From the IMG/VR virus record IMGVR_UViG_3300025141_009413, positions 1-64,000 of that record: 64,000 nt of DNA; one strand, written 5' to 3'. Positions 1 through 64,000 of the stretch are shown one piece after another (the first letter of the stretch is position 1; every line of letters starts with the position of its first letter). The position numbers were made by a program, and so were the translations under genes. Below the pieces are notes generated by a model. It ran no database searches, had not been told where the DNA came from, and saw only the letters and a list, made by a program, of their open reading frames with translations. Origin of the DNA: a virus.

Positions 1-1
1 T

Positions 2-49
2 CAGATCGAACTTACATTGAAATATGATTACGCAATACTTCAATTCTAA
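2..49 (+). CDS. 3' end of a truncated upstream gene, possibly tail tube protein
   Basis: Fifteen codons are open from the window edge and end in TAA. The visible residues include LTLKYDYAILQF. A C-terminus of alternating hydrophobic and aromatic residues, just upstream of the tail chaperone and tape measure genes, fits a myovirus tail tube protein. That assignment rests on gene order only. The terminator that follows supports a real gene end here. Confidence 0.45.
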   Translation, partial: QIELTLKYDYAILQF

Positions 50-67
50 TTAAAATATAAGATCATT

Positions 68-96
68 AAAAACCTCGCCTTACGGTGGGGTTTTTA
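68..96 (+). terminator. Rho-independent terminator
   Basis: AAAAACCTCGCC and GGTGGGGTTTTT form a 12-bp stem with two G-U pairs around a TTAC loop, followed by a T run. It separates the upstream gene from the tail gene series. The A/T-rich arms would let it work in both directions. Confidence 0.85.
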
Positions 97-105
97 CTGT
101 TCGGT

Positions 106-120
106 CATATTTATATTAAA
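106..120 (+). promoter_or_regulatory. Candidate late-type promoter (TATTTAT box)
   Basis: CATATTTATATTAAA lies 28 bases before the gp26-like start, directly after a terminator, with no clear -35 element. The same box recurs before other structural and lysis genes. Confidence 0.5.
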
Positions 121-147
121 TAAAAGAAAGTTATAAAAGGAGCAAAC

Positions 148-1005
148 ATGCCAACGGTTAACGACCAATATCCAAAAAAGAAACAACTATCAGATGAACA
201 ATTAAAAGCTAAAGCTATTGAATCATTTGAAAATGGAACCCCAGAACAAACTAAGTCGACTAAATTTCCAACAGAAATAATTGAACTTCCTAGTAAAGGT
301 GTTTTATATACAAAAGAAAGTTCATTGTCTAAAGGCACAATTGAAATGAAATATATGACTGCACGTGAAGAAGATATTCTCACTAACCAATCATATATTA
401 AACAAGGAGTTGTGTTAGATAAATTATTTAAAGCTTTAATCATTTCTGATATTAATTATAATGAGCTATTATTAGGCGATAAAAACGCAATCATGATCGC
501 AGCTAGAGTATTAGGATATGGTAAAGAATATGAACTAGAAGTTCAGACACCAAATGGAAATGCTCAAAAGATAACAGTTGATTTAACGAGCTTAGGCGAA
601 AAGGCAGTTGACTTTGATGAACTTAAATCATCTGATGGCTCCTTCATAGTCGATCTTCCAGCTTCCAAAAGACAAGTAACTATACGATTACTTACACATG
701 GAGCTCAAAAGAAAATAGATGCTGAACTAAAAGGTTTGGTAAAACTTAAAAGAGACGCATCAATGACAACTTTATTAAAACATGTTATAACTTCCATAGA
801 TGGCGACTCAGAATCAAAATCAATTCGTCATTTTGTAGATAATGAATTATTTGCAATAGATGCTCGTGCAATAAGAAAACGGTTAACTGAGGTTACACCG
901 GATGTAGATTTGGAGATCGATTGTATCGACGAGGAGGACGGAGAGCCCTTTCGTTGCAACGTTACGATCGGATTGGACTTTTTTTGGCCTGACTCCAAAG
1001 TATAG
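148..1005 (+). CDS. gp26-like baseplate hub / tail assembly chaperone
   Basis: A 285-residue protein. After a charged N-terminus comes LPSKGVLY at about residues 48-55, then GTIEMKYMTAREEDILT at about 63-79 and a segment on activating or binding cargo (QGVVLDKLF). This pattern is characteristic of the T4 gp26 / T4_baseplate family seen in many T4-like phages. It is expected to act in tail or baseplate assembly. It sits where tail chaperones sit in myoviruses, upstream of the tape measure gene. The start is supported by AAAGGAG eight bases upstream. Its end reads FFWPDSKV, and a seven-T run just before it may allow a shift into the next frame. Confidence 0.7.
   Translation: MPTVNDQYPKKKQLSDEQLKAKAIESFENGTPEQTKSTKFPTEIIELPSKGVLYTKESSLSKGTIEMKYMTAREEDILTNQSYIKQGVVLDKLFKALIISDINYNELLLGDKNAIMIAARVLGYGKEYELEVQTPNGNAQKITVDLTSLGEKAVDFDELKSSDGSFIVDLPASKRQVTIRLLTHGAQKKIDAELKGLVKLKRDASMTTLLKHVITSIDGDSESKSIRHFVDNELFAIDARAIRKRLTEVTPDVDLEIDCIDEEDGEPFRCNVTIGLDFFWPDSKV
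979..985 (+). other. Possible programmed frameshift site
   Basis: Seven T residues lie within GAC TTT TTT TGG. Skipping one base (+1, equal to -2) leads into an open frame reading GLTPKYRVSIYDQ that continues into the 62-residue ORF starting at 1025. Tail chaperone pairs joined by a frameshift upstream of the tape measure are well known (lambda G/GT is -1, Mu is -2). No experimental support is available here. Confidence 0.4.
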
Positions 1006-1024
1006 AGTAAGCATATACGATCAG

Positions 1025-1213
1025 GTGTTCGACTTAGTCTTCCATGGTAAAGGATTTTCTTACGAAGATGTATTAGATATGCCTGTATATTTACGTGTAT
1101 ACTATATAAACAAAATCAACAAATATTACGACGACAAAAATAAAGCACAAAAGAAAGCTAATAGACAAGCTGATTCCAAATCCAGCCGTGCACGTCCCCC
1201 TAAATTCAGATGA
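1025..1213 (+). CDS. Small tail protein or frameshifted C-terminal extension of the gp26-like gene
   Basis: A 62-residue frame opening with GTG and with no evident ribosome binding site. It has an aromatic-rich first half (MPVYLRVYYINKINKYY) and a very basic tail rich in Lys, Arg and Ser. The frame stays open and protein-like upstream of the GTG (YRVSIYDQ). Either the real start is hidden in the preceding gene or the segment is made by frameshifting at 979-985. It matches the second component of a tail assembly chaperone pair by position and by its basic C-terminus. The biochemical role is inferred from that position. Confidence 0.55.
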   Translation: MFDLVFHGKGFSYEDVLDMPVYLRVYYINKINKYYDDKNKAQKKANRQADSKSSRARPPKFR

Positions 1214-1218
1214 TGTTC

Positions 1219-1232
1219 CATATTTATTAAAA
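1219..1232 (+). promoter_or_regulatory. Candidate late-type promoter (TATTTAT box)
   Basis: CATATTTATTAAAA lies in the short gap before the gene at 1246, followed by an AAGGA ribosome binding site. It matches the box found before other late genes. Confidence 0.4.
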
Positions 1233-1245
1233 AGGATCTACTATC

Positions 1246-1515
1246 ATGGCACTGAACAAATTCGAGAAAAAACAATTAGCTCAAATCAACCGGATCAATG
1301 AAGGTCTAGGTTCTAGCGTTTTAAACTTATTATTTCGTGGCAAGTTCAAAAAACAACTCAAAAAAGCAGCAAAGACTCTAGATGAAAATCCAGAATTAAA
1401 ATCATTGTTAGCTGATTTCTATAGAAATGCTGAAAACATTGAAGATGAGATTAAAAGAGCTGCAGCTGAAGAAAAGGCTCTCTATAGAGCAAATCGAAAA
1501 AAGTCTAAAAAATAA
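1246..1515 (+). CDS. Small basic helical protein upstream of the tape measure
   Basis: Eighty-nine residues, rich in Lys, Glu and Ala, probably helical throughout, with a C-terminus that is almost all Lys/Arg/Ser. No enzyme motif is visible. AAAGGATC lies upstream of the ATG. It lies between the chaperone and the tape measure, so a tail assembly role is likely. I do not recognise the family. Confidence 0.55.
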   Translation: MALNKFEKKQLAQINRINEGLGSSVLNLLFRGKFKKQLKKAAKTLDENPELKSLLADFYRNAENIEDEIKRAAAEEKALYRANRKKSKK

Positions 1516-1525
1516 TTAGCAGTCT

Positions 1526-4087
1526 ATGGCGAATAAGAAAATAGATATAGAAAAGGAATATCTCAAAATCAAAAAAGAGTATAATCTCACACTGGATGAA
1601 GAGATTAGACTTGAAAAAATGATATTAGATTATCGGATCAAAGGTAAAACCACGCTGAGAGAAGAAATGGATTTATCCCAGAAGAAATCTTTTGAGATAC
1701 GTGCACAACAAAAGGCCACAGAACGAGTTAAAGAAGTAGAATCAGAAAGAAATGATCTAGCTAAAGAATTACTAAAAACGACTAAAGCAATAGAAAATAA
1801 TGAATTAGGAATATATTCTGTCACGAAGGATACAGCTAAAAACTATGTAGATTCTCATAAAGCAAAACTAGCTGATGTTATAGCATCTATGAAAAATAAA
1901 TCATTAACTGATGCACAAAGAGATGCTTTAATAGATACCAAACAGGCATTGATCAAGACTATAGGCCATCACCAAAGTATTCTCGATATTCATGAGAAGG
2001 CGGGAGATGAAGTCCAGAAAATGCAAGGCTATGCAGATATAGCTGGAGAGTCAGCTAACAAACTAGCCGGCAACATTCAAGGAATCTTTGATAAAATACC
2101 AGGTGGAAATTTCCTTGCAAAAGCATTAGGATTAGATAACGCAGCAGATAAATTAAAAAAAGGAGTGAATGTCGGCTTCGAAGCAATGACTTCTCATATA
2201 GCACAAGGCGGTACAAAAATAGGTGCCATGAAAGCCGGAATGTCAGCATTTAATAAAGTAGTTATGCTCAATCCATTATTATTAGTTGTAGCAGCAGGAG
2301 CAGCTTTATTTGCAATGTTAAATAAAGTAGATAAGAAGTCTAGAGAAATATCAGAAAAGACTGGTATGAATTTAGCAGCATCCAGACAATTATATAAAGA
2401 AACCAAACACTTTGTTGGCAATCCTTTAAAAAATCAATTAGCAACAAGTGAAGATATATTAACTGTTCAACAAGAGATGATAGCCGGCATGGGTAACATG
2501 GGTAGGTTACAAACAGGGGTAGCTGCTCAAGTTGCTGAATCAGGTAAGGCATGGGGATATGGTGCAGAACAAGCCGCGGCCATACAACAAAACTTTATGG
2601 AACTTGGCGCAACAGGTCAAGAGGCAGCAGATGCACAAGATGAATTAGCAGCAAATGCTCTTAAAGCAGGCGTTAATGTTGGCGCAGTGATGAAAGATGT
2701 ATCAGCTCATTCTAAAGATGCTATGAGGTATATGAGCGGCAATGTTGAGGAGATAGGCAAAGCAGCAGTCAAAGCAGCTAAGCTAGGTGTTTCGTTAGGT
2801 GTCATGACTAAAGTAGCTGATAAGTTATTAGACATTGAAGGTAGTCTAACTGCACAAGCCGAATTTCAAGCATTAACTGGTAAACAAATGAATTTAGATA
2901 AAGCTAGAGAATTAGCATTATCTGGAGACATTGCTGGCGCAACAGAACAAGTTTTACGAGAAGTAGGATCGATTCATGATTTTAATAAATTAAATGTCCT
3001 AGAAAAGAAAAAATTAGCTGAAGCAACAGGCATGGATGTTGATGAACTACAAAAATCATTAGCCATACAAGCGAAGATGGGTAAAATGACTGATGAGGAA
3101 CTAGCAGCAGCAAATGGACTAAATCTTTCAGCTAAACAATTACAAGAAATGAGTGCTGAAGATTTAAAGAAAGCAGTAGCAAAACAACAAGCAACTGAAA
3201 AGGCTGCAAAAGGATTCCAAGATATGATTGATTCTTTACAAACAGCTTTATTACCATTAGCCGAAGCATTGAGTAGCATATTTGCAGCAATAGGACCAAT
3301 CTTGTCAATAGCATTTGCTCCTCTTAAATGGGTAGGAAAAGTATTTAATTTTATATTTAACGACCTAGGTTTCATCTCAGATTTATTAAAAGGAATAGCT
3401 GCATATATGGCTATTATGTGGATAAAGACCAAACTTATCGGCGGCAAAGGTGGATTTGGAGGACTTGTAACAAAAGCCGGAACTTTCTTAAAAAGTTTAT
3501 TTAGTATAAATACAGCTTCAAACGCAGAATTAGCAACGGAACAAAAGATAACAGCAGAGAAACAAAAACAAAATGGAATAATGGGTAAAGCTAAAGGGTT
3601 ATGGAAAAAACTTAAAGGCGGAGCAACAGGCATGCTTAGCTCATTAAAAGGTATGACTAAAAAAGGCGGAGGTGCTGGTATTGGCAAATCTATGTTAGGA
3701 GGGTTAGGAAAAGGTGCTAAAGGATTAGGTGGCTTGATAAAAGGTAACATGGGTACTATAATGGGCGGCGCGGCAATGGCATTCGGACCCCAATTGATAT
3801 CTGGGGCAATGAATATGTTCGGCGGAGGAGAAGAGGAAGTACCAGGGTTTGCAACCGGAGGAGAAGTTGGTTCAACAGGCATTGCAAAAGTTCATGCTGG
3901 AGAAACAATCACACCAGCATCTAAAGTACCAGGTTCAGGCGGAGGATCGGATATGTCCCAAGTAGTATCAGTTCTTAATCAAATATTAGCAAAAGTTAAT
4001 CAACCACCAGTAGTTAATTTGGATGGTTCCAGAGTGTCAGATAATGTAAATGCAAATAATTCATATAAAAATGGGAATACTTCATAA
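1526..4087 (+). CDS. Tail tape measure protein
   Basis: An 853-residue protein. The first 180 residues are charged and coiled-coil-like. A hydrophobic segment follows near residues 244-265 (LNPLLLVVAAGAALFAML), then Ala/Gly-rich helices. A second hydrophobic region lies near 570-610, followed by a Gly/Lys-rich segment around 680-750. The C-terminus carries GEVGSTGIAKVHAGETI, a segment typical of phage tape measures. It would span the tail tube, set tail length and help DNA pass the membrane. At about 0.15 nm per residue it implies a tail near 130 nm. The next gene overlaps its stop codon (TAATG). Confidence 0.85.
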   Translation: MANKKIDIEKEYLKIKKEYNLTLDEEIRLEKMILDYRIKGKTTLREEMDLSQKKSFEIRAQQKATERVKEVESERNDLAKELLKTTKAIENNELGIYSVTKDTAKNYVDSHKAKLADVIASMKNKSLTDAQRDALIDTKQALIKTIGHHQSILDIHEKAGDEVQKMQGYADIAGESANKLAGNIQGIFDKIPGGNFLAKALGLDNAADKLKKGVNVGFEAMTSHIAQGGTKIGAMKAGMSAFNKVVMLNPLLLVVAAGAALFAMLNKVDKKSREISEKTGMNLAASRQLYKETKHFVGNPLKNQLATSEDILTVQQEMIAGMGNMGRLQTGVAAQVAESGKAWGYGAEQAAAIQQNFMELGATGQEAADAQDELAANALKAGVNVGAVMKDVSAHSKDAMRYMSGNVEEIGKAAVKAAKLGVSLGVMTKVADKLLDIEGSLTAQAEFQALTGKQMNLDKARELALSGDIAGATEQVLREVGSIHDFNKLNVLEKKKLAEATGMDVDELQKSLAIQAKMGKMTDEELAAANGLNLSAKQLQEMSAEDLKKAVAKQQATEKAAKGFQDMIDSLQTALLPLAEALSSIFAAIGPILSIAFAPLKWVGKVFNFIFNDLGFISDLLKGIAAYMAIMWIKTKLIGGKGGFGGLVTKAGTFLKSLFSINTASNAELATEQKITAEKQKQNGIMGKAKGLWKKLKGGATGMLSSLKGMTKKGGGAGIGKSMLGGLGKGAKGLGGLIKGNMGTIMGGAAMAFGPQLISGAMNMFGGGEEEVPGFATGGEVGSTGIAKVHAGETITPASKVPGSGGGSDMSQVVSVLNQILAKVNQPPVVNLDGSRVSDNVNANNSYKNGNTS

Positions 4088-6702
4088 TGGCACTAATAGA
4101 TTTAAAATCTGATTTATCCTGGTACGGGAAAAAGAAGCCTGGTCAAGGACCTAACGCTGATAGAGCCTCTACAGATTTTGTTTATAATGATGACTTAAGT
4201 GTTTCAGTAAGACCATTTGGGTTCGACGACCAAGGATTTAATTCCTCCTTTCCTATCAAAACAAGTAAAAATGCATTTTTGATAGATGATAATACAAAAA
4301 GTTTTAGAGGCACATCTACTAGATTAACTCAATTAGGACAAGGATCTTTATTACCAATTGGACCAACAGGCAACGTACATAAGTTTGATCTACCCAGAAC
4401 AGGATTTAATCCAGACTTAAGATATGATGAAATTTATAATTCAACAAAAAATTCCGGCTTAGCAGATACATATACAAAAAAGTCTCCTATAGATGACATG
4501 TATAATAAATTTAAAGTACGTGATGAAGTATATGACCCCTTCGGATATGCAAAGCCACCATTTATATTAAGAGGTATACAAAGAGATGATAATTCAGATC
4601 CTCAAAGATTTGGGATCGTAAATAGTCCAGAAGATATTCCGCGCGGAGGAATCATAACTGCAACACAAAGAGCTTCATTAGATGTTGCTCGTATATCTAA
4701 ATGGTTAAGTCGACCCACCGGACTATATTTTGCAGCTAAGCAACAATCATTACATATGATGAATCCAAATAGAGAAGGTGCAAAAGGAATGCCTCAATCA
4801 CCTATCTATAATGCCAATTCATCTAAAGTATGGACTCAGTTTAATTTAATTGAACAGATTTTAGGTGGAGTGTCTGGAACTCATGTAAGAAAACATGGAC
4901 TATTACCAATAGATATATTCGCCGGCATAGATCAAGACGGTAATATTTTATTACCATCTCCAAAAAGTAATTACGGTGATATATTACAAGACCGATTAGA
5001 TGGAAAGGCTGACGATGGAAAACCATTAGCAGCTAAATTTGATGGAGAAAATGTTGCAACAACATATAATCGATTAGTAAATCAATATAGACTCTTTATT
5101 AATAATAGTAAATTTGACGGGGAATTATTAAAAGGTGCAAAAGGTGAAGAACTAACAACAGTATCTGGCAGAACAGGACCAGGCTCGGTCGGAGGAATAG
5201 GGAATACATCAATTACGAGAGCAGTAGTAACAACACCTAATGGAGAAATAGCAATTGGAGATTCTCAAGGCCGGCAATCTATTATAACAGCTTTTGATTT
5301 TTGGTCTAAACAATATTCATTTGGACAAAGATATTACGCAGAAGATATAGAAGGTAATCGATTAGCTTCTATTACAGAAAGAACATCTGATGGTGATTCT
5401 GATCCAATGTATAAAAAAGATTCTTTATCATCACGCGTAAGTAGTACAGGCTTTTCTGATAAGTTATCGCAAAACTTAGCTATTAGTGGACAAGATAATG
5501 TTACAGAGGCTAATTCAAATGATCAATTAGATTATGAGGGACTCTCTGCTGCAGCTGCAGCTAAAAAAGAGAACAATAAAATTTTAGATTTTCGTAAGAA
5601 TAAAGATTTTAAAAGCGGCGAAGTATTTAAAAAAGATGAACCCGGCGCCGGCCCTTCGACGCGTGAAGAATTACTTACTAGAAAACTTAAAGATAATCCA
5701 CTTAAATTTGAAGACGGGACGGACGATAAGAAAAAATTCGATGGTATAGGAGATAGTGATAGAGCAGAACTTGATAACCCAGCCAAGTCTCAACAAACCT
5801 CAGATTTTCCTGATAAACAATATAAAACTAGTGATTATGAAACATTAGGAAAATTAGCTGAGTTTCGAAAATCTAAAACAAATACACCTACAGATTTTAG
5901 AATTAGTGATAAAGATAATGCAAAAGAATATATTAATTTTCTAGGAGCCGATGCCTCCGGAAAAACGTTCTCTGAAGAAGAACCACCAATACAAAAATTA
6001 AAAGATTTTGACGGAGTTTCAGATCCAAAAGGATTTGTGGACAATCCTGCAAAGCCAGAAGATCAGACTCCGGACTTAGCAAAATATAAAACATTATCAT
6101 ATGGCTCAATTCAAAAAATAGCAAAAAGTAGAAAAGCTAATACTACTAATTTATTTGATTTTAGAACAGATGCAAAATATGATGATGCTGGATATAATTC
6201 CAAATTAGAAAATTCTGAATTAATAAGATTTAGTATAGGCGGCATTAAATTTAAAGCATATATAAATGACTTATCTGATAACTTTTCTCCCGGATTTAGT
6301 GGTCAGCCGGATGTTGGGAGAGTTGACCCGCGGTATTTAATGACGAGTTGGGAACGTAGTATAGATATTGGATTTACAGTAGCACAAGAAAAATCAGATG
6401 AACCGGTTTGGTCTTCATTACAGTCATTAGCAGATAAAACATTACCTAAATATAGTTCCGGTGCTTACGGACAAGGGGTGCATGTTAGAATTGGAAATTT
6501 ATATAATACTACTATGTTGATAGATTCATTAACTTATTCATGGGATACTGAAACACCGTGGATATTAGATGGCATTTTGGATAAAAATGGTAAGAGACAA
6601 AAACAAACTTATAAAGGAAGACCAATGTACACAGACGTACAATGTGGATTTAAATATTTAGGTTCATCAGCACCTAAAGCAGGAGCAGCAATGTATGGAT
6701 AG
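4087..6702 (+). CDS. Large baseplate protein, probable tube-junction type
   Basis: 871 residues, translationally coupled to the tape measure. The N-terminal half (to about residue 280) contains well-folded-looking segments such as WLSRPTGLYFAAKQQSL. The middle (about 480-705) is polar and repetitive, with two diverged copies of a roughly 90-residue unit. The final 170 residues resemble a compact baseplate domain (FKAYINDLSDNFSPGF, then DTETPWILDG). Position between tape measure and the LysM wedge protein supports a baseplate or tube-end role, perhaps equivalent to gp48/gp54. I cannot assign the T4 counterpart with certainty. Confidence 0.6.
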   Translation: MALIDLKSDLSWYGKKKPGQGPNADRASTDFVYNDDLSVSVRPFGFDDQGFNSSFPIKTSKNAFLIDDNTKSFRGTSTRLTQLGQGSLLPIGPTGNVHKFDLPRTGFNPDLRYDEIYNSTKNSGLADTYTKKSPIDDMYNKFKVRDEVYDPFGYAKPPFILRGIQRDDNSDPQRFGIVNSPEDIPRGGIITATQRASLDVARISKWLSRPTGLYFAAKQQSLHMMNPNREGAKGMPQSPIYNANSSKVWTQFNLIEQILGGVSGTHVRKHGLLPIDIFAGIDQDGNILLPSPKSNYGDILQDRLDGKADDGKPLAAKFDGENVATTYNRLVNQYRLFINNSKFDGELLKGAKGEELTTVSGRTGPGSVGGIGNTSITRAVVTTPNGEIAIGDSQGRQSIITAFDFWSKQYSFGQRYYAEDIEGNRLASITERTSDGDSDPMYKKDSLSSRVSSTGFSDKLSQNLAISGQDNVTEANSNDQLDYEGLSAAAAAKKENNKILDFRKNKDFKSGEVFKKDEPGAGPSTREELLTRKLKDNPLKFEDGTDDKKKFDGIGDSDRAELDNPAKSQQTSDFPDKQYKTSDYETLGKLAEFRKSKTNTPTDFRISDKDNAKEYINFLGADASGKTFSEEEPPIQKLKDFDGVSDPKGFVDNPAKPEDQTPDLAKYKTLSYGSIQKIAKSRKANTTNLFDFRTDAKYDDAGYNSKLENSELIRFSIGGIKFKAYINDLSDNFSPGFSGQPDVGRVDPRYLMTSWERSIDIGFTVAQEKSDEPVWSSLQSLADKTLPKYSSGAYGQGVHVRIGNLYNTTMLIDSLTYSWDTETPWILDGILDKNGKRQKQTYKGRPMYTDVQCGFKYLGSSAPKAGAAMYG
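5731..6200 (+). repeat. Internal duplication in the 871-residue baseplate protein
   Basis: Two protein units about 90 residues apart share FDG..D....DNPAK, then YKT..Y..L.K.A..RK..T...DFR. They start near 5731 and 6001. The DNA copies have diverged, so this is an old in-frame duplication. A partial third copy of the DFRK..K element precedes them near 5588. Confidence 0.7.
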
Positions 6703-6982
6703 ATATCAATTTACACCAAAAAAATCTGGGAAATGGGAGACTAGTCGTCTCTGTAAACCACCAGTACATGTAGACGATCAGTATATTTTTTCACGTGAAG
6801 GCGACCGTTTAGATTTATTAGCAAAACAATTTTATGATGATGTAACTAAATGGTGGATTATAGCAATTGCGAATGATTTACGTATTGGTTCATTTGTTAT
6901 ACCAGAAGGCTTACAAATACGAATACCTACATATACTGGAGATGTAAATGATGGATTAAGACTTTTAAACCAGGATAAGTAA
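6695..6982 (+). CDS. LysM-type baseplate wedge protein (gp53-like)
   Basis: Ninety-five residues that form essentially one LysM-like unit. The pattern is SREGDRLDLLAKQFYDD, then WWIIAIAND, then FVIPEGLQIRIP. This matches the small LysM-containing wedge proteins of T4-like phages (gp53) and P2 gpX-type tail proteins. It is expected to be structural in the baseplate. It overlaps the upstream gene by eight bases and its TAATGAG stop overlaps the next start, so the three baseplate genes are coupled. Confidence 0.75.
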   Translation: MDRYQFTPKKSGKWETSRLCKPPVHVDDQYIFSREGDRLDLLAKQFYDDVTKWWIIAIANDLRIGSFVIPEGLQIRIPTYTGDVNDGLRLLNQDK

Positions 6983-8766
6983 TGAGTTATTTTACAAAAA
7001 GTTGTGGTATTCAACCTCCGGCAGGAGATCCATATGGTTTGCGAGAAAATGGCAATGCCACTGTTTCTGGCGGCGGCGGCTCATACGGAATCGGACCGGC
7101 ATCAACTAGTGCTACATATAATAGTTTTTCAAGTAGACCAGCCGGCACATTAGATTCAGTAAAGGTATCTTTAAAAGGTGATGCTGGCTCATTACGTACA
7201 TGTGAAGCAACGATTACATGTTTTGAACAAGATGAATTTAAATCAGTAATTGGCGGCTTAGGAAAAGTAGGAACAGACTTATCAGTTTCTATTCCTGGTG
7301 GCTCATATTCAATGAGAGTATATGCACATGCATGGTCATTAGATAGTCAACAAAATTGGAAAGTTACTATAAAAGCAATGGGTCCAGGACAAGAGATAAA
7401 AAAGCTAAACATGTTAAGTTTAGCTTCTAATTCCGGATTAGCAGCAGGAAAAACATTTGTTACAGATTATGATGGCAATAATGAAGAAACAGCTGTAGCT
7501 GGAGTATTAGATTATATGATGTATACATTACAAGATGACCTAGGCCAGTTAGATACATATACATTTTCACCGCCTGATGGATCAAGTAGTCCCGGGAGAT
7601 ATTGTGTTATAAAAGCTCCATCTAATTATGGCGGAGGGGCAGGAGGCAATACTGGATTCTTTACATTTGATAGAATTTGTTATTTCACATTAGGATGGCT
7701 AGTAGAAACAGCAAATAAATTTATTAAAGCATCAAACCCGGAAGCATCATTGACAATTGGAGATTCTACATTCTCTGAAAAGATAACTAGACAAGGAGGC
7801 GTCCAAAGAGTCTTTTCAGCTGATCCTACAAATGTTTTAATACAATCCGGTCAATCTGATTTAGACCAATATGCTCCGGATAAGCCATTAATACCAATAT
7901 CAGAATGGTTTTGGAGTTTGCTAGGAAAACCGGCCGGCTTAAGATGTGATGCTGGTCATATCGGATCATTCACGACCGGAGGCACTCCACATAATATTTT
8001 ATTGTCTTATGATCTATTAAGAAGAATTGAAAGAGACCATACACGTAATGTAAAAAGTGAAGATGAAAAAATGAATACGAAATTACTCGGTGCTAAAAAA
8101 ATAGCAACATTAGATGTAGAATCATTTTTTGGATCTGTATGTGCAGCAGTAAGAGAAGCAACAGGAGGATGGATAGATCTTATATTAACACAAGATTCTA
8201 GTTTAGAAAATCCAAACCCAGATTTATTGATAGTAAATAGAAATGAAAAACCAGATGCAGCTACACCAGCTATATTTTCAACTAGAGGTGGAGCAGCCGG
8301 CGGAGTGAGAGATATTAATGTAACAGGTGATATACCGCAGGCAGCTGCTGTAATGGCAATGACTGGCGGAGGCGGACCATCCCCGGCAAAAGTTGGAACC
8401 GCGGAAGAGAGTAAAGAAGGAAATTCATTCAATCCTCAATTGGTAATAGATGCAATACATAGTTTAGCAAACGCTGGGTTCTCCGGAGAAGCATGTGATT
8501 CACTAAAAAATCTCATGAGAGATGCTGTTGCCGGACAAGCAACTCAACAAGCTAAAGGAGAAAAAACTGTTCCTTATCCTATAAAATTAGGAATTACGCT
8601 TAATGGAGTAGTTGGATTTGAATTTGGTCATGCAGTAAACATTGATTCATTATCTGGAACAGTATGGGGCGGCGGCGATGCATGTTTTTGTGTAACAGAA
8701 ATACATCATACTGTTACGAATAATGATTTTACTACTCAATTAAATACAGTTTTTAGATTATTATAA
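6982..8766 (+). CDS. Baseplate hub protein (gp27-like)
   Basis: 594 residues, Gly/Ser-rich and dominated by beta-type segments. The C-terminus reads PYPIKLGITLNGVVGFEFGH, followed by FCVTEIHHTVTNNDF. Beta-barrel C-termini of this kind occur in gp27/gpD-type hub proteins. Such proteins form the central ring at the tail tip that joins tube and spike. The N-terminal 120 residues look like a first barrel. A Gly-rich linker lies near residues 450-475. Placement right after the LysM wedge supports the call. No lysozyme motif is seen. Confidence 0.6.
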   Translation: MSYFTKSCGIQPPAGDPYGLRENGNATVSGGGGSYGIGPASTSATYNSFSSRPAGTLDSVKVSLKGDAGSLRTCEATITCFEQDEFKSVIGGLGKVGTDLSVSIPGGSYSMRVYAHAWSLDSQQNWKVTIKAMGPGQEIKKLNMLSLASNSGLAAGKTFVTDYDGNNEETAVAGVLDYMMYTLQDDLGQLDTYTFSPPDGSSSPGRYCVIKAPSNYGGGAGGNTGFFTFDRICYFTLGWLVETANKFIKASNPEASLTIGDSTFSEKITRQGGVQRVFSADPTNVLIQSGQSDLDQYAPDKPLIPISEWFWSLLGKPAGLRCDAGHIGSFTTGGTPHNILLSYDLLRRIERDHTRNVKSEDEKMNTKLLGAKKIATLDVESFFGSVCAAVREATGGWIDLILTQDSSLENPNPDLLIVNRNEKPDAATPAIFSTRGGAAGGVRDINVTGDIPQAAAVMAMTGGGGPSPAKVGTAEESKEGNSFNPQLVIDAIHSLANAGFSGEACDSLKNLMRDAVAGQATQQAKGEKTVPYPIKLGITLNGVVGFEFGHAVNIDSLSGTVWGGGDACFCVTEIHHTVTNNDFTTQLNTVFRLL

Positions 8767-8775
8767 GGATAAGAT

Positions 8776-9507
8776 ATGGCATTATATAGACCTTTATCAG
8801 TTGATCCAAGAGAGAATGAGGTACGTACCACCTATGGTAAGGAATGGATGTATTTTGATACATTAAAAAATTATATTGGTGAATATCATGTTTACCAAAA
8901 TGGTGCAGTATATAGCTTACCAGAGTATGATCCTAAAAGAAGTTTGCCATTAATACCATATGTATCAACAATGGACCATCCTAATAATTTATCTTTTTTG
9001 AGACTCACCGGAAGGTTATATAATAAATTTTTTCCTCCAACATATTATTTTCTACAATTAGAACCGGTTCATTATGAACAAGGATTTGTATTTAGATATG
9101 TAATTCAAAAAAAGAATGAACCAAAAAAGATATGGGAAGTGAGTTCAAAACAATATAAAAATGTTAATAAAAATAATCAACCTGGAATAAATGCAGATAT
9201 ATATAATCGTGTACGATTTAAATGGTTATTAAAAGGCCCCCGTGAAGTTGTTGTCAATCAAAATCGTAAAACAATAATTGATTTATTACCTAAATTTCCG
9301 GGTATAACAGATTACTTTAATGACCCTGCTGAATATTTGTTAGTAAAACCTGAATCAGAAGCATCTAATTTATATACTCCAGGCGGTCAATATAAAACAG
9401 ACTCCGGCGTAAATTATATCGGTCTATATCACATACATCCTATTTTAGGAGCTATGGAAGGTGCTAAACATATTAACCAAGTCCATGGCAAACTTACCCC
9501 AATATAA
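8776..9507 (+). CDS. Conserved virion or baseplate protein of unknown role
   Basis: 243 residues, Tyr- and Pro-rich, ending in a segment with YIGLYHIHPILGAMEG. Similar endings are common in structural proteins of marine T4-like phages, but I cannot name the position in the particle. It follows the hub gene by nine bases with AAGGAT before the start, so it belongs to the tail operon and is its last gene here. A replication-type promoter follows. Confidence 0.5.
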   Translation: MALYRPLSVDPRENEVRTTYGKEWMYFDTLKNYIGEYHVYQNGAVYSLPEYDPKRSLPLIPYVSTMDHPNNLSFLRLTGRLYNKFFPPTYYFLQLEPVHYEQGFVFRYVIQKKNEPKKIWEVSSKQYKNVNKNNQPGINADIYNRVRFKWLLKGPREVVVNQNRKTIIDLLPKFPGITDYFNDPAEYLLVKPESEASNLYTPGGQYKTDSGVNYIGLYHIHPILGAMEGAKHINQVHGKLTPI

Positions 9508-9508
9508 A

Positions 9509-9540
9509 TTTTGATTTACGAGATATTTTTCTTATATTTA
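9509..9540 (+). promoter_or_regulatory. Candidate promoter, TTxGGA / TTATAT class
   Basis: TTTTGATTTACGAGA is followed by CTTATATTTA. The two boxes start 23 bases apart. It lies immediately before the family A polymerase gene. Confidence 0.6.
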
Positions 9541-9541
9541 T

Positions 9542-10894
9542 ATGATGGTTATAGTAGAAGATGAATTAGAATTTAAAAATGTAAAGGAATTATTACAAAA
9601 AGGAGATAGTTTCTGGATACCAATGTATTCGGATGTTTATCACCATTATACTCATAACGAATTGAGTTTTTTGTATATATACTATATTCCTGACGACTTA
9701 GAATACATTGTATCATTCCGTCATACTGATTGTATAAGCCTGGAAAGAGAACGTTTACAAGAACTTATAAGTCCATGCGATATATATGTATTAGCCAAGA
9801 AACGCTTTGGTAAATTCTATTCTGGAAAATGTTATGATGCAGACCTCATGTCTTGGTGGCAAACACATAAAATGTTGCCGTTAAATGAAACAAATACCAC
9901 TGCACATGATATATGGAACCGGTGGTGGCATAATGAAACAAATACAAATGATTGGCTGCCTATAACTAAACATGTCGAACGTTGTACAGGTATGCGAAAA
10001 GAATTTATGAAATCATATGATACATTTAAAATGACGCCTGAATTTAAAAAGTACGATTCGTATGTAATTGATAATTTTTATTCTATAGAACAAAATGGTT
10101 TATATGTTAACAAAAAACTTTATACAGAAAAATTTCAAACTAACGGAATACATAACAGTAAAGTATTTACCGAATATAATTTATATACTTCAACGGGAAG
10201 ACCTTCTAATAAGTTTGGTGGTATTAATTATGCTGCTCTAAATAAAGAAAATGGATGTAGAGAATCATTTATATCTAGATTTGAACATGGCGTGTTATTA
10301 GAATTAGATTATGATGCGTTCCACGTCCGGCTGATCGCAGATATGATAGAGTTTGATTTACCAGAAGGCTCAATACATGAATACTTTGGTAAGCAATATT
10401 TTGGTGTAGATAAATTATCTGCAGAACAATATGAACAAAGTAAAAAAATAACATTTAGATTATTATATGGTGGCATAGATAAAGACTTTGCAAAGATACC
10501 ATTCTTTGGCGAAGTAAAAAATTATGTAAGTAGTTTATGGAAAGGATATAAACGATATGGATTTGTGAAGACAGAATACTTTAAACGGCCAATGTATGCA
10601 GAACATTTACATGAAATGAACCCAAATAAATTATTCAATTATCAGTTACAAGCAGCAGAGACAGAACATAATTTGAATATAATAAATGATGTTAATACAT
10701 TGCTACAACGATATAATAGTAAGATGGTATTATATACCTATGACTCACTACTGTTTGATTATGATTTAAGAGATGGCAAAGAATTTATTTATGAATTAAA
10801 AGATACAATTTCAGAATCCGGTAAGTACCCGGTCAAAATAAAAGCTGGCGTAAATTATCATGCAATGAGAGACATGACTTCCAAAACTATTTAA
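9542..10894 (+). CDS. Divergent family A DNA polymerase-like protein
   Basis: 450 residues. TGRPS lies at 218-222. A motif A equivalent (LDYDAFHVRL) has Asp256. A motif B equivalent, KKITFRLLYGG, lies near 301-312 and keeps the Lys, Phe and Tyr. Motif C (YTYDSLLFD) has Asp401. Both metal-binding Asp residues are retained, but the motif A Glu is His, the motif C His-Asp-Glu is Tyr-Asp-Ser, and the first Arg of motif B is missing. The roughly 200-residue N-terminus shows no intact exonuclease motifs. The phage also encodes a family B polymerase at 24832, so this is a second, probably specialised or repair polymerase. Activity is uncertain. Confidence 0.75.
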   Translation: MMVIVEDELEFKNVKELLQKGDSFWIPMYSDVYHHYTHNELSFLYIYYIPDDLEYIVSFRHTDCISLERERLQELISPCDIYVLAKKRFGKFYSGKCYDADLMSWWQTHKMLPLNETNTTAHDIWNRWWHNETNTNDWLPITKHVERCTGMRKEFMKSYDTFKMTPEFKKYDSYVIDNFYSIEQNGLYVNKKLYTEKFQTNGIHNSKVFTEYNLYTSTGRPSNKFGGINYAALNKENGCRESFISRFEHGVLLELDYDAFHVRLIADMIEFDLPEGSIHEYFGKQYFGVDKLSAEQYEQSKKITFRLLYGGIDKDFAKIPFFGEVKNYVSSLWKGYKRYGFVKTEYFKRPMYAEHLHEMNPNKLFNYQLQAAETEHNLNIINDVNTLLQRYNSKMVLYTYDSLLFDYDLRDGKEFIYELKDTISESGKYPVKIKAGVNYHAMRDMTSKTI

Positions 10895-10906
10895 TATTTA
10901 TTAAAA
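10892..10906 (+). promoter_or_regulatory. Candidate late-type promoter (TATTTAT box)
   Basis: TAATATTTATTAAAA lies just before the start at 10911, overlapping the end of the polymerase gene. At only five bases from the ATG it could instead be a leader or ribosome-binding feature. Confidence 0.3.
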
Positions 10907-10910
10907 AGAA

Positions 10911-12203
10911 ATGACTATGGAAATAGAAAAGATAGTACGGGAATGGTTTTATAGACTTCCTAATGGTTACGCCGATGCTCCTTATTCCAAACAAGAACTA
11001 GCAGTACTAGATGAAGTGATGGATGAACATGGCATTGTACTGAATGAAGTAGATCAACTCGATCAAGCATTTTTAGATGCAAAGCCAGTTGAAGATGAAG
11101 AAGATGAGATAGTAGTTAAAGTTGATGAGGCTATTGATTCATATGATTTGTTACTAAATGAAGGATATACAAAAGATGATCTTATTGCAGTAATTCAACA
11201 GACACCTTTACCAGATAAATTAATAGCATATATAAGTAGATTAATAGATAGTTCAGTTTCTCAAACTAGTGTAATTAAAAATTTAGAACAACGTAGATTT
11301 GATGCTAATTCTTCAAAATCAATGTTTGATAAAGCAGTTGAAATGGATAGTTATAAACAATTGCAAGATTTGGTTGCTGGTAACGCACAAAGTATAGATT
11401 TTGATTCGTTAGGAGATTCTGGAAATTTGCAATCGTTTATTGATAAAGTAGGATTTACAAAAGAATATGCTGATTGGTTATATAATTATAGACCGGCAAT
11501 TGGAGGTGTGAACGTAGGCGCGGGTGAAAATATATTACGTGTTATTCTTAAAGGAGGCCATGTCCCGACTAAAGGTGATGTTGGTGCTGAAGGAATAGAA
11601 ATTGAATTGAAAGCAACTCAATCAAAATCATCAGGATTTAGAATGAGAGGACAATCTGGATATGGATCTGGGTATGATATAGCATTGGCAATATTTGATG
11701 CAATACAAACAGCATATGGTGATAATTTACCAGATAGTTTTCCAGATGTATCATCTGATAATGCAATTCAATTATACTTTAAATCTGGAAAAGAATCATT
11801 AGCTGATAAATACTTAAAAGACTTAGTAAAGAAAAACTTGTTAAAAAGATCTCAAATTGTCGATATATATTCTGATGCACTTAAACTTTTTTATAAAAAT
11901 TACAAAGGAGATATTAAAAAAGATATAGCAGAACCAGGAATTAATTCAGATGGATCATTTAATGTTAAAGAATTATTTCCAAGGTTAGCAGCATTAGAGT
12001 TTAAATATTATGCAGATACTGAACCATGGGACGTTTTTATGTCATTAAATTATCAAAAAGATTATCTGATTATGCGTAAAAATAATTCGATTGATGAGTT
12101 AGCTGAAATATTTAAAGATAAATTTAATATAGGTGCTCCTAATACTAAACCAAAAGCAACTAGCCAAGATTCTATGACGGCAGTACAATTAAAAGCAAGT
12201 TAG
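10911..12203 (+). CDS. PD-(D/E)XK nuclease-like protein
   Basis: 430 residues. The N-terminal 100 residues are acidic. Near residues 205-240 the order GAGENILRVILKGG, PTKGDVGAEGIEIELKAT fits a restriction-endonuclease fold: an early Glu, then Asp of GDVG, then Glu-x-Lys (ELK). A Gly-rich loop follows (MRGQSGYGSGYD). Related proteins in T4-like marine phages are sometimes annotated as structural or nuclease. A DNA-cutting role in packaging, recombination or host attack is inference. It sits between the polymerase and the tagged small proteins. Confidence 0.5.
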   Translation: MTMEIEKIVREWFYRLPNGYADAPYSKQELAVLDEVMDEHGIVLNEVDQLDQAFLDAKPVEDEEDEIVVKVDEAIDSYDLLLNEGYTKDDLIAVIQQTPLPDKLIAYISRLIDSSVSQTSVIKNLEQRRFDANSSKSMFDKAVEMDSYKQLQDLVAGNAQSIDFDSLGDSGNLQSFIDKVGFTKEYADWLYNYRPAIGGVNVGAGENILRVILKGGHVPTKGDVGAEGIEIELKATQSKSSGFRMRGQSGYGSGYDIALAIFDAIQTAYGDNLPDSFPDVSSDNAIQLYFKSGKESLADKYLKDLVKKNLLKRSQIVDIYSDALKLFYKNYKGDIKKDIAEPGINSDGSFNVKELFPRLAALEFKYYADTEPWDVFMSLNYQKDYLIMRKNNSIDELAEIFKDKFNIGAPNTKPKATSQDSMTAVQLKAS

Positions 12204-12213
12204 GAAATAAATT

Positions 12214-12600
12214 TTGAAAACACAGTTATTATGCACATTTGCACATAAAAAAGATTTAGATTTAATAGTAGATTATATTATTAAATCATATACAGTAGCA
12301 GAAAAGCGAATGTTTGTGTTTTCAGATGAAGAGAGTAGACAAGATTTATATATTACATATAATATTGAACCACGGAATTATACAAAGACACCAAATACAA
12401 TTTCAATACATAGAAAAAAAGAAACAAATACATTATATTCAGTGAACGCTTTAAATGTTGTAATTAGAAATGCAAACAATGGAATGTTAGATAAATCATT
12501 TATGGTTGATTGGAGTTTATATCAGAACACGTTATTGTTAACAAATGAAGAACAATTACGTAGAATTAACTTAGACTTAATGAAAAGAATAGACTTATAA
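12214..12600 (+). CDS. Conserved hypothetical protein
   Basis: 128 residues with a TTG start preceded by TAGGAAAT, which also contains the stop of the upstream gene. It begins KTQLLCTFAHKKDLDLIVDY and shows alternating helix and strand without cysteine or metal motifs. I do not recognise a function. Tight spacing to the nuclease-like gene suggests shared expression. Confidence 0.55.
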   Translation: MKTQLLCTFAHKKDLDLIVDYIIKSYTVAEKRMFVFSDEESRQDLYITYNIEPRNYTKTPNTISIHRKKETNTLYSVNALNVVIRNANNGMLDKSFMVDWSLYQNTLLLTNEEQLRRINLDLMKRIDL

Positions 12601-12603
12601 CTG

Positions 12604-12621
12604 TATATTTATATTATATTA
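12604..12621 (+). promoter_or_regulatory. Candidate late-type promoter (TATTTAT box)
   Basis: TATATTTATATTATATTA lies 14 bases before the first tagged small gene, followed by AAAGGA. It would drive the run of three tagged genes as late genes, as expected for head proteins. Confidence 0.5.
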
Positions 12622-12634
12622 AAGGAATACTAAA

Positions 12635-12964
12635 ATGAATTTGCAAGAACAATACAAGAAATTATTTAAAAGTAAAGTAAGTTCTAATGATAAGACATTA
12701 TTGAAAGAAGACAATTCATCCGATCGATTTGACGACGATGAAGGTCAGCCATCTGTTTTTTTAGTAGATGAAAAAGTTACTGATTCTTTGTATGATATTC
12801 ATGAGATAATAAAATTTATTGATAATGATTTAAACGATAATGACTTAGGCGGAGATATCGCAAAACCAGTATTAGAAAAAATTGCAACACAATTAAATGA
12901 TTTGCATGATGAACTACTTGAGATTACTGATGAAGGAGATAGACTTATAACACCGTACCGATAA
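12635..12964 (+). CDS. Small acidic protein with long capsid-targeting-like leader
   Basis: 109 residues. The first 26 include MNLQEQYKKLFKSK and SSNDKTLLKED. This leader is shared with the next two genes and with an internal site in the third. It ends in LLKE, resembling the T4 gp21 protease recognition [LI]-x-E. The remaining 83 residues are acidic and helical (FIDNDLNDNDLGGDI), with no enzyme motif. I infer an internal head protein that is targeted to the prohead and then trimmed. The tag similarity is visible; the cleavage is inferred. Confidence 0.6.
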   Translation: MNLQEQYKKLFKSKVSSNDKTLLKEDNSSDRFDDDEGQPSVFLVDEKVTDSLYDIHEIIKFIDNDLNDNDLGGDIAKPVLEKIATQLNDLHDELLEITDEGDRLITPYR

Positions 12965-12974
12965 AAGGAATAAA

Positions 12975-13328
12975 ATGAACTTACAAGAAAATTACAAAAG
13001 ATTATTTAAAGGCAAAGTAGGCTCTAATGATAAGAAATTATTATCAGAGGCAATGGCATGGGAAAGAGTTCCTGGCCAACCATTACCTACAGTAAAAGAC
13101 GTTGCTAAAAAATATAACAAATCATTGAATGAAGCAATGGTAATGAAGATAGGAAATGACTATTCAGTATTTGATCCAGGAGATGGAGAGTGGAGAGAAG
13201 ATATGGAATATTTAGGATATGCTAGTCATCGTCAAGCTCACTTCTTTAGAGCGTTTTCAGCACCTGGTAGCAGAGAAGTTGTTATTATGGAAGTCCCTAA
13301 AAAAAGTGAAATGAAGGATATAATGTAA
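12975..13328 (+). CDS. Small protein with long capsid-targeting-like leader
   Basis: 117 residues. The leader MNLQENYKRLFKGK ... SNDKKLLSEA is nearly identical to that of the upstream gene and ends LSE|A, a good fit to a gp21-type site. The mature part (from about residue 27) has a mixed helix-strand composition with HRQAHFFRAFSAPGSREVV, and no known domain is recognised. The stop and the next start overlap (TAATG). Probably an internal head protein. Confidence 0.6.
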   Translation: MNLQENYKRLFKGKVGSNDKKLLSEAMAWERVPGQPLPTVKDVAKKYNKSLNEAMVMKIGNDYSVFDPGDGEWREDMEYLGYASHRQAHFFRAFSAPGSREVVIMEVPKKSEMKDIM

Positions 13329-14347
13329 TGAATTTGCAAGAGCAATACAAAAGATTATTTACTGGTAAAGCCAGAAGTAATGATGTTTTGATATTAAATG
13401 AAAAAGATGGTGAAAGGCTTCATGGCCCCGCAGCATTGAAACCTTTCTCTCGATATAAAGTGTATGATCCAAAAGCTTTTGCGCCATCGGCTGAGTTCGA
13501 GCAAAAAGCGGGAGACTTGTCGGACAATAACTGGAAATTATATACAATTTGGGAAGCTGAATTCGGAATTCATAATTATGGTGGGGTTAAAGATTTTAAG
13601 AATGCTTTAGATGGAGATTCCTATATCAACAGCGATATAAAGCAACTTGTAAAAATAGCCAAAAAAAATGCACCTCAATCTCCCGTTACAGCAGCATTAG
13701 TAGCTATGACAAAAACTGCAGCGAAAGGACCTGCAAGTCAAATGAAGGCAGCTCAAGCATTATATGACGAGATATCAAAAGATGACTCATTTGCAGATGT
13801 AAATGCGCTTTTTAAAGCGAAAGAAAAAGCAGGCCCACCAATTACAGTCTTTGATGGAGAGGTTGATGGTAGAAATAGAACAGCATCTGGTACTTATGGT
13901 GATGAAGAATTAGAATGGGAATTAACAACAGATGATGGAATGACCTATATTTTCGTCGACGGCAAATCAATTGAAGATGATGATCCTATGTTCGATGCGA
14001 TATTAACAGCTGTAGAAGATGAAGGCTACGAAATAGATCTAGATGAAGGCTATCTTCAAGAACAATACAAAAGATTATTTAAAGGACGAATGGGCTCCAA
14101 TGATAAGAAATTATTGAAAGAGGCATATAATATTCGCATCACCGGAAAAAAGGTTGATGTCGAAAATGCTGTTATTGGCGGAGTAGAAAGATCACAAGGA
14201 CCAGATGATGGAACTACAGATGCTTATTTTGAATCAGCTGATTTTGAGGACGGAACTCCATTAAATGATCAACAATTAGATAAATTGAATGATGAACATT
14301 ATGATGTCGCTGTTGAAATTGCAATAGAGAATTTTAGTGATTATTAA
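13328..14347 (+). CDS. Polyprotein-like protein with two capsid-targeting-like leaders
   Basis: 339 residues. It starts MNLQEQYKRLFTGKARSND, ending in LNE at about residue 26. A second full leader lies inside the chain at about 242-266 (YLQEQYKRLFKGR ... LLKEA). Cutting at both sites would release a roughly 215-residue product and a 75-residue acidic C-terminal product. The first product contains an Ala/Lys helical region and an acidic domain near 175-235. The architecture suggests fusion of two tagged internal-protein genes. No catalytic motif is seen. Confidence 0.65.
   Translation: MNLQEQYKRLFTGKARSNDVLILNEKDGERLHGPAALKPFSRYKVYDPKAFAPSAEFEQKAGDLSDNNWKLYTIWEAEFGIHNYGGVKDFKNALDGDSYINSDIKQLVKIAKKNAPQSPVTAALVAMTKTAAKGPASQMKAAQALYDEISKDDSFADVNALFKAKEKAGPPITVFDGEVDGRNRTASGTYGDEELEWELTTDDGMTYIFVDGKSIEDDDPMFDAILTAVEDEGYEIDLDEGYLQEQYKRLFKGRMGSNDKKLLKEAYNIRITGKKVDVENAVIGGVERSQGPDDGTTDAYFESADFEDGTPLNDQQLDKLNDEHYDVAVEIAIENFSDY
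14051..14125 (+). repeat. Internal copy of the long leader
   Basis: This segment encodes LQEQYKRLFKGR ... SNDKKLLKEA and is closely related in DNA and protein to the leaders at 12635, 12975 and 13328. It lies in frame within the gene at 13328, so it marks a past gene fusion. Confidence 0.85.
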
Positions 14348-14364
14348 AAAAAGCTTGAAAAAAA

Positions 14365-14398
14365 TTAGGAATTACGAGATTTTTTCCTTATTTTTATA
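14365..14398 (+). promoter_or_regulatory. Candidate promoter, TTxGGA / TTATAT class
   Basis: TTAGGAATTACGAGA, then CCTTATTTTTATA, with box starts 23 bases apart. It lies just ahead of the gene at 14406. The first box is identical to the one at 35011. Confidence 0.6.
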
Positions 14399-14405
14399 AA
14401 AAGAG

Positions 14406-14765
14406 ATGAATATGATAAAGTTAGCAGGAATAGCAAAAGGATTGATTAAAGAAGCGGTAGCCAAACCAAATACCATTCTAGTAACAAGTATAGATAATGG
14501 AAATTCATATATAAATTATCCTAACGGTGAAGAATTAGATAGTAATCATTATGATCAGGCTATTGAATTTGCAGAAGAAAAATATTCGAATGGAACCAAC
14601 ATAGAATTTATTTATATGGATGTTGATGGAAAAGCTCATGAAGGCAAAGTTAAGTTAAATGCCCGTAGTGACTATGAAGGACCGGATTGGGATGACGAAA
14701 AAGAATTTCAATCAACAATGATGTCCGACGAAAATATCATTGACATGTTTGATGAATTTTCATGA
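14406..14765 (+). CDS. Small acidic protein with short capsid-targeting-like leader
   Basis: 119 residues. It begins MNMIKLAGIAKGLIKEAV, a short basic leader ending IKE|A. The rest is acidic; a stretch resembling NGEELDSNHYDQAIEFAEEK also occurs, diverged, in the C-terminal product of the gene at 13328. The two are probably paralogues. There is no metal or catalytic motif. A packaged internal protein is the favoured reading. Its upstream promoter is of the replication class, which would be unusual for a head protein. Confidence 0.5.
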   Translation: MNMIKLAGIAKGLIKEAVAKPNTILVTSIDNGNSYINYPNGEELDSNHYDQAIEFAEEKYSNGTNIEFIYMDVDGKAHEGKVKLNARSDYEGPDWDDEKEFQSTMMSDENIIDMFDEFS

Positions 14766-14813
14766 AAGGAATAATATGATGACTTTATAACATTGTAACA
14801 ATTAGAAGCAAAT

Positions 14814-14904
14814 TAACAAATAACAAATAAAAACTTTTTTCAGAAATCATTAGGATCTTTGAAAAATTATACTTATATTATAAATAATTAATAACAAATA
14901 AAAA
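14814..14904 (+). repeat. AT-rich repeated leader upstream of ssb
   Basis: AACAAATAACAAATAAAAA-type sequence occurs at about 14814-14834 and AATAACAAATAAAAAA at about 14890-14905, flanking the promoter. Unstructured A-rich leader RNA is the kind of target T4 gp32 binds to repress its own translation. The second copy lies at the ribosome binding site. Confidence 0.4.
14850..14882 (+). promoter_or_regulatory. Candidate promoter, TTxGGA / TTATAT class
   Basis: TTAGGATCTTTGAAA, then TACTTATATTATA, box starts 23 bases apart. It would drive the ssb-recA-nuclease series. Confidence 0.55.
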
Positions 14905-14914
14905 AGGAAAAACA

Positions 14915-15688
14915 ATGGCAATTGACTTAGAAGCAATTAAACGTAAACTTAATCAGTTACAAACGGTCGGAAATCGACAAAACAATTTATGGAAACCTGA
15001 ACCAGGAAAACAAACAATCAGAATCGTCCCTTATCAATATGATAGAGACAATCCATTTCAAGAATTATATTTTCACTATGACTTAGGAAAGAAAAATTAT
15101 CTTTCTCCAGTTACTTATGGAAAAGCAGATCCAGTGGTTGAATTCGCTGAAAAGCTAAAATCATCAGGTAATTCAGACGAATGGAAGTTAGGGAAGAAAC
15201 TTGAACCTAAATTAAGGACTTATGTTCCTGTATTAGTTAGAGGAAAAGAATCAGAAGGCGTTAAATTCTGGGGATTCGGAAAGACAGTTTACACTGAGCT
15301 ATTAGGTTTTATAACTGATCCGGATTACGGTGATTTATCAGATCCAATGAACGGAAGAGATATTGTAGTAGAGTTTACACCATCTGAAGGTGCAGGACAA
15401 TATCCAAAAACAGCAATTCGTGTTAAGCCACAAGTAACGCCATTGACTACAGATAAAAATGTAGCAGAGGCAGCAGCTCAAAATCAACCTAACTTAGGAG
15501 ACATATTTAAAGAACCTAGTTATGATGATTTGAAAAAGGCTTTAGAGAATTGGTTACAACCAGAAGGCAATGATGAGGGAGCAAATGATGCACCTAAAGA
15601 AGAGCCTAAAAAAGAAGATGCAGCACCTCAAGGCGCTAGCAAAGTAGACGATGTATCATCAGCATTTGATGCATTGTTTAACGAATAA
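14915..15688 (+). CDS. Single-stranded DNA-binding protein (gp32-like)
   Basis: 257 residues. The N-terminal basic segment with LWKPEPGKQTIRIVPY and the central region (FWGFGKTVYTELLGF) match the OB-fold core of T4-like gp32 proteins. An acidic linker from about residue 215 leads to the tail DDVSSAFDALFNE, the protein-protein contact site typical of SSBs. It would coat ssDNA and organise replication and recombination. It is followed after 11 bases by recA and is preceded by a strong AAAAAGGAAAA site. The N-terminal zinc Cys pattern of T4 gp32 is not evident. Confidence 0.8.
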   Translation: MAIDLEAIKRKLNQLQTVGNRQNNLWKPEPGKQTIRIVPYQYDRDNPFQELYFHYDLGKKNYLSPVTYGKADPVVEFAEKLKSSGNSDEWKLGKKLEPKLRTYVPVLVRGKESEGVKFWGFGKTVYTELLGFITDPDYGDLSDPMNGRDIVVEFTPSEGAGQYPKTAIRVKPQVTPLTTDKNVAEAAAQNQPNLGDIFKEPSYDDLKKALENWLQPEGNDEGANDAPKEEPKKEDAAPQGASKVDDVSSAFDALFNE

Positions 15689-15699
15689 TAGGTTACAAT

Positions 15700-16839
15700 A
15701 TGGCAAAATCAAAAAGTGAACTAGCAGATGATCTGGCTACTCAATTAGCAGATAATTTAAATAAGAAGTTTAAAAATACTGGATTTAAAGCTGCATATTT
15801 TTTAGACAGAGACACAGACGCTCCTACAGAAGTACGAGGTTGGGTCGGCTCTGGTTCATCTATGTTAGATCTTGCAATTTCAAATAGACCTAATGGAGGT
15901 TTTCCTGTAGGAAGGATAACCGAAATTACAGGACTAGAAGCTTCAGGTAAATCTTTATTAGCAGCACATGCACTAGCCAATACACAAAAAGCTGGAGGGA
16001 TGGCAGTTTATATTGATACCGAGAATGCAGTCAGTAGAGAATTTTTAGAGGCAATTGGACTTGATCTTCAAAAGATGTTATATGTTCCACTCGATACTAT
16101 TGAAGACATTTTCGAAGCAATTGAAAGCATAGTTGAATCTATTAGAAAGTCGAGTAAAGATCGTTTAGTTACGATCGTAGTTGATTCGGTGATGGGAGCA
16201 TCAACAAAAATTGAAATGGCAAAAGAATTTGATAAAGATGGATATGCAACATCAAAATCTATTATTTTATCAAAGGCAATGAGAAAAGTAACAAATATGT
16301 TAGGCCGTAACAAAATTTGTTTGATATTCACAAACCAATTAAGAACTCGATTAGGAGTAGCGTTTGGAGATCCATATACTACATCAGGTGGAAAGGCAAT
16401 ACCATTTCACTCTTCAGTAAGGTTACGATTAAAATCAGTTGGACAAATCAAAGTTAAAAAAGACGGAGTTGATCAAGCTATCGGAATTAAGACTAGATGC
16501 CAAGTGGTTAAGAATAGAATGGGGCCGCCATTAAAGACAATTGATTATGATATCTACTTTGAAAGTGGTATCGATGATTTTGGAGGTTGGCTCAATGTTA
16601 TGAAACAATTTAAGCTTGTTGCAACAGCAGGTGCCTGGTATACTTTTACTAGAGCAGATGGGACAGAAATTAAATTCTTATCAAAAGATTTTGAAAAGAA
16701 ATTACAAGAAGTCGATGGCTTGAAAGAAGAAATATATCAACTAATCTGTGATGCATATATTCTTAAATATCAACCTGGAGAGGATATTGGAATTGATGAT
16801 GTTGAGATAGATGAAGAATTTGTTAGTGAAGAAGGCTAA
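15700..16839 (+). CDS. uvsX: RecA/UvsX-type recombinase
   Basis: 379 residues. Walker A GLEASGKS lies at 78-85, the Walker B strand LVTIVVDS at about 156-163, and an L2-type NQLRTRLG region near 208-215 precedes the TTSGGKAIPFHSS segment. This is the RecA/UvsX core. It forms filaments on ssDNA and drives strand exchange and recombination-dependent replication. It sits between ssb and the 5' nuclease, and the next gene begins at its stop codon. The acidic C-terminus (DIGIDDVEIDEEF) resembles the RecA tail. Confidence 0.9.
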   Translation: MAKSKSELADDLATQLADNLNKKFKNTGFKAAYFLDRDTDAPTEVRGWVGSGSSMLDLAISNRPNGGFPVGRITEITGLEASGKSLLAAHALANTQKAGGMAVYIDTENAVSREFLEAIGLDLQKMLYVPLDTIEDIFEAIESIVESIRKSSKDRLVTIVVDSVMGASTKIEMAKEFDKDGYATSKSIILSKAMRKVTNMLGRNKICLIFTNQLRTRLGVAFGDPYTTSGGKAIPFHSSVRLRLKSVGQIKVKKDGVDQAIGIKTRCQVVKNRMGPPLKTIDYDIYFESGIDDFGGWLNVMKQFKLVATAGAWYTFTRADGTEIKFLSKDFEKKLQEVDGLKEEIYQLICDAYILKYQPGEDIGIDDVEIDEEFVSEEG

Positions 16840-17888
16840 TGAAGACACGATATCTAGACATATTACGTGAAGTAGAACAGGATCGAGAACAAGGTAAGGG
16901 GAATAGTAAGAATAGCCATCTACTAATTATTGACGGTCTGAATACATTCATTAGAGTGTTTTCAGCCGTACCTGCCTTGAATGATGATGGAATGCATATC
17001 GGCGGCGTGACAGGGTTTTTAAGATCTATAGCCGCCGTTATTCGTCAACATAAACCTACACGGTGTGTGATAGTATTTGATGGCAAAGGAGGATCAGTCC
17101 GTAGAAGGCAAATATATCCAGATTACAAAGCAAATAGAGCAAACAAAACTGCATTTAATAGATATAAAGAATTTGCATCATTACAAGATGAACAAGAGAG
17201 TATGAAACGTCAATTTGGACGGATGGTTGAGTATTTGCAATGTTTACCAATTACTACATTGGCTATTGATAATATAGAAGCTGATGACGCTATAGCATAT
17301 ATAGCTAATGAAATATTTACGAAACAAGAAAACCGAGCAACAATTGTATCAACAGATAGAGATTTTTTACAATTAGTAAATAATAGGATATCAGTATGGA
17401 GTCCAGTAAAAAAGAAAATGTATACACCAGATACCATACGTGAAGAGTTTGGAATAGACTCACAAAATTATTTATTGTATAGAGCAATCACCGGAGATAA
17501 ATCGGATAATATCCCCGGCATTAACGGAATAGGATTAAAAACTTTAATTAATAGAATTCCTATAATTACAGAACATAAACAAATAGAAGTTGAAGATATT
17601 ATTGAATATGCTAATAATGTCGACAAAAAATATAAAGTTCATGAGACTATACAATCCAATGTCAATACGCTCAGATTAAATTATGACTTAATGCAATTAA
17701 AAAATGTCGACATTGCAGGAAATATTAAGTTATTAATTTTAGACAAAATTCGAGACGACATAAACAAATTAGATGTGTTAAGTTTTAAAAAAATGTTTAT
17801 GGCAGATAAAATGTATACTGTCATAAAAGATTTAGATAGTTGGATGAATTCATCATTTAATTCATTAAATGCTTACAGATCTCTTTGA
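16839..17888 (+). CDS. 5'-3' exonuclease / RNase H-type flap nuclease
   Basis: 349 residues. LLIIDGLNTF near 28-37, then VIVFDGKGGSVRRR near 82-95, ADDAIAYIA near 149 and TIVSTDRDFLQL near 168 supply the acidic metal ligands of the PIN-like nuclease domain. GDKSDNIPG near 220 introduces the helix-three-turn-helix. It matches T4 Rnh and the 5' nuclease of Pol I. It would remove RNA primers and flaps. The start overlaps the recA stop. Confidence 0.88.
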   Translation: MKTRYLDILREVEQDREQGKGNSKNSHLLIIDGLNTFIRVFSAVPALNDDGMHIGGVTGFLRSIAAVIRQHKPTRCVIVFDGKGGSVRRRQIYPDYKANRANKTAFNRYKEFASLQDEQESMKRQFGRMVEYLQCLPITTLAIDNIEADDAIAYIANEIFTKQENRATIVSTDRDFLQLVNNRISVWSPVKKKMYTPDTIREEFGIDSQNYLLYRAITGDKSDNIPGINGIGLKTLINRIPIITEHKQIEVEDIIEYANNVDKKYKVHETIQSNVNTLRLNYDLMQLKNVDIAGNIKLLILDKIRDDINKLDVLSFKKMFMADKMYTVIKDLDSWMNSSFNSLNAYRSL

Positions 17889-17916
17889 ATTACGAAAAAA
17901 AATTCATATAATTAAG
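17883..17916 (+). promoter_or_regulatory. Candidate promoter, TTxGGA / TTATAT class
   Basis: TTTGAATTACGAAAA followed by TATAAT at 17907. It overlaps the stop of the nuclease gene and precedes the helicase start by a few bases. Confidence 0.5.
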
Positions 17917-17917
17917 T

Positions 17918-19273
17918 ATGACAGACAGATTAAGTTCATACGGCTACAGTTTCCAGATAAAAGTCATAACGGCTTTATTAACTGATAAATCATTTTTACA
18001 GCAAATTTCTGATATAATATTACCTTCATATTTTGAAAGTGATGCTAATAATTGGATTGTTGAAACAATCTTACAGTACCATTTAGATTACAAAGCTTCT
18101 CCTTCATTAGAAGTAATGAAAGTAAAATTAGAAGAAGTTGACCATGAAGTATTAAAAACTCAAATAGTACAATATCTAAAAGACGCATGGAAATTTACAG
18201 AAGCAGATGATTTAGAGTTTATTAAACAACAAGCATTAGATTTTTGTAAAAACCAAGAAATTAAAAAGGCAATTTTATCTTCAGTTGATTTATTAAAAAA
18301 TGGAAGATATGAAGAAATAAAATCTAAAATTGATGGTGCATTAAAGGCCGGCGGAGATAAAGATATTGGGCATGATTATATGACTAGTATAGAAGAACGA
18401 TATACGGATTCAGTTAGAGATACAAAAGAAACCCCATGGGAAGTATTAAATGACTTAACAGATGGCGGTTTAGGTAAAGGAGAGTTAGCAGTATTTGTAG
18501 CTCCTGCAGGTATAGGAAAATCATGGGGATTGATCAATATCGGTGCACATGCAATAAAGAAGGGCATGACTGTATTACATTACACATTAGAACTTAATGA
18601 AGCATATGTAGGATTGAGATATGATTCTGTTGTAACAGGTATTGCTAATCAAAATCTTAAACATTATCAATCACAAGTAAAAGAAGATCTAGAAAAAATA
18701 GACGGTGAGTTAATCATCAAACATTATCCAACTAAATCAGTATCAGTAATAGGATTACGTAGTCATATAGAAAAATGTATAATGCAAGGTAAAAAACCAG
18801 ACATTATTATAGTTGATTATGCAGATTTATTACGAGGCCATGGACAAGAAAAACGTCATGAATTAGAAGGCATCTATGAAGACTTGCGAGGCATGGCAGG
18901 CGAATATGAAATACCGGTTTGGACAGCATCTCAAGCAAACAGATCAGCATTAGAAGAAGATGTTATTGATGCAAGTAAAATTGCTGAATCATATGGAAAA
19001 GTTATGGTAGCTGATTTCGTATTATCATTATCTAGAAAGGTAGCTGATAAATTGGCAGGTACTGGAAGGTGGCATGTTATTAAAAATAGGTTTGGTCCAG
19101 ATGGAATTACTTTACCAAGTAAAATGAACACATCAAATGGACAGATACATATTTATGCAGACACATCAGTGCAAGGAAAAGATGCACAGAAACAAATGGA
19201 TAATGGGGAAGAGTATACGAGAAAGATGTTAGCACGTAAATTCCAGGAAATTAGTAATGATGAATTTGAGTAA
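17918..19273 (+). CDS. Replicative DNA helicase (gp41/DnaB-like)
   Basis: 451 residues. An N-terminal helical domain (about 1-150) precedes the RecA-like motor. Walker A APAGIGKS lies near 195-202 and Walker B IIIVDYADLL near 297-306, with TASQANRSALEE and the SLSRK segment after it. This is the T4 gp41/DnaB family. It unwinds the fork as a hexamer. A terminator follows, closing the ssb-recA-nuclease-helicase unit. No primase is seen in the window. Confidence 0.9.
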   Translation: MTDRLSSYGYSFQIKVITALLTDKSFLQQISDIILPSYFESDANNWIVETILQYHLDYKASPSLEVMKVKLEEVDHEVLKTQIVQYLKDAWKFTEADDLEFIKQQALDFCKNQEIKKAILSSVDLLKNGRYEEIKSKIDGALKAGGDKDIGHDYMTSIEERYTDSVRDTKETPWEVLNDLTDGGLGKGELAVFVAPAGIGKSWGLINIGAHAIKKGMTVLHYTLELNEAYVGLRYDSVVTGIANQNLKHYQSQVKEDLEKIDGELIIKHYPTKSVSVIGLRSHIEKCIMQGKKPDIIIVDYADLLRGHGQEKRHELEGIYEDLRGMAGEYEIPVWTASQANRSALEEDVIDASKIAESYGKVMVADFVLSLSRKVADKLAGTGRWHVIKNRFGPDGITLPSKMNTSNGQIHIYADTSVQGKDAQKQMDNGEEYTRKMLARKFQEISNDEFE

Positions 19274-19295
19274 AAAGCATGAAAAAAAGTAACAA

Positions 19296-19322
19296 AACCC
19301 AGGTTGAGCATGCCCCGGGTTA
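19296..19322 (+). terminator. Probable terminator after helicase
   Basis: AAACCCAGG and CCCGGGTT can pair with one mismatch around a TTGAGCATGC-type loop, followed by an A/T-rich run. It lies 20 bases past the helicase stop. Confidence 0.55.
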
Positions 19323-19407
19323 TATATTTATATAAAAATTAATTGAATTTGTAACTCATACCGTTGCAAATTTTTTTGTCTATAAACATTAAAATAAAGG
19401 AAAGTCA

Positions 19408-21264
19408 ATGGAAATATCCAATAGAATTTTATCAGATATCACAGTTTATATGAAGTATGCTAAATATGTTCCAAAATTAAACAGACGTGAAACATGGGAT
19501 GAATTAGTTACGAGAAATATGAAAATGCATATTAAAAAATATCCAAAATTAAAAAAGGATATAGAACAAGTTTATAAATACGTGTATGATAAAAAAGTAC
19601 TCCCATCAATGAGATCATTGCAATTTGGAGGAAAACCTATTGAGATATCTCCTAATAGAGTTTATAATTGTGCTTATCTGCCAATTGATGATTGGAGAGC
19701 ATTTGGAGAAACAATGTTTTTATTATTAGGAGGAACTGGTGTTGGATATTCTGTACAGAAACACCATGTCGATCAGTTACCAGAAATAAGAAAACCTAAT
19801 CCTAATAGAACAAGAAGATTTTTAATTGCAGATTCTATCGAAGGGTGGGCAGATGCGGTTAAAGCATTAATGAAAACATATTTCACCGGTGGGTCTAAAT
19901 TAAGATTTGATTATTCAGATATCAGACCAAAAGGTTCAAGATTAGTTACATCAGGAGGAAAGGCTCCTGGACCTCAACCATTAAAAGAATGTTTGGTAAA
20001 AATCGAAGGCATATTATCAGAAATGAACGATGATGCAAAATTATCAACTATCCAAGTTCATGATATTGTATGTTATATTGCTGATGCAGTCTTAGCCGGC
20101 GGAATAAGAAGAGCAGCATTAATAAGTTTATTTAGTGCAGATGATAATGATATGATAAGTTGCAAAGCCGGCAAACAATATGATCTAAACCCACAAAGGA
20201 GTAGAGCAAACAATTCTGCAGTTTTGATGAGACATAAAATTACTAAAGAATTTTTTATGGACTTATGGAAAAGAATTGAAATAAGTAGAGCAGGAGAGCC
20301 TGGCGTATATTTTTCTAATGATAAAGATTGGGGAACTAATCCATGTTGTGAAATTGCTTTACGTCCTTATCAATTCTGTAACCTATGTGAAGTAAATGTT
20401 TCAAATATCAATTCACAAGAAGATTATAATAATAGAGTTAAGGCCGCCGCATTTATAGGAACATTACAAGCATCATATACAGATTTTCATTATTTAAGAC
20501 CAATATGGCAACGTACAACAGAAAAAGATGCTTTAATAGGAGTTTCAATGACTGGTATAGGTTCTGGAACAGTATTGGGATATGATATGAAAGAAGCAGC
20601 TAAATTAGTCAAAGAAGAAAATACGCGTGTTGCAGAACTGTTAGGAATAAATAAATCTGCAAGATGTACAACCGTTAAGCCTGCAGGAACAACTTCAATA
20701 ACATTAGGAACTTCATCAGGTATACATGCATGGCATAACGATTATTATATTAGAAGAATTAGAGTTGGTAAGAATGAAGCCATATATAAATATTTAGCAA
20801 AAAGACATCCAGAACTAATAGAAGATGAAGTGTATAGACCGCATGACACTGCAGTGATTTCAATACCACAAAAAGCTCCCGATGGTGCTATTATGAGAAC
20901 AGAGTCGCCATTTCAGTTATTAGAACGTGTTAAGAAAGTAGCACGAGAGTGGATAAGACCCGGTCATAGAGGAGGATCTAATACACATAATGTTTCGGCT
21001 ACAATTTCATTAAGAGATCATGAATGGGTTGCAGCTGGAGAATGGATGTGGGAAAATAAAACACATTATAATGGATTAGCAGTATTACCATTCTCAGGCG
21101 GAATATATGAACAGGCACCTTTTGAAGATATTTCTGAAGAAGAATATAACCGTTTATTTTCATATTTAAAAGATATTGATTTAACTAAAATTGTTGAATT
21201 AGAAGATGAAACGGATTTATCAGGAGAGCTAGCATGTGCTGGCGGAGCATGTGAGATAGTATAA
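19408..21264 (+). CDS. nrdJ: Adenosylcobalamin-dependent ribonucleotide reductase (class II)
   Basis: 618 residues. NCAYLPI near 86-92 holds one active-site Cys. LLGGTGVGYS is a nucleotide-site loop. NLCEVN near 326-331 carries the radical Cys and the Glu. KPAGTTSITLGTSSG is a conserved class II segment. The C-terminus ACAGGACEIV has the Cys pair that relays reducing power. A single-subunit enzyme with no small subunit nearby fits class II. It makes deoxynucleotides and depends on host B12. The start follows AAAGGAAAG. I saw no cobalamin riboswitch in the 134-base leader. Confidence 0.88.
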   Translation: MEISNRILSDITVYMKYAKYVPKLNRRETWDELVTRNMKMHIKKYPKLKKDIEQVYKYVYDKKVLPSMRSLQFGGKPIEISPNRVYNCAYLPIDDWRAFGETMFLLLGGTGVGYSVQKHHVDQLPEIRKPNPNRTRRFLIADSIEGWADAVKALMKTYFTGGSKLRFDYSDIRPKGSRLVTSGGKAPGPQPLKECLVKIEGILSEMNDDAKLSTIQVHDIVCYIADAVLAGGIRRAALISLFSADDNDMISCKAGKQYDLNPQRSRANNSAVLMRHKITKEFFMDLWKRIEISRAGEPGVYFSNDKDWGTNPCCEIALRPYQFCNLCEVNVSNINSQEDYNNRVKAAAFIGTLQASYTDFHYLRPIWQRTTEKDALIGVSMTGIGSGTVLGYDMKEAAKLVKEENTRVAELLGINKSARCTTVKPAGTTSITLGTSSGIHAWHNDYYIRRIRVGKNEAIYKYLAKRHPELIEDEVYRPHDTAVISIPQKAPDGAIMRTESPFQLLERVKKVAREWIRPGHRGGSNTHNVSATISLRDHEWVAAGEWMWENKTHYNGLAVLPFSGGIYEQAPFEDISEEEYNRLFSYLKDIDLTKIVELEDETDLSGELACAGGACEIV

Positions 21265-21328
21265 TGTGTTGGATCGAAAAATTATATTATGGGTTGCCAA
21301 TATAAATTGGAAAAAAGTTTCAAAAAGA

Positions 21329-21360
21329 TTTGGAATCGTGAGATATTATCCTTATATTTA
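21329..21360 (+). promoter_or_regulatory. Candidate promoter, TTxGGA / TTATAT class
   Basis: TTTGGAATCGTGAGA, then CCTTATATTTA, box starts 23 bases apart. It would drive the queD-queE-groES series. The TATATTTA portion fits the Bacteroidota TAnnTTTG pattern at seven of eight positions. Confidence 0.6.
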
Positions 21361-21385
21361 AGTATAAATTTAAAATTAGTTACAT

Positions 21386-21685
21386 ATGAAAAGCGCAGCT
21401 TACAAGTTCAAAGACGTTGATTTGGCAATAGACTTTAGAAGTCTACCACAACACGATCAAGAATATTTACGAACAATGTTTTATGAAACCGTCTTGAGTC
21501 GATCGGTTAAACATTCCGGAAAATCATTTAAAGAATATTATCCATATGCAGAAAACTTTACAATATTTAGTAATTTAGGTGATATGGTTGATACTATGTT
21601 AGAGTTTTCAAATCCATATGCTAATACAGCATCACATTTATTAAATGGCAAGAAATTTTACATGGCATGGACTTATGATGCATAA
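21386..21685 (+). CDS. Hypothetical protein
   Basis: 99 residues, with Tyr and Phe spread throughout (SFKEYYPYAENFTIF) and no Cys or obvious catalytic motif. It is first in the operon with queD and queE. The family is not recognised. Because it leads the deazaguanine gene cluster it may serve that pathway or regulate it, but the sequence shows nothing to decide. Confidence 0.55.
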   Translation: MKSAAYKFKDVDLAIDFRSLPQHDQEYLRTMFYETVLSRSVKHSGKSFKEYYPYAENFTIFSNLGDMVDTMLEFSNPYANTASHLLNGKKFYMAWTYDA

Positions 21686-21696
21686 AAAGGAAAAAA

Positions 21697-22176
21697 ATGG
21701 GTAAATTTCAATCAACTAAAATATTTGACAACTATTCAGTCGCAATACGTCAATGGAAGGCATCACACTCACACTGTGAATTGTTACATGGTTATGCTTT
21801 AAAATTTAAAGTATGGTTTGAATCTAATACACCAGATGATGAAAATGATGGTTTAGATGATATGAATTGGATTGTAGATTATGGTGGGTTTAAAGATAAG
21901 CCAATCGGCAACGGACTAAAAGATTGGATGAATCATATGTGGGACCATACCACATTAATTCAATCAAATGACCCATATCGGGATATATTTGAACAAATGG
22001 GACAAATGGGTCTATGCAAAGTACATTTTTTAGAAAAAATGGGTGCTGAATCTTGTGCTAAAATAGTTTATGACAAATTTAATGAAGTTCTATCCAAAAC
22101 AGATGCTGGAAGATGTAAGGTTGTTAAAGTAGAATGTTTTGAAAACGATAAAAACTCAAGTATATATTATGGATAA
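21697..22176 (+). CDS. queD: 6-carboxytetrahydropterin synthase (QueD)
   Basis: 159 residues. The N-terminal segment ASHSHCELLHGYALKFKVWF supplies the catalytic Cys and the His zinc ligands of the pterin synthase fold. NWIVDYGGFKD, MWDHTTLI and the AESCAKIVYDKF segment match the DxxDxG / LDH / E-x-n regions in diverged form. It converts dihydroneopterin triphosphate, made by FolE, to carboxytetrahydropterin, the second step to 7-deazaguanine. An AAAAGGAAAAAA site precedes it. queE overlaps its stop. Confidence 0.82.
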   Translation: MGKFQSTKIFDNYSVAIRQWKASHSHCELLHGYALKFKVWFESNTPDDENDGLDDMNWIVDYGGFKDKPIGNGLKDWMNHMWDHTTLIQSNDPYRDIFEQMGQMGLCKVHFLEKMGAESCAKIVYDKFNEVLSKTDAGRCKVVKVECFENDKNSSIYYG

Positions 22177-22978
22177 AAATATGGTAGTAAGTAGGAAATT
22201 TGGAGTATTAAAACGAATAAAAGATTACAATAAAACACTCCCAGTACTAGAACTTTATCGGTGTGTTCAAAGTGAAGGTTCTAGATTTGGAAGACCTACA
22301 ATAGCAGTAAGAACCACAGGATGTACTCATCGATGCTACTTTGGAGAAGGTGGATGGTGTGATAGTTGGTATACTTCTATTCATCCTGAAAAAGGCACAT
22401 TTACCTTTAATGATATTATTAAAATATATGATGAAAATCCTCATATAAAAGAAATGATGCTAACTGGAGGATCACCAACAATGCACTCAGCATTAGTAAA
22501 TGAAATAACATATTTTGCTAAAAAAAGAGGAATAATAGTTACAATTGAAACTGAAGGATCTCATTTTTTAGAAACTGATTATCCAATTGATTTAATATCT
22601 CTTTCACCGAAGTTTTCGAACTCAATTCCAAAACTAGGAGCAGTTACTCCGGGTGGGAAGGTGGTAGACGAAAGAATGATTAAACAACATAATAAGTATA
22701 GATTGAATTCAGATGCAATTTTTAAAACATTGTCATACCATAAAGATTATCATTATAAACCGGTGTGGGATGGTACTGTATCAAATTTAAAAGAAATAGA
22801 AGATTTTAGAGTCAAGATGAGTATTCCAAAACATAAAACATTTGTAATGCCAGCAGGAGATACAAGGAAACAATTAATACGAATGTATCCTATTGTGTTT
22901 GAAATGTGTGCCGAAGAAGGATACAATATGACTGGTAGAGATCATATAATAGCATTTAACACAGAAAGAGGAGTATAA
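22169..22978 (+). CDS. queE: 7-carboxy-7-deazaguanine synthase (QueE, radical SAM)
   Basis: I choose the ATG at 22169, which overlaps the queD stop as ATGGATAA; an upstream in-frame ATG at 22139 lies well inside queD. That gives 269 residues. TTGCTHRCYFGEGGWCD carries three Cys for the 4Fe-4S cluster with an enlarged spacing between the second and third (C-x3-C-x7-C). ELYRCVQSEG upstream and LTGGSPTMH downstream are typical of QueE. It makes 7-carboxy-7-deazaguanine. Spacing variants of the cluster loop are known in QueE. Confidence 0.85.
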   Translation: MDKNMVVSRKFGVLKRIKDYNKTLPVLELYRCVQSEGSRFGRPTIAVRTTGCTHRCYFGEGGWCDSWYTSIHPEKGTFTFNDIIKIYDENPHIKEMMLTGGSPTMHSALVNEITYFAKKRGIIVTIETEGSHFLETDYPIDLISLSPKFSNSIPKLGAVTPGGKVVDERMIKQHNKYRLNSDAIFKTLSYHKDYHYKPVWDGTVSNLKEIEDFRVKMSIPKHKTFVMPAGDTRKQLIRMYPIVFEMCAEEGYNMTGRDHIIAFNTERGV

Positions 22979-22980
22979 TT

Positions 22981-23280
22981 ATGAAAATGAAACCAATCGG
23001 AGATTTAATTTTATTAAAAGAACACGAAAAGAAAAATAAGACCAAATCTGGACTTATATTAACAAATGGCACAGATGGAGATTATGTACGTGCTGATGTA
23101 ATTGAAACTGGGGATGGTTTGTTTACTCAAACTGGGGATAGAATTCCAATGACAGTAAAACCAGGCGATACAGTTATGTTACATAAAAATCAAGCCGGTA
23201 GTAATAAACAAGTTAAAGTAGAAGAAGAAAATTATTTGTTAGTTCATGAATCTGAACTTGCAATGATTATAACCAAATAG
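22981..23280 (+). CDS. groES: GroES-like co-chaperonin
   Basis: 99 residues matching the Cpn10 fold: KPIGDLILLKEHEKK at the start, the mobile loop region KTKSGLIL near 21-28, KPGDTVMLHKNQAG near 61-74 and YLLVHESELAMI at the end. It is bacterial-like, more so than T4 gp31. It caps a chaperonin ring to fold phage proteins, probably the capsid protein. It is separated from the phage GroEL gene by about 9 kb and sits inside the deazaguanine cluster. Start is three bases after the queE stop. Confidence 0.85.
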   Translation: MKMKPIGDLILLKEHEKKNKTKSGLILTNGTDGDYVRADVIETGDGLFTQTGDRIPMTVKPGDTVMLHKNQAGSNKQVKVEEENYLLVHESELAMIITK

Positions 23281-23307
23281 CTCACACCATAAAATAGGAG
23301 AAAAATT

Positions 23308-23616
23308 ATGGAAACAATAATTACAGTTTTAGTCACATTATTTATTTGTGGGATTGCAATTGCGATCGCGCAGGTATATAAAAATTTACAGGGTAAAATT
23401 GCTGATTTGGAACGAGATGTACATAGAGAATTAACATGTATGTGTACAGACTCAGAAAAAGAGCATTCAACATTATTTAGAGAAATTGATATATTACAAC
23501 AAAAGTTGGAGAGTAATATTGATAGTAGATCTGATAAAATTATTAACAAATTTTCAGAACACGTCGCTGATTTATATAGAGTCCTAGACGATAAGATGGA
23601 CAAAATTAAAAAATAA
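23308..23616 (+). CDS. Membrane-anchored coiled-coil protein
   Basis: 102 residues. Residues about 3-22 form one hydrophobic membrane segment (IITVLVTLFICGIAIAIAQV), followed by an 80-residue charged helix with heptad-like spacing and two Cys at about 44-46. This layout suits an inner-membrane anchor with a soluble coiled coil, as in spanin-like, holin-regulating or replication-anchoring proteins. The context (replication cluster) does not settle the choice. AGGAGAAA precedes it. Confidence 0.5.
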   Translation: METIITVLVTLFICGIAIAIAQVYKNLQGKIADLERDVHRELTCMCTDSEKEHSTLFREIDILQQKLESNIDSRSDKIINKFSEHVADLYRVLDDKMDKIKK

Positions 23617-23635
23617 TTAAATAGTGTGTGAGTTA

Positions 23636-23669
23636 TTTGGTTTTTTGAAAAAAAATTCTTATATTAAAA
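23636..23669 (+). promoter_or_regulatory. Candidate promoter, TTxGGA / TTATAT class
   Basis: TTTGGTTTTTTGAAA, then TTCTTATATTAAAA, box starts 23 bases apart, immediately before folE. Confidence 0.55.
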
Positions 23670-23670
23670 T

Positions 23671-24345
23671 ATGACAACAAAGAAAAGTATTGAATTAGTT
23701 AAAGAAGGATTTGCAAATGGAGTAGCTCCAGGAGGTCCTTTATCAGAAAATGAAAAGCAAGATATGATAACTCTTGCTGCTAGACATTTTGGCCATTTTT
23801 TAGATGCACTTAAATGTGATTGGAGAAATGATCCAAATTCGAATGATACTCCTAGGCGAGTAGCTAAAGCATATATAAATGATTTATGGGCTGGTAGATA
23901 TAATGGAGCTCCAAATATTACTGCATTTCCTAGTGATGGTTATGATGGTATGGTTTTTGAGGGGGGTATTCCATTAACTTCAATGTGTTCACATCACCAC
24001 CAAACTATTATGGGTAAAGTCCATGTAGCATATATTCCGGGTGAAGATAGTAAAGTTATTGGATTAAGTAAATTAAATCGACTAGTAGAACATTTTGCTA
24101 GGCGAGGTGCAATACAAGAACAATTAACAGTAGCAGTACATAATGCCATTGGCACTATTATTAATGATAATAAAGGTGTGGCAGTTATGATTGATGCAAC
24201 TCATAATTGTGTACAGTGTAGGGGCGTTAAACATGGCGGTGCATCAATGAAAACAAGTAAGTTAACCGGTGCATTTAAACATGACAATGCAACTAGGTCT
24301 GAATTTTATGAATTTGTAAGAGGTTATGGAAATACTAATACCTGA
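23671..24345 (+). CDS. folE: GTP cyclohydrolase I
   Basis: 224 residues. CSHHHQ at about 106-111 and HNCVQCRGVKHGG near 170 provide the zinc ligands and catalytic His. NDTPRRVAKAYINDLW is the conserved N-terminal segment, and VIGLSKLNRLVEHFARR completes the family signature. It opens GTP to dihydroneopterin triphosphate, the entry to both folate and 7-deazaguanine. With queD and queE nearby, the latter is the likely use. The next gene starts inside its last seven codons. Confidence 0.92.
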   Translation: MTTKKSIELVKEGFANGVAPGGPLSENEKQDMITLAARHFGHFLDALKCDWRNDPNSNDTPRRVAKAYINDLWAGRYNGAPNITAFPSDGYDGMVFEGGIPLTSMCSHHHQTIMGKVHVAYIPGEDSKVIGLSKLNRLVEHFARRGAIQEQLTVAVHNAIGTIINDNKGVAVMIDATHNCVQCRGVKHGGASMKTSKLTGAFKHDNATRSEFYEFVRGYGNTNT

Positions 24346-24832
24346 GTATAAAATAGAACGACGTGTCAGAGCAATGGCACATAGATTATCTGAAGAACAT
24401 AAAGCTAGTGATAATTCCTTACCACCAGTAATGATTTGTGTATTAAATGGAGCATTTATGTTCTTTACAGATTTGGTTAAGGATATGGGAATTGATGTTC
24501 AAATTGATTTTATTAGAGCAAAATCATATGAAGGTAAAGACAATTCTGGTGGAGTTAAGATTACAAAACATTTAGATCTGGAATTGAAAGGTAAACGTGT
24601 TTATATCGTAGAGGACATAATTGACACCGGACAGACGATGATTGAAATATTACAACATGTAAATGATAAAATGCCAGCCGAAGTAAATATCGTTACACTG
24701 GTACAGCGTAAAGAAGCCAAAATGCCAATTGACCATTATTGTTTTGAAATTGATGAAGAATGGATAGTTGGATATGGATTAGATGATAATTCATTAAAAA
24801 GAAATTATAGAAACGTATATAAAATTAATTAA
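24326..24832 (+). CDS. hpt: Hypoxanthine/guanine phosphoribosyltransferase
   Basis: 168 residues. VYIVEDIIDTGQT at 92-104 is the PRPP-binding loop. LNGAFMFFTDLV near 40-51 and IDFIRAKSYEG near 60-70 match purine PRTases, and WIVGYGLDDN near the end holds the base-recognition Asp region. It joins free hypoxanthine or guanine to PRPP. It overlaps folE by 20 bases, so it is tightly coupled to the deazaguanine route. It may recycle guanine released by base exchange in DNA, or feed GTP to FolE. Both ideas are inference. Confidence 0.85.
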   Translation: MEILIPEYKIERRVRAMAHRLSEEHKASDNSLPPVMICVLNGAFMFFTDLVKDMGIDVQIDFIRAKSYEGKDNSGGVKITKHLDLELKGKRVYIVEDIIDTGQTMIEILQHVNDKMPAEVNIVTLVQRKEAKMPIDHYCFEIDEEWIVGYGLDDNSLKRNYRNVYKIN

Positions 24833-27315
24833 TGTATCAAGCAGTAGCGTACCACAAAAATAGTAATACAGTTCATATCTGGGATGATGAAAAAGGCCAT
24901 TTAAAAATAAAATACAAGCCATATGCTTATAAAAAATCTTCTTACGGAAAACATGTAGCATTAGATGGCCAACGCGTTGATAAGATATATAATTTCGATC
25001 GTGAAGAAAGAGGATTATATGAAGCAGATATTAACCCAGAAATGCGTACATTAATTGATATGTACAAAGAATCAGATGATGCAAGTACCGGACATAAAGT
25101 ATTAACAATAGATATAGAGGTTGATATATCTGATGGATTTCCGACTCCGGAAACAGCAGAACACGAAATAACATCTATCGCAATAAAAGATCATTTAGGT
25201 GATCAAAGATTTGTATGGATTTTAGATAAAGCTGGAGTTGTACAATCTACAACTAAAAATAATGTACAAATAATAAGTTGTGTAGATGAATATACATTAT
25301 TATCTAAATTTTTGATGACTTATTATGAAATACAACCTACTATTATAACTGGATGGAATATTGATTTCTTTGATATTCCATATCTTTATAATCGGATGGT
25401 CCAGGTATTAGGAGAATCTAAAGCCAGAACATTATCTCCGATTAAAGATGTAATTTGGTTGAAACATAGAAATAGGTATAGAATTTCTGGAGTGTCATGT
25501 TTAGATTATATGGCATTATATAAAAATTACACATATAATCAAGAATCTAGTTATTCATTGGAAGCAATTTCACAAAAAGAATTAGGTAAAGGTAAAATTA
25601 AGTATGATGGTTCATTAAATGATTTGTTAAGAGATGATATTGAAAAGTATATCGATTACAACATGAATGATGTTGATCTTGTAGTAGAGATAGATGAGAA
25701 AATGGGATTGATAGACTTAGCACGTAGTATTTGTCATAAAGGTCATGTTCCATATGAAGATTTTTTATTTCCTACGAGGTATTTAGATGGAGCAGCTATA
25801 ACTTATTTGAATAGATTAGACGTAGTTGCCCCTAGTCGAAAACATAGGAATTCTGACGAACCTTTAGATTTATTAGGAGCATATGTAAAGGCACCAAATC
25901 CCGGTAGATATAAATGGGTATATGACCTTGATTTAACATCATTGTATCCTAGTATCATTATGACACTTAACGTTTCACCAGAAACAAAAGTAACTAAATT
26001 AAGTAATTTTGATGGCCATAAATATATTAAGAATACCGGTACACATTATACAGATGAATGGAATGGTTGGGAAACTAGTCAGGATTTAAGAAAGTATCTA
26101 GAAGATAATGATTATTCTATTGCAGCAAATGGAGTTGTATATGATAAAACAATTAAAGGATTCTTGCCTTCAATTTTAGATAATTGGTTCAATGAACGTG
26201 TTGAATATAAAAATTTACGTAAAAAATATGAAAAAGAAGGAAATAATGCTAAAGCAGAATATTATGATAGAATGCAATTAGTTACAAAAATTCTTCTAAA
26301 TTCATTTTATGGAGTTCTTGGCAACCCCGGCTTTAGATTCTTTGACCCAGATAATGCAACAGCAATTACTAGTACGGGTCAGCAATTGATAAAATTCACA
26401 GCAGATATCGGAAACCAATTTTACACGAGAGAATTGGGAGAAAGAAAGGATTATTGTATTTATACTGATACAGATTCAACATTTTTCTCATCATTACCTT
26501 TAATTAAAAAAAGATATCCAGATTATAATATTTCTGATGAAAGTTGGATGGCTGATAAAACTATTGAAATAGCTGATGAGATGCAAAAGTTTATCAATAA
26601 TGCATATGATATATATGCTGAACGGTTTCATAATACTACTAAACATAGATTTGATATTAAACAAGAAAATGTTGCAAAAGCTGGTTTATGGATTGCTAAG
26701 AAAAGATATGCTCAATGGATAATCAATATTGAAGGCCATACTGTTTCAAAATTAGACGTAAAAGGATTAGATGTAGTTAGATCTTCCTTTCCACCATCAT
26801 TCAGAAAGTTTATGGCAGAGGTATTAGAAGATATGTTGAATGATATTGATAAACGCACATTAGATCAAAAGATATTAGATTTTAAAGAACATATGAAGAC
26901 ATTACCATTAATAGATGTAATGTTTCCGACAGGTGTAAAACATGTTACAAAATATGTAAGAAGAGGAGACAAGCCATTTACTCCTAGAATAAAAGGTACA
27001 CCAGTACATGTCAAATCAGCATTAAATTATAATGATATGTTAAGTCATTTAGGCTTAACCAAAAAATTTCAAGGAATAATTAATGGCGAAAAAATTAAAT
27101 GGACTTATTTACGCCCTAATGCAATGGGATTGGATACGATGGCATTGAAAGGGTTTGAAGATCCGAGGCAATTGGAAGAATTTGTTTCTAAAAATATTAA
27201 TTATGAAAAGGTATTTGAGTCAGCATTTGCAAATAAATTAGGAGATTTTTATAGTGCAATGAAATGGGGGTTAATTCCAAAAAATAATAATTTAGGAAAG
27301 TTTTTTGCATTTTAA
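24832..27315 (+). CDS. Replicative DNA polymerase, family B (gp43-like)
   Basis: 827 residues. Exonuclease motifs include IDIEVDIS near 94 and GWNIDFFDIPYLYNR near 183. Polymerase motif A is DLDLTSLYPS at about 365-374, motif B KILLNSFYGVLGN near 486, and motif C YTDTDS at 544-549. All catalytic Asp residues are present. This matches T4 gp43 with proofreading. The start overlaps the hpt stop (TAATG). The C-terminus (NLGKFFAF) fits a clamp-binding tail. Confidence 0.95.
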   Translation: MYQAVAYHKNSNTVHIWDDEKGHLKIKYKPYAYKKSSYGKHVALDGQRVDKIYNFDREERGLYEADINPEMRTLIDMYKESDDASTGHKVLTIDIEVDISDGFPTPETAEHEITSIAIKDHLGDQRFVWILDKAGVVQSTTKNNVQIISCVDEYTLLSKFLMTYYEIQPTIITGWNIDFFDIPYLYNRMVQVLGESKARTLSPIKDVIWLKHRNRYRISGVSCLDYMALYKNYTYNQESSYSLEAISQKELGKGKIKYDGSLNDLLRDDIEKYIDYNMNDVDLVVEIDEKMGLIDLARSICHKGHVPYEDFLFPTRYLDGAAITYLNRLDVVAPSRKHRNSDEPLDLLGAYVKAPNPGRYKWVYDLDLTSLYPSIIMTLNVSPETKVTKLSNFDGHKYIKNTGTHYTDEWNGWETSQDLRKYLEDNDYSIAANGVVYDKTIKGFLPSILDNWFNERVEYKNLRKKYEKEGNNAKAEYYDRMQLVTKILLNSFYGVLGNPGFRFFDPDNATAITSTGQQLIKFTADIGNQFYTRELGERKDYCIYTDTDSTFFSSLPLIKKRYPDYNISDESWMADKTIEIADEMQKFINNAYDIYAERFHNTTKHRFDIKQENVAKAGLWIAKKRYAQWIINIEGHTVSKLDVKGLDVVRSSFPPSFRKFMAEVLEDMLNDIDKRTLDQKILDFKEHMKTLPLIDVMFPTGVKHVTKYVRRGDKPFTPRIKGTPVHVKSALNYNDMLSHLGLTKKFQGIINGEKIKWTYLRPNAMGLDTMALKGFEDPRQLEEFVSKNINYEKVFESAFANKLGDFYSAMKWGLIPKNNNLGKFFAF

Positions 27316-27347
27316 TTTGGAATCATGAAAAAAATTACTTATATTAA
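27316..27347 (+). promoter_or_regulatory. Candidate promoter, TTxGGA / TTATAT class
   Basis: TTTGGAATCATGAAA, then TACTTATATTAAA, box starts 23 bases apart. It would start the run from 27363 through dpdA to the clamp genes. Confidence 0.6.
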
Positions 27348-27362
27348 ATATAAATAAATAAG

Positions 27363-27803
27363 ATGATAGGATTTAAAGATTATTGGTTCGGAAAAGAATG
27401 TGAAGGCAGATTAACAGATGTCGAAACATTGTTTGTTGCAAATGTAAATTTAGAAGAACCTAATGAATTGCAACAAATTCTTTATAAAGCACCTCATATA
27501 TACATTTGTTCTCCGGCAACAAATCAAATGATTACAATTAATGATTGGCAATGGCTAAATGATTTAGTTGATAGAGGTAGGCATGTAGTAAGTATAGAAG
27601 TAACCCCCGGCCAATTAGAATTAATACCGCCAATGATTAGAATTAAATGTCATATAATGTATATGATAAATCAAAAAGAAGTTAGTTTATTAAAAAAGAA
27701 TGATAGTATCAAAGTTGTATATGATGATTATTCTTTATATTGTGCAAGTATACAAAATATGCAACATGTGAAACCAGATGATTACAAATATGACAGAACT
27801 TAA
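27363..27803 (+). CDS. Hypothetical protein upstream of the DNA-modification glycosyltransferase
   Basis: 146 residues, alternating strands and helices (APHIYICSPAT, then GRHVVSIEVTPG), with no cysteine cluster. It looks like a small alpha/beta protein. The family is not recognised. It is the first gene of an operon with the glycosyltransferase and the DpdA-like enzyme and overlaps the former, so a part in the same base-modification process is possible. Confidence 0.5.
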   Translation: MIGFKDYWFGKECEGRLTDVETLFVANVNLEEPNELQQILYKAPHIYICSPATNQMITINDWQWLNDLVDRGRHVVSIEVTPGQLELIPPMIRIKCHIMYMINQKEVSLLKKNDSIKVVYDDYSLYCASIQNMQHVKPDDYKYDRT

Positions 27804-28860
27804 TACGATATGGGTAATAGACCTTGAAGCAGTTGAAAGTAGGTATACTGGACAATGGAAACATCATATTCCGGAATTGTTACGTATACAAAGCTTTGGC
27901 CAATTTAATGTCCGTGTGATAGAAGGACCGACCGACATTCCAGATGCAACCACTCCGGGGGCATTTTTAAATTTTGGTGGCACTAATATATACAAAAGTG
28001 CACAAATGGAAAAAATTAGTAGACTATTTTGTAATGGCGAAGTGAAATCCGGAGACCATTTTATTTATACTGATGCCTGGAATCCTACTATTATTCAACT
28101 TAAGTATATGAGCCAGTTATTACAAATACCGATTAAAATACATGGTTTTTGGCATGCTGGTAATTATGACCCAAATGACTTTTTAGGAAGATTGATAAAA
28201 GATGAATGGGTTAAGACGTTTGAAAAATCATTAGCACAAACAATAGATTATAATTGGTTTGCATCATTTGACCATCTAAAAATGTTTAGAGAAAATTTTG
28301 GTTATGATGGCATTCAATGTTTCAGAACCGGATGGCCAATGGAATACCTATATCATATGATTCCAAATACAGGACCTAAAGAAGATATCATATTATTTCC
28401 TCATAGGATAGCACCAGAAAAGCAAGTTGAAATATTCAAAGATTTAGAAAAGGAACTACCTGAATATAAGTTTATAGTATGTCAAGAACATAATTTGTCT
28501 AAAAAAGAATATCATAGTTTGCTACAAAGGTCAAAGATAGTATTTTCTGCAAACCTTCAAGAGACGTTGGGTATATCATGTTACGAAGGAGCTTTGGCAG
28601 GTGCAATTCCATTAGTTCCAGATAGATTAAGTTATAGAGAAATGTATTTGGATGAATTTAAATATCCAAGTGCGTTTACAGAAAATGAAGATAGTTATAT
28701 TAGATCAAAAGATTTATTAATTGCATTGATACGAAATACAATGAACAATTATGACCATATAAGGACAAAATTACCAGAACTAGTAGATAAATTACATAAT
28801 GAATATTTTTCATGTAATGGATTACTAGATGTTTTACTTGAAAAGGCGTTCCATGAGTAA
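27790..28860 (+). CDS. GT4-type glycosyltransferase linked to dpdA
   Basis: I prefer the ATG at 27790 (MTELNTIWVID) to the one at 27778; both overlap the upstream stop. About 356 residues with a GT-B layout: an N-terminal domain with WVIDLEAVESRYTGQW and a C-terminal domain with ILFPHRIAPEKQ near 200. An E-x7-E motif in QETLGISCYEGALAG near 258-272 is typical of family GT4. It overlaps the DpdA-like gene by eight bases (ATGAGTAA). Its neighbours are DNA enzymes rather than the sugar island, so a DNA-base sugar transfer role is worth testing. The acceptor is unknown. Confidence 0.6.
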   Translation: MTELNTIWVIDLEAVESRYTGQWKHHIPELLRIQSFGQFNVRVIEGPTDIPDATTPGAFLNFGGTNIYKSAQMEKISRLFCNGEVKSGDHFIYTDAWNPTIIQLKYMSQLLQIPIKIHGFWHAGNYDPNDFLGRLIKDEWVKTFEKSLAQTIDYNWFASFDHLKMFRENFGYDGIQCFRTGWPMEYLYHMIPNTGPKEDIILFPHRIAPEKQVEIFKDLEKELPEYKFIVCQEHNLSKKEYHSLLQRSKIVFSANLQETLGISCYEGALAGAIPLVPDRLSYREMYLDEFKYPSAFTENEDSYIRSKDLLIALIRNTMNNYDHIRTKLPELVDKLHNEYFSCNGLLDVLLEKAFHE

Positions 28861-30097
28861 CGAAAAACAAAAAGAATTTATATATTTTCCATCTTTATCT
28901 GCTGGTGGATTTGCTTCTTCTTTAATTAAAGATGATAAGTTATCATCTGGCCACCCATGCAGATTTTATACAGATGAATATCCGGAAGAATATAGACATA
29001 AATATTTCTTAGTCACAGCCGGACATTATTATAAGAAAATGGACATTAGACAGCAAATGGGCTTAGGTGATGATGTATTAGTATTTGGAGATTCCGGAGG
29101 ATATCAAATTGCAACAGGTGCATTAACGTATAGTGATGATTTAAGAGAAAAAATATTTCATTGGTTAGAAGCAAATTCAGATGTAGCAGCAAATCTAGAT
29201 ATTCCACCCAAAACAGTTTATGAAAATCAATTTTATCATTGTGCAGATATTAGTTATGATAATTTTGCTTGGTTTGAAAAACATCAATCCGGAAAGACAA
29301 AATTCTTAAACATGTTACAGGGGTCTAATCCATCAGAGTATGATTATTGGTATCATAGATTTAAACATTTTGAATTCCAAGGTTGGGCAATTGGAGGACC
29401 ACAAAAGTTAGTTGATTTTATGTGGGCATTAGCATTAATGTTAAATAATAGAGAATTTGAAAATAAGAGATTAGAATATTTACATTTATTAGGAATTTCA
29501 AAAATATCTGATTTCTTTATTTTATCGACAATACAGAAGAACTTAAATAAACATTTTGGAAACAGAATAGTTGTAACAACAGATTCGAGTTCGCCTGGAC
29601 AATATCCTGTATATGGAACTTATTTACATTCTCATAACTTTAAGAAATTATCTTTTAGTGATGTATATATGCCAAAAGGAAATAAAGATGAAGACGGAAA
29701 TATTATCAAATTATCAACTGATAAAGTACCAGATCTGCAGCATGATCAATTGGTGCCATGTAGTTTAGATTGCCCGGCATGTAAAGATTTTACATGGGGT
29801 ATGTTAGATGAATATAATAAAGATGCTGTACCGAGAATGGTGTTACATAATGTACACGTATTCCAAAATACTATTAGAGAAGTGAACAAAATTGTCGCTG
29901 CTCATAGAGATGTTGCTCAATATATGGTTCCGGCCAATTTGGCAGCAGTATTAAAAAGTATATACGAAATGTTTGAAGACCCTGATAAAGCAATTGTAGT
30001 TTATGAAAAATATAAACAATATTATCAGAAATTTGGCGGGCAGAGTATATCAACAATAAACAAGGATATTTTTAATCAATTTTTTGAAAAGGCATAA
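28853..30097 (+). CDS. dpdA: DpdA-like DNA 7-deazaguanine transglycosylase (TGT family)
   Basis: The start at 28853 overlaps the previous stop as ATGAGTAA; 414 residues. GDSGGYQ at about 79-85 is the TGT active-site loop (DSGGFQ in tRNA enzymes). TTDSSSPG near 243 is a plausible nucleophile Asp segment. Zinc ligands are C-x3-C-x2-C (PCSLDCPACKDF, near 302) and the His of LHNVHVF about 25 residues on, as in TGT. The family exchanges guanine for a 7-deazaguanine base. In phages with FolE/QueD/QueE it acts on DNA. A tRNA target cannot be ruled out from sequence alone. Confidence 0.8.
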   Translation: MSNEKQKEFIYFPSLSAGGFASSLIKDDKLSSGHPCRFYTDEYPEEYRHKYFLVTAGHYYKKMDIRQQMGLGDDVLVFGDSGGYQIATGALTYSDDLREKIFHWLEANSDVAANLDIPPKTVYENQFYHCADISYDNFAWFEKHQSGKTKFLNMLQGSNPSEYDYWYHRFKHFEFQGWAIGGPQKLVDFMWALALMLNNREFENKRLEYLHLLGISKISDFFILSTIQKNLNKHFGNRIVVTTDSSSPGQYPVYGTYLHSHNFKKLSFSDVYMPKGNKDEDGNIIKLSTDKVPDLQHDQLVPCSLDCPACKDFTWGMLDEYNKDAVPRMVLHNVHVFQNTIREVNKIVAAHRDVAQYMVPANLAAVLKSIYEMFEDPDKAIVVYEKYKQYYQKFGGQSISTINKDIFNQFFEKA

Positions 30098-30100
30098 ATA

Positions 30101-30817
30101 ATGAAAAAGAACGACTTATTAAATTTTGTTAACCGATATCATTTAGCAGGAGCTACTACATCGGTTAAATGGAAAGGCAAAGATGGAAATTTGCAAACTA
30201 GTTTTATCACAGATGATCAAAATGTGATAGGCGAGATTAATTCAAATAATTTGAATTTTGGAGACAATGATCTAGGAGTATATGCAACACCCCAGTTAAC
30301 TAAAATGTTAACGGCTGTTGGAGATAGCTTAGATATTAAAGTAAATACAATCGATGATAAATCGGTTAGTGTTGATATTAAAGATAAAGATGTTCGCATG
30401 AAATTCATGTTGGCTGACCTATCTGTTATAAGACAAGTCCCAGATTTAAAACAATTACCGGATTGGGATGTTACGATAGATTTAACAACAGATTTTGTTA
30501 ATAAATTTGTTAAAGCTAAGAATGCAATACCAGAATCTGAAAATTTCGCAATCAGAGCAAATGGAGTTGGAACAGAAATAATGGTAAATTATTCGGCAAT
30601 TAACACTAATAGAATTACATTTAGTGCAGATGCAACTGTTAATAAAGAAATGGCAACTGTTTGTTTTTCATCAAATTTATTTAAAGAAATATTACAAGCA
30701 AATAAAGATGCTGAAACTGCAAAATTAGAAGTATCTGCAGCCGGATTGGCAAGAGCAACTTTTACATCTAAAACTTTTGATTCAACATATTATTTAGTGC
30801 AATTACAAACATCATGA
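30101..30817 (+). CDS. Sliding clamp (gp45-like)
   Basis: 238 residues, the size of T4 gp45, built of regular beta-rich repeats: an N-terminal half to about 110 and a second half from WDVTIDLTTDFVNKF. LADLSVIRQVPD lies in the interdomain region. It would form a trimeric ring holding the polymerase and, in T4-like phages, activates late transcription. It lies three bases after dpdA and is followed by dUTPase and the clamp loader. Confidence 0.8.
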   Translation: MKKNDLLNFVNRYHLAGATTSVKWKGKDGNLQTSFITDDQNVIGEINSNNLNFGDNDLGVYATPQLTKMLTAVGDSLDIKVNTIDDKSVSVDIKDKDVRMKFMLADLSVIRQVPDLKQLPDWDVTIDLTTDFVNKFVKAKNAIPESENFAIRANGVGTEIMVNYSAINTNRITFSADATVNKEMATVCFSSNLFKEILQANKDAETAKLEVSAAGLARATFTSKTFDSTYYLVQLQTS

Positions 30818-31251
30818 TAGTACAATTTAAAAAATTAAGTGAACATGCAATAACACCATCATATGCTAAAGATGGAGACGCTGGGCTGGATATTTCTTGC
30901 ATAGGTTATATGATAAATAAAGAACATAACTTTATAGAATATTACACCGGATTGGCATTTGAAATACCAAAAGATCATGTAGGATTGTTATTTCCTAGAT
31001 CATCTGTGTCTAAAACAGATTTAAGATTAGCTAACTGTGTAGGTGTTGTAGATTCTGGTTATAGAGGAGAAGTAATATTTAGATATAAATTTCAAAAAGA
31101 TACATTTTTTGCATCAACAAAAAGATTTGAAACAGGAGATCGTATAGGACAATTAATAATAATAGAATATCCGGAAATACAATTACGTGAAATGGATTCT
31201 TTATCAGATACAGATAGAGGAGATGGCGGATTCGGATCAACAGGTAAATAA
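30814..31251 (+). CDS. dut: dUTP diphosphatase
   Basis: 145 residues with all five motifs in order: DAGLDI near 22-27, PRSSVSK near 69-75, GVVDSGYRGEV near 85-95, GDRIGQLII near 111-119, and the C-terminal RGDGGFGSTG near 134-143. It hydrolyses dUTP to keep uracil out of DNA and supply dUMP. It overlaps the clamp gene by four bases. Confidence 0.93.
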   Translation: MIVQFKKLSEHAITPSYAKDGDAGLDISCIGYMINKEHNFIEYYTGLAFEIPKDHVGLLFPRSSVSKTDLRLANCVGVVDSGYRGEVIFRYKFQKDTFFASTKRFETGDRIGQLIIIEYPEIQLREMDSLSDTDRGDGGFGSTGK

Positions 31252-31254
31252 AAT

Positions 31255-32184
31255 ATGTTTGGTAATCAGGAAAATACATTATGGGTTGAAAAATTTAGAC
31301 CCGGTACATTAGATGGATATGTAGGCAATGAACATATCATTGATAAAGTTAAATTATATATTAGCTCAGGCGATGTTCCTCATTTATTATTTTATGGTCA
31401 GGCTGGAACTGGTAAAACTACATTAGCTAAGATAATTGCAAATAATGTAGATGCTGATGTAATGTATGTTAATGCATCAGATGAAAATAATATCGAAACA
31501 GTCCGAACTAAAATAAAGAATTTTGCTAGTACAGTTGGATTTAGACAATGGAAGATTGTTATATTAGATGAAGCCGATTACATGACCCCAAATGGCCAGG
31601 CAGCATTACGTAATTTAATGGAAACATTTTCTAAAACAACTAGATTCATATTAACATGTAATTATGTTGAAAAGATTATAGACCCCATTCAGAGTAGATG
31701 TCAAACATTTGGCATCATGCCACCTAACAAAATGGAGGTTGCTAAACGTATAGTAAATATCTTACAAGAACTACAAGTCTCTTATGATAATAAGGATATA
31801 GCAACTATTATAAATGCAGGATATCCAGATATCAGAAGAGTATTAAACTCATGTCAGCGACAAGTAGTTGATTCTAAATTAACCATTGATGCTACAAGTC
31901 TTGTACAAGCAAATTATATGACTAACCTATTAGAAATATTAAAAAATAGTACAAGTAAAAAAGATGCGTTTAGAGATTGTAGGAAATTAATTGCAGATAG
32001 TAAAGTACAAGATTTTATAGCATTGTACAAGTACTTATTTGATGAGATAGATAATTATGCTAAAGGACATATTGCAAGTGTTATTTTAATTTTAGCAGAA
32101 TCACAGTATCAAGATGCATTTGCAGTAGACAAAGAATTACATGCTATGTCAACCATAGTAAAATTATTGAATGAGTTAAAATAA
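31255..32184 (+). CDS. Clamp loader large subunit (gp44 / RFC-small type)
   Basis: 309 residues. Walker A GQAGTGKT at 48-55, Walker B VILDEAD at about 102-108, sensor-type TCNYVEK near 134 and the SRC box (QSRCQ) near 141-145. These are the AAA+ clamp loader ATPase motifs. It opens the sliding clamp on DNA with gp62. The small subunit lies 2 kb downstream at 34314 rather than adjacent as in T4. Confidence 0.9.
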   Translation: MFGNQENTLWVEKFRPGTLDGYVGNEHIIDKVKLYISSGDVPHLLFYGQAGTGKTTLAKIIANNVDADVMYVNASDENNIETVRTKIKNFASTVGFRQWKIVILDEADYMTPNGQAALRNLMETFSKTTRFILTCNYVEKIIDPIQSRCQTFGIMPPNKMEVAKRIVNILQELQVSYDNKDIATIINAGYPDIRRVLNSCQRQVVDSKLTIDATSLVQANYMTNLLEILKNSTSKKDAFRDCRKLIADSKVQDFIALYKYLFDEIDNYAKGHIASVILILAESQYQDAFAVDKELHAMSTIVKLLNELK

Positions 32185-32192
32185 AGGAAGTT

Positions 32193-32444
32193 ATGAAAAA
32201 AATAGAAGACAATGGCGCAGCACCAAAAACAAATGTCAACCTCAATCCGGAAGATTTGAAAGATATCGTTTGTGAAAATTGTGGCAGCCAATTTTTTAGA
32301 CAAGTAAGTGCATTTAAAAGAATTTCAGCACTTTATTCACCAACTGGTAAAGAACAAATTATCCCTGTACCAACTTTCAGATGTGATGATTGTGGACATA
32401 TTAATGCAGATTTTCAACCAATACAAGAAAAACCAAAAAAATAA
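32193..32444 (+). CDS. Small zinc-ribbon protein
   Basis: 83 residues. CENCGSQFF near 29-37 and FRCDDCGHIN near 62-71 give two C-x2-C knuckles about 30 residues apart, a classic zinc ribbon. Proteins of this size between replication genes may bind nucleic acid or RNA polymerase. The function is not recognised. AAAGGAAG precedes the start. Confidence 0.7.
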   Translation: MKKIEDNGAAPKTNVNLNPEDLKDIVCENCGSQFFRQVSAFKRISALYSPTGKEQIIPVPTFRCDDCGHINADFQPIQEKPKK

Positions 32445-34052
<1,608 letters not shown>

Positions 34053-34283
34053 ATGGATAGAAGATTTTTTATTAAAACAATCGCTGGGTCATTTGGAACT
34101 GCATTTTTAACCACAATGTTAGTTGCATGTGAGAAAATCCCTTTACTTCCAGCATTACACATGACCGGTTCTATAACTGGAAGTGTTACAGGAAGTGTTA
34201 CAGGAAGCTTTACAGGTTCCATCAGTGGGTCAGATCCATGGACTCCTAATTATGATGAACATACAGGGTCTATAAAATTATGA
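34053..34283 (+). CDS. Small lipoprotein with Thr-Gly-Ser repeats
   Basis: 76 residues. The N-terminus MDRRFFIKTIAG has a twin-arginine-like pattern (RR at 3-4), then a hydrophobic segment and a lipobox MLVAC with Cys26. After it comes a run of TGS-x units (residues about 37-59). It would be exported, lipidated and surface- or periplasm-facing. Phage lipoproteins of this size often block superinfection, but nothing here proves that. It begins immediately after the groEL stop. No close family is recognised. Confidence 0.65.
   Translation: MDRRFFIKTIAGSFGTAFLTTMLVACEKIPLLPALHMTGSITGSVTGSVTGSFTGSISGSDPWTPNYDEHTGSIKL
34163..34230 (+). repeat. Short tandem repeats encoding TGS units
   Basis: Twelve-base units close to GTTACAGGAAGT recur in tandem, two of them identical, encoding the T-G-S-x repeats of the lipoprotein. 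Near-identity of the central copies suggests recent slippage, so copy number may vary between relatives. Confidence 0.7.
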
Positions 34284-34310
34284 TTTACGAAAAAAATTTA
34301 TTATATTAAT
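34278..34310 (+). promoter_or_regulatory. Candidate promoter, TTxGGA / TTATAT class
   Basis: TTATGATTTACGAAAA followed by TTATATTAAT at 34301, box starts 23 bases apart, just before the clamp loader small subunit. The first box is weak (TTATGA). Confidence 0.45.
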
Positions 34311-34313
34311 AAT

Positions 34314-34754
34314 ATGAAAAAGCCGGCTACAATATTTGATCATTTAGCAAATATAACTTATAAGAAAACTCTATGGAGTAAATTATCAGAAGCAGATCAA
34401 AAAACATTTAGTCCATATTTGATTAATCGTTGGTTGTCTATGAATCCGGATTTAATAGAGATTGTTGATATGTTCCAACAATATACAATTGGACCATTAA
34501 ATAAAAAACAAGTTTATCAGCTATATTATGATATTTTGCCAAAACAAAAAATGTATACTAAATATATTAAAGGCAAAAAGGCAGATAAATATAATAAAGA
34601 TTTAATAACATTTGTCGCAAATCATATACAAATATCTAGAAGAGAAGCTACATCATATATTGATTATTGGAAACAAGGCCATATAAATGAATTAGAAGAT
34701 TTATTAAAAAAATATGGTAAAACAGATAAAGAAGTAAAACAATGGCTAAAATAA
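34314..34754 (+). CDS. Clamp loader small subunit (gp62-like)
   Basis: 146 residues, all helical in appearance. SPYLINRWLSMNPDLIEIVD near 41-60, YDILPKQKMYTKYIKGKK near 77-94 and the ending TDKEVKQWLK match the short gp62-type subunits of marine T4-like phages. It would stabilise the gp44 ring. It is 2.1 kb from the large subunit and shares an operon with a DUF3310-like gene whose start overlaps its end. Confidence 0.7.
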   Translation: MKKPATIFDHLANITYKKTLWSKLSEADQKTFSPYLINRWLSMNPDLIEIVDMFQQYTIGPLNKKQVYQLYYDILPKQKMYTKYIKGKKADKYNKDLITFVANHIQISRREATSYIDYWKQGHINELEDLLKKYGKTDKEVKQWLK

Positions 34755-35002
34755 TTAGAGATAGTAAAACAAAAGTTGAGTTCACCGAAACAGAACAAGT
34801 ATATCACCCTGATCATTACGGAGGAAAAGATAGTTTATATGAAGTTATAAAGGTAATAGAGGCATGGGAACTAGACTTTAATCTTGGTAATGTAGTGAAA
34901 TATGTATCACGCGCCGGCAAGAAGGATAAAAATACTAAATTACAAGACCTAGAAAAGGCTAAATGGTATTTAGAAAGATCTATAAACAACCTAACAAAAT
35001 AG
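34742..35002 (+). CDS. DUF3310-like small protein
   Basis: 86 residues. YHPDHYGG near 21-28, then EVIKVIEAWELDFNLGNVVK and YVSRAGKK, with DLEKAKWYLERSI at the end, fit the DUF3310 family common in phages, sometimes described as nucleotide-kinase-like. The biochemical role is not established. It overlaps the gp62-like gene by 13 bases. Confidence 0.75.
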   Translation: MAKIIRDSKTKVEFTETEQVYHPDHYGGKDSLYEVIKVIEAWELDFNLGNVVKYVSRAGKKDKNTKLQDLEKAKWYLERSINNLTK

Positions 35003-35010
35003 TGAAATAA

Positions 35011-35042
35011 TTAGGAATTACGAGAAAAAATCCTTATATTTA
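35011..35042 (+). promoter_or_regulatory. Candidate promoter, TTxGGA / TTATAT class
   Basis: TTAGGAATTACGAGA, then TCCTTATATTTA, box starts 23 bases apart. It is the clearest example of the class and lies directly before the Cas4-like gene. Confidence 0.7.
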
Positions 35043-35045
35043 AGT

Positions 35046-35981
35046 ATGCATAGTGTTATAAAATTTAATGATAGAGAGCCGAAGACCGGCGAGAGAAAAA
35101 TATCTTATTCTCAGTACTCAATGTACGAACAATGCCCCAGACATTGGGAATTAGCATATGTTAAAGGATTAAGAACATTCAAACAAAGTATCCATACATT
35201 ATTTGGTACAGCATTCCATGAAACATTGCAACATTATCTAACAATAATGTATACGGAAACGGCTAAAAAAGCAGATGAGATTGATATCGAAGCAATGTTA
35301 TTATCTAGAATGCAGACTTTATATAAAGAAGCTGTTACAAAAATGGATGAACACTTCTCCACGAAGTTTGAACTAACAGAATTTTTCCAAGATGGTGTTA
35401 CAATATTACAATATATCAAACGACATAGAGGCAAATACTTTTCGGCAAAACATGAAGAATTGATAGGTATAGAAGTTAGAGTATATCATCCAGTTTCAGA
35501 AAAAAATCCTAATGTATTAATGTTAGGATATTTAGATGTAGTTATAAGAGATAAACGTACTGATGAGATAACGATTATTGATATCAAAACTAGTACAATG
35601 GGATGGAATAAATATCAAAAGGCCGATAAGTTAAAATTATCTCAATTAGTTCTTTATAAAGAATATTATGCTAAACAATATGGTTGGAATGTTGATAAGA
35701 TTAAAATTAAATTCCTGATTGTTAAACGTAAATTAATTGAAGGCGCAATGTTTCCTCAAAGACGTGTACAAGAAGTGATACCGGCGAGCGGTAAGCCAAC
35801 TAGAAATGCGTTGCTCCGATCAATTGATAATTGGGTTGAAACATGTTTTACTTCGACGGGAGATTATATTACAGATAAGACGTATCCAGCGGTAGCGGGT
35901 AAGAATAAACGAAACTGTAAATATTGTGAATTTGTTGACCAAGAAGATTTATGTCCATTAGCAAATAGAATAAAAGAATGA
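35046..35981 (+). CDS. Cas4/RecB-like PD-(D/E)XK exonuclease with Fe-S cysteines
   Basis: 311 residues. YEQCPRHWELAY near 27-38 gives the first cluster Cys (C30). FGTAFHETLQHYL near 58-70 provides the His. GYLDVVI gives D164 and TIIDIKT gives D179 and K181 of the nuclease core. The C-terminal C291, C294 and C303 complete a four-Cys 4Fe-4S set as in Cas4/AddB. It would trim DNA ends, perhaps for recombination or host DNA breakdown. There is no cas1 or array here. The next gene overlaps its stop. Confidence 0.8.
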   Translation: MHSVIKFNDREPKTGERKISYSQYSMYEQCPRHWELAYVKGLRTFKQSIHTLFGTAFHETLQHYLTIMYTETAKKADEIDIEAMLLSRMQTLYKEAVTKMDEHFSTKFELTEFFQDGVTILQYIKRHRGKYFSAKHEELIGIEVRVYHPVSEKNPNVLMLGYLDVVIRDKRTDEITIIDIKTSTMGWNKYQKADKLKLSQLVLYKEYYAKQYGWNVDKIKIKFLIVKRKLIEGAMFPQRRVQEVIPASGKPTRNALLRSIDNWVETCFTSTGDYITDKTYPAVAGKNKRNCKYCEFVDQEDLCPLANRIKE

Positions 35982-36379
35982 AAGTTGCAATAATAGGTAG
36001 TCGCGAATATGAAAATGTCAGAAAAATAAAAAATTTAATGACAGAACTTAGACGTAAATTTGGAGATGAGTTGATAGTTATCTCCGGAGGCTGCAAATTT
36101 GGAGCAGATAAATATGCTAAAAAATATGCAATAGAATTTGATATTAATTATAAAGAATATAATCCAGCACATACGCCAAAGAATTTGTATAGTGGAATGT
36201 CAGAAGGATATTATGGTAAGCCATATCATGTATCCCAGTTTCATCATAGAAATATGTTGATAGCAAAAGAATGTGATATGATGGTAGCTTTAATACCAAA
36301 TAATTCCTCAGCATCCGGTACAGAAAGTGCAATGAATAAGGCGATTAAATTAAACAAAAAGGTGGTTATCTTAACGTAA
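35978..36379 (+). CDS. SLOG-type (DprA/LOG-like) nucleotide-binding protein
   Basis: 133 residues. MKVAIIGSREYENV at the start, VISGGCKFGADKYAKKYA near 34-51, HHRNMLIAKECDMMVAL near 89-105 and GTESAMNKAIKLNKKVVIL near the end match the small SLOG proteins such as DUF2493/YspA. The fold binds nucleotides or nucleotide-derived ligands. The role in phage is unknown. It is coupled to the Cas4-like gene by an ATGA overlap. Confidence 0.7.
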   Translation: MKVAIIGSREYENVRKIKNLMTELRRKFGDELIVISGGCKFGADKYAKKYAIEFDINYKEYNPAHTPKNLYSGMSEGYYGKPYHVSQFHHRNMLIAKECDMMVALIPNNSSASGTESAMNKAIKLNKKVVILT

Positions 36380-36382
36380 ACC

Positions 36383-36396
36383 TATATTTATAATAA
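36383..36396 (+). promoter_or_regulatory. Candidate late-type promoter (TATTTAT box)
   Basis: TATATTTATAATAA lies 19 bases before the first sugar-island gene, followed by AAAGGAAA. It would make the first part of the island a late operon. Confidence 0.5.
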
Positions 36397-36414
36397 AATA
36401 GTTATAAAGGAAAT

Positions 36415-37866
36415 ATGCAAGAAATACAGTTACCAAAACTCAAAAAAATCAATCCTAATAGACCAAAAAAGAAAAAAATATTATTATTATGTGATGATAT
36501 GCGAATGCATTCTGGCATTGCAACAATGGCAAAAGAATTTGTTATAGGCACAGCTCATAAATATGATTGGGTGCAAATCGGAGCAGCAATCAAACATCCA
36601 GATGAAGGAAAGGTATTTGATTTATGTAATGATGTGAATAAAGAAGCCGGCATTGATGATGCGTATGTAAAGGTATATGCATGTAATGGCTATGGCAATC
36701 CTCAACTCTTACAACAAGTGATGAATATGGAAGCCCCGGATGCAATACTGCATTTTACAGATCCTAGATTTTGGGGTTGGTTATATAATATTGAGCATAG
36801 TCTTAGACAATACGTGCCAATCATGTATTATAATATTTGGGATGATTTACCATATCCATTCTGGAATGAGCCGTTTTATGAATCCTGCGATTTAATAATG
36901 AATATATCCAGACAAACACAAAACATTGTAAAAAATGTCATTCGTAAATATCCTAAACCTGATTGGGCAGTACAATATGTTCCGCATGGAGTTAATGAAA
37001 AAAAGTTTTATCCTATAAATTCATTGCATAAAGAATATGAAGAATTTACAGCATTTAGATCTAGATTTTTACGAGATAAATTTGAATTTGTGATATTTTG
37101 GAATAATAGAAATATCAGAAGGAAACAGCCAGGTGATGTAATATTGGCATTTAATGAATTCTGTAAAACATTATCAAAAGAAGAAGCAGATAAATGTGTT
37201 TTAGTAATGCACACTCAAGGTGTTGACCCGAATGGAACTGATTTATATGCTGTTAAAAATGCTGTTTGTCCAGATTATAATATAGTTTTTAGTACAAATG
37301 CTGTCGACCAAAAAACATTAAATTTTTATTATAATATGTCTGATGTAACTATTAATATTGCATCTAATGAAGGATTTGGCATTTCTTGGTGTGAATCATT
37401 ACATGCCGGCACCCCCATTATTAATAATGTTACAGGCGGATTGCAAGACGGATGTCGATTTGATCATGGAGATGGATCATGGATTGACTTTGATACTCAT
37501 TTCCCGACTAATCATGACGGCACGTATCAAATAGCCGGCAAGTGGTCAAAGCCAGTATTTCCGAGTAATAGGTCATTACAAGGTTCACCACAGACGCCTT
37601 ATATATTTGATGATAGAGCAAATTTTAAAGATGTTGCAGCTGCAATTGAATATTGGTATAAAATGTCAAAAGAAGAAAGGGACATTTGTGGAGCTGCCGG
37701 ACATGAATGGGTTTGTGGAACAGAGTCGAATATGTCAGCTAGAAGAATGAGTGAAAGAATGAGTGAATGTATCGAAGAGTGTTTTGAAAAATGGACACCA
37801 CGCGAAAAATTTACAATGTATAAAATAGAACCAAAGTTAAAAATTGAAAACCCAGGAGTATTATGA
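36415..37866 (+). CDS. GT4-type glycosyltransferase with N-terminal LPKLKK tag
   Basis: 483 residues. It starts MQEIQLPKLKKINPN with a Lys-rich leader, then a GT-B body: ILLLCDDMRMHSGIAT near 22-37 and, near 320-345, NIASNEGFGISWCESLHAG, the E-x7-E motif of GT4 enzymes. It would move a nucleotide sugar onto an unknown acceptor. The LPKLKK tag recurs twice at the C-terminus of the next protein. The gene overlaps the next by four bases (ATGA). Confidence 0.7.
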   Translation: MQEIQLPKLKKINPNRPKKKKILLLCDDMRMHSGIATMAKEFVIGTAHKYDWVQIGAAIKHPDEGKVFDLCNDVNKEAGIDDAYVKVYACNGYGNPQLLQQVMNMEAPDAILHFTDPRFWGWLYNIEHSLRQYVPIMYYNIWDDLPYPFWNEPFYESCDLIMNISRQTQNIVKNVIRKYPKPDWAVQYVPHGVNEKKFYPINSLHKEYEEFTAFRSRFLRDKFEFVIFWNNRNIRRKQPGDVILAFNEFCKTLSKEEADKCVLVMHTQGVDPNGTDLYAVKNAVCPDYNIVFSTNAVDQKTLNFYYNMSDVTINIASNEGFGISWCESLHAGTPIINNVTGGLQDGCRFDHGDGSWIDFDTHFPTNHDGTYQIAGKWSKPVFPSNRSLQGSPQTPYIFDDRANFKDVAAAIEYWYKMSKEERDICGAAGHEWVCGTESNMSARRMSERMSECIEECFEKWTPREKFTMYKIEPKLKIENPGVL

Positions 37867-39194
37867 AGCCATTTATAGTAGTACAAGGACCAGTCGCAAC
37901 TAGATCTGGATATGGAAATCATACTAGAGATTTAATTACCAGTCTGATTAAAGCAGACAAATATGATATTTTAATAGTCTCATTACCATGGGGATCATGT
38001 CCTTCTGACGCATTAAAGCCAGAAAATCCGGAACATTTAGAAATAATAAAACGTATTGCAAGAGAAAATATAAGAAAAAAGCCAGACGTATTCATTCAAA
38101 TTAGTGTGCCTAATGAATTCCAACCAATGGGACAATATAATATAGGCATTACAGCCGGCATAGAGACAGATACTGTATCGCCAGAGTTTTTAGAAGGATG
38201 TAATAGAATGAATTTAATATTAACTACGTCTGAACATTCTAAAGAAGGATTTATGAATTGTCAGTATGATACTATGGATAAAGAAACTAAGCAAAAAACT
38301 GGCGAATTAAAATTAACAACAGCTATAGATGTTTTGTTTGAAGGTGCAGATTTAAATGTATACAAAAAAATATCACCAACAGATATCCATGAATCTATTA
38401 CAGAGACTATGTCAACAATTAAAGACCAATTTTGTTATTTATTTGTAGGACATTGGCTAAAAGGAGATATTGGTCAAGATAGAAAAGATATAGGAATGTT
38501 AATAAAGACATTTGCTGAAACATTTAAAAATAAAGCTAAACACAACCGACCGGCGTTAATATTAAAAACTAGTAGTGCGACTTTTTCAATAATGGACCGT
38601 GAACAAATTACATCTAGAATTCAACAAATATTAGAGCCATATGGTATCAAAGCGCCGAATGTTTATTTATTACATGGAGATTTAACAGATCAAGAGATGA
38701 ATTCTTTATACAACCACCCTAAAATAAAATCAATGATTTCTTTTACAAAAGGCGAAGGCTTTGGTAGACCATTATTAGAATTTTCTTTAACAGGGAAGCC
38801 AGTTATAGCTAGTGATTGGTCCGGACATAAAGATTTCTTACAACATTCTATAATGTTACCAGGACAATTAACAAATGTACATCCTTCAGCAGCAGATAAA
38901 TTTTTATTAAAAGAAGCTAAATGGTTTACCGTCAATTATCAATATGCATCTGCAGTCCTTAAAGAAGTTACAGAAAATTACAAAAATAAGATTCCTAGTG
39001 CTAGAAAACAAGCAACATTTAGTAAAAAGGAATTTAATTTAGATAAGATGGCAGAACTGTTTTGTACGCATGTTGATAAAGGCCTAGAAAATGTACCACA
39101 ACAAGTTTCATTAAAATTGCCAAAACTTAAAAAACTAGGAAATAAAGAACCAAATAAGGTAAAATTGCCAAAACTTAAAAAGGTTGAAGTATGA
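37863..39194 (+). CDS. GT4-type glycosyltransferase with C-terminal LPKLKK repeats
   Basis: 443 residues. GPVATRSGYGNHTRDLI near 9-25, LFVGHWLKGDIGQDRKD near 193-209 and FTKGEGFGRPLLEFSLTG near 293-310 (E-x7-E) define a GT-B/GT4 enzyme. The last 27 residues hold two copies of KLPKLKK separated by a short spacer. A shared tag with the upstream enzyme suggests that the two dock on a common partner or membrane. Overlaps on both sides show a tight operon. Confidence 0.7.
   Translation: MKPFIVVQGPVATRSGYGNHTRDLITSLIKADKYDILIVSLPWGSCPSDALKPENPEHLEIIKRIARENIRKKPDVFIQISVPNEFQPMGQYNIGITAGIETDTVSPEFLEGCNRMNLILTTSEHSKEGFMNCQYDTMDKETKQKTGELKLTTAIDVLFEGADLNVYKKISPTDIHESITETMSTIKDQFCYLFVGHWLKGDIGQDRKDIGMLIKTFAETFKNKAKHNRPALILKTSSATFSIMDREQITSRIQQILEPYGIKAPNVYLLHGDLTDQEMNSLYNHPKIKSMISFTKGEGFGRPLLEFSLTGKPVIASDWSGHKDFLQHSIMLPGQLTNVHPSAADKFLLKEAKWFTVNYQYASAVLKEVTENYKNKIPSARKQATFSKKEFNLDKMAELFCTHVDKGLENVPQQVSLKLPKLKKLGNKEPNKVKLPKLKKVEV
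39112..39181 (+). repeat. Perfect 22-base direct repeat at the 3' end of a glycosyltransferase gene
   Basis: The same 22 bases occur at 39112-39133 and 39160-39181, 48 bases apart, coding for KLPKLKK twice. A related sequence lies at the 5' end of the neighbouring gene near 36424. Confidence 0.8.
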
Positions 39195-39673
39195 AATTAG
39201 ATTATGATGAAATATCTCCTATAACTAAAAATGAATGTGTTATAGTTGAAGCAGACGAATCCACAAATACTACATCATATATGTGTATGGAATCTGGATT
39301 TACAACATCAGACAAATTAGTTATTGATTCAAAACATGTATCAGATTATGAAGCTACTTTGCCACAACTTATGAAAGACGTAAAATATACTGATGAAGAA
39401 CGTGGACTAATATGGTATCCAGCCTTTCTTAATGTCCCGGGAGTTGGAATGTTATATTGTTCCGGAAATAAAGAATCTGATTTTAGATGGGAAGTTGCTA
39501 AGACAGTAGAATTGATAGGCGATGAAAGAAAGAAATTTCCAGTACCAGGAAAACTTGGAGAATATTACACATCACGACTAGATACAGAAAATGCAACACA
39601 ATTCGACAGATCTCGATTTGGAGAGGCACTTGACTGTTACTATGAAATGATGGCTAAAATTTATGCACAATGA
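39191..39673 (+). CDS. Conserved hypothetical protein in the sugar island
   Basis: 160 residues, with a WYPAFLNVPGVGMLYCSG segment near 78-95 and no nucleotide-sugar motif. Overlaps both neighbours by four bases. I do not recognise a function. Similar proteins seem to occur in marine phages, from memory only. Confidence 0.5.
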   Translation: MKLDYDEISPITKNECVIVEADESTNTTSYMCMESGFTTSDKLVIDSKHVSDYEATLPQLMKDVKYTDEERGLIWYPAFLNVPGVGMLYCSGNKESDFRWEVAKTVELIGDERKKFPVPGKLGEYYTSRLDTENATQFDRSRFGEALDCYYEMMAKIYAQ

Positions 39674-40302
39674 AAATAAGTTATGCCATTCCGGTTTGTA
39701 CGGAAATAAAAGAAATACAAAATTTGATTAAATATTTATTAAAATGGCGACGTGATGAAGATGAGATTGTTATATTAGTAGATGAAGATAATAGTACTCA
39801 AGAAGTACGAGATTATATAGAACTAGTTGCAGAAGAATGTATCGATCAAAATTTACATAGATATTATCATTCACTTAATAAAGATTTTGCAACACATAAG
39901 AATTTCCTAAATAGCAAATGTACAGGAGATTGGATATTTCAGTTAGATGCAGATGAATACCCAGACGAATATTTAATAGGTGCTATACCATGGGTAATAA
40001 ACCAAAATCCAGATGTAGAAGCATATTGGGTATCTCGTATTAATACAGTGAAGGGCATTACTGAAGAACATATTCAAAAATGGAATTGGAATGTCGATGA
40101 ACGGGGCTGGATTAATTTTCCTGATCCTCAATTGAGGTTATATAAAAATAGTTCAAAAATAAAATGGAAGGGCGAAGTTCATGAACGACTTACTGGATAT
40201 AAAAAATTCGGAAGTATGCCTAGTAATCCAGAATATTGTTTACATCATCCAAAAAGTATAGAACGTCAAGAATCTCAGAACAAATTTTATGATACTATAT
40301 AA
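39670..40302 (+). CDS. Family 2-type glycosyltransferase
   Basis: 210 residues, a single GT-A domain. KISYAIPVCTEIKEI starts the fold, EIVILVDEDNST near 32-43 is the nucleotide-binding strand and FQLDADEYPDEY near 92-103 is the D-x-D metal site. WKGEVHERLTGY near 159-170 resembles the WaaE/KdtX subgroup that adds glucose to LPS core. The acceptor here is unknown. Confidence 0.7.
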   Translation: MKISYAIPVCTEIKEIQNLIKYLLKWRRDEDEIVILVDEDNSTQEVRDYIELVAEECIDQNLHRYYHSLNKDFATHKNFLNSKCTGDWIFQLDADEYPDEYLIGAIPWVINQNPDVEAYWVSRINTVKGITEEHIQKWNWNVDERGWINFPDPQLRLYKNSSKIKWKGEVHERLTGYKKFGSMPSNPEYCLHHPKSIERQESQNKFYDTI

Positions 40303-41345
40303 TGATCAAAATAAAAATACAAAACCCGACTATTGGAAGAAATGAAATTACATTCCGTCCATTTTTACAATTAGCACATTTATTGCGAGATTATAGCATA
40401 GATATAACAGATTCTGATGACTATGATTTTTTATTTGTTGGAATGCATGATTTTATCGATAAAAAACAATCATTAAATGACAGTATAGAATATGGGTTAG
40501 AAAATCTTTCGAAAATAACCGGTGATTATTTTTTATTCGATGGTTCTGATTCTACTTCATTAATGGGAGCATATGAAGTATTTGATCAAAGTAATGCTAT
40601 ATACTTATTTAAAAATCAAAAATTTAAAGAAAGACATAATTACCTACATTCTACTGCATTTAACAAGTGGTGGTTTGGAATTGATAGCGAACTCAATTTA
40701 CATTATGATATCTCAGAAGAGAATTGGAACAAAATAAAACTATCAAATATCAATTGTGGCCGTACTATTTTTGGGACTGGCATAGAACCGGAGATTAATA
40801 AAATGCCACCTATAGAACAAAATAAGAATATTGATATTTGTGCTATATTTCAAGGAGGCCATCCTGAATGTTATGATCATAAAGTAAGGAATGATATTCC
40901 ATATACAAAACACCGTACTGAGTTATGGGATAAATTAAAACCTATGAAAGGTGAATACAATATCATTTCAAAGAAATTAGATTTCACGACTTATATAGAA
41001 AAATTACGTCAATCAAAAATTTGTATATCTCCATTTGGAATGGGAGAATTATGTTTTAGAGATTTTGAATCTATGTTGTGTGGCACTATTTTATTAAAAC
41101 CAGATCAGTCAATAATCGAAACATCGCCTGATATGTATGTAGAGGGAGAAACGTATATTGGTTGTAGTGTAATATGGGACGACTTAGAAGAAAAAATAAA
41201 TTATATATTTGATAATTTCCATGAACTAAATCAAAAACTTACATATAACATACGACAACGGTACGTACAACAATACACATACGAAAATTTTTGTAAACAC
41301 TATTATGATATATTTAGTAACTTAAACAATGTAGTCCATCAATGA
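40302..41345 (+). CDS. Glycosyltransferase-like protein (GT-B C-terminal domain)
   Basis: 347 residues. The C-terminal half has KICISPFGMGELCFRDFESM and MLCGTILLKPD near 240-270, the pattern of GT-B enzymes such as exostosin-like or CgeB-like transferases. The N-terminal half has no clear signature. Its start follows the previous stop with a one-base overlap. Confidence 0.55.
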   Translation: MIKIKIQNPTIGRNEITFRPFLQLAHLLRDYSIDITDSDDYDFLFVGMHDFIDKKQSLNDSIEYGLENLSKITGDYFLFDGSDSTSLMGAYEVFDQSNAIYLFKNQKFKERHNYLHSTAFNKWWFGIDSELNLHYDISEENWNKIKLSNINCGRTIFGTGIEPEINKMPPIEQNKNIDICAIFQGGHPECYDHKVRNDIPYTKHRTELWDKLKPMKGEYNIISKKLDFTTYIEKLRQSKICISPFGMGELCFRDFESMLCGTILLKPDQSIIETSPDMYVEGETYIGCSVIWDDLEEKINYIFDNFHELNQKLTYNIRQRYVQQYTYENFCKHYYDIFSNLNNVVHQ

Positions 41346-42094
41346 AAAAATATTCAATACTTTCAGTAGCAAATAAACAATATACTAAATTTGCATATGT
41401 CTTCATTCAAAGTGCAATAAAGCATTTAAACTTAGACAATGTACATGAGATATGTATTTTAGAAACAGGAATGGATTCTGCCGATATTAGTTATTTAACT
41501 AATCTTCATCCAAAAATTAAATTTATTAATGGAGCAGAAGTCTCGTCTAGCAAAGCATGGGATGATGGCTGGCAAGAAAATGTATTACTTAAAACTAACT
41601 TTGCAAAAGAATATATATCTAATAAAAGTATACCAGCTTGTATGATAGATATTGACTGTATGTTTGTACAAGATATTTCTAGTATAATTACTGCAGATAA
41701 ACATGATGGTATTGTCTTATGTGATAGGTCTGAAATTTGGGGCGGCATGCCATACATAGCTTCTTTTGTAGGTTTTGTGAATATAGAACAATCTTTGAAT
41801 TTTATTAATGATTGGATATTATGTATAGACAATATCAAAGGATTCCGGACTAAAGAAACACCAGCATTAAATGAAATTATACGATCAGCATCAGAAAAAT
41901 ATGATTTTTATGCGGCTAGCCATGATATAGTAGGGCTGTATGTAAAAGATAAATTCAATTCTAATTCTTGTATATTACATTTTAAGGGTGGAGGAGATTC
42001 TGAAAATATACCAATGGATGAAGCGGTGCAAGTAAGATTTAAGAGGTTTCCACAATTTGAAAATGAAATTAATGAATATTTAGAAAATGTGTAG
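41342..42094 (+). CDS. GT-A glycosyltransferase (GT8-like)
   Basis: 250 residues. Opening KKYSILSVANKQYTKFAYVF, then PACMIDIDCMFVQDI near 97-111 with a D-x-D site (DID), and CILHFKGGGDSEN near the end. This suits the GT-A enzymes that use nucleotide sugars, GT8-like in layout. Overlaps at both ends. Confidence 0.6.
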   Translation: MKKYSILSVANKQYTKFAYVFIQSAIKHLNLDNVHEICILETGMDSADISYLTNLHPKIKFINGAEVSSSKAWDDGWQENVLLKTNFAKEYISNKSIPACMIDIDCMFVQDISSIITADKHDGIVLCDRSEIWGGMPYIASFVGFVNIEQSLNFINDWILCIDNIKGFRTKETPALNEIIRSASEKYDFYAASHDIVGLYVKDKFNSNSCILHFKGGGDSENIPMDEAVQVRFKRFPQFENEINEYLENV

Positions 42095-43403
42095 TATTTT
42101 ATTTACAAATAAAGAAGTTAATAAAGCAAATAAGCTGCTAGAAAGGCGCGGACCGGATGCCACATCGCTAGTAACTAAATATGGCTATACATTTTTACAT
42201 ACCTTATTAAGTCTAACCGGAGAATACACTACACAGCCTATAGAAGAAGATGGCATAATATTATTATTCAATGGAGAAATTTATAATTTTAAAGATATAG
42301 ATAATAATGCTAAGTCAGATTCTTATAGTATAATATCATCATATAAAAAACATGGCACTGAATTCGTAAAATATTTAAATGGAGAATTTGCTATTGTTTT
42401 AGTAGATATTAAAAACCAGTTAATTGTATTTTCGTCTGATGTATTTAAAACTAAGCCATTGTTTTATTCTATAGAAGAATCATTTATAGGAATATCAACT
42501 TTTGAATCTCCTTTGCGGAATTTGAAGTTTTCTGACATACATAGAGTGCGTCCTAATACATGTTATACTATACACTTGGAACTAGGTTATATCGAACAGT
42601 ATGCTATCAAAGACTTTAATTTAGACCAACATAAAACAACTTATGATGATTGGATTAATGCCTTTGACCGGTCCATTAAGAAACGAGCAACACAATCTGA
42701 TCTTAACAAAATGTTTATTGGATTATCATCCGGATATGATAGTGGAGCAATAGCATGTGCTCTTAACAAGTTAGATGTCGATAATAAATGTTATAGTATA
42801 TATGCTTCAGAGAATGAAGATGTTATTAATGAACGAGTTAAGTTATTAAAGAATATAGAAACAATACGATTATCACATGGAGATTTTTCAACATGGAGAG
42901 ATTATGTAAATAAAAATTGTGAATCATTTATCAGTGAACAATATAATGGTTATGATATAAAAAATGATAAAGCATCAGTTGGGTTATCGTATATTTGTGA
43001 TAAGGCAATTAAAGAAGGACGTAAAATATATTTATCTGGTCAAGGTGCTGATGAAATATTTTCTGATTATGGAATGTTCGGAACAAAAATAATGGGAGAT
43101 CAACAAAGTACCTTCGGGGGAATATATCCAAAAGATTTAGCTCCGTACTTTCCATGGAAAAATTTTTATGATGGTACGATGGAAATGTATATTGCAAAAG
43201 AAGAATATATTGCTGGGAGTTTCGGAATAGAGACTAGATATCCATTCCTAGATGTTGATGTAGTTCAAGAGTTCTTATGGTTGACTCCAGAACTAAAAAA
43301 TAAATCATATAAATCAGTTGTATATGAATATCTAGTTCATAATAATTTTCCAATTGATATTAATAAAAAAATAGGATTTCAGGCAAATAGAAATCTAATT
43401 TGA
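42087..43403 (+). CDS. Glutamine-dependent asparagine synthetase-like amidotransferase
   Basis: 438 residues, shorter than AsnB. Cys2 after Met is the class II glutaminase nucleophile. RRGPDATS near 24 and LFNGEIYNF near 63 are glutaminase motifs. The synthetase domain has IGLSSGYDSGAIA near 211-223 (PP-loop) and LSGQGADEIFSDYG near 315. In a sugar island it probably amidates a sugar acid or another intermediate rather than free Asp. It is the last gene before a new promoter. Confidence 0.8.
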   Translation: MCSILFTNKEVNKANKLLERRGPDATSLVTKYGYTFLHTLLSLTGEYTTQPIEEDGIILLFNGEIYNFKDIDNNAKSDSYSIISSYKKHGTEFVKYLNGEFAIVLVDIKNQLIVFSSDVFKTKPLFYSIEESFIGISTFESPLRNLKFSDIHRVRPNTCYTIHLELGYIEQYAIKDFNLDQHKTTYDDWINAFDRSIKKRATQSDLNKMFIGLSSGYDSGAIACALNKLDVDNKCYSIYASENEDVINERVKLLKNIETIRLSHGDFSTWRDYVNKNCESFISEQYNGYDIKNDKASVGLSYICDKAIKEGRKIYLSGQGADEIFSDYGMFGTKIMGDQQSTFGGIYPKDLAPYFPWKNFYDGTMEMYIAKEEYIAGSFGIETRYPFLDVDVVQEFLWLTPELKNKSYKSVVYEYLVHNNFPIDINKKIGFQANRNLI

Positions 43404-43437
43404 TTAGGATATTTGAAAAAAATTTTATATATTAATA
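43404..43437 (+). promoter_or_regulatory. Candidate promoter, TTxGGA / TTATAT class
   Basis: TTAGGATATTTGAAA followed by TTATATATTAATA. The spacing is about 21 bases, shorter than the usual 23. It precedes the methyltransferase gene. Confidence 0.45.
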
Positions 43438-43452
43438 ATAAGTAAAGAAATT

Positions 43453-44097
43453 ATGAAAAAAAACAATTTAAAAGGAAAATCATCACATGAGATAGAAAAA
43501 ATAAAGTATCTAGATGCTTTCAAACACGGCACTAGTGCCAATAGTCAATATGGCGAAGGAAATCAAGGACAAACTGCGCAAGATTTTTTTGAAGGTCGAA
43601 ATGTAAAATCACTTCTTGATGTAGGTGCAGGACAAGGAAATTTTGTAAATAATTTAGCCACTCTATATGAAAGTTTAGAAAAAATATATGCATTAGATAT
43701 AGCATCAGTATCAGCAGGAGTAAATATTAAGAATGAAAAAATTACGTGGATAGAAGCATATTCACATGATATACCACTTGAAGATAATAAAGTTGAATGG
43801 GTCACTTCAATGGATTGTTTAGAACATATCCTACCAGAAGATATGCAAACTACATGTAATGAATTTTATAGAGTATGTAGTGTAGGTGCTTTAGTTAAAA
43901 TTGCATTTCGAGATTGTCAAGAACGATCACAGCTATATTCAGTACTGCCATCAGGCCATAAATCATTACATTTATCAATATTTACTAAAGAGACTTGGAT
44001 AGAACATTTTATGGCCGCTGGATTTAAAAAGCATGAAATGTATAAAGAAAATCCAGGACATCCGCGAGAAGATAATTATTTAATTTTTTATAAGTAA
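43453..44097 (+). CDS. SAM-dependent methyltransferase
   Basis: 214 residues. LLDVGAGQGNFVNNLA near 55-70 is the SAM-binding motif I, IYALDIAS follows as motif II and VEWVTSMDCLEHI near 114-126 as the motif IV region. A class I fold, methyltransferase type 11-like. It probably methylates a glycan or nucleotide sugar, given its neighbours. Its substrate cannot be read from the sequence. Confidence 0.75.
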   Translation: MKKNNLKGKSSHEIEKIKYLDAFKHGTSANSQYGEGNQGQTAQDFFEGRNVKSLLDVGAGQGNFVNNLATLYESLEKIYALDIASVSAGVNIKNEKITWIEAYSHDIPLEDNKVEWVTSMDCLEHILPEDMQTTCNEFYRVCSVGALVKIAFRDCQERSQLYSVLPSGHKSLHLSIFTKETWIEHFMAAGFKKHEMYKENPGHPREDNYLIFYK

Positions 44098-44123
44098 TAT
44101 AGAATTTAATGCAAACTGGTAGT

Positions 44124-44924
44124 ATGAAAAAACATGTATTATTTTGGGTTGGTATAAAAAGTGAGAATACACATTTACGTGAAAAACACGGAAATTTTAA
44201 ATACCTAGACATTTCTAAACAATGTTGGGAATGGTGGTGTAAACAGAATGACGTTATATTCTTTCCATATGAAAAAGCAAATGAGCCTGATACAAATGCA
44301 CATAAAGCAACTTGGCAGAGATGGTTTGATGTATTTGATCAAATAGAAAGTGCTAATATTGATTATGATAAAATTGCTGTTATTGATGGCAGTACGTTAG
44401 TACGATGGGACACTCCTAATTTCTTTGAATTAGCAAAAGGACAAGTAACTGCATTTAGATCTTTAGAAAATTTAAGATGGATAACAGAGAGTGTAGATGG
44501 ATATAATGATTTTTTTAATAACTTTGATTTTGATCTAAAAAAATATATTAGTTGCGGCTTCCAGATATTTGATAAAAGTCATAAAGAATTTTTACAAGAG
44601 TTAAGATCATTTTATTATGACAATTATGATTCCATTATGGACTTACAGAATAATAAAGTAGGTAAAGGTACAGACCAGCCAGTATATAATTATCTATTAC
44701 AGATGAAAGGAGTAGATGTTAATACAACATTGCCACCGAATTTTATGTTGACTCATTTGTATAGGTTTGATTGGTTCTCTCATAATTGGCAATTAAATAT
44801 TGATAAAACACCGTTCTTCCTTAAATATGGATTCATATACTTTTTTAGTGGATTTCCTAATAGAGGTGATAGGTATAATCTAATGGATCAGATTTGGAAT
44901 GCAATAAAGGGTCAATACAAATGA
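44124..44924 (+). CDS. GT-A type glycosyltransferase, paralogue of the next gene
   Basis: I choose the ATG at 44124 (MKKHVLFWVG) by comparison with the paralogue; an in-frame ATG at 44109 would add five residues. DYDKIAVIDGSTLVRWD near 80-96 is the nucleotide-sugar strand, with the usual D-x-D replaced by D-G-S. ISCGFQIFDKSHKEFLQ is shared in similar form with the next protein. It overlaps that gene by four bases. Loss of D-x-D may mean altered activity. Confidence 0.6.
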   Translation: MKKHVLFWVGIKSENTHLREKHGNFKYLDISKQCWEWWCKQNDVIFFPYEKANEPDTNAHKATWQRWFDVFDQIESANIDYDKIAVIDGSTLVRWDTPNFFELAKGQVTAFRSLENLRWITESVDGYNDFFNNFDFDLKKYISCGFQIFDKSHKEFLQELRSFYYDNYDSIMDLQNNKVGKGTDQPVYNYLLQMKGVDVNTTLPPNFMLTHLYRFDWFSHNWQLNIDKTPFFLKYGFIYFFSGFPNRGDRYNLMDQIWNAIKGQYK

Positions 44925-45664
44925 AAAATATAGTTTTTATACCAACAGTAAAAGGGACAGACCCTAAACGATTAGCAGAAGTTGCATATGACTTATCAAT
45001 AAAGAGTTGGGCAAAGTGGTGTGAGAAAAATGATTGTGAATTATTCGTAATGAGTGATTTGGTTCATGATTATGAAGAAATGAAAATTACATGGCAACGG
45101 TATTATGTATTAGAATTTTTAGAGAATGAGGATATTGAATACGATCAGGTATTAATGGTTGATGCTGATACAATTGTACATCCGGATTGTCCAAACTTTT
45201 TTGAAATGACAGAACATAAATACTGTGGTGTGCATAATATTGGCAGTTATGATTGGGTAATACGTAGTATAGAAAATTATAGTCATTATATGTTTAATAA
45301 TAAATCATTTCCATATTATGAATATATCAACGGTGGATTTCAAATCATGAATAAAAGTCATAAAGAATTCTTAAGGGCTGTTGTAAAATTTTATTGGGAT
45401 AATAAAGATTCATTATTAACATTACAAAATAAAATATATTGTGGTACAGATCAAACTCCTATCAATTTCTTAATAAGAGAATATAATATTGATTTAAAAA
45501 TATTACCATATGAATTTAATATGCAAGACATGATGAGATTTGAAGTATTAGGAGAAGATTTATTATATACAAGACACGGATGGGTATATCATTTCAATGG
45601 TGGAGTAAAACCACATCCCAGGGCATGGATGGAACATACATATAAGGCACTTTATGAAAATTGA
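44921..45664 (+). CDS. GT-A type glycosyltransferase, paralogue of the previous gene
   Basis: The ATG at 44921 overlaps the upstream stop (ATGA). 247 residues. VLMVDADTIVHPDCPNFFE near 75-93 has an intact D-x-D (DAD). NGGFQIMNKSHKEFL and CGTDQTPINFLI align with the previous protein, so the pair arose by tandem duplication. This copy keeps the metal site that the other has changed. Confidence 0.65.
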   Translation: MKNIVFIPTVKGTDPKRLAEVAYDLSIKSWAKWCEKNDCELFVMSDLVHDYEEMKITWQRYYVLEFLENEDIEYDQVLMVDADTIVHPDCPNFFEMTEHKYCGVHNIGSYDWVIRSIENYSHYMFNNKSFPYYEYINGGFQIMNKSHKEFLRAVVKFYWDNKDSLLTLQNKIYCGTDQTPINFLIREYNIDLKILPYEFNMQDMMRFEVLGEDLLYTRHGWVYHFNGGVKPHPRAWMEHTYKALYEN

Positions 45665-46667
45665 GAACAAATATATAATTGGTACACATATCATGTTTTT
45701 TGAAATAGATATGATCGGGGAACAAACACAGAGTCTAATTAATGCAATCAATACTGTTACCAATAAAGAAAATATAACTATAGATTATTATTTTAATATG
45801 TCTGAATATTTTGAGAAAATTGATAAATCTCAAATATCTAAAGATAAATTAAAACAATTGTTTATGAAAGAAATTGTTAAGCTAGACCAATCAGGGTGTA
45901 ATGTGACATATACGATTTATGAAGATAATGAACCTATTACCATGGTAGATTATCGACGTGATTTAAATTACCATGGATGTACTAAATATGATTATGTCAT
46001 ATGGGGAGAATCAGATATGTTAGTCCCAAAAGAAATGTTCCTTGCATTAGAACAAATTAAGGAGTATGCAAATTCGCAAAATATACATAAATTCGTTACT
46101 ACCTTTGGGATAAGAAAGATGTGGGATAACCATTGGAAAGATTTAGAACACCCGGATTTTACAGATGCGCCATATTATGAAGATGAAAGAGCTTTTCAAT
46201 ATCCACATAGTATCAGATATACAATGTCAATCGACGAAATGAATGAGGTGAATGCAAAATCTGAGTCTTTTGATATTCGTATTTTAAAGCAACCTAAATT
46301 CGATGGTTCATGTTTAGTACTATCAGGAGATTTATTAAAGAATGGCGTTAATATACCACATTGTATGATAGGACATTTACATGAAGACACTAGTATGATG
46401 CATTCGGCATATAGAATTATGGGAGAAAATTATATTCAATTTGTTGTAAAAAATATATTAAAAGTACATAATAGAAATCATCCATTGAAAAGACATTATG
46501 CATTAGAAATGGATAGCAATGATAAATTATCAGATTTTTCTAAAGGTGGCAAAAAAGGAAAATGGTTTGATAGGATGAGAACATTAGTAGATTTTAATAT
46601 AGCAAATTTTAATAATAGTCAGGCTCGTTTTAATACATATAAAGATTTTGAAAATATAAAGGATTGA
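45654..46667 (+). CDS. Putative glycosyltransferase (GT-A like)
   Basis: 337 residues. YDYVIWGESDMLVPKEMF near 112-129 resembles a nucleotide-sugar strand with an E-S-D acidic site. Two similar-length halves flank it. No closer family is recognised. The start overlaps the previous stop. Confidence 0.5.
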   Translation: MKIENKYIIGTHIMFFEIDMIGEQTQSLINAINTVTNKENITIDYYFNMSEYFEKIDKSQISKDKLKQLFMKEIVKLDQSGCNVTYTIYEDNEPITMVDYRRDLNYHGCTKYDYVIWGESDMLVPKEMFLALEQIKEYANSQNIHKFVTTFGIRKMWDNHWKDLEHPDFTDAPYYEDERAFQYPHSIRYTMSIDEMNEVNAKSESFDIRILKQPKFDGSCLVLSGDLLKNGVNIPHCMIGHLHEDTSMMHSAYRIMGENYIQFVVKNILKVHNRNHPLKRHYALEMDSNDKLSDFSKGGKKGKWFDRMRTLVDFNIANFNNSQARFNTYKDFENIKD

Positions 46668-46668
46668 C

Positions 46669-47604
46669 ATGAAAGTAGTTGTTTTCCATTTACCATTCCC
46701 GATGGGTAATTATAAACTTAATGAAGTGTTGGCAAATACATTACAAGCTGATGGACATGAAGTTTATTTATTACAACAATTAAATGGACATCCATATGAT
46801 GAAGACTATTATCAACAGATAAAGGCATTAGATCCAGACGTATTATATTTTGAAATGTTAGATCAAGGAACATTTGATGTAGTAGAAAAATTTGATTGTA
46901 AGAAGATATTAAATATAATGGGCACTGGCATTCTAAAAGACAATTTTAAGAATGATATTAAAAAATATAAAGATAAATGGTATACACATATCTTAACAAA
47001 TTCACAGTCAGTATATGATTTATTAAAAGATGATGTGGAAGGTATTGAGTTCTTTAAATATTATTTTTGTGCAATCTCAGACGAAGAACTAGTTCATAAT
47101 CCTAATTATGCTCATGAGTGTACATTTTTAGGGCAAGGACATCATAGACTACAGATGCCAGAATTTAAAAAAGAATTAGACATATATTTTAAGCCTCAGC
47201 ATTTATTTGATTTTAAAGTATATGGTTCCGGTTGGCCACAGCAATTGCCATGGTATAAAGGATTATTGGCACCAAATGATATAGGGTCATTATATACATC
47301 CGTCAAAAGTGCAATATCAGTTATTGAACCAGAACAATATCGTAATGGAATGATTAATAACAGATATGTTGAATTAGGATTTTGTAAAACACCTATTATA
47401 ACATTTCAATATCCTAATATAGATTGGTTTGGTGCAGAAGAGTATTTAAACATTATTGATACTCCAGAAGATTTTATTAATGTAGTGAATAGATGTATAA
47501 ATGAAGATGATAAGATACTTAATAAGACAGAGCAAATGCGTAAATTTATTGAAAATCAACATAAAATTTATTTTGAAAAACTTAATAGATTATTAGGACT
47601 TTAG
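46669..47604 (+). CDS. CgeB-like GT-B glycosyltransferase
   Basis: 311 residues. It begins KVVVFHLPFPMGNYKLNEVL, then THILTNSQSVYDLL near 105-118, and NNRYVELGFCKTPIITFQ near 226-243 matches the sugar-nucleotide domain of CgeB-like transferases. ECTFLGQGHHRLQMPEF near 149 fits the linker of GT-B enzymes. The acceptor is unknown. Confidence 0.55.
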   Translation: MKVVVFHLPFPMGNYKLNEVLANTLQADGHEVYLLQQLNGHPYDEDYYQQIKALDPDVLYFEMLDQGTFDVVEKFDCKKILNIMGTGILKDNFKNDIKKYKDKWYTHILTNSQSVYDLLKDDVEGIEFFKYYFCAISDEELVHNPNYAHECTFLGQGHHRLQMPEFKKELDIYFKPQHLFDFKVYGSGWPQQLPWYKGLLAPNDIGSLYTSVKSAISVIEPEQYRNGMINNRYVELGFCKTPIITFQYPNIDWFGAEEYLNIIDTPEDFINVVNRCINEDDKILNKTEQMRKFIENQHKIYFEKLNRLLGL

Positions 47605-47626
47605 CAAAAAATTTATTATATTATAA
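47593..47626 (+). promoter_or_regulatory. Candidate promoter, TTxGGA / TTATAT class
   Basis: TTAGGACTTTAGCAAAA followed by TTATATTATAATATG, box starts 23 bases apart. The first box lies in the last codons of the upstream gene, so chance is possible. Confidence 0.4.
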
Positions 47627-47627
47627 T

Positions 47628-48536
47628 ATGAAAAATTTTGATAATAAATTAATAGTGATCATGGAAGGAAAGGTCGGAAATTCTTTTGGCTGTTTATTCT
47701 ATGCACATAAATTAGCAAAAGATGCAGGTAAAGACTTTGTTATTAATTCTGTAAAGAACGTGAACCGACAAGCAGCTTTTTATGATTTATTTAGCGATAG
47801 TAATGGGTTTGAACATATAGAATATTCCATTACAGAATTAAATAAAATCATACCTAAAGATGTTCCGTTTTTGTTACATAAATCACATTACGTAGATTCA
47901 GGTGCTATCAAAGATAGAGAGGTAATATACCACAGGAACATGAGTAATGAAAAATTATTAGAACTCGTTAAGACTAAAAATAGCGTTTGTTATTTAGATG
48001 ATGCATCGTCTCATAGTATGGCTAATCCAGGCTTTATGGTCGAGACAGCACATGACCTACAGATTCATAAAAAGGTATTAGATGGAGTAAATAATTTTTG
48101 TAAGGAAAATAATATTAATAATGCAGTTAAAGGAATACACATACGGGCCACAGATTGGCCATGGAAACAAGACTGCATAAATAGTGCGTATTCGACAATA
48201 CAGAACCTAGTTGATAAAAATCCAAGTGAAAAAATATTTGTATGTTGTGATGAAGAATATATAGAAAATGATTTAATAACAAAGTTACCAGAAAATATAA
48301 TTATACATCGCAAAGATAGTTGTGTAAAAAAAGTTGTTGAAGGGAGTTGGAGAGAAAAGATTGATGCCGGCGACGGTAGAACACAAGATTATAATACTTT
48401 TCATGATGTCGACCAATGTGTTGATGCATTTATTGATATGTTGATATTATCTAGAACTGATATTAAATATAGGCACCAACATAGTTCATTCTCTTGGTTC
48501 TCTGAAATTTATTCAAATATATTAGAATTAAATTAA
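47628..48536 (+). CDS. Fucosyltransferase-like protein
   Basis: 302 residues. IVIMEGKVGNSFGCLFYAH at the start resembles the G-x-G-N loop of GT11/GT23-type fucosyltransferases. KGIHIRATDWPW near 167-178 matches their H-x-R-x-x-D donor motif. SSFSWFSEIYSN near 285-296 is a third shared segment. It would add fucose or a related 6-deoxyhexose from GDP-sugar. The nearby dehydratase and epimerases fit deoxysugar use. Confidence 0.55.
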   Translation: MKNFDNKLIVIMEGKVGNSFGCLFYAHKLAKDAGKDFVINSVKNVNRQAAFYDLFSDSNGFEHIEYSITELNKIIPKDVPFLLHKSHYVDSGAIKDREVIYHRNMSNEKLLELVKTKNSVCYLDDASSHSMANPGFMVETAHDLQIHKKVLDGVNNFCKENNINNAVKGIHIRATDWPWKQDCINSAYSTIQNLVDKNPSEKIFVCCDEEYIENDLITKLPENIIIHRKDSCVKKVVEGSWREKIDAGDGRTQDYNTFHDVDQCVDAFIDMLILSRTDIKYRHQHSSFSWFSEIYSNILELN

Positions 48537-49210
48537 TGAAAATAGTAATTGCAATAGATGATATTCATCCAGAAAAAGATTGGGGACTTGAAGGCGATAA
48601 ATGTATGCAATATTTACATGCTTTGAATGCAGAATTTGGAGCTAAGTTTACGTTATTTATTCCTTCCAACTACCATGATAAATATCCTATATCAAAACAT
48701 AAAGATTGGATTAGATGGCTAACGTCGATTGAATATTTTGAATTAGCAGCTCATGGACATTATCATATGTGTGAACGCGATGATATTGGAGAATGTGAAT
48801 TTTTTGAATTAGATACTGAAGATAAAGTTAAGTTGAGAATACAGCAGATGATGCAAGAATGGAAAAGTGTAGACCATATACCAACCGGTTGGCGTAATCC
48901 TGGTTGGTTAGCACATCCAACAGCAGCACATTTTTTAGGACAGACATTTCATTACGCGGCAGTACATTATGAACATAATCAAAACATTCCATGGAAATGT
49001 AAAACATTTTTTGGACATGATGGTATTCATGAATCGAATATATCTTTACATGACGGAAATGTAATGTTTCAGTCACATATTGCTGGTGATTGGAATGATA
49101 ATGTATGGGACGATGATAATTATGAGCAGTTAAGAAGTTCATTATCATATTTATTAAAAAGTTATGATGCAACATGTTGCACAATTAATGAATTGTTATG
49201 GAAAGAATAA
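48536..49210 (+). CDS. NodB-like polysaccharide deacetylase
   Basis: 224 residues. IAIDDIHPE near 5-13 supplies the Asp pair, LAAHGHYHM near 70-78 the zinc His residues and TGWRNPGWL near 117-125 the catalytic Arg loop. The family removes acetyl groups from N- or O-acetyl sugars. It could tailor the glycan built by this island or act on host surface sugars. No signal peptide, so it is cytoplasmic or delivered. Confidence 0.7.
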   Translation: MKIVIAIDDIHPEKDWGLEGDKCMQYLHALNAEFGAKFTLFIPSNYHDKYPISKHKDWIRWLTSIEYFELAAHGHYHMCERDDIGECEFFELDTEDKVKLRIQQMMQEWKSVDHIPTGWRNPGWLAHPTAAHFLGQTFHYAAVHYEHNQNIPWKCKTFFGHDGIHESNISLHDGNVMFQSHIAGDWNDNVWDDDNYEQLRSSLSYLLKSYDATCCTINELLWKE

Positions 49211-50163
49211 AAGATAAATTTAGTTTTGTCATGCCGATGGTAATAAATCATCGTACAACAGAAGATAATGATTTAGAACGTATAGTAAAAATACAATTAC
49301 CTACATTCCGTAAGTTTTTAAAATTAAACGACTTGCATAAGTTTTATATCATTACACGTAAACAAGATATTGATATAATTAAAAATACATTAATAAAAGA
49401 ATTTCCAGAATTCCCGTTTGTGTTTATAGATGAATTAGAACTAGTTCCAGAATTAAAAACATTTCCATTACATCAGGTTACAGTACACCCTGGGTGGATT
49501 ATACAACAATTAGTAAAATTTGAAATAGCAAAACAAATAGAAACAGAATATTATTTTTCTTTTGAAACAGATATGTTTCTTACAAAGTCATTTTCTTATA
49601 AGGATATATTTAATGACGGAAAAATAATTTGTTCTCATTTAACTGAAATGGGTAAGCCAACATGTGAGCCATGGTATATGTATGCAGCTGCTTTAATAGC
49701 TCCAGGAATTGAAGAGTTTGTTGTTGATAAAGATTGTGATAATAAAATAGAAGATGGCACATTGTATATAAATAAGATAATGGCAGTTTCACCTCAGATT
49801 TTTATTACTGAAGAAATGTTGAATTTAATAAAACATTTAGAGGAAACACATAATATGAATTATTTATCTTTATTGTTGAGAACAACAAATGGTCATCCAA
49901 ATACATGGACTGAATATACATTGTATTGGATTTGGTTATTTGTACAAAATAAAATGGATTTGTATTCATTTGAGGCTCCATTTATCAGTAGTGGAGAGTT
50001 ATGGACATCAAATTATAAACAAGGATTTGATAAAAAATATTTCGGAGAATTTGATTCTCATGTAATGAAAAATAAAAAACATTATTTTAATGTCGTACAA
50101 AGTAATATTTTGGACATTAAATTAGATTATGTAGTTAATAAATTAAAACCATATTTGGAGTAG
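49198..50163 (+). CDS. GT-A type glycosyltransferase (DUF6492-like)
   Basis: 321 residues. KFSFVMPMVINHRTTED near 7-23, KFYIITRKQDIDII near 48 and YYFSFETDMFLTKSF near 117-131, with a E-T-D acidic site, match glycosyltransferases of the DUF6492 type. A Trp/Tyr-rich C-terminal domain follows. It overlaps the deacetylase gene by 13 bases. Confidence 0.6.
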   Translation: MERIKDKFSFVMPMVINHRTTEDNDLERIVKIQLPTFRKFLKLNDLHKFYIITRKQDIDIIKNTLIKEFPEFPFVFIDELELVPELKTFPLHQVTVHPGWIIQQLVKFEIAKQIETEYYFSFETDMFLTKSFSYKDIFNDGKIICSHLTEMGKPTCEPWYMYAAALIAPGIEEFVVDKDCDNKIEDGTLYINKIMAVSPQIFITEEMLNLIKHLEETHNMNYLSLLLRTTNGHPNTWTEYTLYWIWLFVQNKMDLYSFEAPFISSGELWTSNYKQGFDKKYFGEFDSHVMKNKKHYFNVVQSNILDIKLDYVVNKLKPYLE

Positions 50164-50165
50164 TT

Positions 50166-51104
50166 ATGAAAAAAGTTTTAATCACCGGTGGAGCCGGATA
50201 TATAGGAACAACGGTAATACCTGTGTTATTAGATAAAGGTTATGAAGTAACAGTATATGATTCATTGGCATATGATGGCAATGTATTAATACCATATTTT
50301 CAACACAAGAATTTTCATTTTGTGAAAGGAGATATTTTAGAAGAATCAAAACTAAAATCAGCAGTTCGAGAAAAAGATATTATAATACATTTGGCAGCTG
50401 TAGTAGGCATGCATGCGTGTGAAAAGAACCCGGAACTGACAGAATTAGTAAACACTAGAGCAACTAAAAGTTTAGTGAATATGTTATCAGCAAAACAATT
50501 AATTATGTTTGGCTCGACAGGATCTAATTATGGAAAGGTTGATGGAATATGTACAGAAGAAACACCATTAAACCCAACGTCATTATATGCTTCTACAAAG
50601 ACAGATGCAGAACGAGAGATAATGAGGCATAGTAATGCTATAGCATATAGGTTTGCAACAGCATATGGAGCCGCCCCAAGATTAAGATTAGATTTGTTAG
50701 TTAATGATTTAACTTATTTAGCAACTACACAGAAGTATATGTTAGTATATCAACCTGAATTTATGAGAACATTTATTCATGTTAGAGATATTGCAAATTC
50801 ATTTGTATTTGGAATTGAAAATGCAGATAAAATGAAAGGCGAAGTATATAATGTAGGTTCGAATAAGCTTAACTTCACTAAACGACAAGTATGTGAATTG
50901 ATAGCACAAAAAACTAAATGTGTAGTTTATTATAATGATTTTGATAGTGATAAAGATCATAGAGATTATGAAGTATCATATGATAAAATAAGTAAATTGG
51001 GATTTGACACTACAATTAGCTTAGAAGAAGGTATTGATGAATTATTAAAAGTATATCAAACATTAAATTTAAAGGATAAAAGATATGTTAATGCAGGAGT
51101 GTAA
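50166..51104 (+). CDS. NAD-dependent sugar epimerase/dehydratase (SDR)
   Basis: 312 residues. LITGGAGYIGTTVIP near 5-19 is the NAD loop, IIHLAAVVGMHACEKN near 76-91 the sugar pocket strand and YASTKTDAE near 142-150 the Tyr-x3-Lys catalytic pair. It converts a nucleotide sugar by epimerisation or dehydration. The exact sugar is not decided. It overlaps the dehydratase-like gene that follows, so they probably act in sequence. Confidence 0.75.
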   Translation: MKKVLITGGAGYIGTTVIPVLLDKGYEVTVYDSLAYDGNVLIPYFQHKNFHFVKGDILEESKLKSAVREKDIIIHLAAVVGMHACEKNPELTELVNTRATKSLVNMLSAKQLIMFGSTGSNYGKVDGICTEETPLNPTSLYASTKTDAEREIMRHSNAIAYRFATAYGAAPRLRLDLLVNDLTYLATTQKYMLVYQPEFMRTFIHVRDIANSFVFGIENADKMKGEVYNVGSNKLNFTKRQVCELIAQKTKCVVYYNDFDSDKDHRDYEVSYDKISKLGFDTTISLEEGIDELLKVYQTLNLKDKRYVNAGV

Positions 51105-52275
51105 TAAAATTGATTGGCCATTAATGAAAGATTGTGTCACAGCTGATGATAAAGCAGCTATGATAAATTTCATCAGCACAGCAGGTAGATTTACTAATGG
51201 ACCAATGGTAAAGAAGTTTGAAAAAGAATGGTCTAAATGGTTAGGCTGTAAACATTCTTTATTTGTATCATCAGGTAGTACTGCAAATACATTATTGGTT
51301 GCTAGTATAAAGGAACGTTATAATTTAAAAAATAAGGACAAGGTAATTGTTCCGTGTATGACTTGGGTAACAAATGTATCTCCAGTAATGCAATTAGGAT
51401 TCGAGCCTATTTTTTGTGATGTAGATAAGAAGACATTTAGTTTTGATTTAGATAATTTAAGAAAAATATCTAAAAAGTATCCGGATATTAAAGCAATATT
51501 TGTATCACATTTATTCGGTATTGCAGCTGATATAGATGCCTATAAAGAGATTTTTCCTGATGTAGTATTTATAGAAGATGTATGTGAATCTCATGGTGCA
51601 ACATATAAAGGCAAGAAATGTGGAACATTGTCCTCAGGGTCGACATTTAGTTTTTACTTCGGACATCATATGACTACTATCGAAGGCGGCTTTGTTTGTA
51701 CTAATGATGATGAACTTTATAATATTATGAAGATGAAAAGAAGTCATGGAATGGCACGTGAGGCATCCCCGGAAGCATATGAACAATATAAAATAGACAA
51801 CCCAGACATCCATCCTCAGTTTATGTTTATGACTGACGGATATAATTTAAGGAGTATGGAAATTAATGCTGTTTTAGGGTCATCTCAATTAATTAGATTA
51901 GATGATAATAATAAAACTAGGCGTGATAATTTTAATAGATTTATTAATATAGTATCTAAATTTAAAAATTATTTCCATGTTGATTATCAAGTAAAAGGAA
52001 ATAGTAGTTTTTGTTTTCCATTTATATGTAAATCATCTAGTTTTAAGTCACAATTAGAAAGTTATTTAAGTGATAATGGAATTGAAACTAGACCGTTATG
52101 TAGTGGTAATTTATTAAGACAACCTTTCTTAAAACGAGTAGGCACACCTGATCCATCAACATTTCCGAACGTAGAGTTTTTACATGAGAATGGATTCTTT
52201 ATTGGCAACAACCATATGGTTACAGATGATGAATTTATAGCATTAGAAAAATTATTAACAGAATTTTGTAAATGA
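51085..52275 (+). CDS. ColD/RfbH-like sugar 3-dehydratase (PLP/PMP, DegT fold)
   Basis: 396 residues of the DegT/DnrJ aminotransferase fold. SSGSTANTLL near 58-67, CMTWVTNV near 90-97 and FIEDVCESHG near 162-171 are family motifs. The lysine that binds PLP in aminotransferases is replaced: the segment reads YFGHHMTTIEGG with His at 194-195. Histidine there is the hallmark of ColD and of RfbH/E1, which remove the 3-OH of a 4-keto-6-deoxysugar. I therefore infer a 3,6-dideoxysugar route rather than amino sugar synthesis. Confidence 0.75.
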   Translation: MLMQECNKIDWPLMKDCVTADDKAAMINFISTAGRFTNGPMVKKFEKEWSKWLGCKHSLFVSSGSTANTLLVASIKERYNLKNKDKVIVPCMTWVTNVSPVMQLGFEPIFCDVDKKTFSFDLDNLRKISKKYPDIKAIFVSHLFGIAADIDAYKEIFPDVVFIEDVCESHGATYKGKKCGTLSSGSTFSFYFGHHMTTIEGGFVCTNDDELYNIMKMKRSHGMAREASPEAYEQYKIDNPDIHPQFMFMTDGYNLRSMEINAVLGSSQLIRLDDNNKTRRDNFNRFINIVSKFKNYFHVDYQVKGNSSFCFPFICKSSSFKSQLESYLSDNGIETRPLCSGNLLRQPFLKRVGTPDPSTFPNVEFLHENGFFIGNNHMVTDDEFIALEKLLTEFCK

Positions 52276-52742
52276 AAATAAAAGACGTAAAAATAATAAC
52301 ACTGGATGTATTTACTGATTACCGAGGAGACATTTGTACATTGTGGAAAAAGGATAATAGGTATCCTGAATTTGTACATGATAAGATAGCAACATCTAGA
52401 AAAAATGTTATTCGAGGAATTCATGGCGACTTTAAATCTACTAAATTAGTTACATGTTTGTATGGCGAATTGTATTTTGTGGTTATAGATAATAGACCTG
52501 ATTCAGAAACATATATGCAATGGGATTCCATTATTTTAGATGATAGATCACGTAAACAAGTATTACTACCTCCTGGAGTAGGTAATGGATTTTGTGTATT
52601 AAGTCATAAATCAGTATTCCATTACAAATGGTCATATCCCGGAAAATATCCAGATGTAGAAGACCAATTTACTATAAAATGGAATAGGTTAAATATTAAT
52701 TGGCCAATTAATAACCCTATATTATCAAAAAGAGACAAATGA
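52272..52742 (+). CDS. RmlC-like cupin sugar epimerase
   Basis: 156 residues. DYRGDICTLW near 17-26, NVIRGIHGDFKSTKLV near 45-60 (catalytic His as in RGLH of RmlC), PPGVGNGFCVLS near 102-113 and DQFTIKWN near 136-143 match the dTDP-4-dehydrorhamnose 3,5-epimerase family. It probably inverts one or two centres of a 4-keto-deoxysugar. It overlaps the dehydratase gene by four bases. Confidence 0.75.
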   Translation: MKIKDVKIITLDVFTDYRGDICTLWKKDNRYPEFVHDKIATSRKNVIRGIHGDFKSTKLVTCLYGELYFVVIDNRPDSETYMQWDSIILDDRSRKQVLLPPGVGNGFCVLSHKSVFHYKWSYPGKYPDVEDQFTIKWNRLNINWPINNPILSKRDK

Positions 52743-53671
52743 ATATAGCATTCTTTACAGAAATGAGTTTTACTGGTAAAATTACTCGAACACATGAAAA
52801 TATGAGAACTGAGTTTGCATGGATGTGTGCACTAAATGCTGACCATTATCATATTAGTCTTGACCCTACTCCTATCAAAGATTATGATTTAGGAATAATC
52901 ATTATACCAAAAAAGAATCCAGGATTTAATATAAATCTTATAAAGAAATTTTGTGATAAAGTAGCAGTGATGCAAGAAGGACCACATTGGTATTTTCAAG
53001 ATTATCCATTACCAGAACAGGTTTGGTATTATAATACATTGGTTGATGCTGATATTATTTTTACACATAACGAATGTGATCGTATTTATTATCAAGGATT
53101 AACTGACCATGACGATGTTAGAGTAATGAAATCATTAATGATAGATGATGCAGTAGGAAGGCTAGATGATGTTAAAAGAGCCGGCGTTATTATAGGAGGA
53201 AATTTTGTCAATTGGTACGGTGGCTTTGATTCGTATATAGTAGCTAGAGACATAACTGAATCTGATGAACATGTTTTTGCTCCTAGTATGGGCAGGAAAC
53301 AAGCAATGGAAGAAGATGTTGTTTCTCTTTTACCTTATATGAATTGGAAACAATGGATTCATAAATTAAATGAATTTAAAATAGGAATACATTTAATGAG
53401 AACACATGCCGCCGGAACATTTGCTCTTAATTGTGCTTATTTAGGAATTCCGTGTATTGGTTATGAAGGACTAGATACACAAATGATACTACACCCAGAT
53501 CTGACGGTCAAGATAGGAGATCTAGTAAGTGCAAAACAATTAGCCAAAAAGCTTAGGAAAGACGAAGAATTTTATTTATATTGTAGTAATAAGGCTAAAA
53601 ATAATTATAAGGAATTATATCATGAAGATAAGTTTAATACAACCTTCAAGGAACAATTTAAAATATCTTAA
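52739..53671 (+). CDS. Putative GT-B glycosyltransferase
   Basis: 310 residues. YDLGIIIIPKKNPGF near 47-61, then ADIIFTHNECDRIYYQ near 104 and AAGTFALNCAYLGIPCIGYEG near 220-240 form a sugar-nucleotide domain of GT-B type. No exact family is recognised. Its last 50 bases overlap the next gene. Confidence 0.5.
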   Translation: MNIAFFTEMSFTGKITRTHENMRTEFAWMCALNADHYHISLDPTPIKDYDLGIIIIPKKNPGFNINLIKKFCDKVAVMQEGPHWYFQDYPLPEQVWYYNTLVDADIIFTHNECDRIYYQGLTDHDDVRVMKSLMIDDAVGRLDDVKRAGVIIGGNFVNWYGGFDSYIVARDITESDEHVFAPSMGRKQAMEEDVVSLLPYMNWKQWIHKLNEFKIGIHLMRTHAAGTFALNCAYLGIPCIGYEGLDTQMILHPDLTVKIGDLVSAKQLAKKLRKDEEFYLYCSNKAKNNYKELYHEDKFNTTFKEQFKIS

Positions 53672-54884
53672 ATGGTCTTACGATTCTATCAGAAAGAATC
53701 AAGGAGATCATGAAGTAGAAATCTGTGTAGCAGATGACTTTAGTGATAAAGATGGTACATGGGAATGGTGTCAAGAAAGAATGGAAAAAGATGTACATTT
53801 TAAAGCAATAAGAAATGAAGGACCAACTCGTTTAGGCCATACAATACTTTATGATACATTAGTTAATGAAGTAGCGACAAATGACATATGTATGATTTAT
53901 CATGCAGATATGTATTTATGTCCAGGTGCATTAGATGCAATTGAAAAACATATGTACGGAACTGCAGAAGAGCCTGTAGTAGAGAGTAGAATAGTATCAC
54001 TTACTAGAATTGAACCACCATTACATCCAGATGGACCAGAAAAAGTATTGAGAGATTTTGGGATCGAACCTGAAGAGTTTAATGAAGAAGGATTATTAAA
54101 TGAAGTACAAGAATTAAAAGTGTTACATGAAAATGATCCTGGTACTACAGAAGGCATATTTGCACCCTGGGCATTTTGGAAAAAAGACTTTCAACAAATA
54201 GGAGGACATGATCCTATATTTGCTCCACAATCAAAAGAAGACACAGACATATTTAATCGCTTCCATTTGAATGAAGTTGAGTTTGTTCAAACATGGGAAG
54301 GATTTGTTTATCACATGACTTGTAGAGGAAGTAGATTTGCAGATGGCGCAAAGCGAAATCCAAACGGTGAAGTGTTTATGAAGAATAGAGAAACAGATGA
54401 ATGGTTAGCACAAAACCAAAAATCAACAAGAGAATTTATTCGTAAATGGGGCCATTACTGTAAACACGATAATTATCTAAAACCGATTGTACCCCCAAAA
54501 TATAACATAGGTATTAGAGTTGAAAACTGTAGTCTACAATTACTAGAAGCACTTGAACCTTGGTGTGATCATATCTATATTAGTGATTATGAATTTCTTT
54601 TAGACACCTACTTGAAAAAAGAAAAATCAAACACTTCATTTGATTTACTTAAAAGAGTTCATAGTCTTACGGATATCGATAGAAATGATTATGATGATGT
54701 TCTAGTCGAGATCGACGGCAAAACATTTAGCAATGAATCTTTTAGACATATACAATACCTATCAGAAATATTAGCTAACGATGACCAACTCGAACTAGGA
54801 ACATTTGGATTAGGCGATATTAAAATTACAGTTAATAGTTTAGAAACATATGAAAAGGATTTAATAGTATGCAAAGAGCAGTAG
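53622..54884 (+). CDS. Family 2 glycosyltransferase with C-terminal extension
   Basis: 420 residues. KISLIQPSRNNLKYLKWSYD starts a GT-A domain, EICVADDFSDKDGT near 34-47 is the donor strand and CMIYHADMYLCPGA near 89-102 the metal region. Residues from about 290 form an extra domain with VENCSLQLLEALEPW, unique within this island. The ATG lies well within the preceding gene (50-base overlap) and no later start preserves the fold. Confidence 0.65.
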   Translation: MKISLIQPSRNNLKYLKWSYDSIRKNQGDHEVEICVADDFSDKDGTWEWCQERMEKDVHFKAIRNEGPTRLGHTILYDTLVNEVATNDICMIYHADMYLCPGALDAIEKHMYGTAEEPVVESRIVSLTRIEPPLHPDGPEKVLRDFGIEPEEFNEEGLLNEVQELKVLHENDPGTTEGIFAPWAFWKKDFQQIGGHDPIFAPQSKEDTDIFNRFHLNEVEFVQTWEGFVYHMTCRGSRFADGAKRNPNGEVFMKNRETDEWLAQNQKSTREFIRKWGHYCKHDNYLKPIVPPKYNIGIRVENCSLQLLEALEPWCDHIYISDYEFLLDTYLKKEKSNTSFDLLKRVHSLTDIDRNDYDDVLVEIDGKTFSNESFRHIQYLSEILANDDQLELGTFGLGDIKITVNSLETYEKDLIVCKEQ

Positions 54885-55792
54885 TAACAGGCGGGGCTGG
54901 ATTTATTGGTTCGAATTTAGTAGATAAATTAATAGAACAAGGTATAGAAGTAACTGTACTCGATGACCTGTCCACCGGAAAAAAAGAAAATATTAACCCC
55001 AAGGCTAAATTTATTGAATGTGATATATCTACAGCTTCACAAACAGATTTAACATTTTATATTAATGGTGCTGATATTGTATTTCATACAGCAGCAAAAG
55101 CTAGAGTACAACCATCTATTGATGATCCTTTGACATTTAATAAGGCAAATGTAGATGGGACTTTAAATATGCTTTATGCATCATATAAAATGAAAGTTAG
55201 TAGATTTGTATACAGTGCTAGTAGTTCAGCATATGGAAATGCAAATAAATTTCCTACTCCCGAAGAACACTCTACTAATCCATTATCGCCTTATGGTTTA
55301 CAAAAATATATTGGTGAACAATATTGTAAAGTATTTAGCGAAGTATATGGTTTAGATACAGTATCATTAAGATATTTTAATGTGTATGGTAATAGAATGT
55401 TACTAGAAGGAGCATATTGTTTAGTATTAGGTATATTTGCAAAACAATTGTTAGAAGGAACCCCATTAACTATAAATAATGATGGCGAACAAAGAAGAGA
55501 TTTTACATATGTCGGCGATGTTGTCGATGCTAATATATTAGCAGCTACCAGAACAGAACAATTTAATGGAGATGTTTTTAATATAGGCAATGGAAAAAAT
55601 TATTCTGTTAATGAAGTGGCAAAAATGTATGGTGGCAAAACTATAAAAGGCAAAGATGTATTAGAGCCGTTTCAGACATTAGCAGATAATTCAAAGGCAG
55701 GATTGATATTGAACTGGGAACCGAAAGGTGATTTGCCTACATGGATTAAACAATACAAAAAGGAACTAGATGAAGAAATATTACTTACATAA
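54869..55792 (+). CDS. UDP-sugar 4-epimerase-like SDR
   Basis: 307 residues. VVTGGAGFIGSNLVDKL near 5-21, VFHTAAKARVQPSI near 71-84, SASSSAYGN near 115-123 and SPYGLQKYIGEQ near 138-149 (Tyr-x3-Lys) are the extended SDR motifs. LRYFNVYGNRM follows. GalE/WbpP-like enzymes of this length interconvert UDP-hexoses. Distinct from the SDR at 50166. It ends the sugar island. Confidence 0.78.
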   Translation: MQRAVVTGGAGFIGSNLVDKLIEQGIEVTVLDDLSTGKKENINPKAKFIECDISTASQTDLTFYINGADIVFHTAAKARVQPSIDDPLTFNKANVDGTLNMLYASYKMKVSRFVYSASSSAYGNANKFPTPEEHSTNPLSPYGLQKYIGEQYCKVFSEVYGLDTVSLRYFNVYGNRMLLEGAYCLVLGIFAKQLLEGTPLTINNDGEQRRDFTYVGDVVDANILAATRTEQFNGDVFNIGNGKNYSVNEVAKMYGGKTIKGKDVLEPFQTLADNSKAGLILNWEPKGDLPTWIKQYKKELDEEILLT

Positions 55793-55997
55793 CTATCCCA
55801 GAACCGATTTTTATTTATTAGGTAAAAAAGACGAATCCGGAAAATTCGAAGAAGGCCATGGACTGAAATTTATTAAAGAATATTTACGTGAATACCCATA
55901 TTTATTATTAGAAATGAGTGTTGATTTATGTAACAGTCATGGGTTTTGTAGAAATATAAATTTTATAAAATTTTTAAATAATGAGACAAAACGATAG
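55770..55997 (+). CDS. Small hypothetical protein
   Basis: 75 residues, Tyr- and Lys-rich, with two Cys in the second half (VDLCNSHGFC). It overlaps its neighbours at both ends, which supports translation. No family is recognised. Confidence 0.5.
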   Translation: MKKYYLHNYPRTDFYLLGKKDESGKFEEGHGLKFIKEYLREYPYLLLEMSVDLCNSHGFCRNINFIKFLNNETKR

Positions 55998-56172
55998 AAA
56001 ACAAACGTTATTAGAACACGTTGAATCAGAAATAAAAGAGTTAAAATATTCCATTAGCTGCGGTAATGATCCGATGAATGCTAGAAATCATATGGATGGA
56101 TGGACTTTGGCAGGTTTCAAGAAAAAACTTAAAACATTAAATCAAGTAAAAGAGATATTAAAAAATATTTGA
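55981..56172 (+). CDS. Small hypothetical protein
   Basis: 63 residues, charged and probably helical (LLEHVESEIKELK), coupled to neighbours through overlapping start and stop codons (TGATG). No known motif. Confidence 0.5.
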   Translation: MRQNDRKQTLLEHVESEIKELKYSISCGNDPMNARNHMDGWTLAGFKKKLKTLNQVKEILKNI

Positions 56173-56420
56173 TGCGTTACTATATATTATATCCTGGCGA
56201 TACAGAAGAAGCAGTTATTAATGATATTAATCAACTGGGTGAAGATACTGGCTTCGGTGTATTTTGGGCAAATACTGGATTCATAATTTTAGATAAAGCC
56301 GTATATGAAAACAATGGCATAGTTGAAGATTTTCGTATAATGACTGATCAAGGAAAAAATATATCAGTTGAAGATTTTCTCGATAACATTTCAAAACTTA
56401 AGGTAAGGATTCCGCAATAA
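56172..56420 (+). CDS. Small conserved phage protein
   Basis: The ATG at 56172 overlaps the upstream stop; a TTG one codon before is also possible. 82 residues beginning MRYYILYPGDTEEAVIND and ending in FLDNISKLKVRI. Proteins with this opening occur in T4-like marine phages as conserved unknowns. Function not known. Confidence 0.6.
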   Translation: MRYYILYPGDTEEAVINDINQLGEDTGFGVFWANTGFIILDKAVYENNGIVEDFRIMTDQGKNISVEDFLDNISKLKVRIPQ

Positions 56421-56542
56421 TGGGAAAGATAGATATCAGGAAGCTCGATGACTACGAAGAGCTCCGTCCTAAACAAAAAATCAAAAAACGTAAGAGACAT
56501 TTAGAGTCTAAAGATAATGATGACGTAGAAGCCAGTAAGTAG
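56420..56542 (+). CDS. Very small basic/acidic protein
   Basis: Forty residues starting MGKIDIRKLDDYEEL, with a basic run near 20-26 (KIKKRKR). It starts inside the stop codon of the previous gene (TAATG), the usual layout here, and fills a gap that would otherwise be empty. No function visible. Confidence 0.5.
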   Translation: MGKIDIRKLDDYEELRPKQKIKKRKRHLESKDNDDVEASK

Positions 56543-56550
56543 ATTGTATT

Positions 56551-56566
56551 ACATATTTATATTAAA
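56551..56566 (+). promoter_or_regulatory. Candidate late-type promoter (TATTTAT box)
   Basis: ACATATTTATATTAAA lies 30 bases before the endolysin start and is almost identical to the site at 106-120. Late expression suits a lysis cassette. Confidence 0.55.
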
Positions 56567-56595
56567 CTAAAGTTAATGGTTTATAAGGAGTAAAT

Positions 56596-57390
56596 ATGAA
56601 AGCAATTAAAAGGGGAAGTAAGGGTGATAAGGTCAAACAAATCCAACAATCCCTAGGGATAAAAGCAGATGGTGATTTTGGCCCTGCTACTGAATTAGCT
56701 GTTATGAAATTTCAAGGACAGAATGGTCTAACATCCGATGGAATTGTAGGACCTAATACATGGCCTAAATTAATAGACCCTAAACCTAAATATTCTAAAA
56801 TACAAATCAAATCAGCTGTATTATCAAAAGGCTATGATTGGTTTGAAGATGGAGATTATAATCTTAACATTGTAGGAGTTAGAAATTCAGCGACAGCTGG
56901 TAGAGTAACTAATCATTATGATGATAATATGACTTTATCTTATAATGTCAACGGAACAGAAAAATTTCATTGTTGGCCTAATACAACAGACCCAGGAGAA
57001 TATTGGATTGACCATCCTATGAATAAAGATGGTTGTGCTATACTAGTTCCTGGACAATACAAAGGAGTCTATAAAATAGATGGCCATGGCAAATCTAGAT
57101 ATACAGCATTATGTCAACGACATGGAAAGGTAAGAGTATATAGAGATGGAAATAAAGATGACGTATATGATACTGATGAAGAAAGTATTACCGAAGGAAG
57201 GTATGGAATAAATATACATAGAAGTTCTGCATATAAAACCGGAACTTATATTAACAAATATTCAGCAGGTTGTCAAGTATTTGCTGATCCAGATGATTTT
57301 GATGATTTTATGGACATTTGCCAAAAATCTAAAGACATATGGGGTAATGCCTTTACTTATACATTAATTGAAAGTAAAGACATAGTATAA
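56596..57390 (+). CDS. Endolysin with peptidoglycan-binding domain
   Basis: 264 residues. Residues 1-57 form a PG_binding_1 unit (GSKGDKVKQIQQSLGI, then FGPATELAVMKFQ). The catalytic part has YGINIHRSSAYK near 203-214 and KYSAGCQVFADPDDF near 222-236, a His...Ser-x-Gly-Cys arrangement like L,D-transpeptidase/carboxypeptidase folds found in phage lysins. It would cut peptidoglycan peptide links. There is no signal peptide, so a holin is needed; a two-membrane-segment protein follows. The exact bond cut is uncertain. Confidence 0.7.
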   Translation: MKAIKRGSKGDKVKQIQQSLGIKADGDFGPATELAVMKFQGQNGLTSDGIVGPNTWPKLIDPKPKYSKIQIKSAVLSKGYDWFEDGDYNLNIVGVRNSATAGRVTNHYDDNMTLSYNVNGTEKFHCWPNTTDPGEYWIDHPMNKDGCAILVPGQYKGVYKIDGHGKSRYTALCQRHGKVRVYRDGNKDDVYDTDEESITEGRYGINIHRSSAYKTGTYINKYSAGCQVFADPDDFDDFMDICQKSKDIWGNAFTYTLIESKDIV

Positions 57391-57408
57391 TAATTAAAAG
57401 GTTATGAC

Positions 57409-57687
57409 ATGGGAAAAAAGTTAAAAAATTATGTTTGGAGAAAACTAATGGCGTTTAGAGACATGTTTAAAGACAAAAATGATATTAATGAAAAGAGTGT
57501 TGTAGGATTTGCATCATTTGCAGTAATGGTAATATTTGCAGTGGCAGATATAGTTACTGGCTGGGTAGGAAATGACTTGGCAATAAACGAATTTATTTAT
57601 AATTCATTTTTATGGATAACACTTGGTAGTTTCGGAATTGCAGAAGCCGGCAAGATATTTGGGAAAAAGGATGGCGGACAAGAATAG
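57409..57687 (+). CDS. Holin-like membrane protein
   Basis: 92 residues with two hydrophobic segments, VGFASFAVMVIFAVADIV near 33-50 and FIYNSFLWITLGSFGIAEAG near 65-84, and a short charged tail. Size and position straight after the endolysin fit a class II holin. A basic N-terminus of 30 residues precedes the first segment. The next gene begins inside its end. Confidence 0.65.
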   Translation: MGKKLKNYVWRKLMAFRDMFKDKNDINEKSVVGFASFAVMVIFAVADIVTGWVGNDLAINEFIYNSFLWITLGSFGIAEAGKIFGKKDGGQE

Positions 57688-58027
57688 GATTACAGAGGAT
57701 AAGGGATATTCTGAAGCAAGGAAACTCATAAACAAGTTGAGATCTCAGACTTATCGTAAACTTAATGATGATGAACTTTATGAATTCCGAAAGGAAATGA
57801 TTGATCATTTGGGCGGAGTATTAAAGGAATCTGTGAAAGAAGGATTCTTCGACAGGAAACGCAGTAAGAAGGATGTTGAGGATATTCTTAACAAATTAAA
57901 GATACATTTTCAAATAGCTTATGAATCCGGATTAGAAGCCCTAGGATCGTATAAAGATTTTGATAAAGAGTTTTGGAAAGGCCACAAAAGAGATTTAATG
58001 TCGGCTATAGAAAAGGCGATAAAATGA
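57671..58027 (+). CDS. Hypothetical helical protein
   Basis: I choose the ATG at 57671 (MADKNRITEDKG), which overlaps the holin-like gene by 17 bases; an upstream in-frame start at 57623 would lie deeper inside it. 118 residues, charged and helical, ending KRDLMSAIEKAIK. No motif. Its stop overlaps the next start (ATGA). Confidence 0.55.
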   Translation: MADKNRITEDKGYSEARKLINKLRSQTYRKLNDDELYEFRKEMIDHLGGVLKESVKEGFFDRKRSKKDVEDILNKLKIHFQIAYESGLEALGSYKDFDKEFWKGHKRDLMSAIEKAIK

Positions 58028-58236
58028 TTAAATTAAAAGATTTATTATTAGAATTATCCAATGATGAGGTCAAGTCATGGGCATTAGACGCTGACATTTA
58101 TGAAAAAATATTCCGAAAAATAAAAGATAAAAGAAAATTAGATGTCATTCGTAAAAAATTATTAAAAGTCATTAAGAATAGAAGAAGACAAAAGTCCGTT
58201 GAATATTTTTATGATTATAGATTAAAACAGCTATGA
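58024..58236 (+). CDS. Small basic protein with short capsid-targeting-like leader
   Basis: Start at 58024 in ATGA; an in-frame ATG at 57973 lies well inside the previous gene. 70 residues starting MIKLKDLLLELSND, one of five genes from here to 62 kb with nearly the same first ten residues. The rest is Lys/Arg-rich, suited to nucleic acid binding (KVIKNRRRQK). A DNA-associated internal head protein is plausible. Confidence 0.5.
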   Translation: MIKLKDLLLELSNDEVKSWALDADIYEKIFRKIKDKRKLDVIRKKLLKVIKNRRRQKSVEYFYDYRLKQL

Positions 58237-58757
58237 TTAAACTTAAAAACATATTACATGAAGGCAGATCATTATACGTATTTGATTTTGATGATACATT
58301 GGCTAGGACTGAGGCATATATTTATGTTACAAAAAAAGATGGAACTGAATTAACATTAGACCCTGCAGAGTATGCAAAATATAAAGAGCGACCAGGAGAC
58401 CAATTCGACTTCAGAGATTTTAATAAAATGTTAAAGAACCCAGTTGCAATAAAAGATAATATGAGAGATTTAAAAAATGCATTATCAAATCCTCAAAACA
58501 AAGTAACAGTATTAACGGCAAGGGGACTTGCATTTCCATTACGATATTATTTTAAAAAGCAACATAACATTAGACCTTATGTAGTCGGAGTTGCATCAGC
58601 AGATCCTAAAAAGAAATCTGATTGGATTGAAAAACATATTAAAAAAGGTTATACGACCATTTACTTTGCCGATGATTCTTCGAAGAATATCAGAGCTGTT
58701 AATGCATTAAAAAGAAAATATCCTAACGTGAAAATTAAAACTAAGCTAGTAAAATGA
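58233..58757 (+). CDS. HAD-family phosphatase with capsid-targeting-like leader
   Basis: 174 residues. Leader MIKLKNILHEG ends LHE|G. The HAD core follows at once: FDFDDTLAR near 17-25 (Asp18 and Asp20 as nucleophile and acid), VTVLTAR near 90-96 as motif II, KKSDWIEKH near 125 as motif III and YFADDSSKN near 143-151 as motif IV. All catalytic residues are present. It may act like a polynucleotide 3'-phosphatase or nucleotidase after delivery. Substrate unknown. Confidence 0.75.
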   Translation: MIKLKNILHEGRSLYVFDFDDTLARTEAYIYVTKKDGTELTLDPAEYAKYKERPGDQFDFRDFNKMLKNPVAIKDNMRDLKNALSNPQNKVTVLTARGLAFPLRYYFKKQHNIRPYVVGVASADPKKKSDWIEKHIKKGYTTIYFADDSSKNIRAVNALKRKYPNVKIKTKLVK

Positions 58758-59551
58758 TCAAGTTAAAAAATATTATATCAGAAAATATTAAAGTGTTAGG
58801 TTATATAAGACCGGCAGATTCTTTTCATACATTGAATGAATGGAGACAAGTTGTTGAACAATTTTTAAAATTACAACGAGCAGGGTATGATACTAGAGGA
58901 GGCAAAATACCATCCAATCCAGAATTGATTAAATTGATTACTGAATATTTTGGGTATCAATTACATGTAGAGACTCAACGTTACGACCTATTAACAGTTA
59001 AGAATATACTTGATTTTATTGAAGACTTTGTAAATCATCGGTTTTGGTCAATTGATGAAGAATACGGAAAATACTTTCCAGATATATACGGATTAAAGTT
59101 TGCATATTTTTATTCACGTGGAGATATAGAACCTTATGTAATGTTAGATGATAACTATACAATGCAGTTATATAAATCTTTAGAGAATCCAAAAAAGGTT
59201 ATGCATTATACAACCGCTAATGGAGTTAAACGATTACAATCCATAATATCATCTGGCAATTCAGCTGATATATCAGCATTTACTGTAACCAGCCGGCCAT
59301 TCTTTCGTAAACAATCTAATTTAGTTGTAGAAATGATTGGTAATGTAAGGGCAGGATTTAAAAGTGATATCAAATCTTATGCATTAGATAATGGCAAAAG
59401 AGCATGTAATTTATATAGATTAGGATATCCAAGTGATACCGGAAATAATATTTGTTATGAATTGGATTCGTGTGATGGTTCTGTTGCCACATCATTATGG
59501 AATGAGTATATTGTTACTCCAGTGCAAATATTAAATATTGGAAATGTATAA
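58754..59551 (+). CDS. Possible ADP-ribosyltransferase-like protein with capsid-targeting-like leader
   Basis: 265 residues. Leader MIKLKNIISEN ends ISE. In the second half VMHYTTANGVKRLQSII near 152-168, ADISAFTVTSRP near 174-185 and WNEYIVTPVQIL near 251-262 resemble the His-Tyr...Ser/Thr...Glu layout of ADP-ribosyltransferase folds seen in phage virion proteins. If right, it parallels T4 Alt, an ADP-ribosyltransferase packaged in the head and injected. The match is weak and by pattern only. Confidence 0.45.
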   Translation: MIKLKNIISENIKVLGYIRPADSFHTLNEWRQVVEQFLKLQRAGYDTRGGKIPSNPELIKLITEYFGYQLHVETQRYDLLTVKNILDFIEDFVNHRFWSIDEEYGKYFPDIYGLKFAYFYSRGDIEPYVMLDDNYTMQLYKSLENPKKVMHYTTANGVKRLQSIISSGNSADISAFTVTSRPFFRKQSNLVVEMIGNVRAGFKSDIKSYALDNGKRACNLYRLGYPSDTGNNICYELDSCDGSVATSLWNEYIVTPVQILNIGNV

Positions 59552-60129
59552 TGAAACTAAAAGATATATTAAATGAAAAAGAATTTCCAAAGGGAAGATA
59601 TGTATCAATAGGCACTAGTGATATTGCAGCCCATAAACAAGAATTATTTAATCTCATCCAAACAGCATATGCATCAATCGGCGGACATTTAAAATTCAAA
59701 TCTGCAGATGATGTAAAAGACCCGGCCTTAAAATATTGGATGGCAGCAGATATAGATAAAGACCCAGAAATTGATGTTGTTTATTTTGGTAAAAAGACTC
59801 CATTTGGAATTAAACATACTGGCATCGGCCATGACGGTGAGAAGCCTAACATTAAAAATTTATTAATACGTAAATCAAAAGAATTGAGAACACCGGGTAA
59901 TTATGTTGAGATAAGTGGAGGAGCATTTGATTCGTTTGTTAAAAAAGGCAATGTACCTGTTGTTGAAGATGAAGAATTAGTAAGAAAAGTATTAGGACCA
60001 AAGAGATCATCACAAACCACATGGCATGGTCAACACCCAAAAGATAGTTCAAAGACAGGCAATGGTTGGTACTCTAGAATAATTGGAAGTAAAACAACTA
60101 CAAAGATAATGGCCGGACTTCCAAAATAG
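59551..60129 (+). CDS. Conserved phage protein with short capsid-targeting-like leader
   Basis: 192 residues. Leader MKLKDILNEKE. The body has LFNLIQTAYASIGGHLKF near 32-49, DIDKDPEIDVVYFGKKTP near 69-86 and KHTGIGHDGEK near 90-100, with WYSRIIGSKTTTKIMAG near the end. I recognise this as a conserved unknown of tailed phages, perhaps GNAT-like in fold, but no reaction can be assigned. It starts at the last base of the previous stop. Confidence 0.55.
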   Translation: MKLKDILNEKEFPKGRYVSIGTSDIAAHKQELFNLIQTAYASIGGHLKFKSADDVKDPALKYWMAADIDKDPEIDVVYFGKKTPFGIKHTGIGHDGEKPNIKNLLIRKSKELRTPGNYVEISGGAFDSFVKKGNVPVVEDEELVRKVLGPKRSSQTTWHGQHPKDSSKTGNGWYSRIIGSKTTTKIMAGLPK

Positions 60130-60131
60130 TT

Positions 60132-60144
60132 GAATATTTATTAT
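60132..60144 (+). promoter_or_regulatory. Candidate late-type promoter (TATTTAT box)
   Basis: GAATATTTATTAT lies 15 bases before the next start, just after the preceding stop, followed by AGAGGT. Confidence 0.4.
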
Positions 60145-60158
60145 AGAGGTAAAAGATA

Positions 60159-60476
60159 ATGGCAAAAGAATTAAATGAAAATACAGGATTTAAAATAAGC
60201 ATAAAAACCCTTATTGCTATTGCAGTAGGTATAACTACTATAGTTAGTTTCTGGTTTGTGTTTCAGAGTGATTTAGATGTGATGAGATATGACATTGAAG
60301 AAGCTAAAGAATTACCTCTGCCTGTTATTGAAAGGGTGGAATATGATCTAAAGGATCAACTGATTCGTCAAACAATTATGGACACTCAAGATGATGTAGA
60401 GGATATTAAAACTAAATTAGATAAGATTGATGATCACTTAATAGGGAGTCATCGTAATGCTGATGAAGATGAGTAA
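60159..60476 (+). CDS. Single-span membrane protein with coiled coil
   Basis: 105 residues. One membrane segment near 16-35 (TLIAIAVGITTIVSFWFVFQ), then an acidic helical region (DVEDIKTKLDKIDDHL). The layout is like phage holin-type or membrane-anchor proteins. Its end overlaps the secreted thioredoxin-like gene, so the two may work at the envelope during lysis or infection. Confidence 0.55.
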   Translation: MAKELNENTGFKISIKTLIAIAVGITTIVSFWFVFQSDLDVMRYDIEEAKELPLPVIERVEYDLKDQLIRQTIMDTQDDVEDIKTKLDKIDDHLIGSHRNADEDE

Positions 60477-60843
60477 ATATGTAGCCACGTTATTATTAAT
60501 TTTATGTTTTGGATATTCACATTCTCAAACAAAAATAAATGAATCCAACTTCAAGAAGTCTACTTCAAAGGGCGTTGTAGTAGTAGAATTTAACGCACCA
60601 TTCAATGTAGGAAATAGTTTTAAAGGTTGGAGAAAATTAGAACATTGTTCTTATTATACAGTATGTGTCGCAGGAAGTCCAACGTTACAGAAAAGATATA
60701 AAATTAGGTCATATCCAACAATATTAATATTTCATAATGGTTATGTCGAAAAGAAGTTCAGAGGCAACATAATGTTGGAATTAGAAGTTACAACCAAAGA
60801 ACTTCAAGAAGCAGTAGATGAACTATACCTAGATAAATTCTAA
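60469..60843 (+). CDS. Secreted thioredoxin-fold protein lacking the CxxC site
   Basis: I prefer the ATG at 60469, which overlaps the previous stop as ATGAGTAA; ATGs at 60457 and 60463 are alternatives. 124 residues. A signal peptide (SKYVATLLLILCFGYSHSQ) ends SHSQ, as is common in Bacteroidota. The mature part has VVVVEFNAPFNVG, YKIRSYPTILIFHNG (cis-Pro region of thioredoxins) and VEKKFRGN. The WCGPC site is replaced, and the two Cys nearby are in C-x5-C spacing (HCSYYTVCV). Periplasmic, with binding rather than redox function likely. Confidence 0.65.
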   Translation: MSKYVATLLLILCFGYSHSQTKINESNFKKSTSKGVVVVEFNAPFNVGNSFKGWRKLEHCSYYTVCVAGSPTLQKRYKIRSYPTILIFHNGYVEKKFRGNIMLELEVTTKELQEAVDELYLDKF

Positions 60844-60861
60844 AACAATTCCGGTAAAAAA

Positions 60862-60893
60862 TTAGGTTTTCTGAGATTTTCTCCTTATATTTA
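60862..60893 (+). promoter_or_regulatory. Candidate promoter, TTxGGA / TTATAT class
   Basis: TTAGGTTTTCTGAGA, then CTCCTTATATTTA, box starts 23 bases apart, upstream of the esterase-like gene. Confidence 0.6.
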
Positions 60894-60922
60894 TAGTATA
60901 AGATTAAGAGAAAAATAGAGTT

Positions 60923-61465
60923 ATGAAGATATTATTTTTACATGGACTAGAAAGTCAGCCAAATTGTACAAAGGTTGAATGGTTAAAGGCCCAAGGACAC
61001 CATGTTTATAATCCCACTTTGGATTATAAAAATAAAGATCAATTCAACGAATGTAAAAAAATAATAAAAGCCTTTCTACCAGAACTGATTATAGGTTCTA
61101 GTATGGGTGGTTATTTTGCATTAGAGTTAGCCAAAATTTATGACATCCCAGTTATGTTATTGAACCCAGCCTTACATAGTAGAAGTTTTGAACCGGTTGT
61201 TGAGAAACTTGATCCAGATTTAGAATTTCATCCGTTAGTGTTTATAGGACTTGGCAAGTATGATAAAGTCATTAATTATGCAAAGACATTAGACATATTA
61301 GATGACAATGCATTGTGTTTCTTCCGAGGTAATTATTTGAAAGGTGACCATGGACATAGAACACCGCTCGATTTTTTCAAGACAGTATTTACATTAACAG
61401 AAACTAGATTAAAAAGATGGTGGAGAAGAACCGCTAGAATTCATCCAGTAACTACCTCGAAATAA
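60923..61465 (+). CDS. YqiA-like esterase (alpha/beta hydrolase)
   Basis: 180 residues. LFLHGLESQPNCTKVEWL near 4-21, GSSMGGYFALELA near 58-70 (Ser nucleophile in G-x-S-x-G) and LLNPALHSR near 79-87 match the UPF0227/YqiA family. GDHGHR near 139-144 supplies the catalytic His. It would hydrolyse a small ester or thioester. The basic C-terminus (RLKRWWRRTAR) is an addition. Role in phage unknown. Confidence 0.75.
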   Translation: MKILFLHGLESQPNCTKVEWLKAQGHHVYNPTLDYKNKDQFNECKKIIKAFLPELIIGSSMGGYFALELAKIYDIPVMLLNPALHSRSFEPVVEKLDPDLEFHPLVFIGLGKYDKVINYAKTLDILDDNALCFFRGNYLKGDHGHRTPLDFFKTVFTLTETRLKRWWRRTARIHPVTTSK

Positions 61466-61806
61466 TGAAATTAATATTTGCAATTGGGTTGTATATGATA
61501 GCCCAAATTATAGTTTGGTTTGTTACAAATGCACAGTTTATCAATAAATGGGCAGCAGATCATCCGTGGTTTATGGCGTTAGTTATTAGCGGTCCAACCA
61601 CTTATCTTTTTATATTAGGAACTAAATATTCAGCAGAATACTTTGATGGATTAGTTTGGCCAGGAAGATTTATAGGCTTTGGCCTAGGCATGGTTTCTTT
61701 TGCTATATTAACATCCTTTATATTAGGCGAATCAGTTTCGGTTAAAACCGGAGTATCTTTATTGTTGGCGGTTGCATTAATTAGTGTACAAGTCTTTTGG
61801 AAATGA
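61465..61806 (+). CDS. Multi-pass membrane protein
   Basis: 113 residues with about four hydrophobic segments: 2-20 (LIFAIGLYMIAQIIVWFV), 35-55, 68-85 and 95-112. Similar short membrane proteins occur in marine T4-like phages; from memory no function is assigned. It begins at the overlapping TAATGA of the esterase gene. Confidence 0.65.
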   Translation: MKLIFAIGLYMIAQIIVWFVTNAQFINKWAADHPWFMALVISGPTTYLFILGTKYSAEYFDGLVWPGRFIGFGLGMVSFAILTSFILGESVSVKTGVSLLLAVALISVQVFWK

Positions 61807-61815
61807 AGATTGTAG

Positions 61816-61828
61816 CATATTTATAAGA
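61816..61828 (+). promoter_or_regulatory. Candidate late-type promoter (TATTTAT box)
   Basis: CATATTTATAAGA lies 15 bases before the ParB-like gene start, followed by ATGGAATA. Confidence 0.4.
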
Positions 61829-61842
61829 AATGGAATAATGGC

Positions 61843-62721
61843 ATGATAAAATTAAAAACACTTCTAAAGGAAGCTCCCGGAGATATTAAGACTGTAGCAG
61901 ATAGTAGTCTTTCTCAAACAGTTAGTTTATTACAGAAATTATCCACTGATAAAGATTTTCAAGATATATTACAAAAAGGCTTAGAAGACGGAGATATTTC
62001 AGACGAAAAAATTAAATTCGGAAAAGGAACTCCAAAAGCATCTGAAATGAGAGCAACTCAAGCAGAAATTGGATTTTCGAATAGTGTAGATGATGCAATT
62101 ATATCAAGGCCTTGGGCTTCTGCAGTAGAAAGAGCATTTTCAAATCCAGTACTGATGCCATCTCAGCCAGATAAAGTTCCAGTCTTAGCTGCTTCAATCG
62201 GAGGAAAGATTTATATATTAGATGGTCATCATAGATGGTCTTTATGTTTAATGATTAACCCAGATGCTAATATGGTATGTGATATAATGTATTTAGACCA
62301 AGGAACAGCAGAAGATGCACTGAAAATAATGCAAATGGCTATAGCAGCGAAAGCTGGGAAAATAAAGACCAAGAATTTCGAAGGTGATGATTTAATGGCT
62401 ACATCACGTGATAAATTAGAACAACATGTTATAAATAATATTGATGAGGGACGGGTCGCAGAATGGTCTAAATACACTAATGGAGAATTAACAACCCCAG
62501 AAGATATTGCAAATCATATGGGTAATGGATTAGATATTATAAAAGGATTAAAGGGAGAGTTTCCTAGAACAATTATGCCTCAAGCAGATTTTTCCGGCGC
62601 ACCTCAGGACGATGTTAACAAGACATTGGCTAAAGGACAAATAAATTTTAAAGAACCATTTGGTGAGTCAATTATTGATGTAGAAAGATGGAAACAAATA
62701 GCAAATATTAAAAAGAAATAA
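61843..62721 (+). CDS. ParB/sulfiredoxin-fold protein with capsid-targeting-like leader
   Basis: 292 residues. Leader MIKLKTLLKEAPG ends LKE|A, the best fit among the short leaders. Near 115-133 LAASIGGKIYILDGHHRWSL contains the DGHHRW motif of the ParB/Srx nucleotide-binding fold. Proteins with this motif can act as nucleases, CTPases or kinases. The C-terminal 150 residues are helical. A packaged DNA-acting protein is the working idea. Confidence 0.65.
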   Translation: MIKLKTLLKEAPGDIKTVADSSLSQTVSLLQKLSTDKDFQDILQKGLEDGDISDEKIKFGKGTPKASEMRATQAEIGFSNSVDDAIISRPWASAVERAFSNPVLMPSQPDKVPVLAASIGGKIYILDGHHRWSLCLMINPDANMVCDIMYLDQGTAEDALKIMQMAIAAKAGKIKTKNFEGDDLMATSRDKLEQHVINNIDEGRVAEWSKYTNGELTTPEDIANHMGNGLDIIKGLKGEFPRTIMPQADFSGAPQDDVNKTLAKGQINFKEPFGESIIDVERWKQIANIKKK

Positions 62722-62725
62722 GATT

Positions 62726-64000
62726 ATGCCAGAAACACCAGAATATTTTGATAATATAGTTGTTGGACAATATGCAATGACTGGAGTGCCACTTAAGGTA
62801 TATGTTAATGGCCGGTACTTAATGATTACAGATCCAGATGACGTAGAGAATCCATTAATAGGATTTGGAATGACACCTTCCGGCGAAATGGAACGGTATA
62901 GTTACAAAGACATTGATCATTTATTAGTAGCTAGTAATGTTGTAGATATAGAGACATATAAAAAAGCAATGGAGACTGAAGAGGAGGGCGAAGAAGAAGG
63001 CGGAGAAGGCGGAGAAGGCGGAGAAGAAGAGAAAGAGGAAGAATCCCCGTTTGAAGGCGGAGAAGAAGAGAAAGAGGATACAGGCGCACCATCTGCATCA
63101 GAATCAGTAATGCCTTCAATGTTAGATATACTACATGAAGCAGATAAAGAATCCATTCAAAAAAAGATTGACAAACTAAAAGCAAATTTACTTAAACAAA
63201 AAAAAGATCTGCTAGATGCTGAAGAAGATGAATTGACAGAAGCTCCAATAGATACATTTTATATAAAAGTAGGCGTACGTGATTCACGTAAGGCACTAAA
63301 TATAATAAATTCAGAATACCGACATGAAAAAATTGATATCTCCGGAGATACTTATTACTTTAAAGATAAATCTGTAGCTTATGATGTTATGATGGACTTC
63401 CATGCAAATGACATTGAGATAATTGGAAAGAGTGAAGACATTGATGAATCGGTAATTAATGAAAAGAAACAATTGCCTAAAGAAATCTCAAAACATAAAG
63501 ACATTCCATCATGGGCAAGATATGTTGCACAACAATCTGATGGAGAATGGACATGGTTTGAAGAGACTCCAACTATGATGAAATGGAAAAATGGAGGAGG
63601 TTGGAAATCAGATGGAAATCAAACTTATACAGGAGTAAAAACAGACGGTAAAGATTGGGATAAAATGCCAACATATTATTATGTAAAGAATGGAAAAATT
63701 ACCGAATCAGTTAATGAAGGCAAAACTATACCATTATCTAAAATCAGAATGATGGGAGCAAAGATATTAAATAAAATAAGAATAGGTACTCAGTTTGTAA
63801 CAGATGATAATGAATATACCGTAACTGGTTTCGGCCCTCAAGCACAAGCGTTTAAGGAATTTGAAGTAGATGATAAATCTGGTATTGCAAAGAAAGTTAA
63901 ATTAACAGCAATGTACGGAGTTAAATTCCAAGTTAATGATGATCCTAGAAGTGCAGTTTTTAGAAAAGAAGAAGGATTAAATTCTATTATTCTAGAATCA
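62726..64000 (+). CDS. Long open protein with Glu/Gly-rich segment and several protease-like sites (3' partial)
   Basis: 425 codons are open from ATG 62726 to the window edge. Residues 1-85 form one compact unit (MPETPEYFDN at the start). About 87-125 is a Glu/Gly-rich low-complexity run. Then SMLDILHEADK near 132-142 and EDELTEAPID near 168-177 both fit [LI]-x-E|A, and ESVNEGK near 330 is a weaker one. IPSWARYVAQQSDGEW near 259-274 starts another domain. It lies next to the tagged genes, so it may be a multi-part head core protein cut by the prohead protease. Function not recognised. Confidence 0.55.
   Translation, partial: MPETPEYFDNIVVGQYAMTGVPLKVYVNGRYLMITDPDDVENPLIGFGMTPSGEMERYSYKDIDHLLVASNVVDIETYKKAMETEEEGEEEGGEGGEGGEEEKEEESPFEGGEEEKEDTGAPSASESVMPSMLDILHEADKESIQKKIDKLKANLLKQKKDLLDAEEDELTEAPIDTFYIKVGVRDSRKALNIINSEYRHEKIDISGDTYYFKDKSVAYDVMMDFHANDIEIIGKSEDIDESVINEKKQLPKEISKHKDIPSWARYVAQQSDGEWTWFEETPTMMKWKNGGGWKSDGNQTYTGVKTDGKDWDKMPTYYYVKNGKITESVNEGKTIPLSKIRMMGAKILNKIRIGTQFVTDDNEYTVTGFGPQAQAFKEFEVDDKSGIAKKVKLTAMYGVKFQVNDDPRSAVFRKEEGLNSIILES
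63017..63078 (+). repeat. Direct repeat in the Glu/Gly-rich segment
   Basis: A 23-base sequence beginning GGCGGAGAAGAAGAG occurs at 63017-63039 and 63056-63078, 39 bases apart (13 codons). GGCGGAGAA units also recur upstream. The copies are identical in DNA, so the expansion is recent. Confidence 0.8.

Follow-up and report, generated by a model that had tools for sequence, protein, structure and literature searches.

A GT4-like glycosyltransferase gene and its neighbor dpdA are almost certainly coupled in function, and glycosylation of a 7-deazaguanine base, as predicted from the genes, is a rather probable function of the glycosyltransferase. This is the best-supported reading of the evidence, which consists of the co-occurrence of the genes, their pattern of exchange, the conserved catalytic residues, the depletion of QueC, the lack of a thymidylate-synthase-family enzyme in three genomes and the sugar genes in relatives. 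The sequence-only reading had proposed a sugar on a deazaguanine base. The coupling to dpdA in that proposal is borne out by co-occurrence and exchange pattern, whereas the chemistry itself stays predicted.

Glycosylated pyrimidines in DNA and 7-deazaguanines in phage DNA are known separately. Our literature search, with one 2023 paper on further derivatives outside its reach, found neither a glycosylated 7-deazaguanine in DNA nor a link between this glycosyltransferase and dpdA; the earlier statement was that no established example of such a base in phage DNA is known. As a word, "glycos..." is absent from Hutinet 2019 (PMC6884629). A survey of jumbo phages remarked on a deazaguanine system for PA5oct only, and no DNA-modification data were found in the reports on MIJ3, Callisto and Paride.

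Layout of the locus

The window, i.e. the whole stretch of DNA analyzed, is 64,000 bases long and belongs to a virus record of 64,493 bases, which is itself a fragment. The genes of the cluster are as follows.

21697..22176, + strand: queD (6-carboxytetrahydropterin synthase); Pfam PTPS 4.7e-10, PHROG 1.6e-32
22139..22978, + strand: queE (7-carboxy-7-deazaguanine synthase, radical SAM); PHROG 6.6e-48, PDB QueE chains 2.4e-8
23671..24345, + strand: folE (GTP cyclohydrolase I); Pfam 1.3e-46
24326..24832, + strand: hypoxanthine/guanine phosphoribosyltransferase-like gene; Pfam 2.9e-28
27363..27803, + strand: u-family gene, 146 aa (uW lineage); open reading frame and profile comparison
27790..28860, + strand: glycosyltransferase, GT-B fold, GT4-like, 356 aa; fold model, motifs and weak Pfam match
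28853..28860, + strand: ATGAGTAA, eight-base overlap of the glycosyltransferase stop and the dpdA start; sequence
28853..30097, + strand, ATG at 28853: dpdA, putative TGT-superfamily DNA base-exchange enzyme, 414 aa

The glycosyltransferase gene has its start codon, ATG, at 27790 (another ATG in frame, upstream at 27778, is a possible alternative) and its stop codon, TAA, at 28858-28860. As the sequence-only reading had described, it overlaps dpdA by eight bases, and the 146-residue gene precedes and overlaps it, by 14 bases (27790-27803). Among the matches listed, loci in which the glycosyltransferase comes first have a median gap to dpdA of -8 bp, and the gap is 60 bp or less in 65 of 76 non-redundant loci. 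This tight packing, with the eight-base overlap kept in the lineage, rules out a chance arrangement.

Upstream of the trio lie queD, queE, a GroES gene, folE, the phosphoribosyltransferase gene and a family-B DNA polymerase gene, and downstream lies a sliding clamp gene; the replication-gene setting was therefore described correctly. The window DNA polymerase family occurs in 2,575 phage records and the glycosyltransferase in 20, which rules out the glycosyltransferase as part of a replication module. The phosphoribosyltransferase gene recurs in 125 of 294 loci (profile runs, among the matches listed) and possibly serves the salvage of guanine displaced by DpdA. The window encodes both a co-chaperonin GroES (22981-23280) and a GroEL-like 534-aa protein (32448-34052), 9 kb apart.

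A sugar island extends from 36415 to 55792. It contains several GT1/GT2/GT8-type glycosyltransferase genes and DegT aminotransferase, GDP-mannose dehydratase-like and asparagine-synthase-like genes. Its first glycosyltransferase gene starts at 36415, 7.6 kb from the dpdA-linked one (8 kb in the earlier estimate). No link between the island and the dpdA cluster came from any test run.

The glycosyltransferase, DpdA and u proteins

The glycosyltransferase scored 20.7 bits against Pfam Glycos_transf_1, below the curated cut-off of 26.4. Because the subfamily is divergent and its Pfam score is under the cut-off, the label GT4-like is based on fold and motifs only. The AlphaFold model (41 relatives) has a complete two-domain GT-B fold with pLDDT 84. 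By VIA, it matched sucrose-phosphate synthase (6kih) with Z 24.9 and BshA (3mbo) with Z 23.8; Foldseek gave 6.8e-10 for BshA. When residues are counted from the second codon after 27790, E257-x7-E265 and the phosphate-binding pair R205-x4-K210 are invariant across the 41 relatives and five diverse copies from phages, and H121 is likewise invariant. Such invariant residues are expected in an active retaining GT4 enzyme. By its model, the protein is a GT-B glycosyltransferase that is nearest to GT4 enzymes and keeps the catalytic residues, and sugar transfer is predicted. BshA, the GT4 glycosyltransferase of bacillithiol, shares the GT-B fold and is among the top folds over 298 residues; however, its sequence identity to the phage enzyme is just 12%. 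The acceptor of BshA is L-malate. Profiles of the glycosyltransferase and u families against PDB sequences gave nothing useful, and IMG/VR single-protein scans with the X1 and PhiXhv glycosyltransferases gave no matches.

The window DpdA matched Pfam TGT below the threshold (E 0.012, 15.1 bits versus 26.3). The Asp of DSGGxQ (D80) and a second Asp (D244) are invariant in 17 aligned sequences, and relatives of the protein align with DpdA2-type phage proteins. From its sequence, DpdA is expected to be a TGT-superfamily enzyme that would insert 7-deazaguanine into DNA. The target might instead be RNA, with a queuosine-like tRNA base inserted and glycosylated as in animal mannosyl- and galactosyl-queuosine. 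Glycosylated 7-deazaguanines occur in tRNA (PMC12518689) and this is therefore a precedent for the chemistry. However, the insertion enzyme groups with phage DpdA and not with tRNA-type TGT, Pfam TGT being under the cut-off, and DNA carries the base in other 7-deazaguanine phages (PMC6884629). We consider an RNA target extremely improbable and retain DNA as the preferred target.

The u family consists of uW (the window lineage), uA (a larger lineage) and uX (phage X1), which were joined by profile comparison: uW and uA matched with E 5e-7, against E 0.01 at best for other profiles, and uX and uW matched with E 2e-4. Neither Pfam nor PHROG nor the PDB gave a match to the family. Among the matches listed with flanks of at least 3.5 kb, u genes are accompanied by both the glycosyltransferase and dpdA in 31 of 31 uW groups and 83 of 83 uA groups (114 of 114 in total), and the 13 isolate records with a u-family match all fall inside the glycosyltransferase/dpdA set. 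The u gene thus belongs to a true family that, among these matches, is confined to loci with the glycosyltransferase and dpdA.

The AlphaFold model of the u protein has pLDDT 87. By VIA, QueE (6nhl) is among the best rows (Z 5.2, 110 of 146 residues), where unrelated folds tie at 5.2-5.4, and Foldseek gave weak GTPase-like matches only. In hhalign, uW matched QueE weakly (E 0.008), with its N-terminal hairpin on the QGEG hairpin, and none of 150 column shuffles equaled this match; uA gave no comparable signal, two of 150 shuffles being as good, in a different segment. The CxxxCxxC iron-sulfur motif is absent from the window u sequence and from the u alignments, and therefore the u protein is not a QueE enzyme. 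Descent of the u protein from QueE is conceivable, and we propose it tentatively.

Co-occurrence and exchange of the glycosyltransferase and dpdA genes

The glycosyltransferase family was found in 20 isolate records (the PA5oct/Paride group, Phosso, ACP17, X1, PhiXhv/Ep032 and BUCT-ZZ01), and 7-deazaguanine genes are present in six of six isolate neighborhoods examined. From the IMG/VR alignment scans, we used the best 80 of 496 confirmed matches for the glycosyltransferase, the best 80 of 540 for uA, the best 80 of 533 for dpdA and all 35 for uW; selection of best matches favors near relatives. Profiles were run on 294 loci, which form 232 groups at 97% DNA identity, and a locus was counted if its flanks measured at least 3.5 kb each. 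Among the matches listed, dpdA is in the locus for 113 of 116 non-redundant glycosyltransferase loci and, under the same flank rule, the glycosyltransferase is present in 117 of 124 dpdA loci.

Frequent separation of the two genes in relatives, which would have spoken against the earlier proposal, was not seen: only in Phosso, where dpdA is 170 kb away, and in PhiXhv-15, where it is elsewhere in the genome, do they lie apart. On contig L293, a divergent TGT/DpdA family member (PHROG 1.2e-29) lies upstream of the glycosyltransferase with one small gene between them. Consequently, a dpdA/TGT family member accompanies the glycosyltransferase somewhere in 116 of 116 groups among the matches listed. 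The individual dpdA check covered records other than PhiXhv-12, PhiXhv-16 and Ep032. L293 is a Flavobacterium-binned MAG contig, and its positions 4641-9792 hold a compact run of TGT/DpdA, P2, glycosyltransferase, queD, queE, folE and phosphoribosyltransferase genes adjoining a terminase-like gene.

This distribution bears on what the glycosyltransferase modifies. It might be an ordinary surface-polysaccharide enzyme, placed among replication genes by happenstance, as its GT4-like sequence and a real glycosyltransferase-rich island at 36.4-55.8 kb would allow. However, its family profile matches no other window ORF and its distribution tracks dpdA in every group, and we regard this explanation as very improbable. 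Alternatively, the target might be a hydroxymethylated pyrimidine as in T4, with the proximity to dpdA reflecting a shared DNA-modification island. This is the classic phage role of a DNA glycosyltransferase, and a thymidylate-synthase-family protein is encoded by some relatives (Phosso, PAC2 and three IMG/VR contigs). In contrast, the complete genomes of ACP17, X1 and BUCT-ZZ01 bear the glycosyltransferase without any enzyme of that family, which excludes a dCMP/dUMP hydroxymethylase of the same family. The constant partner is dpdA. Because three complete bearers do without such a protein, a hydroxymethylpyrimidine acceptor is improbable, and a 7-deazaguanine is preferred. No thymidylate-synthase-family enzyme was found in the (partial) window record.

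Between the window lineage and the uA lineage, the glycosyltransferases are 57-60% identical and the DpdA proteins 24-28%. Distance correlations (mirror-tree) were 0.35 for glycosyltransferase and dpdA, 0.37 for glycosyltransferase and polymerase, and 0.89 for dpdA and polB. The weak correlation of 0.35 argues against simple co-inheritance, as far as sequence distances can tell, and gives no support to co-divergence. The gene orders are u-GT-dpdA in the window, dpdA-u-P2-GT in most IMG/VR loci, u-dpdA-GT-P2-queE in ACP17, dpdA-GT-P2 in the PA5oct group, u-GT-dpdA-P2-queE in X1 and dpdA-P2-GT in BUCT-ZZ01. Because the glycosyltransferases are far more alike than the DpdA proteins and the orders vary, the pair appears to have re-associated, beyond plain inheritance. 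A shared function is the best explanation, since the glycosyltransferase moved between lineages and yet again adjoins dpdA. P2 (L003 13018-13401 and relatives), of which the window has no copy, is PTPS/QueD-like (hhalign E 2.8e-6 to QueD). We dropped P2 as a partner of the glycosyltransferase and left it outside the claim because it also occurs near folE in phages that gave no match to the glycosyltransferase (Ahp1, Bakedbeans).

The target base, the proposed pathway and known systems

No QueC was found in the window record by a search that detected QueC in 12 of 14 control genomes. QueC is present in every DpdA phage tested that has no such glycosyltransferase, six in all (Moby, pf16, nt-1, Vibrio 2.275, GR7B and Illi-2). 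In contrast, 18 of 20 glycosyltransferase-bearing records, several of which are fragments, have no QueC over the cut-off, the exceptions being PhiXhv-15 and the IMG/VR contig L063. By a hand calculation, the odds of all six non-bearers falling among the eight QueC-positive records of 26 are about 1e-4. The product of QueE is 7-carboxy-7-deazaguanine, which QueC converts to preQ0 (PMC13329287). Because QueC is mostly missing in the bearers and its step gives preQ0, the likeliest base in these phages is 7-carboxy-7-deazaguanine. This base has no exocyclic hydroxyl. Therefore, the acceptor would be the carboxylate or a group added by some further enzyme.

Host QueC could be an alternative source and give preQ0 instead of the carboxy base. 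The glycosyltransferase would then act on preQ0, preQ1 or the amide. QueC is common in hosts, and the two exceptions above, one of them a glutaminase-QueC fusion near the PhiXhv-15 homolog, are in keeping with this; however, the QueC distribution stands against it. We regard it as unlikely, and 7-carboxy-7-deazaguanine remains the preferred base. The fusion (PhiXhv-15 L005 9669-11192, QueC 4.4e-49) is deposited as L-glutamine-D-fructose-6-phosphate aminotransferase. It resembles Gat-QueC of phage 9g.

Sugar-metabolism genes occur in clusters of relatives. Among the matches listed, about 20 loci have Gfo/Idh-like and alcohol-dehydrogenase-like genes between dpdA and u, and in some of these the interval from the glycosyltransferase to folE also includes a gene for a DegT aminotransferase, a UDP-glucose dehydrogenase or an epimerase. 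These genes, which are absent from the window's cluster, are consistent with sugar tailoring. The distant PhiXhv-15 homolog is flanked by the fusion gene, a PIG-L deacetylase and a Gfo/Idh oxidoreductase, which suggests transfer of N-acetylglucosamine followed by deacetylation there. Extra radical-SAM enzymes were also observed: one of B12-binding type lies between folE and queE (L042 6921-8936), and in a few loci (L131, L161, L180 and L183) QueE-profile matches adjoin the u gene. Further tailoring of the base by such enzymes is possible.

In our proposal, the trio carries out the final steps, insertion and tailoring, of a pathway by which the phage modifies its DNA with 7-deazaguanine. FolE, QueD and QueE would convert GTP to 7-carboxy-7-deazaguanine, and DpdA would exchange guanine in phage DNA for this base. 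With a nucleotide-sugar as donor, the GT4-like enzyme would glycosylate the 7-deazaguanine base, whether already inserted or still free. For the u protein we propose an accessory role, and it may be a base-binding subunit that derives from QueE. The identity of the sugar, the order of the steps, the role of u and the acceptor atom, either the 7-carboxylate or a group made from it, are inferred. The whole picture, in which glycosylated 7-carboxy-7-deazaguanine substitutes for guanine in the DNA of a large phage group, with the glycosyltransferase in place of QueC and a QueE-derived accessory protein without a radical-SAM center, is speculative and rather doubtful.

Because the glycosyltransferase occurs with dpdA in every genome checked, hundreds of phages may carry a sugar-bearing deazaguanine in their DNA. 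If so, it would be a bulky guanine modification and a potential block to restriction and CRISPR enzymes, and it would account for an unannotated gene set that recurs across hundreds of viral contigs. Bearers are already in culture (ACP17, X1, BUCT-ZZ01 and the PA5oct group), and the genetic marker is the presence of the glycosyltransferase with QueC gone.

The predicted activity resembles that of the T4 alpha- and beta-glucosyltransferases, phage enzymes that put a sugar on a modified DNA base, hydroxymethylcytosine; however, the target base differs and the window model is nearest to GT4-type enzymes such as BshA. The tRNA queuosine glycosyltransferases QTMAN and QTGAL transfer a sugar to a 7-deazaguanine nucleoside, as is predicted for the phage enzyme. 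Their site is the cyclopentenediol of queuosine in tRNA. The tests run gave no sequence or structure link to QTMAN or QTGAL, and our initial idea of kinship with the animal queuosine mannosyltransferase was supported by no match. In CmoX/CmoY hypermodification of carboxymethylcytosine (PMC12783734), a carboxylate on a DNA base is likewise a handle for decoration, but the base is cytosine and the reaction is amide ligation, not glycosylation. The nearest setting is that of the DpdA/DpdA2 phages such as 9g and nt-1 (PMC6884629), where folE, queD, queE and a TGT-superfamily dpdA share a neighborhood as in the window. The window group differs from these systems in that it is mostly without QueC and in that the glycosyltransferase and a new small protein family adjoin dpdA.
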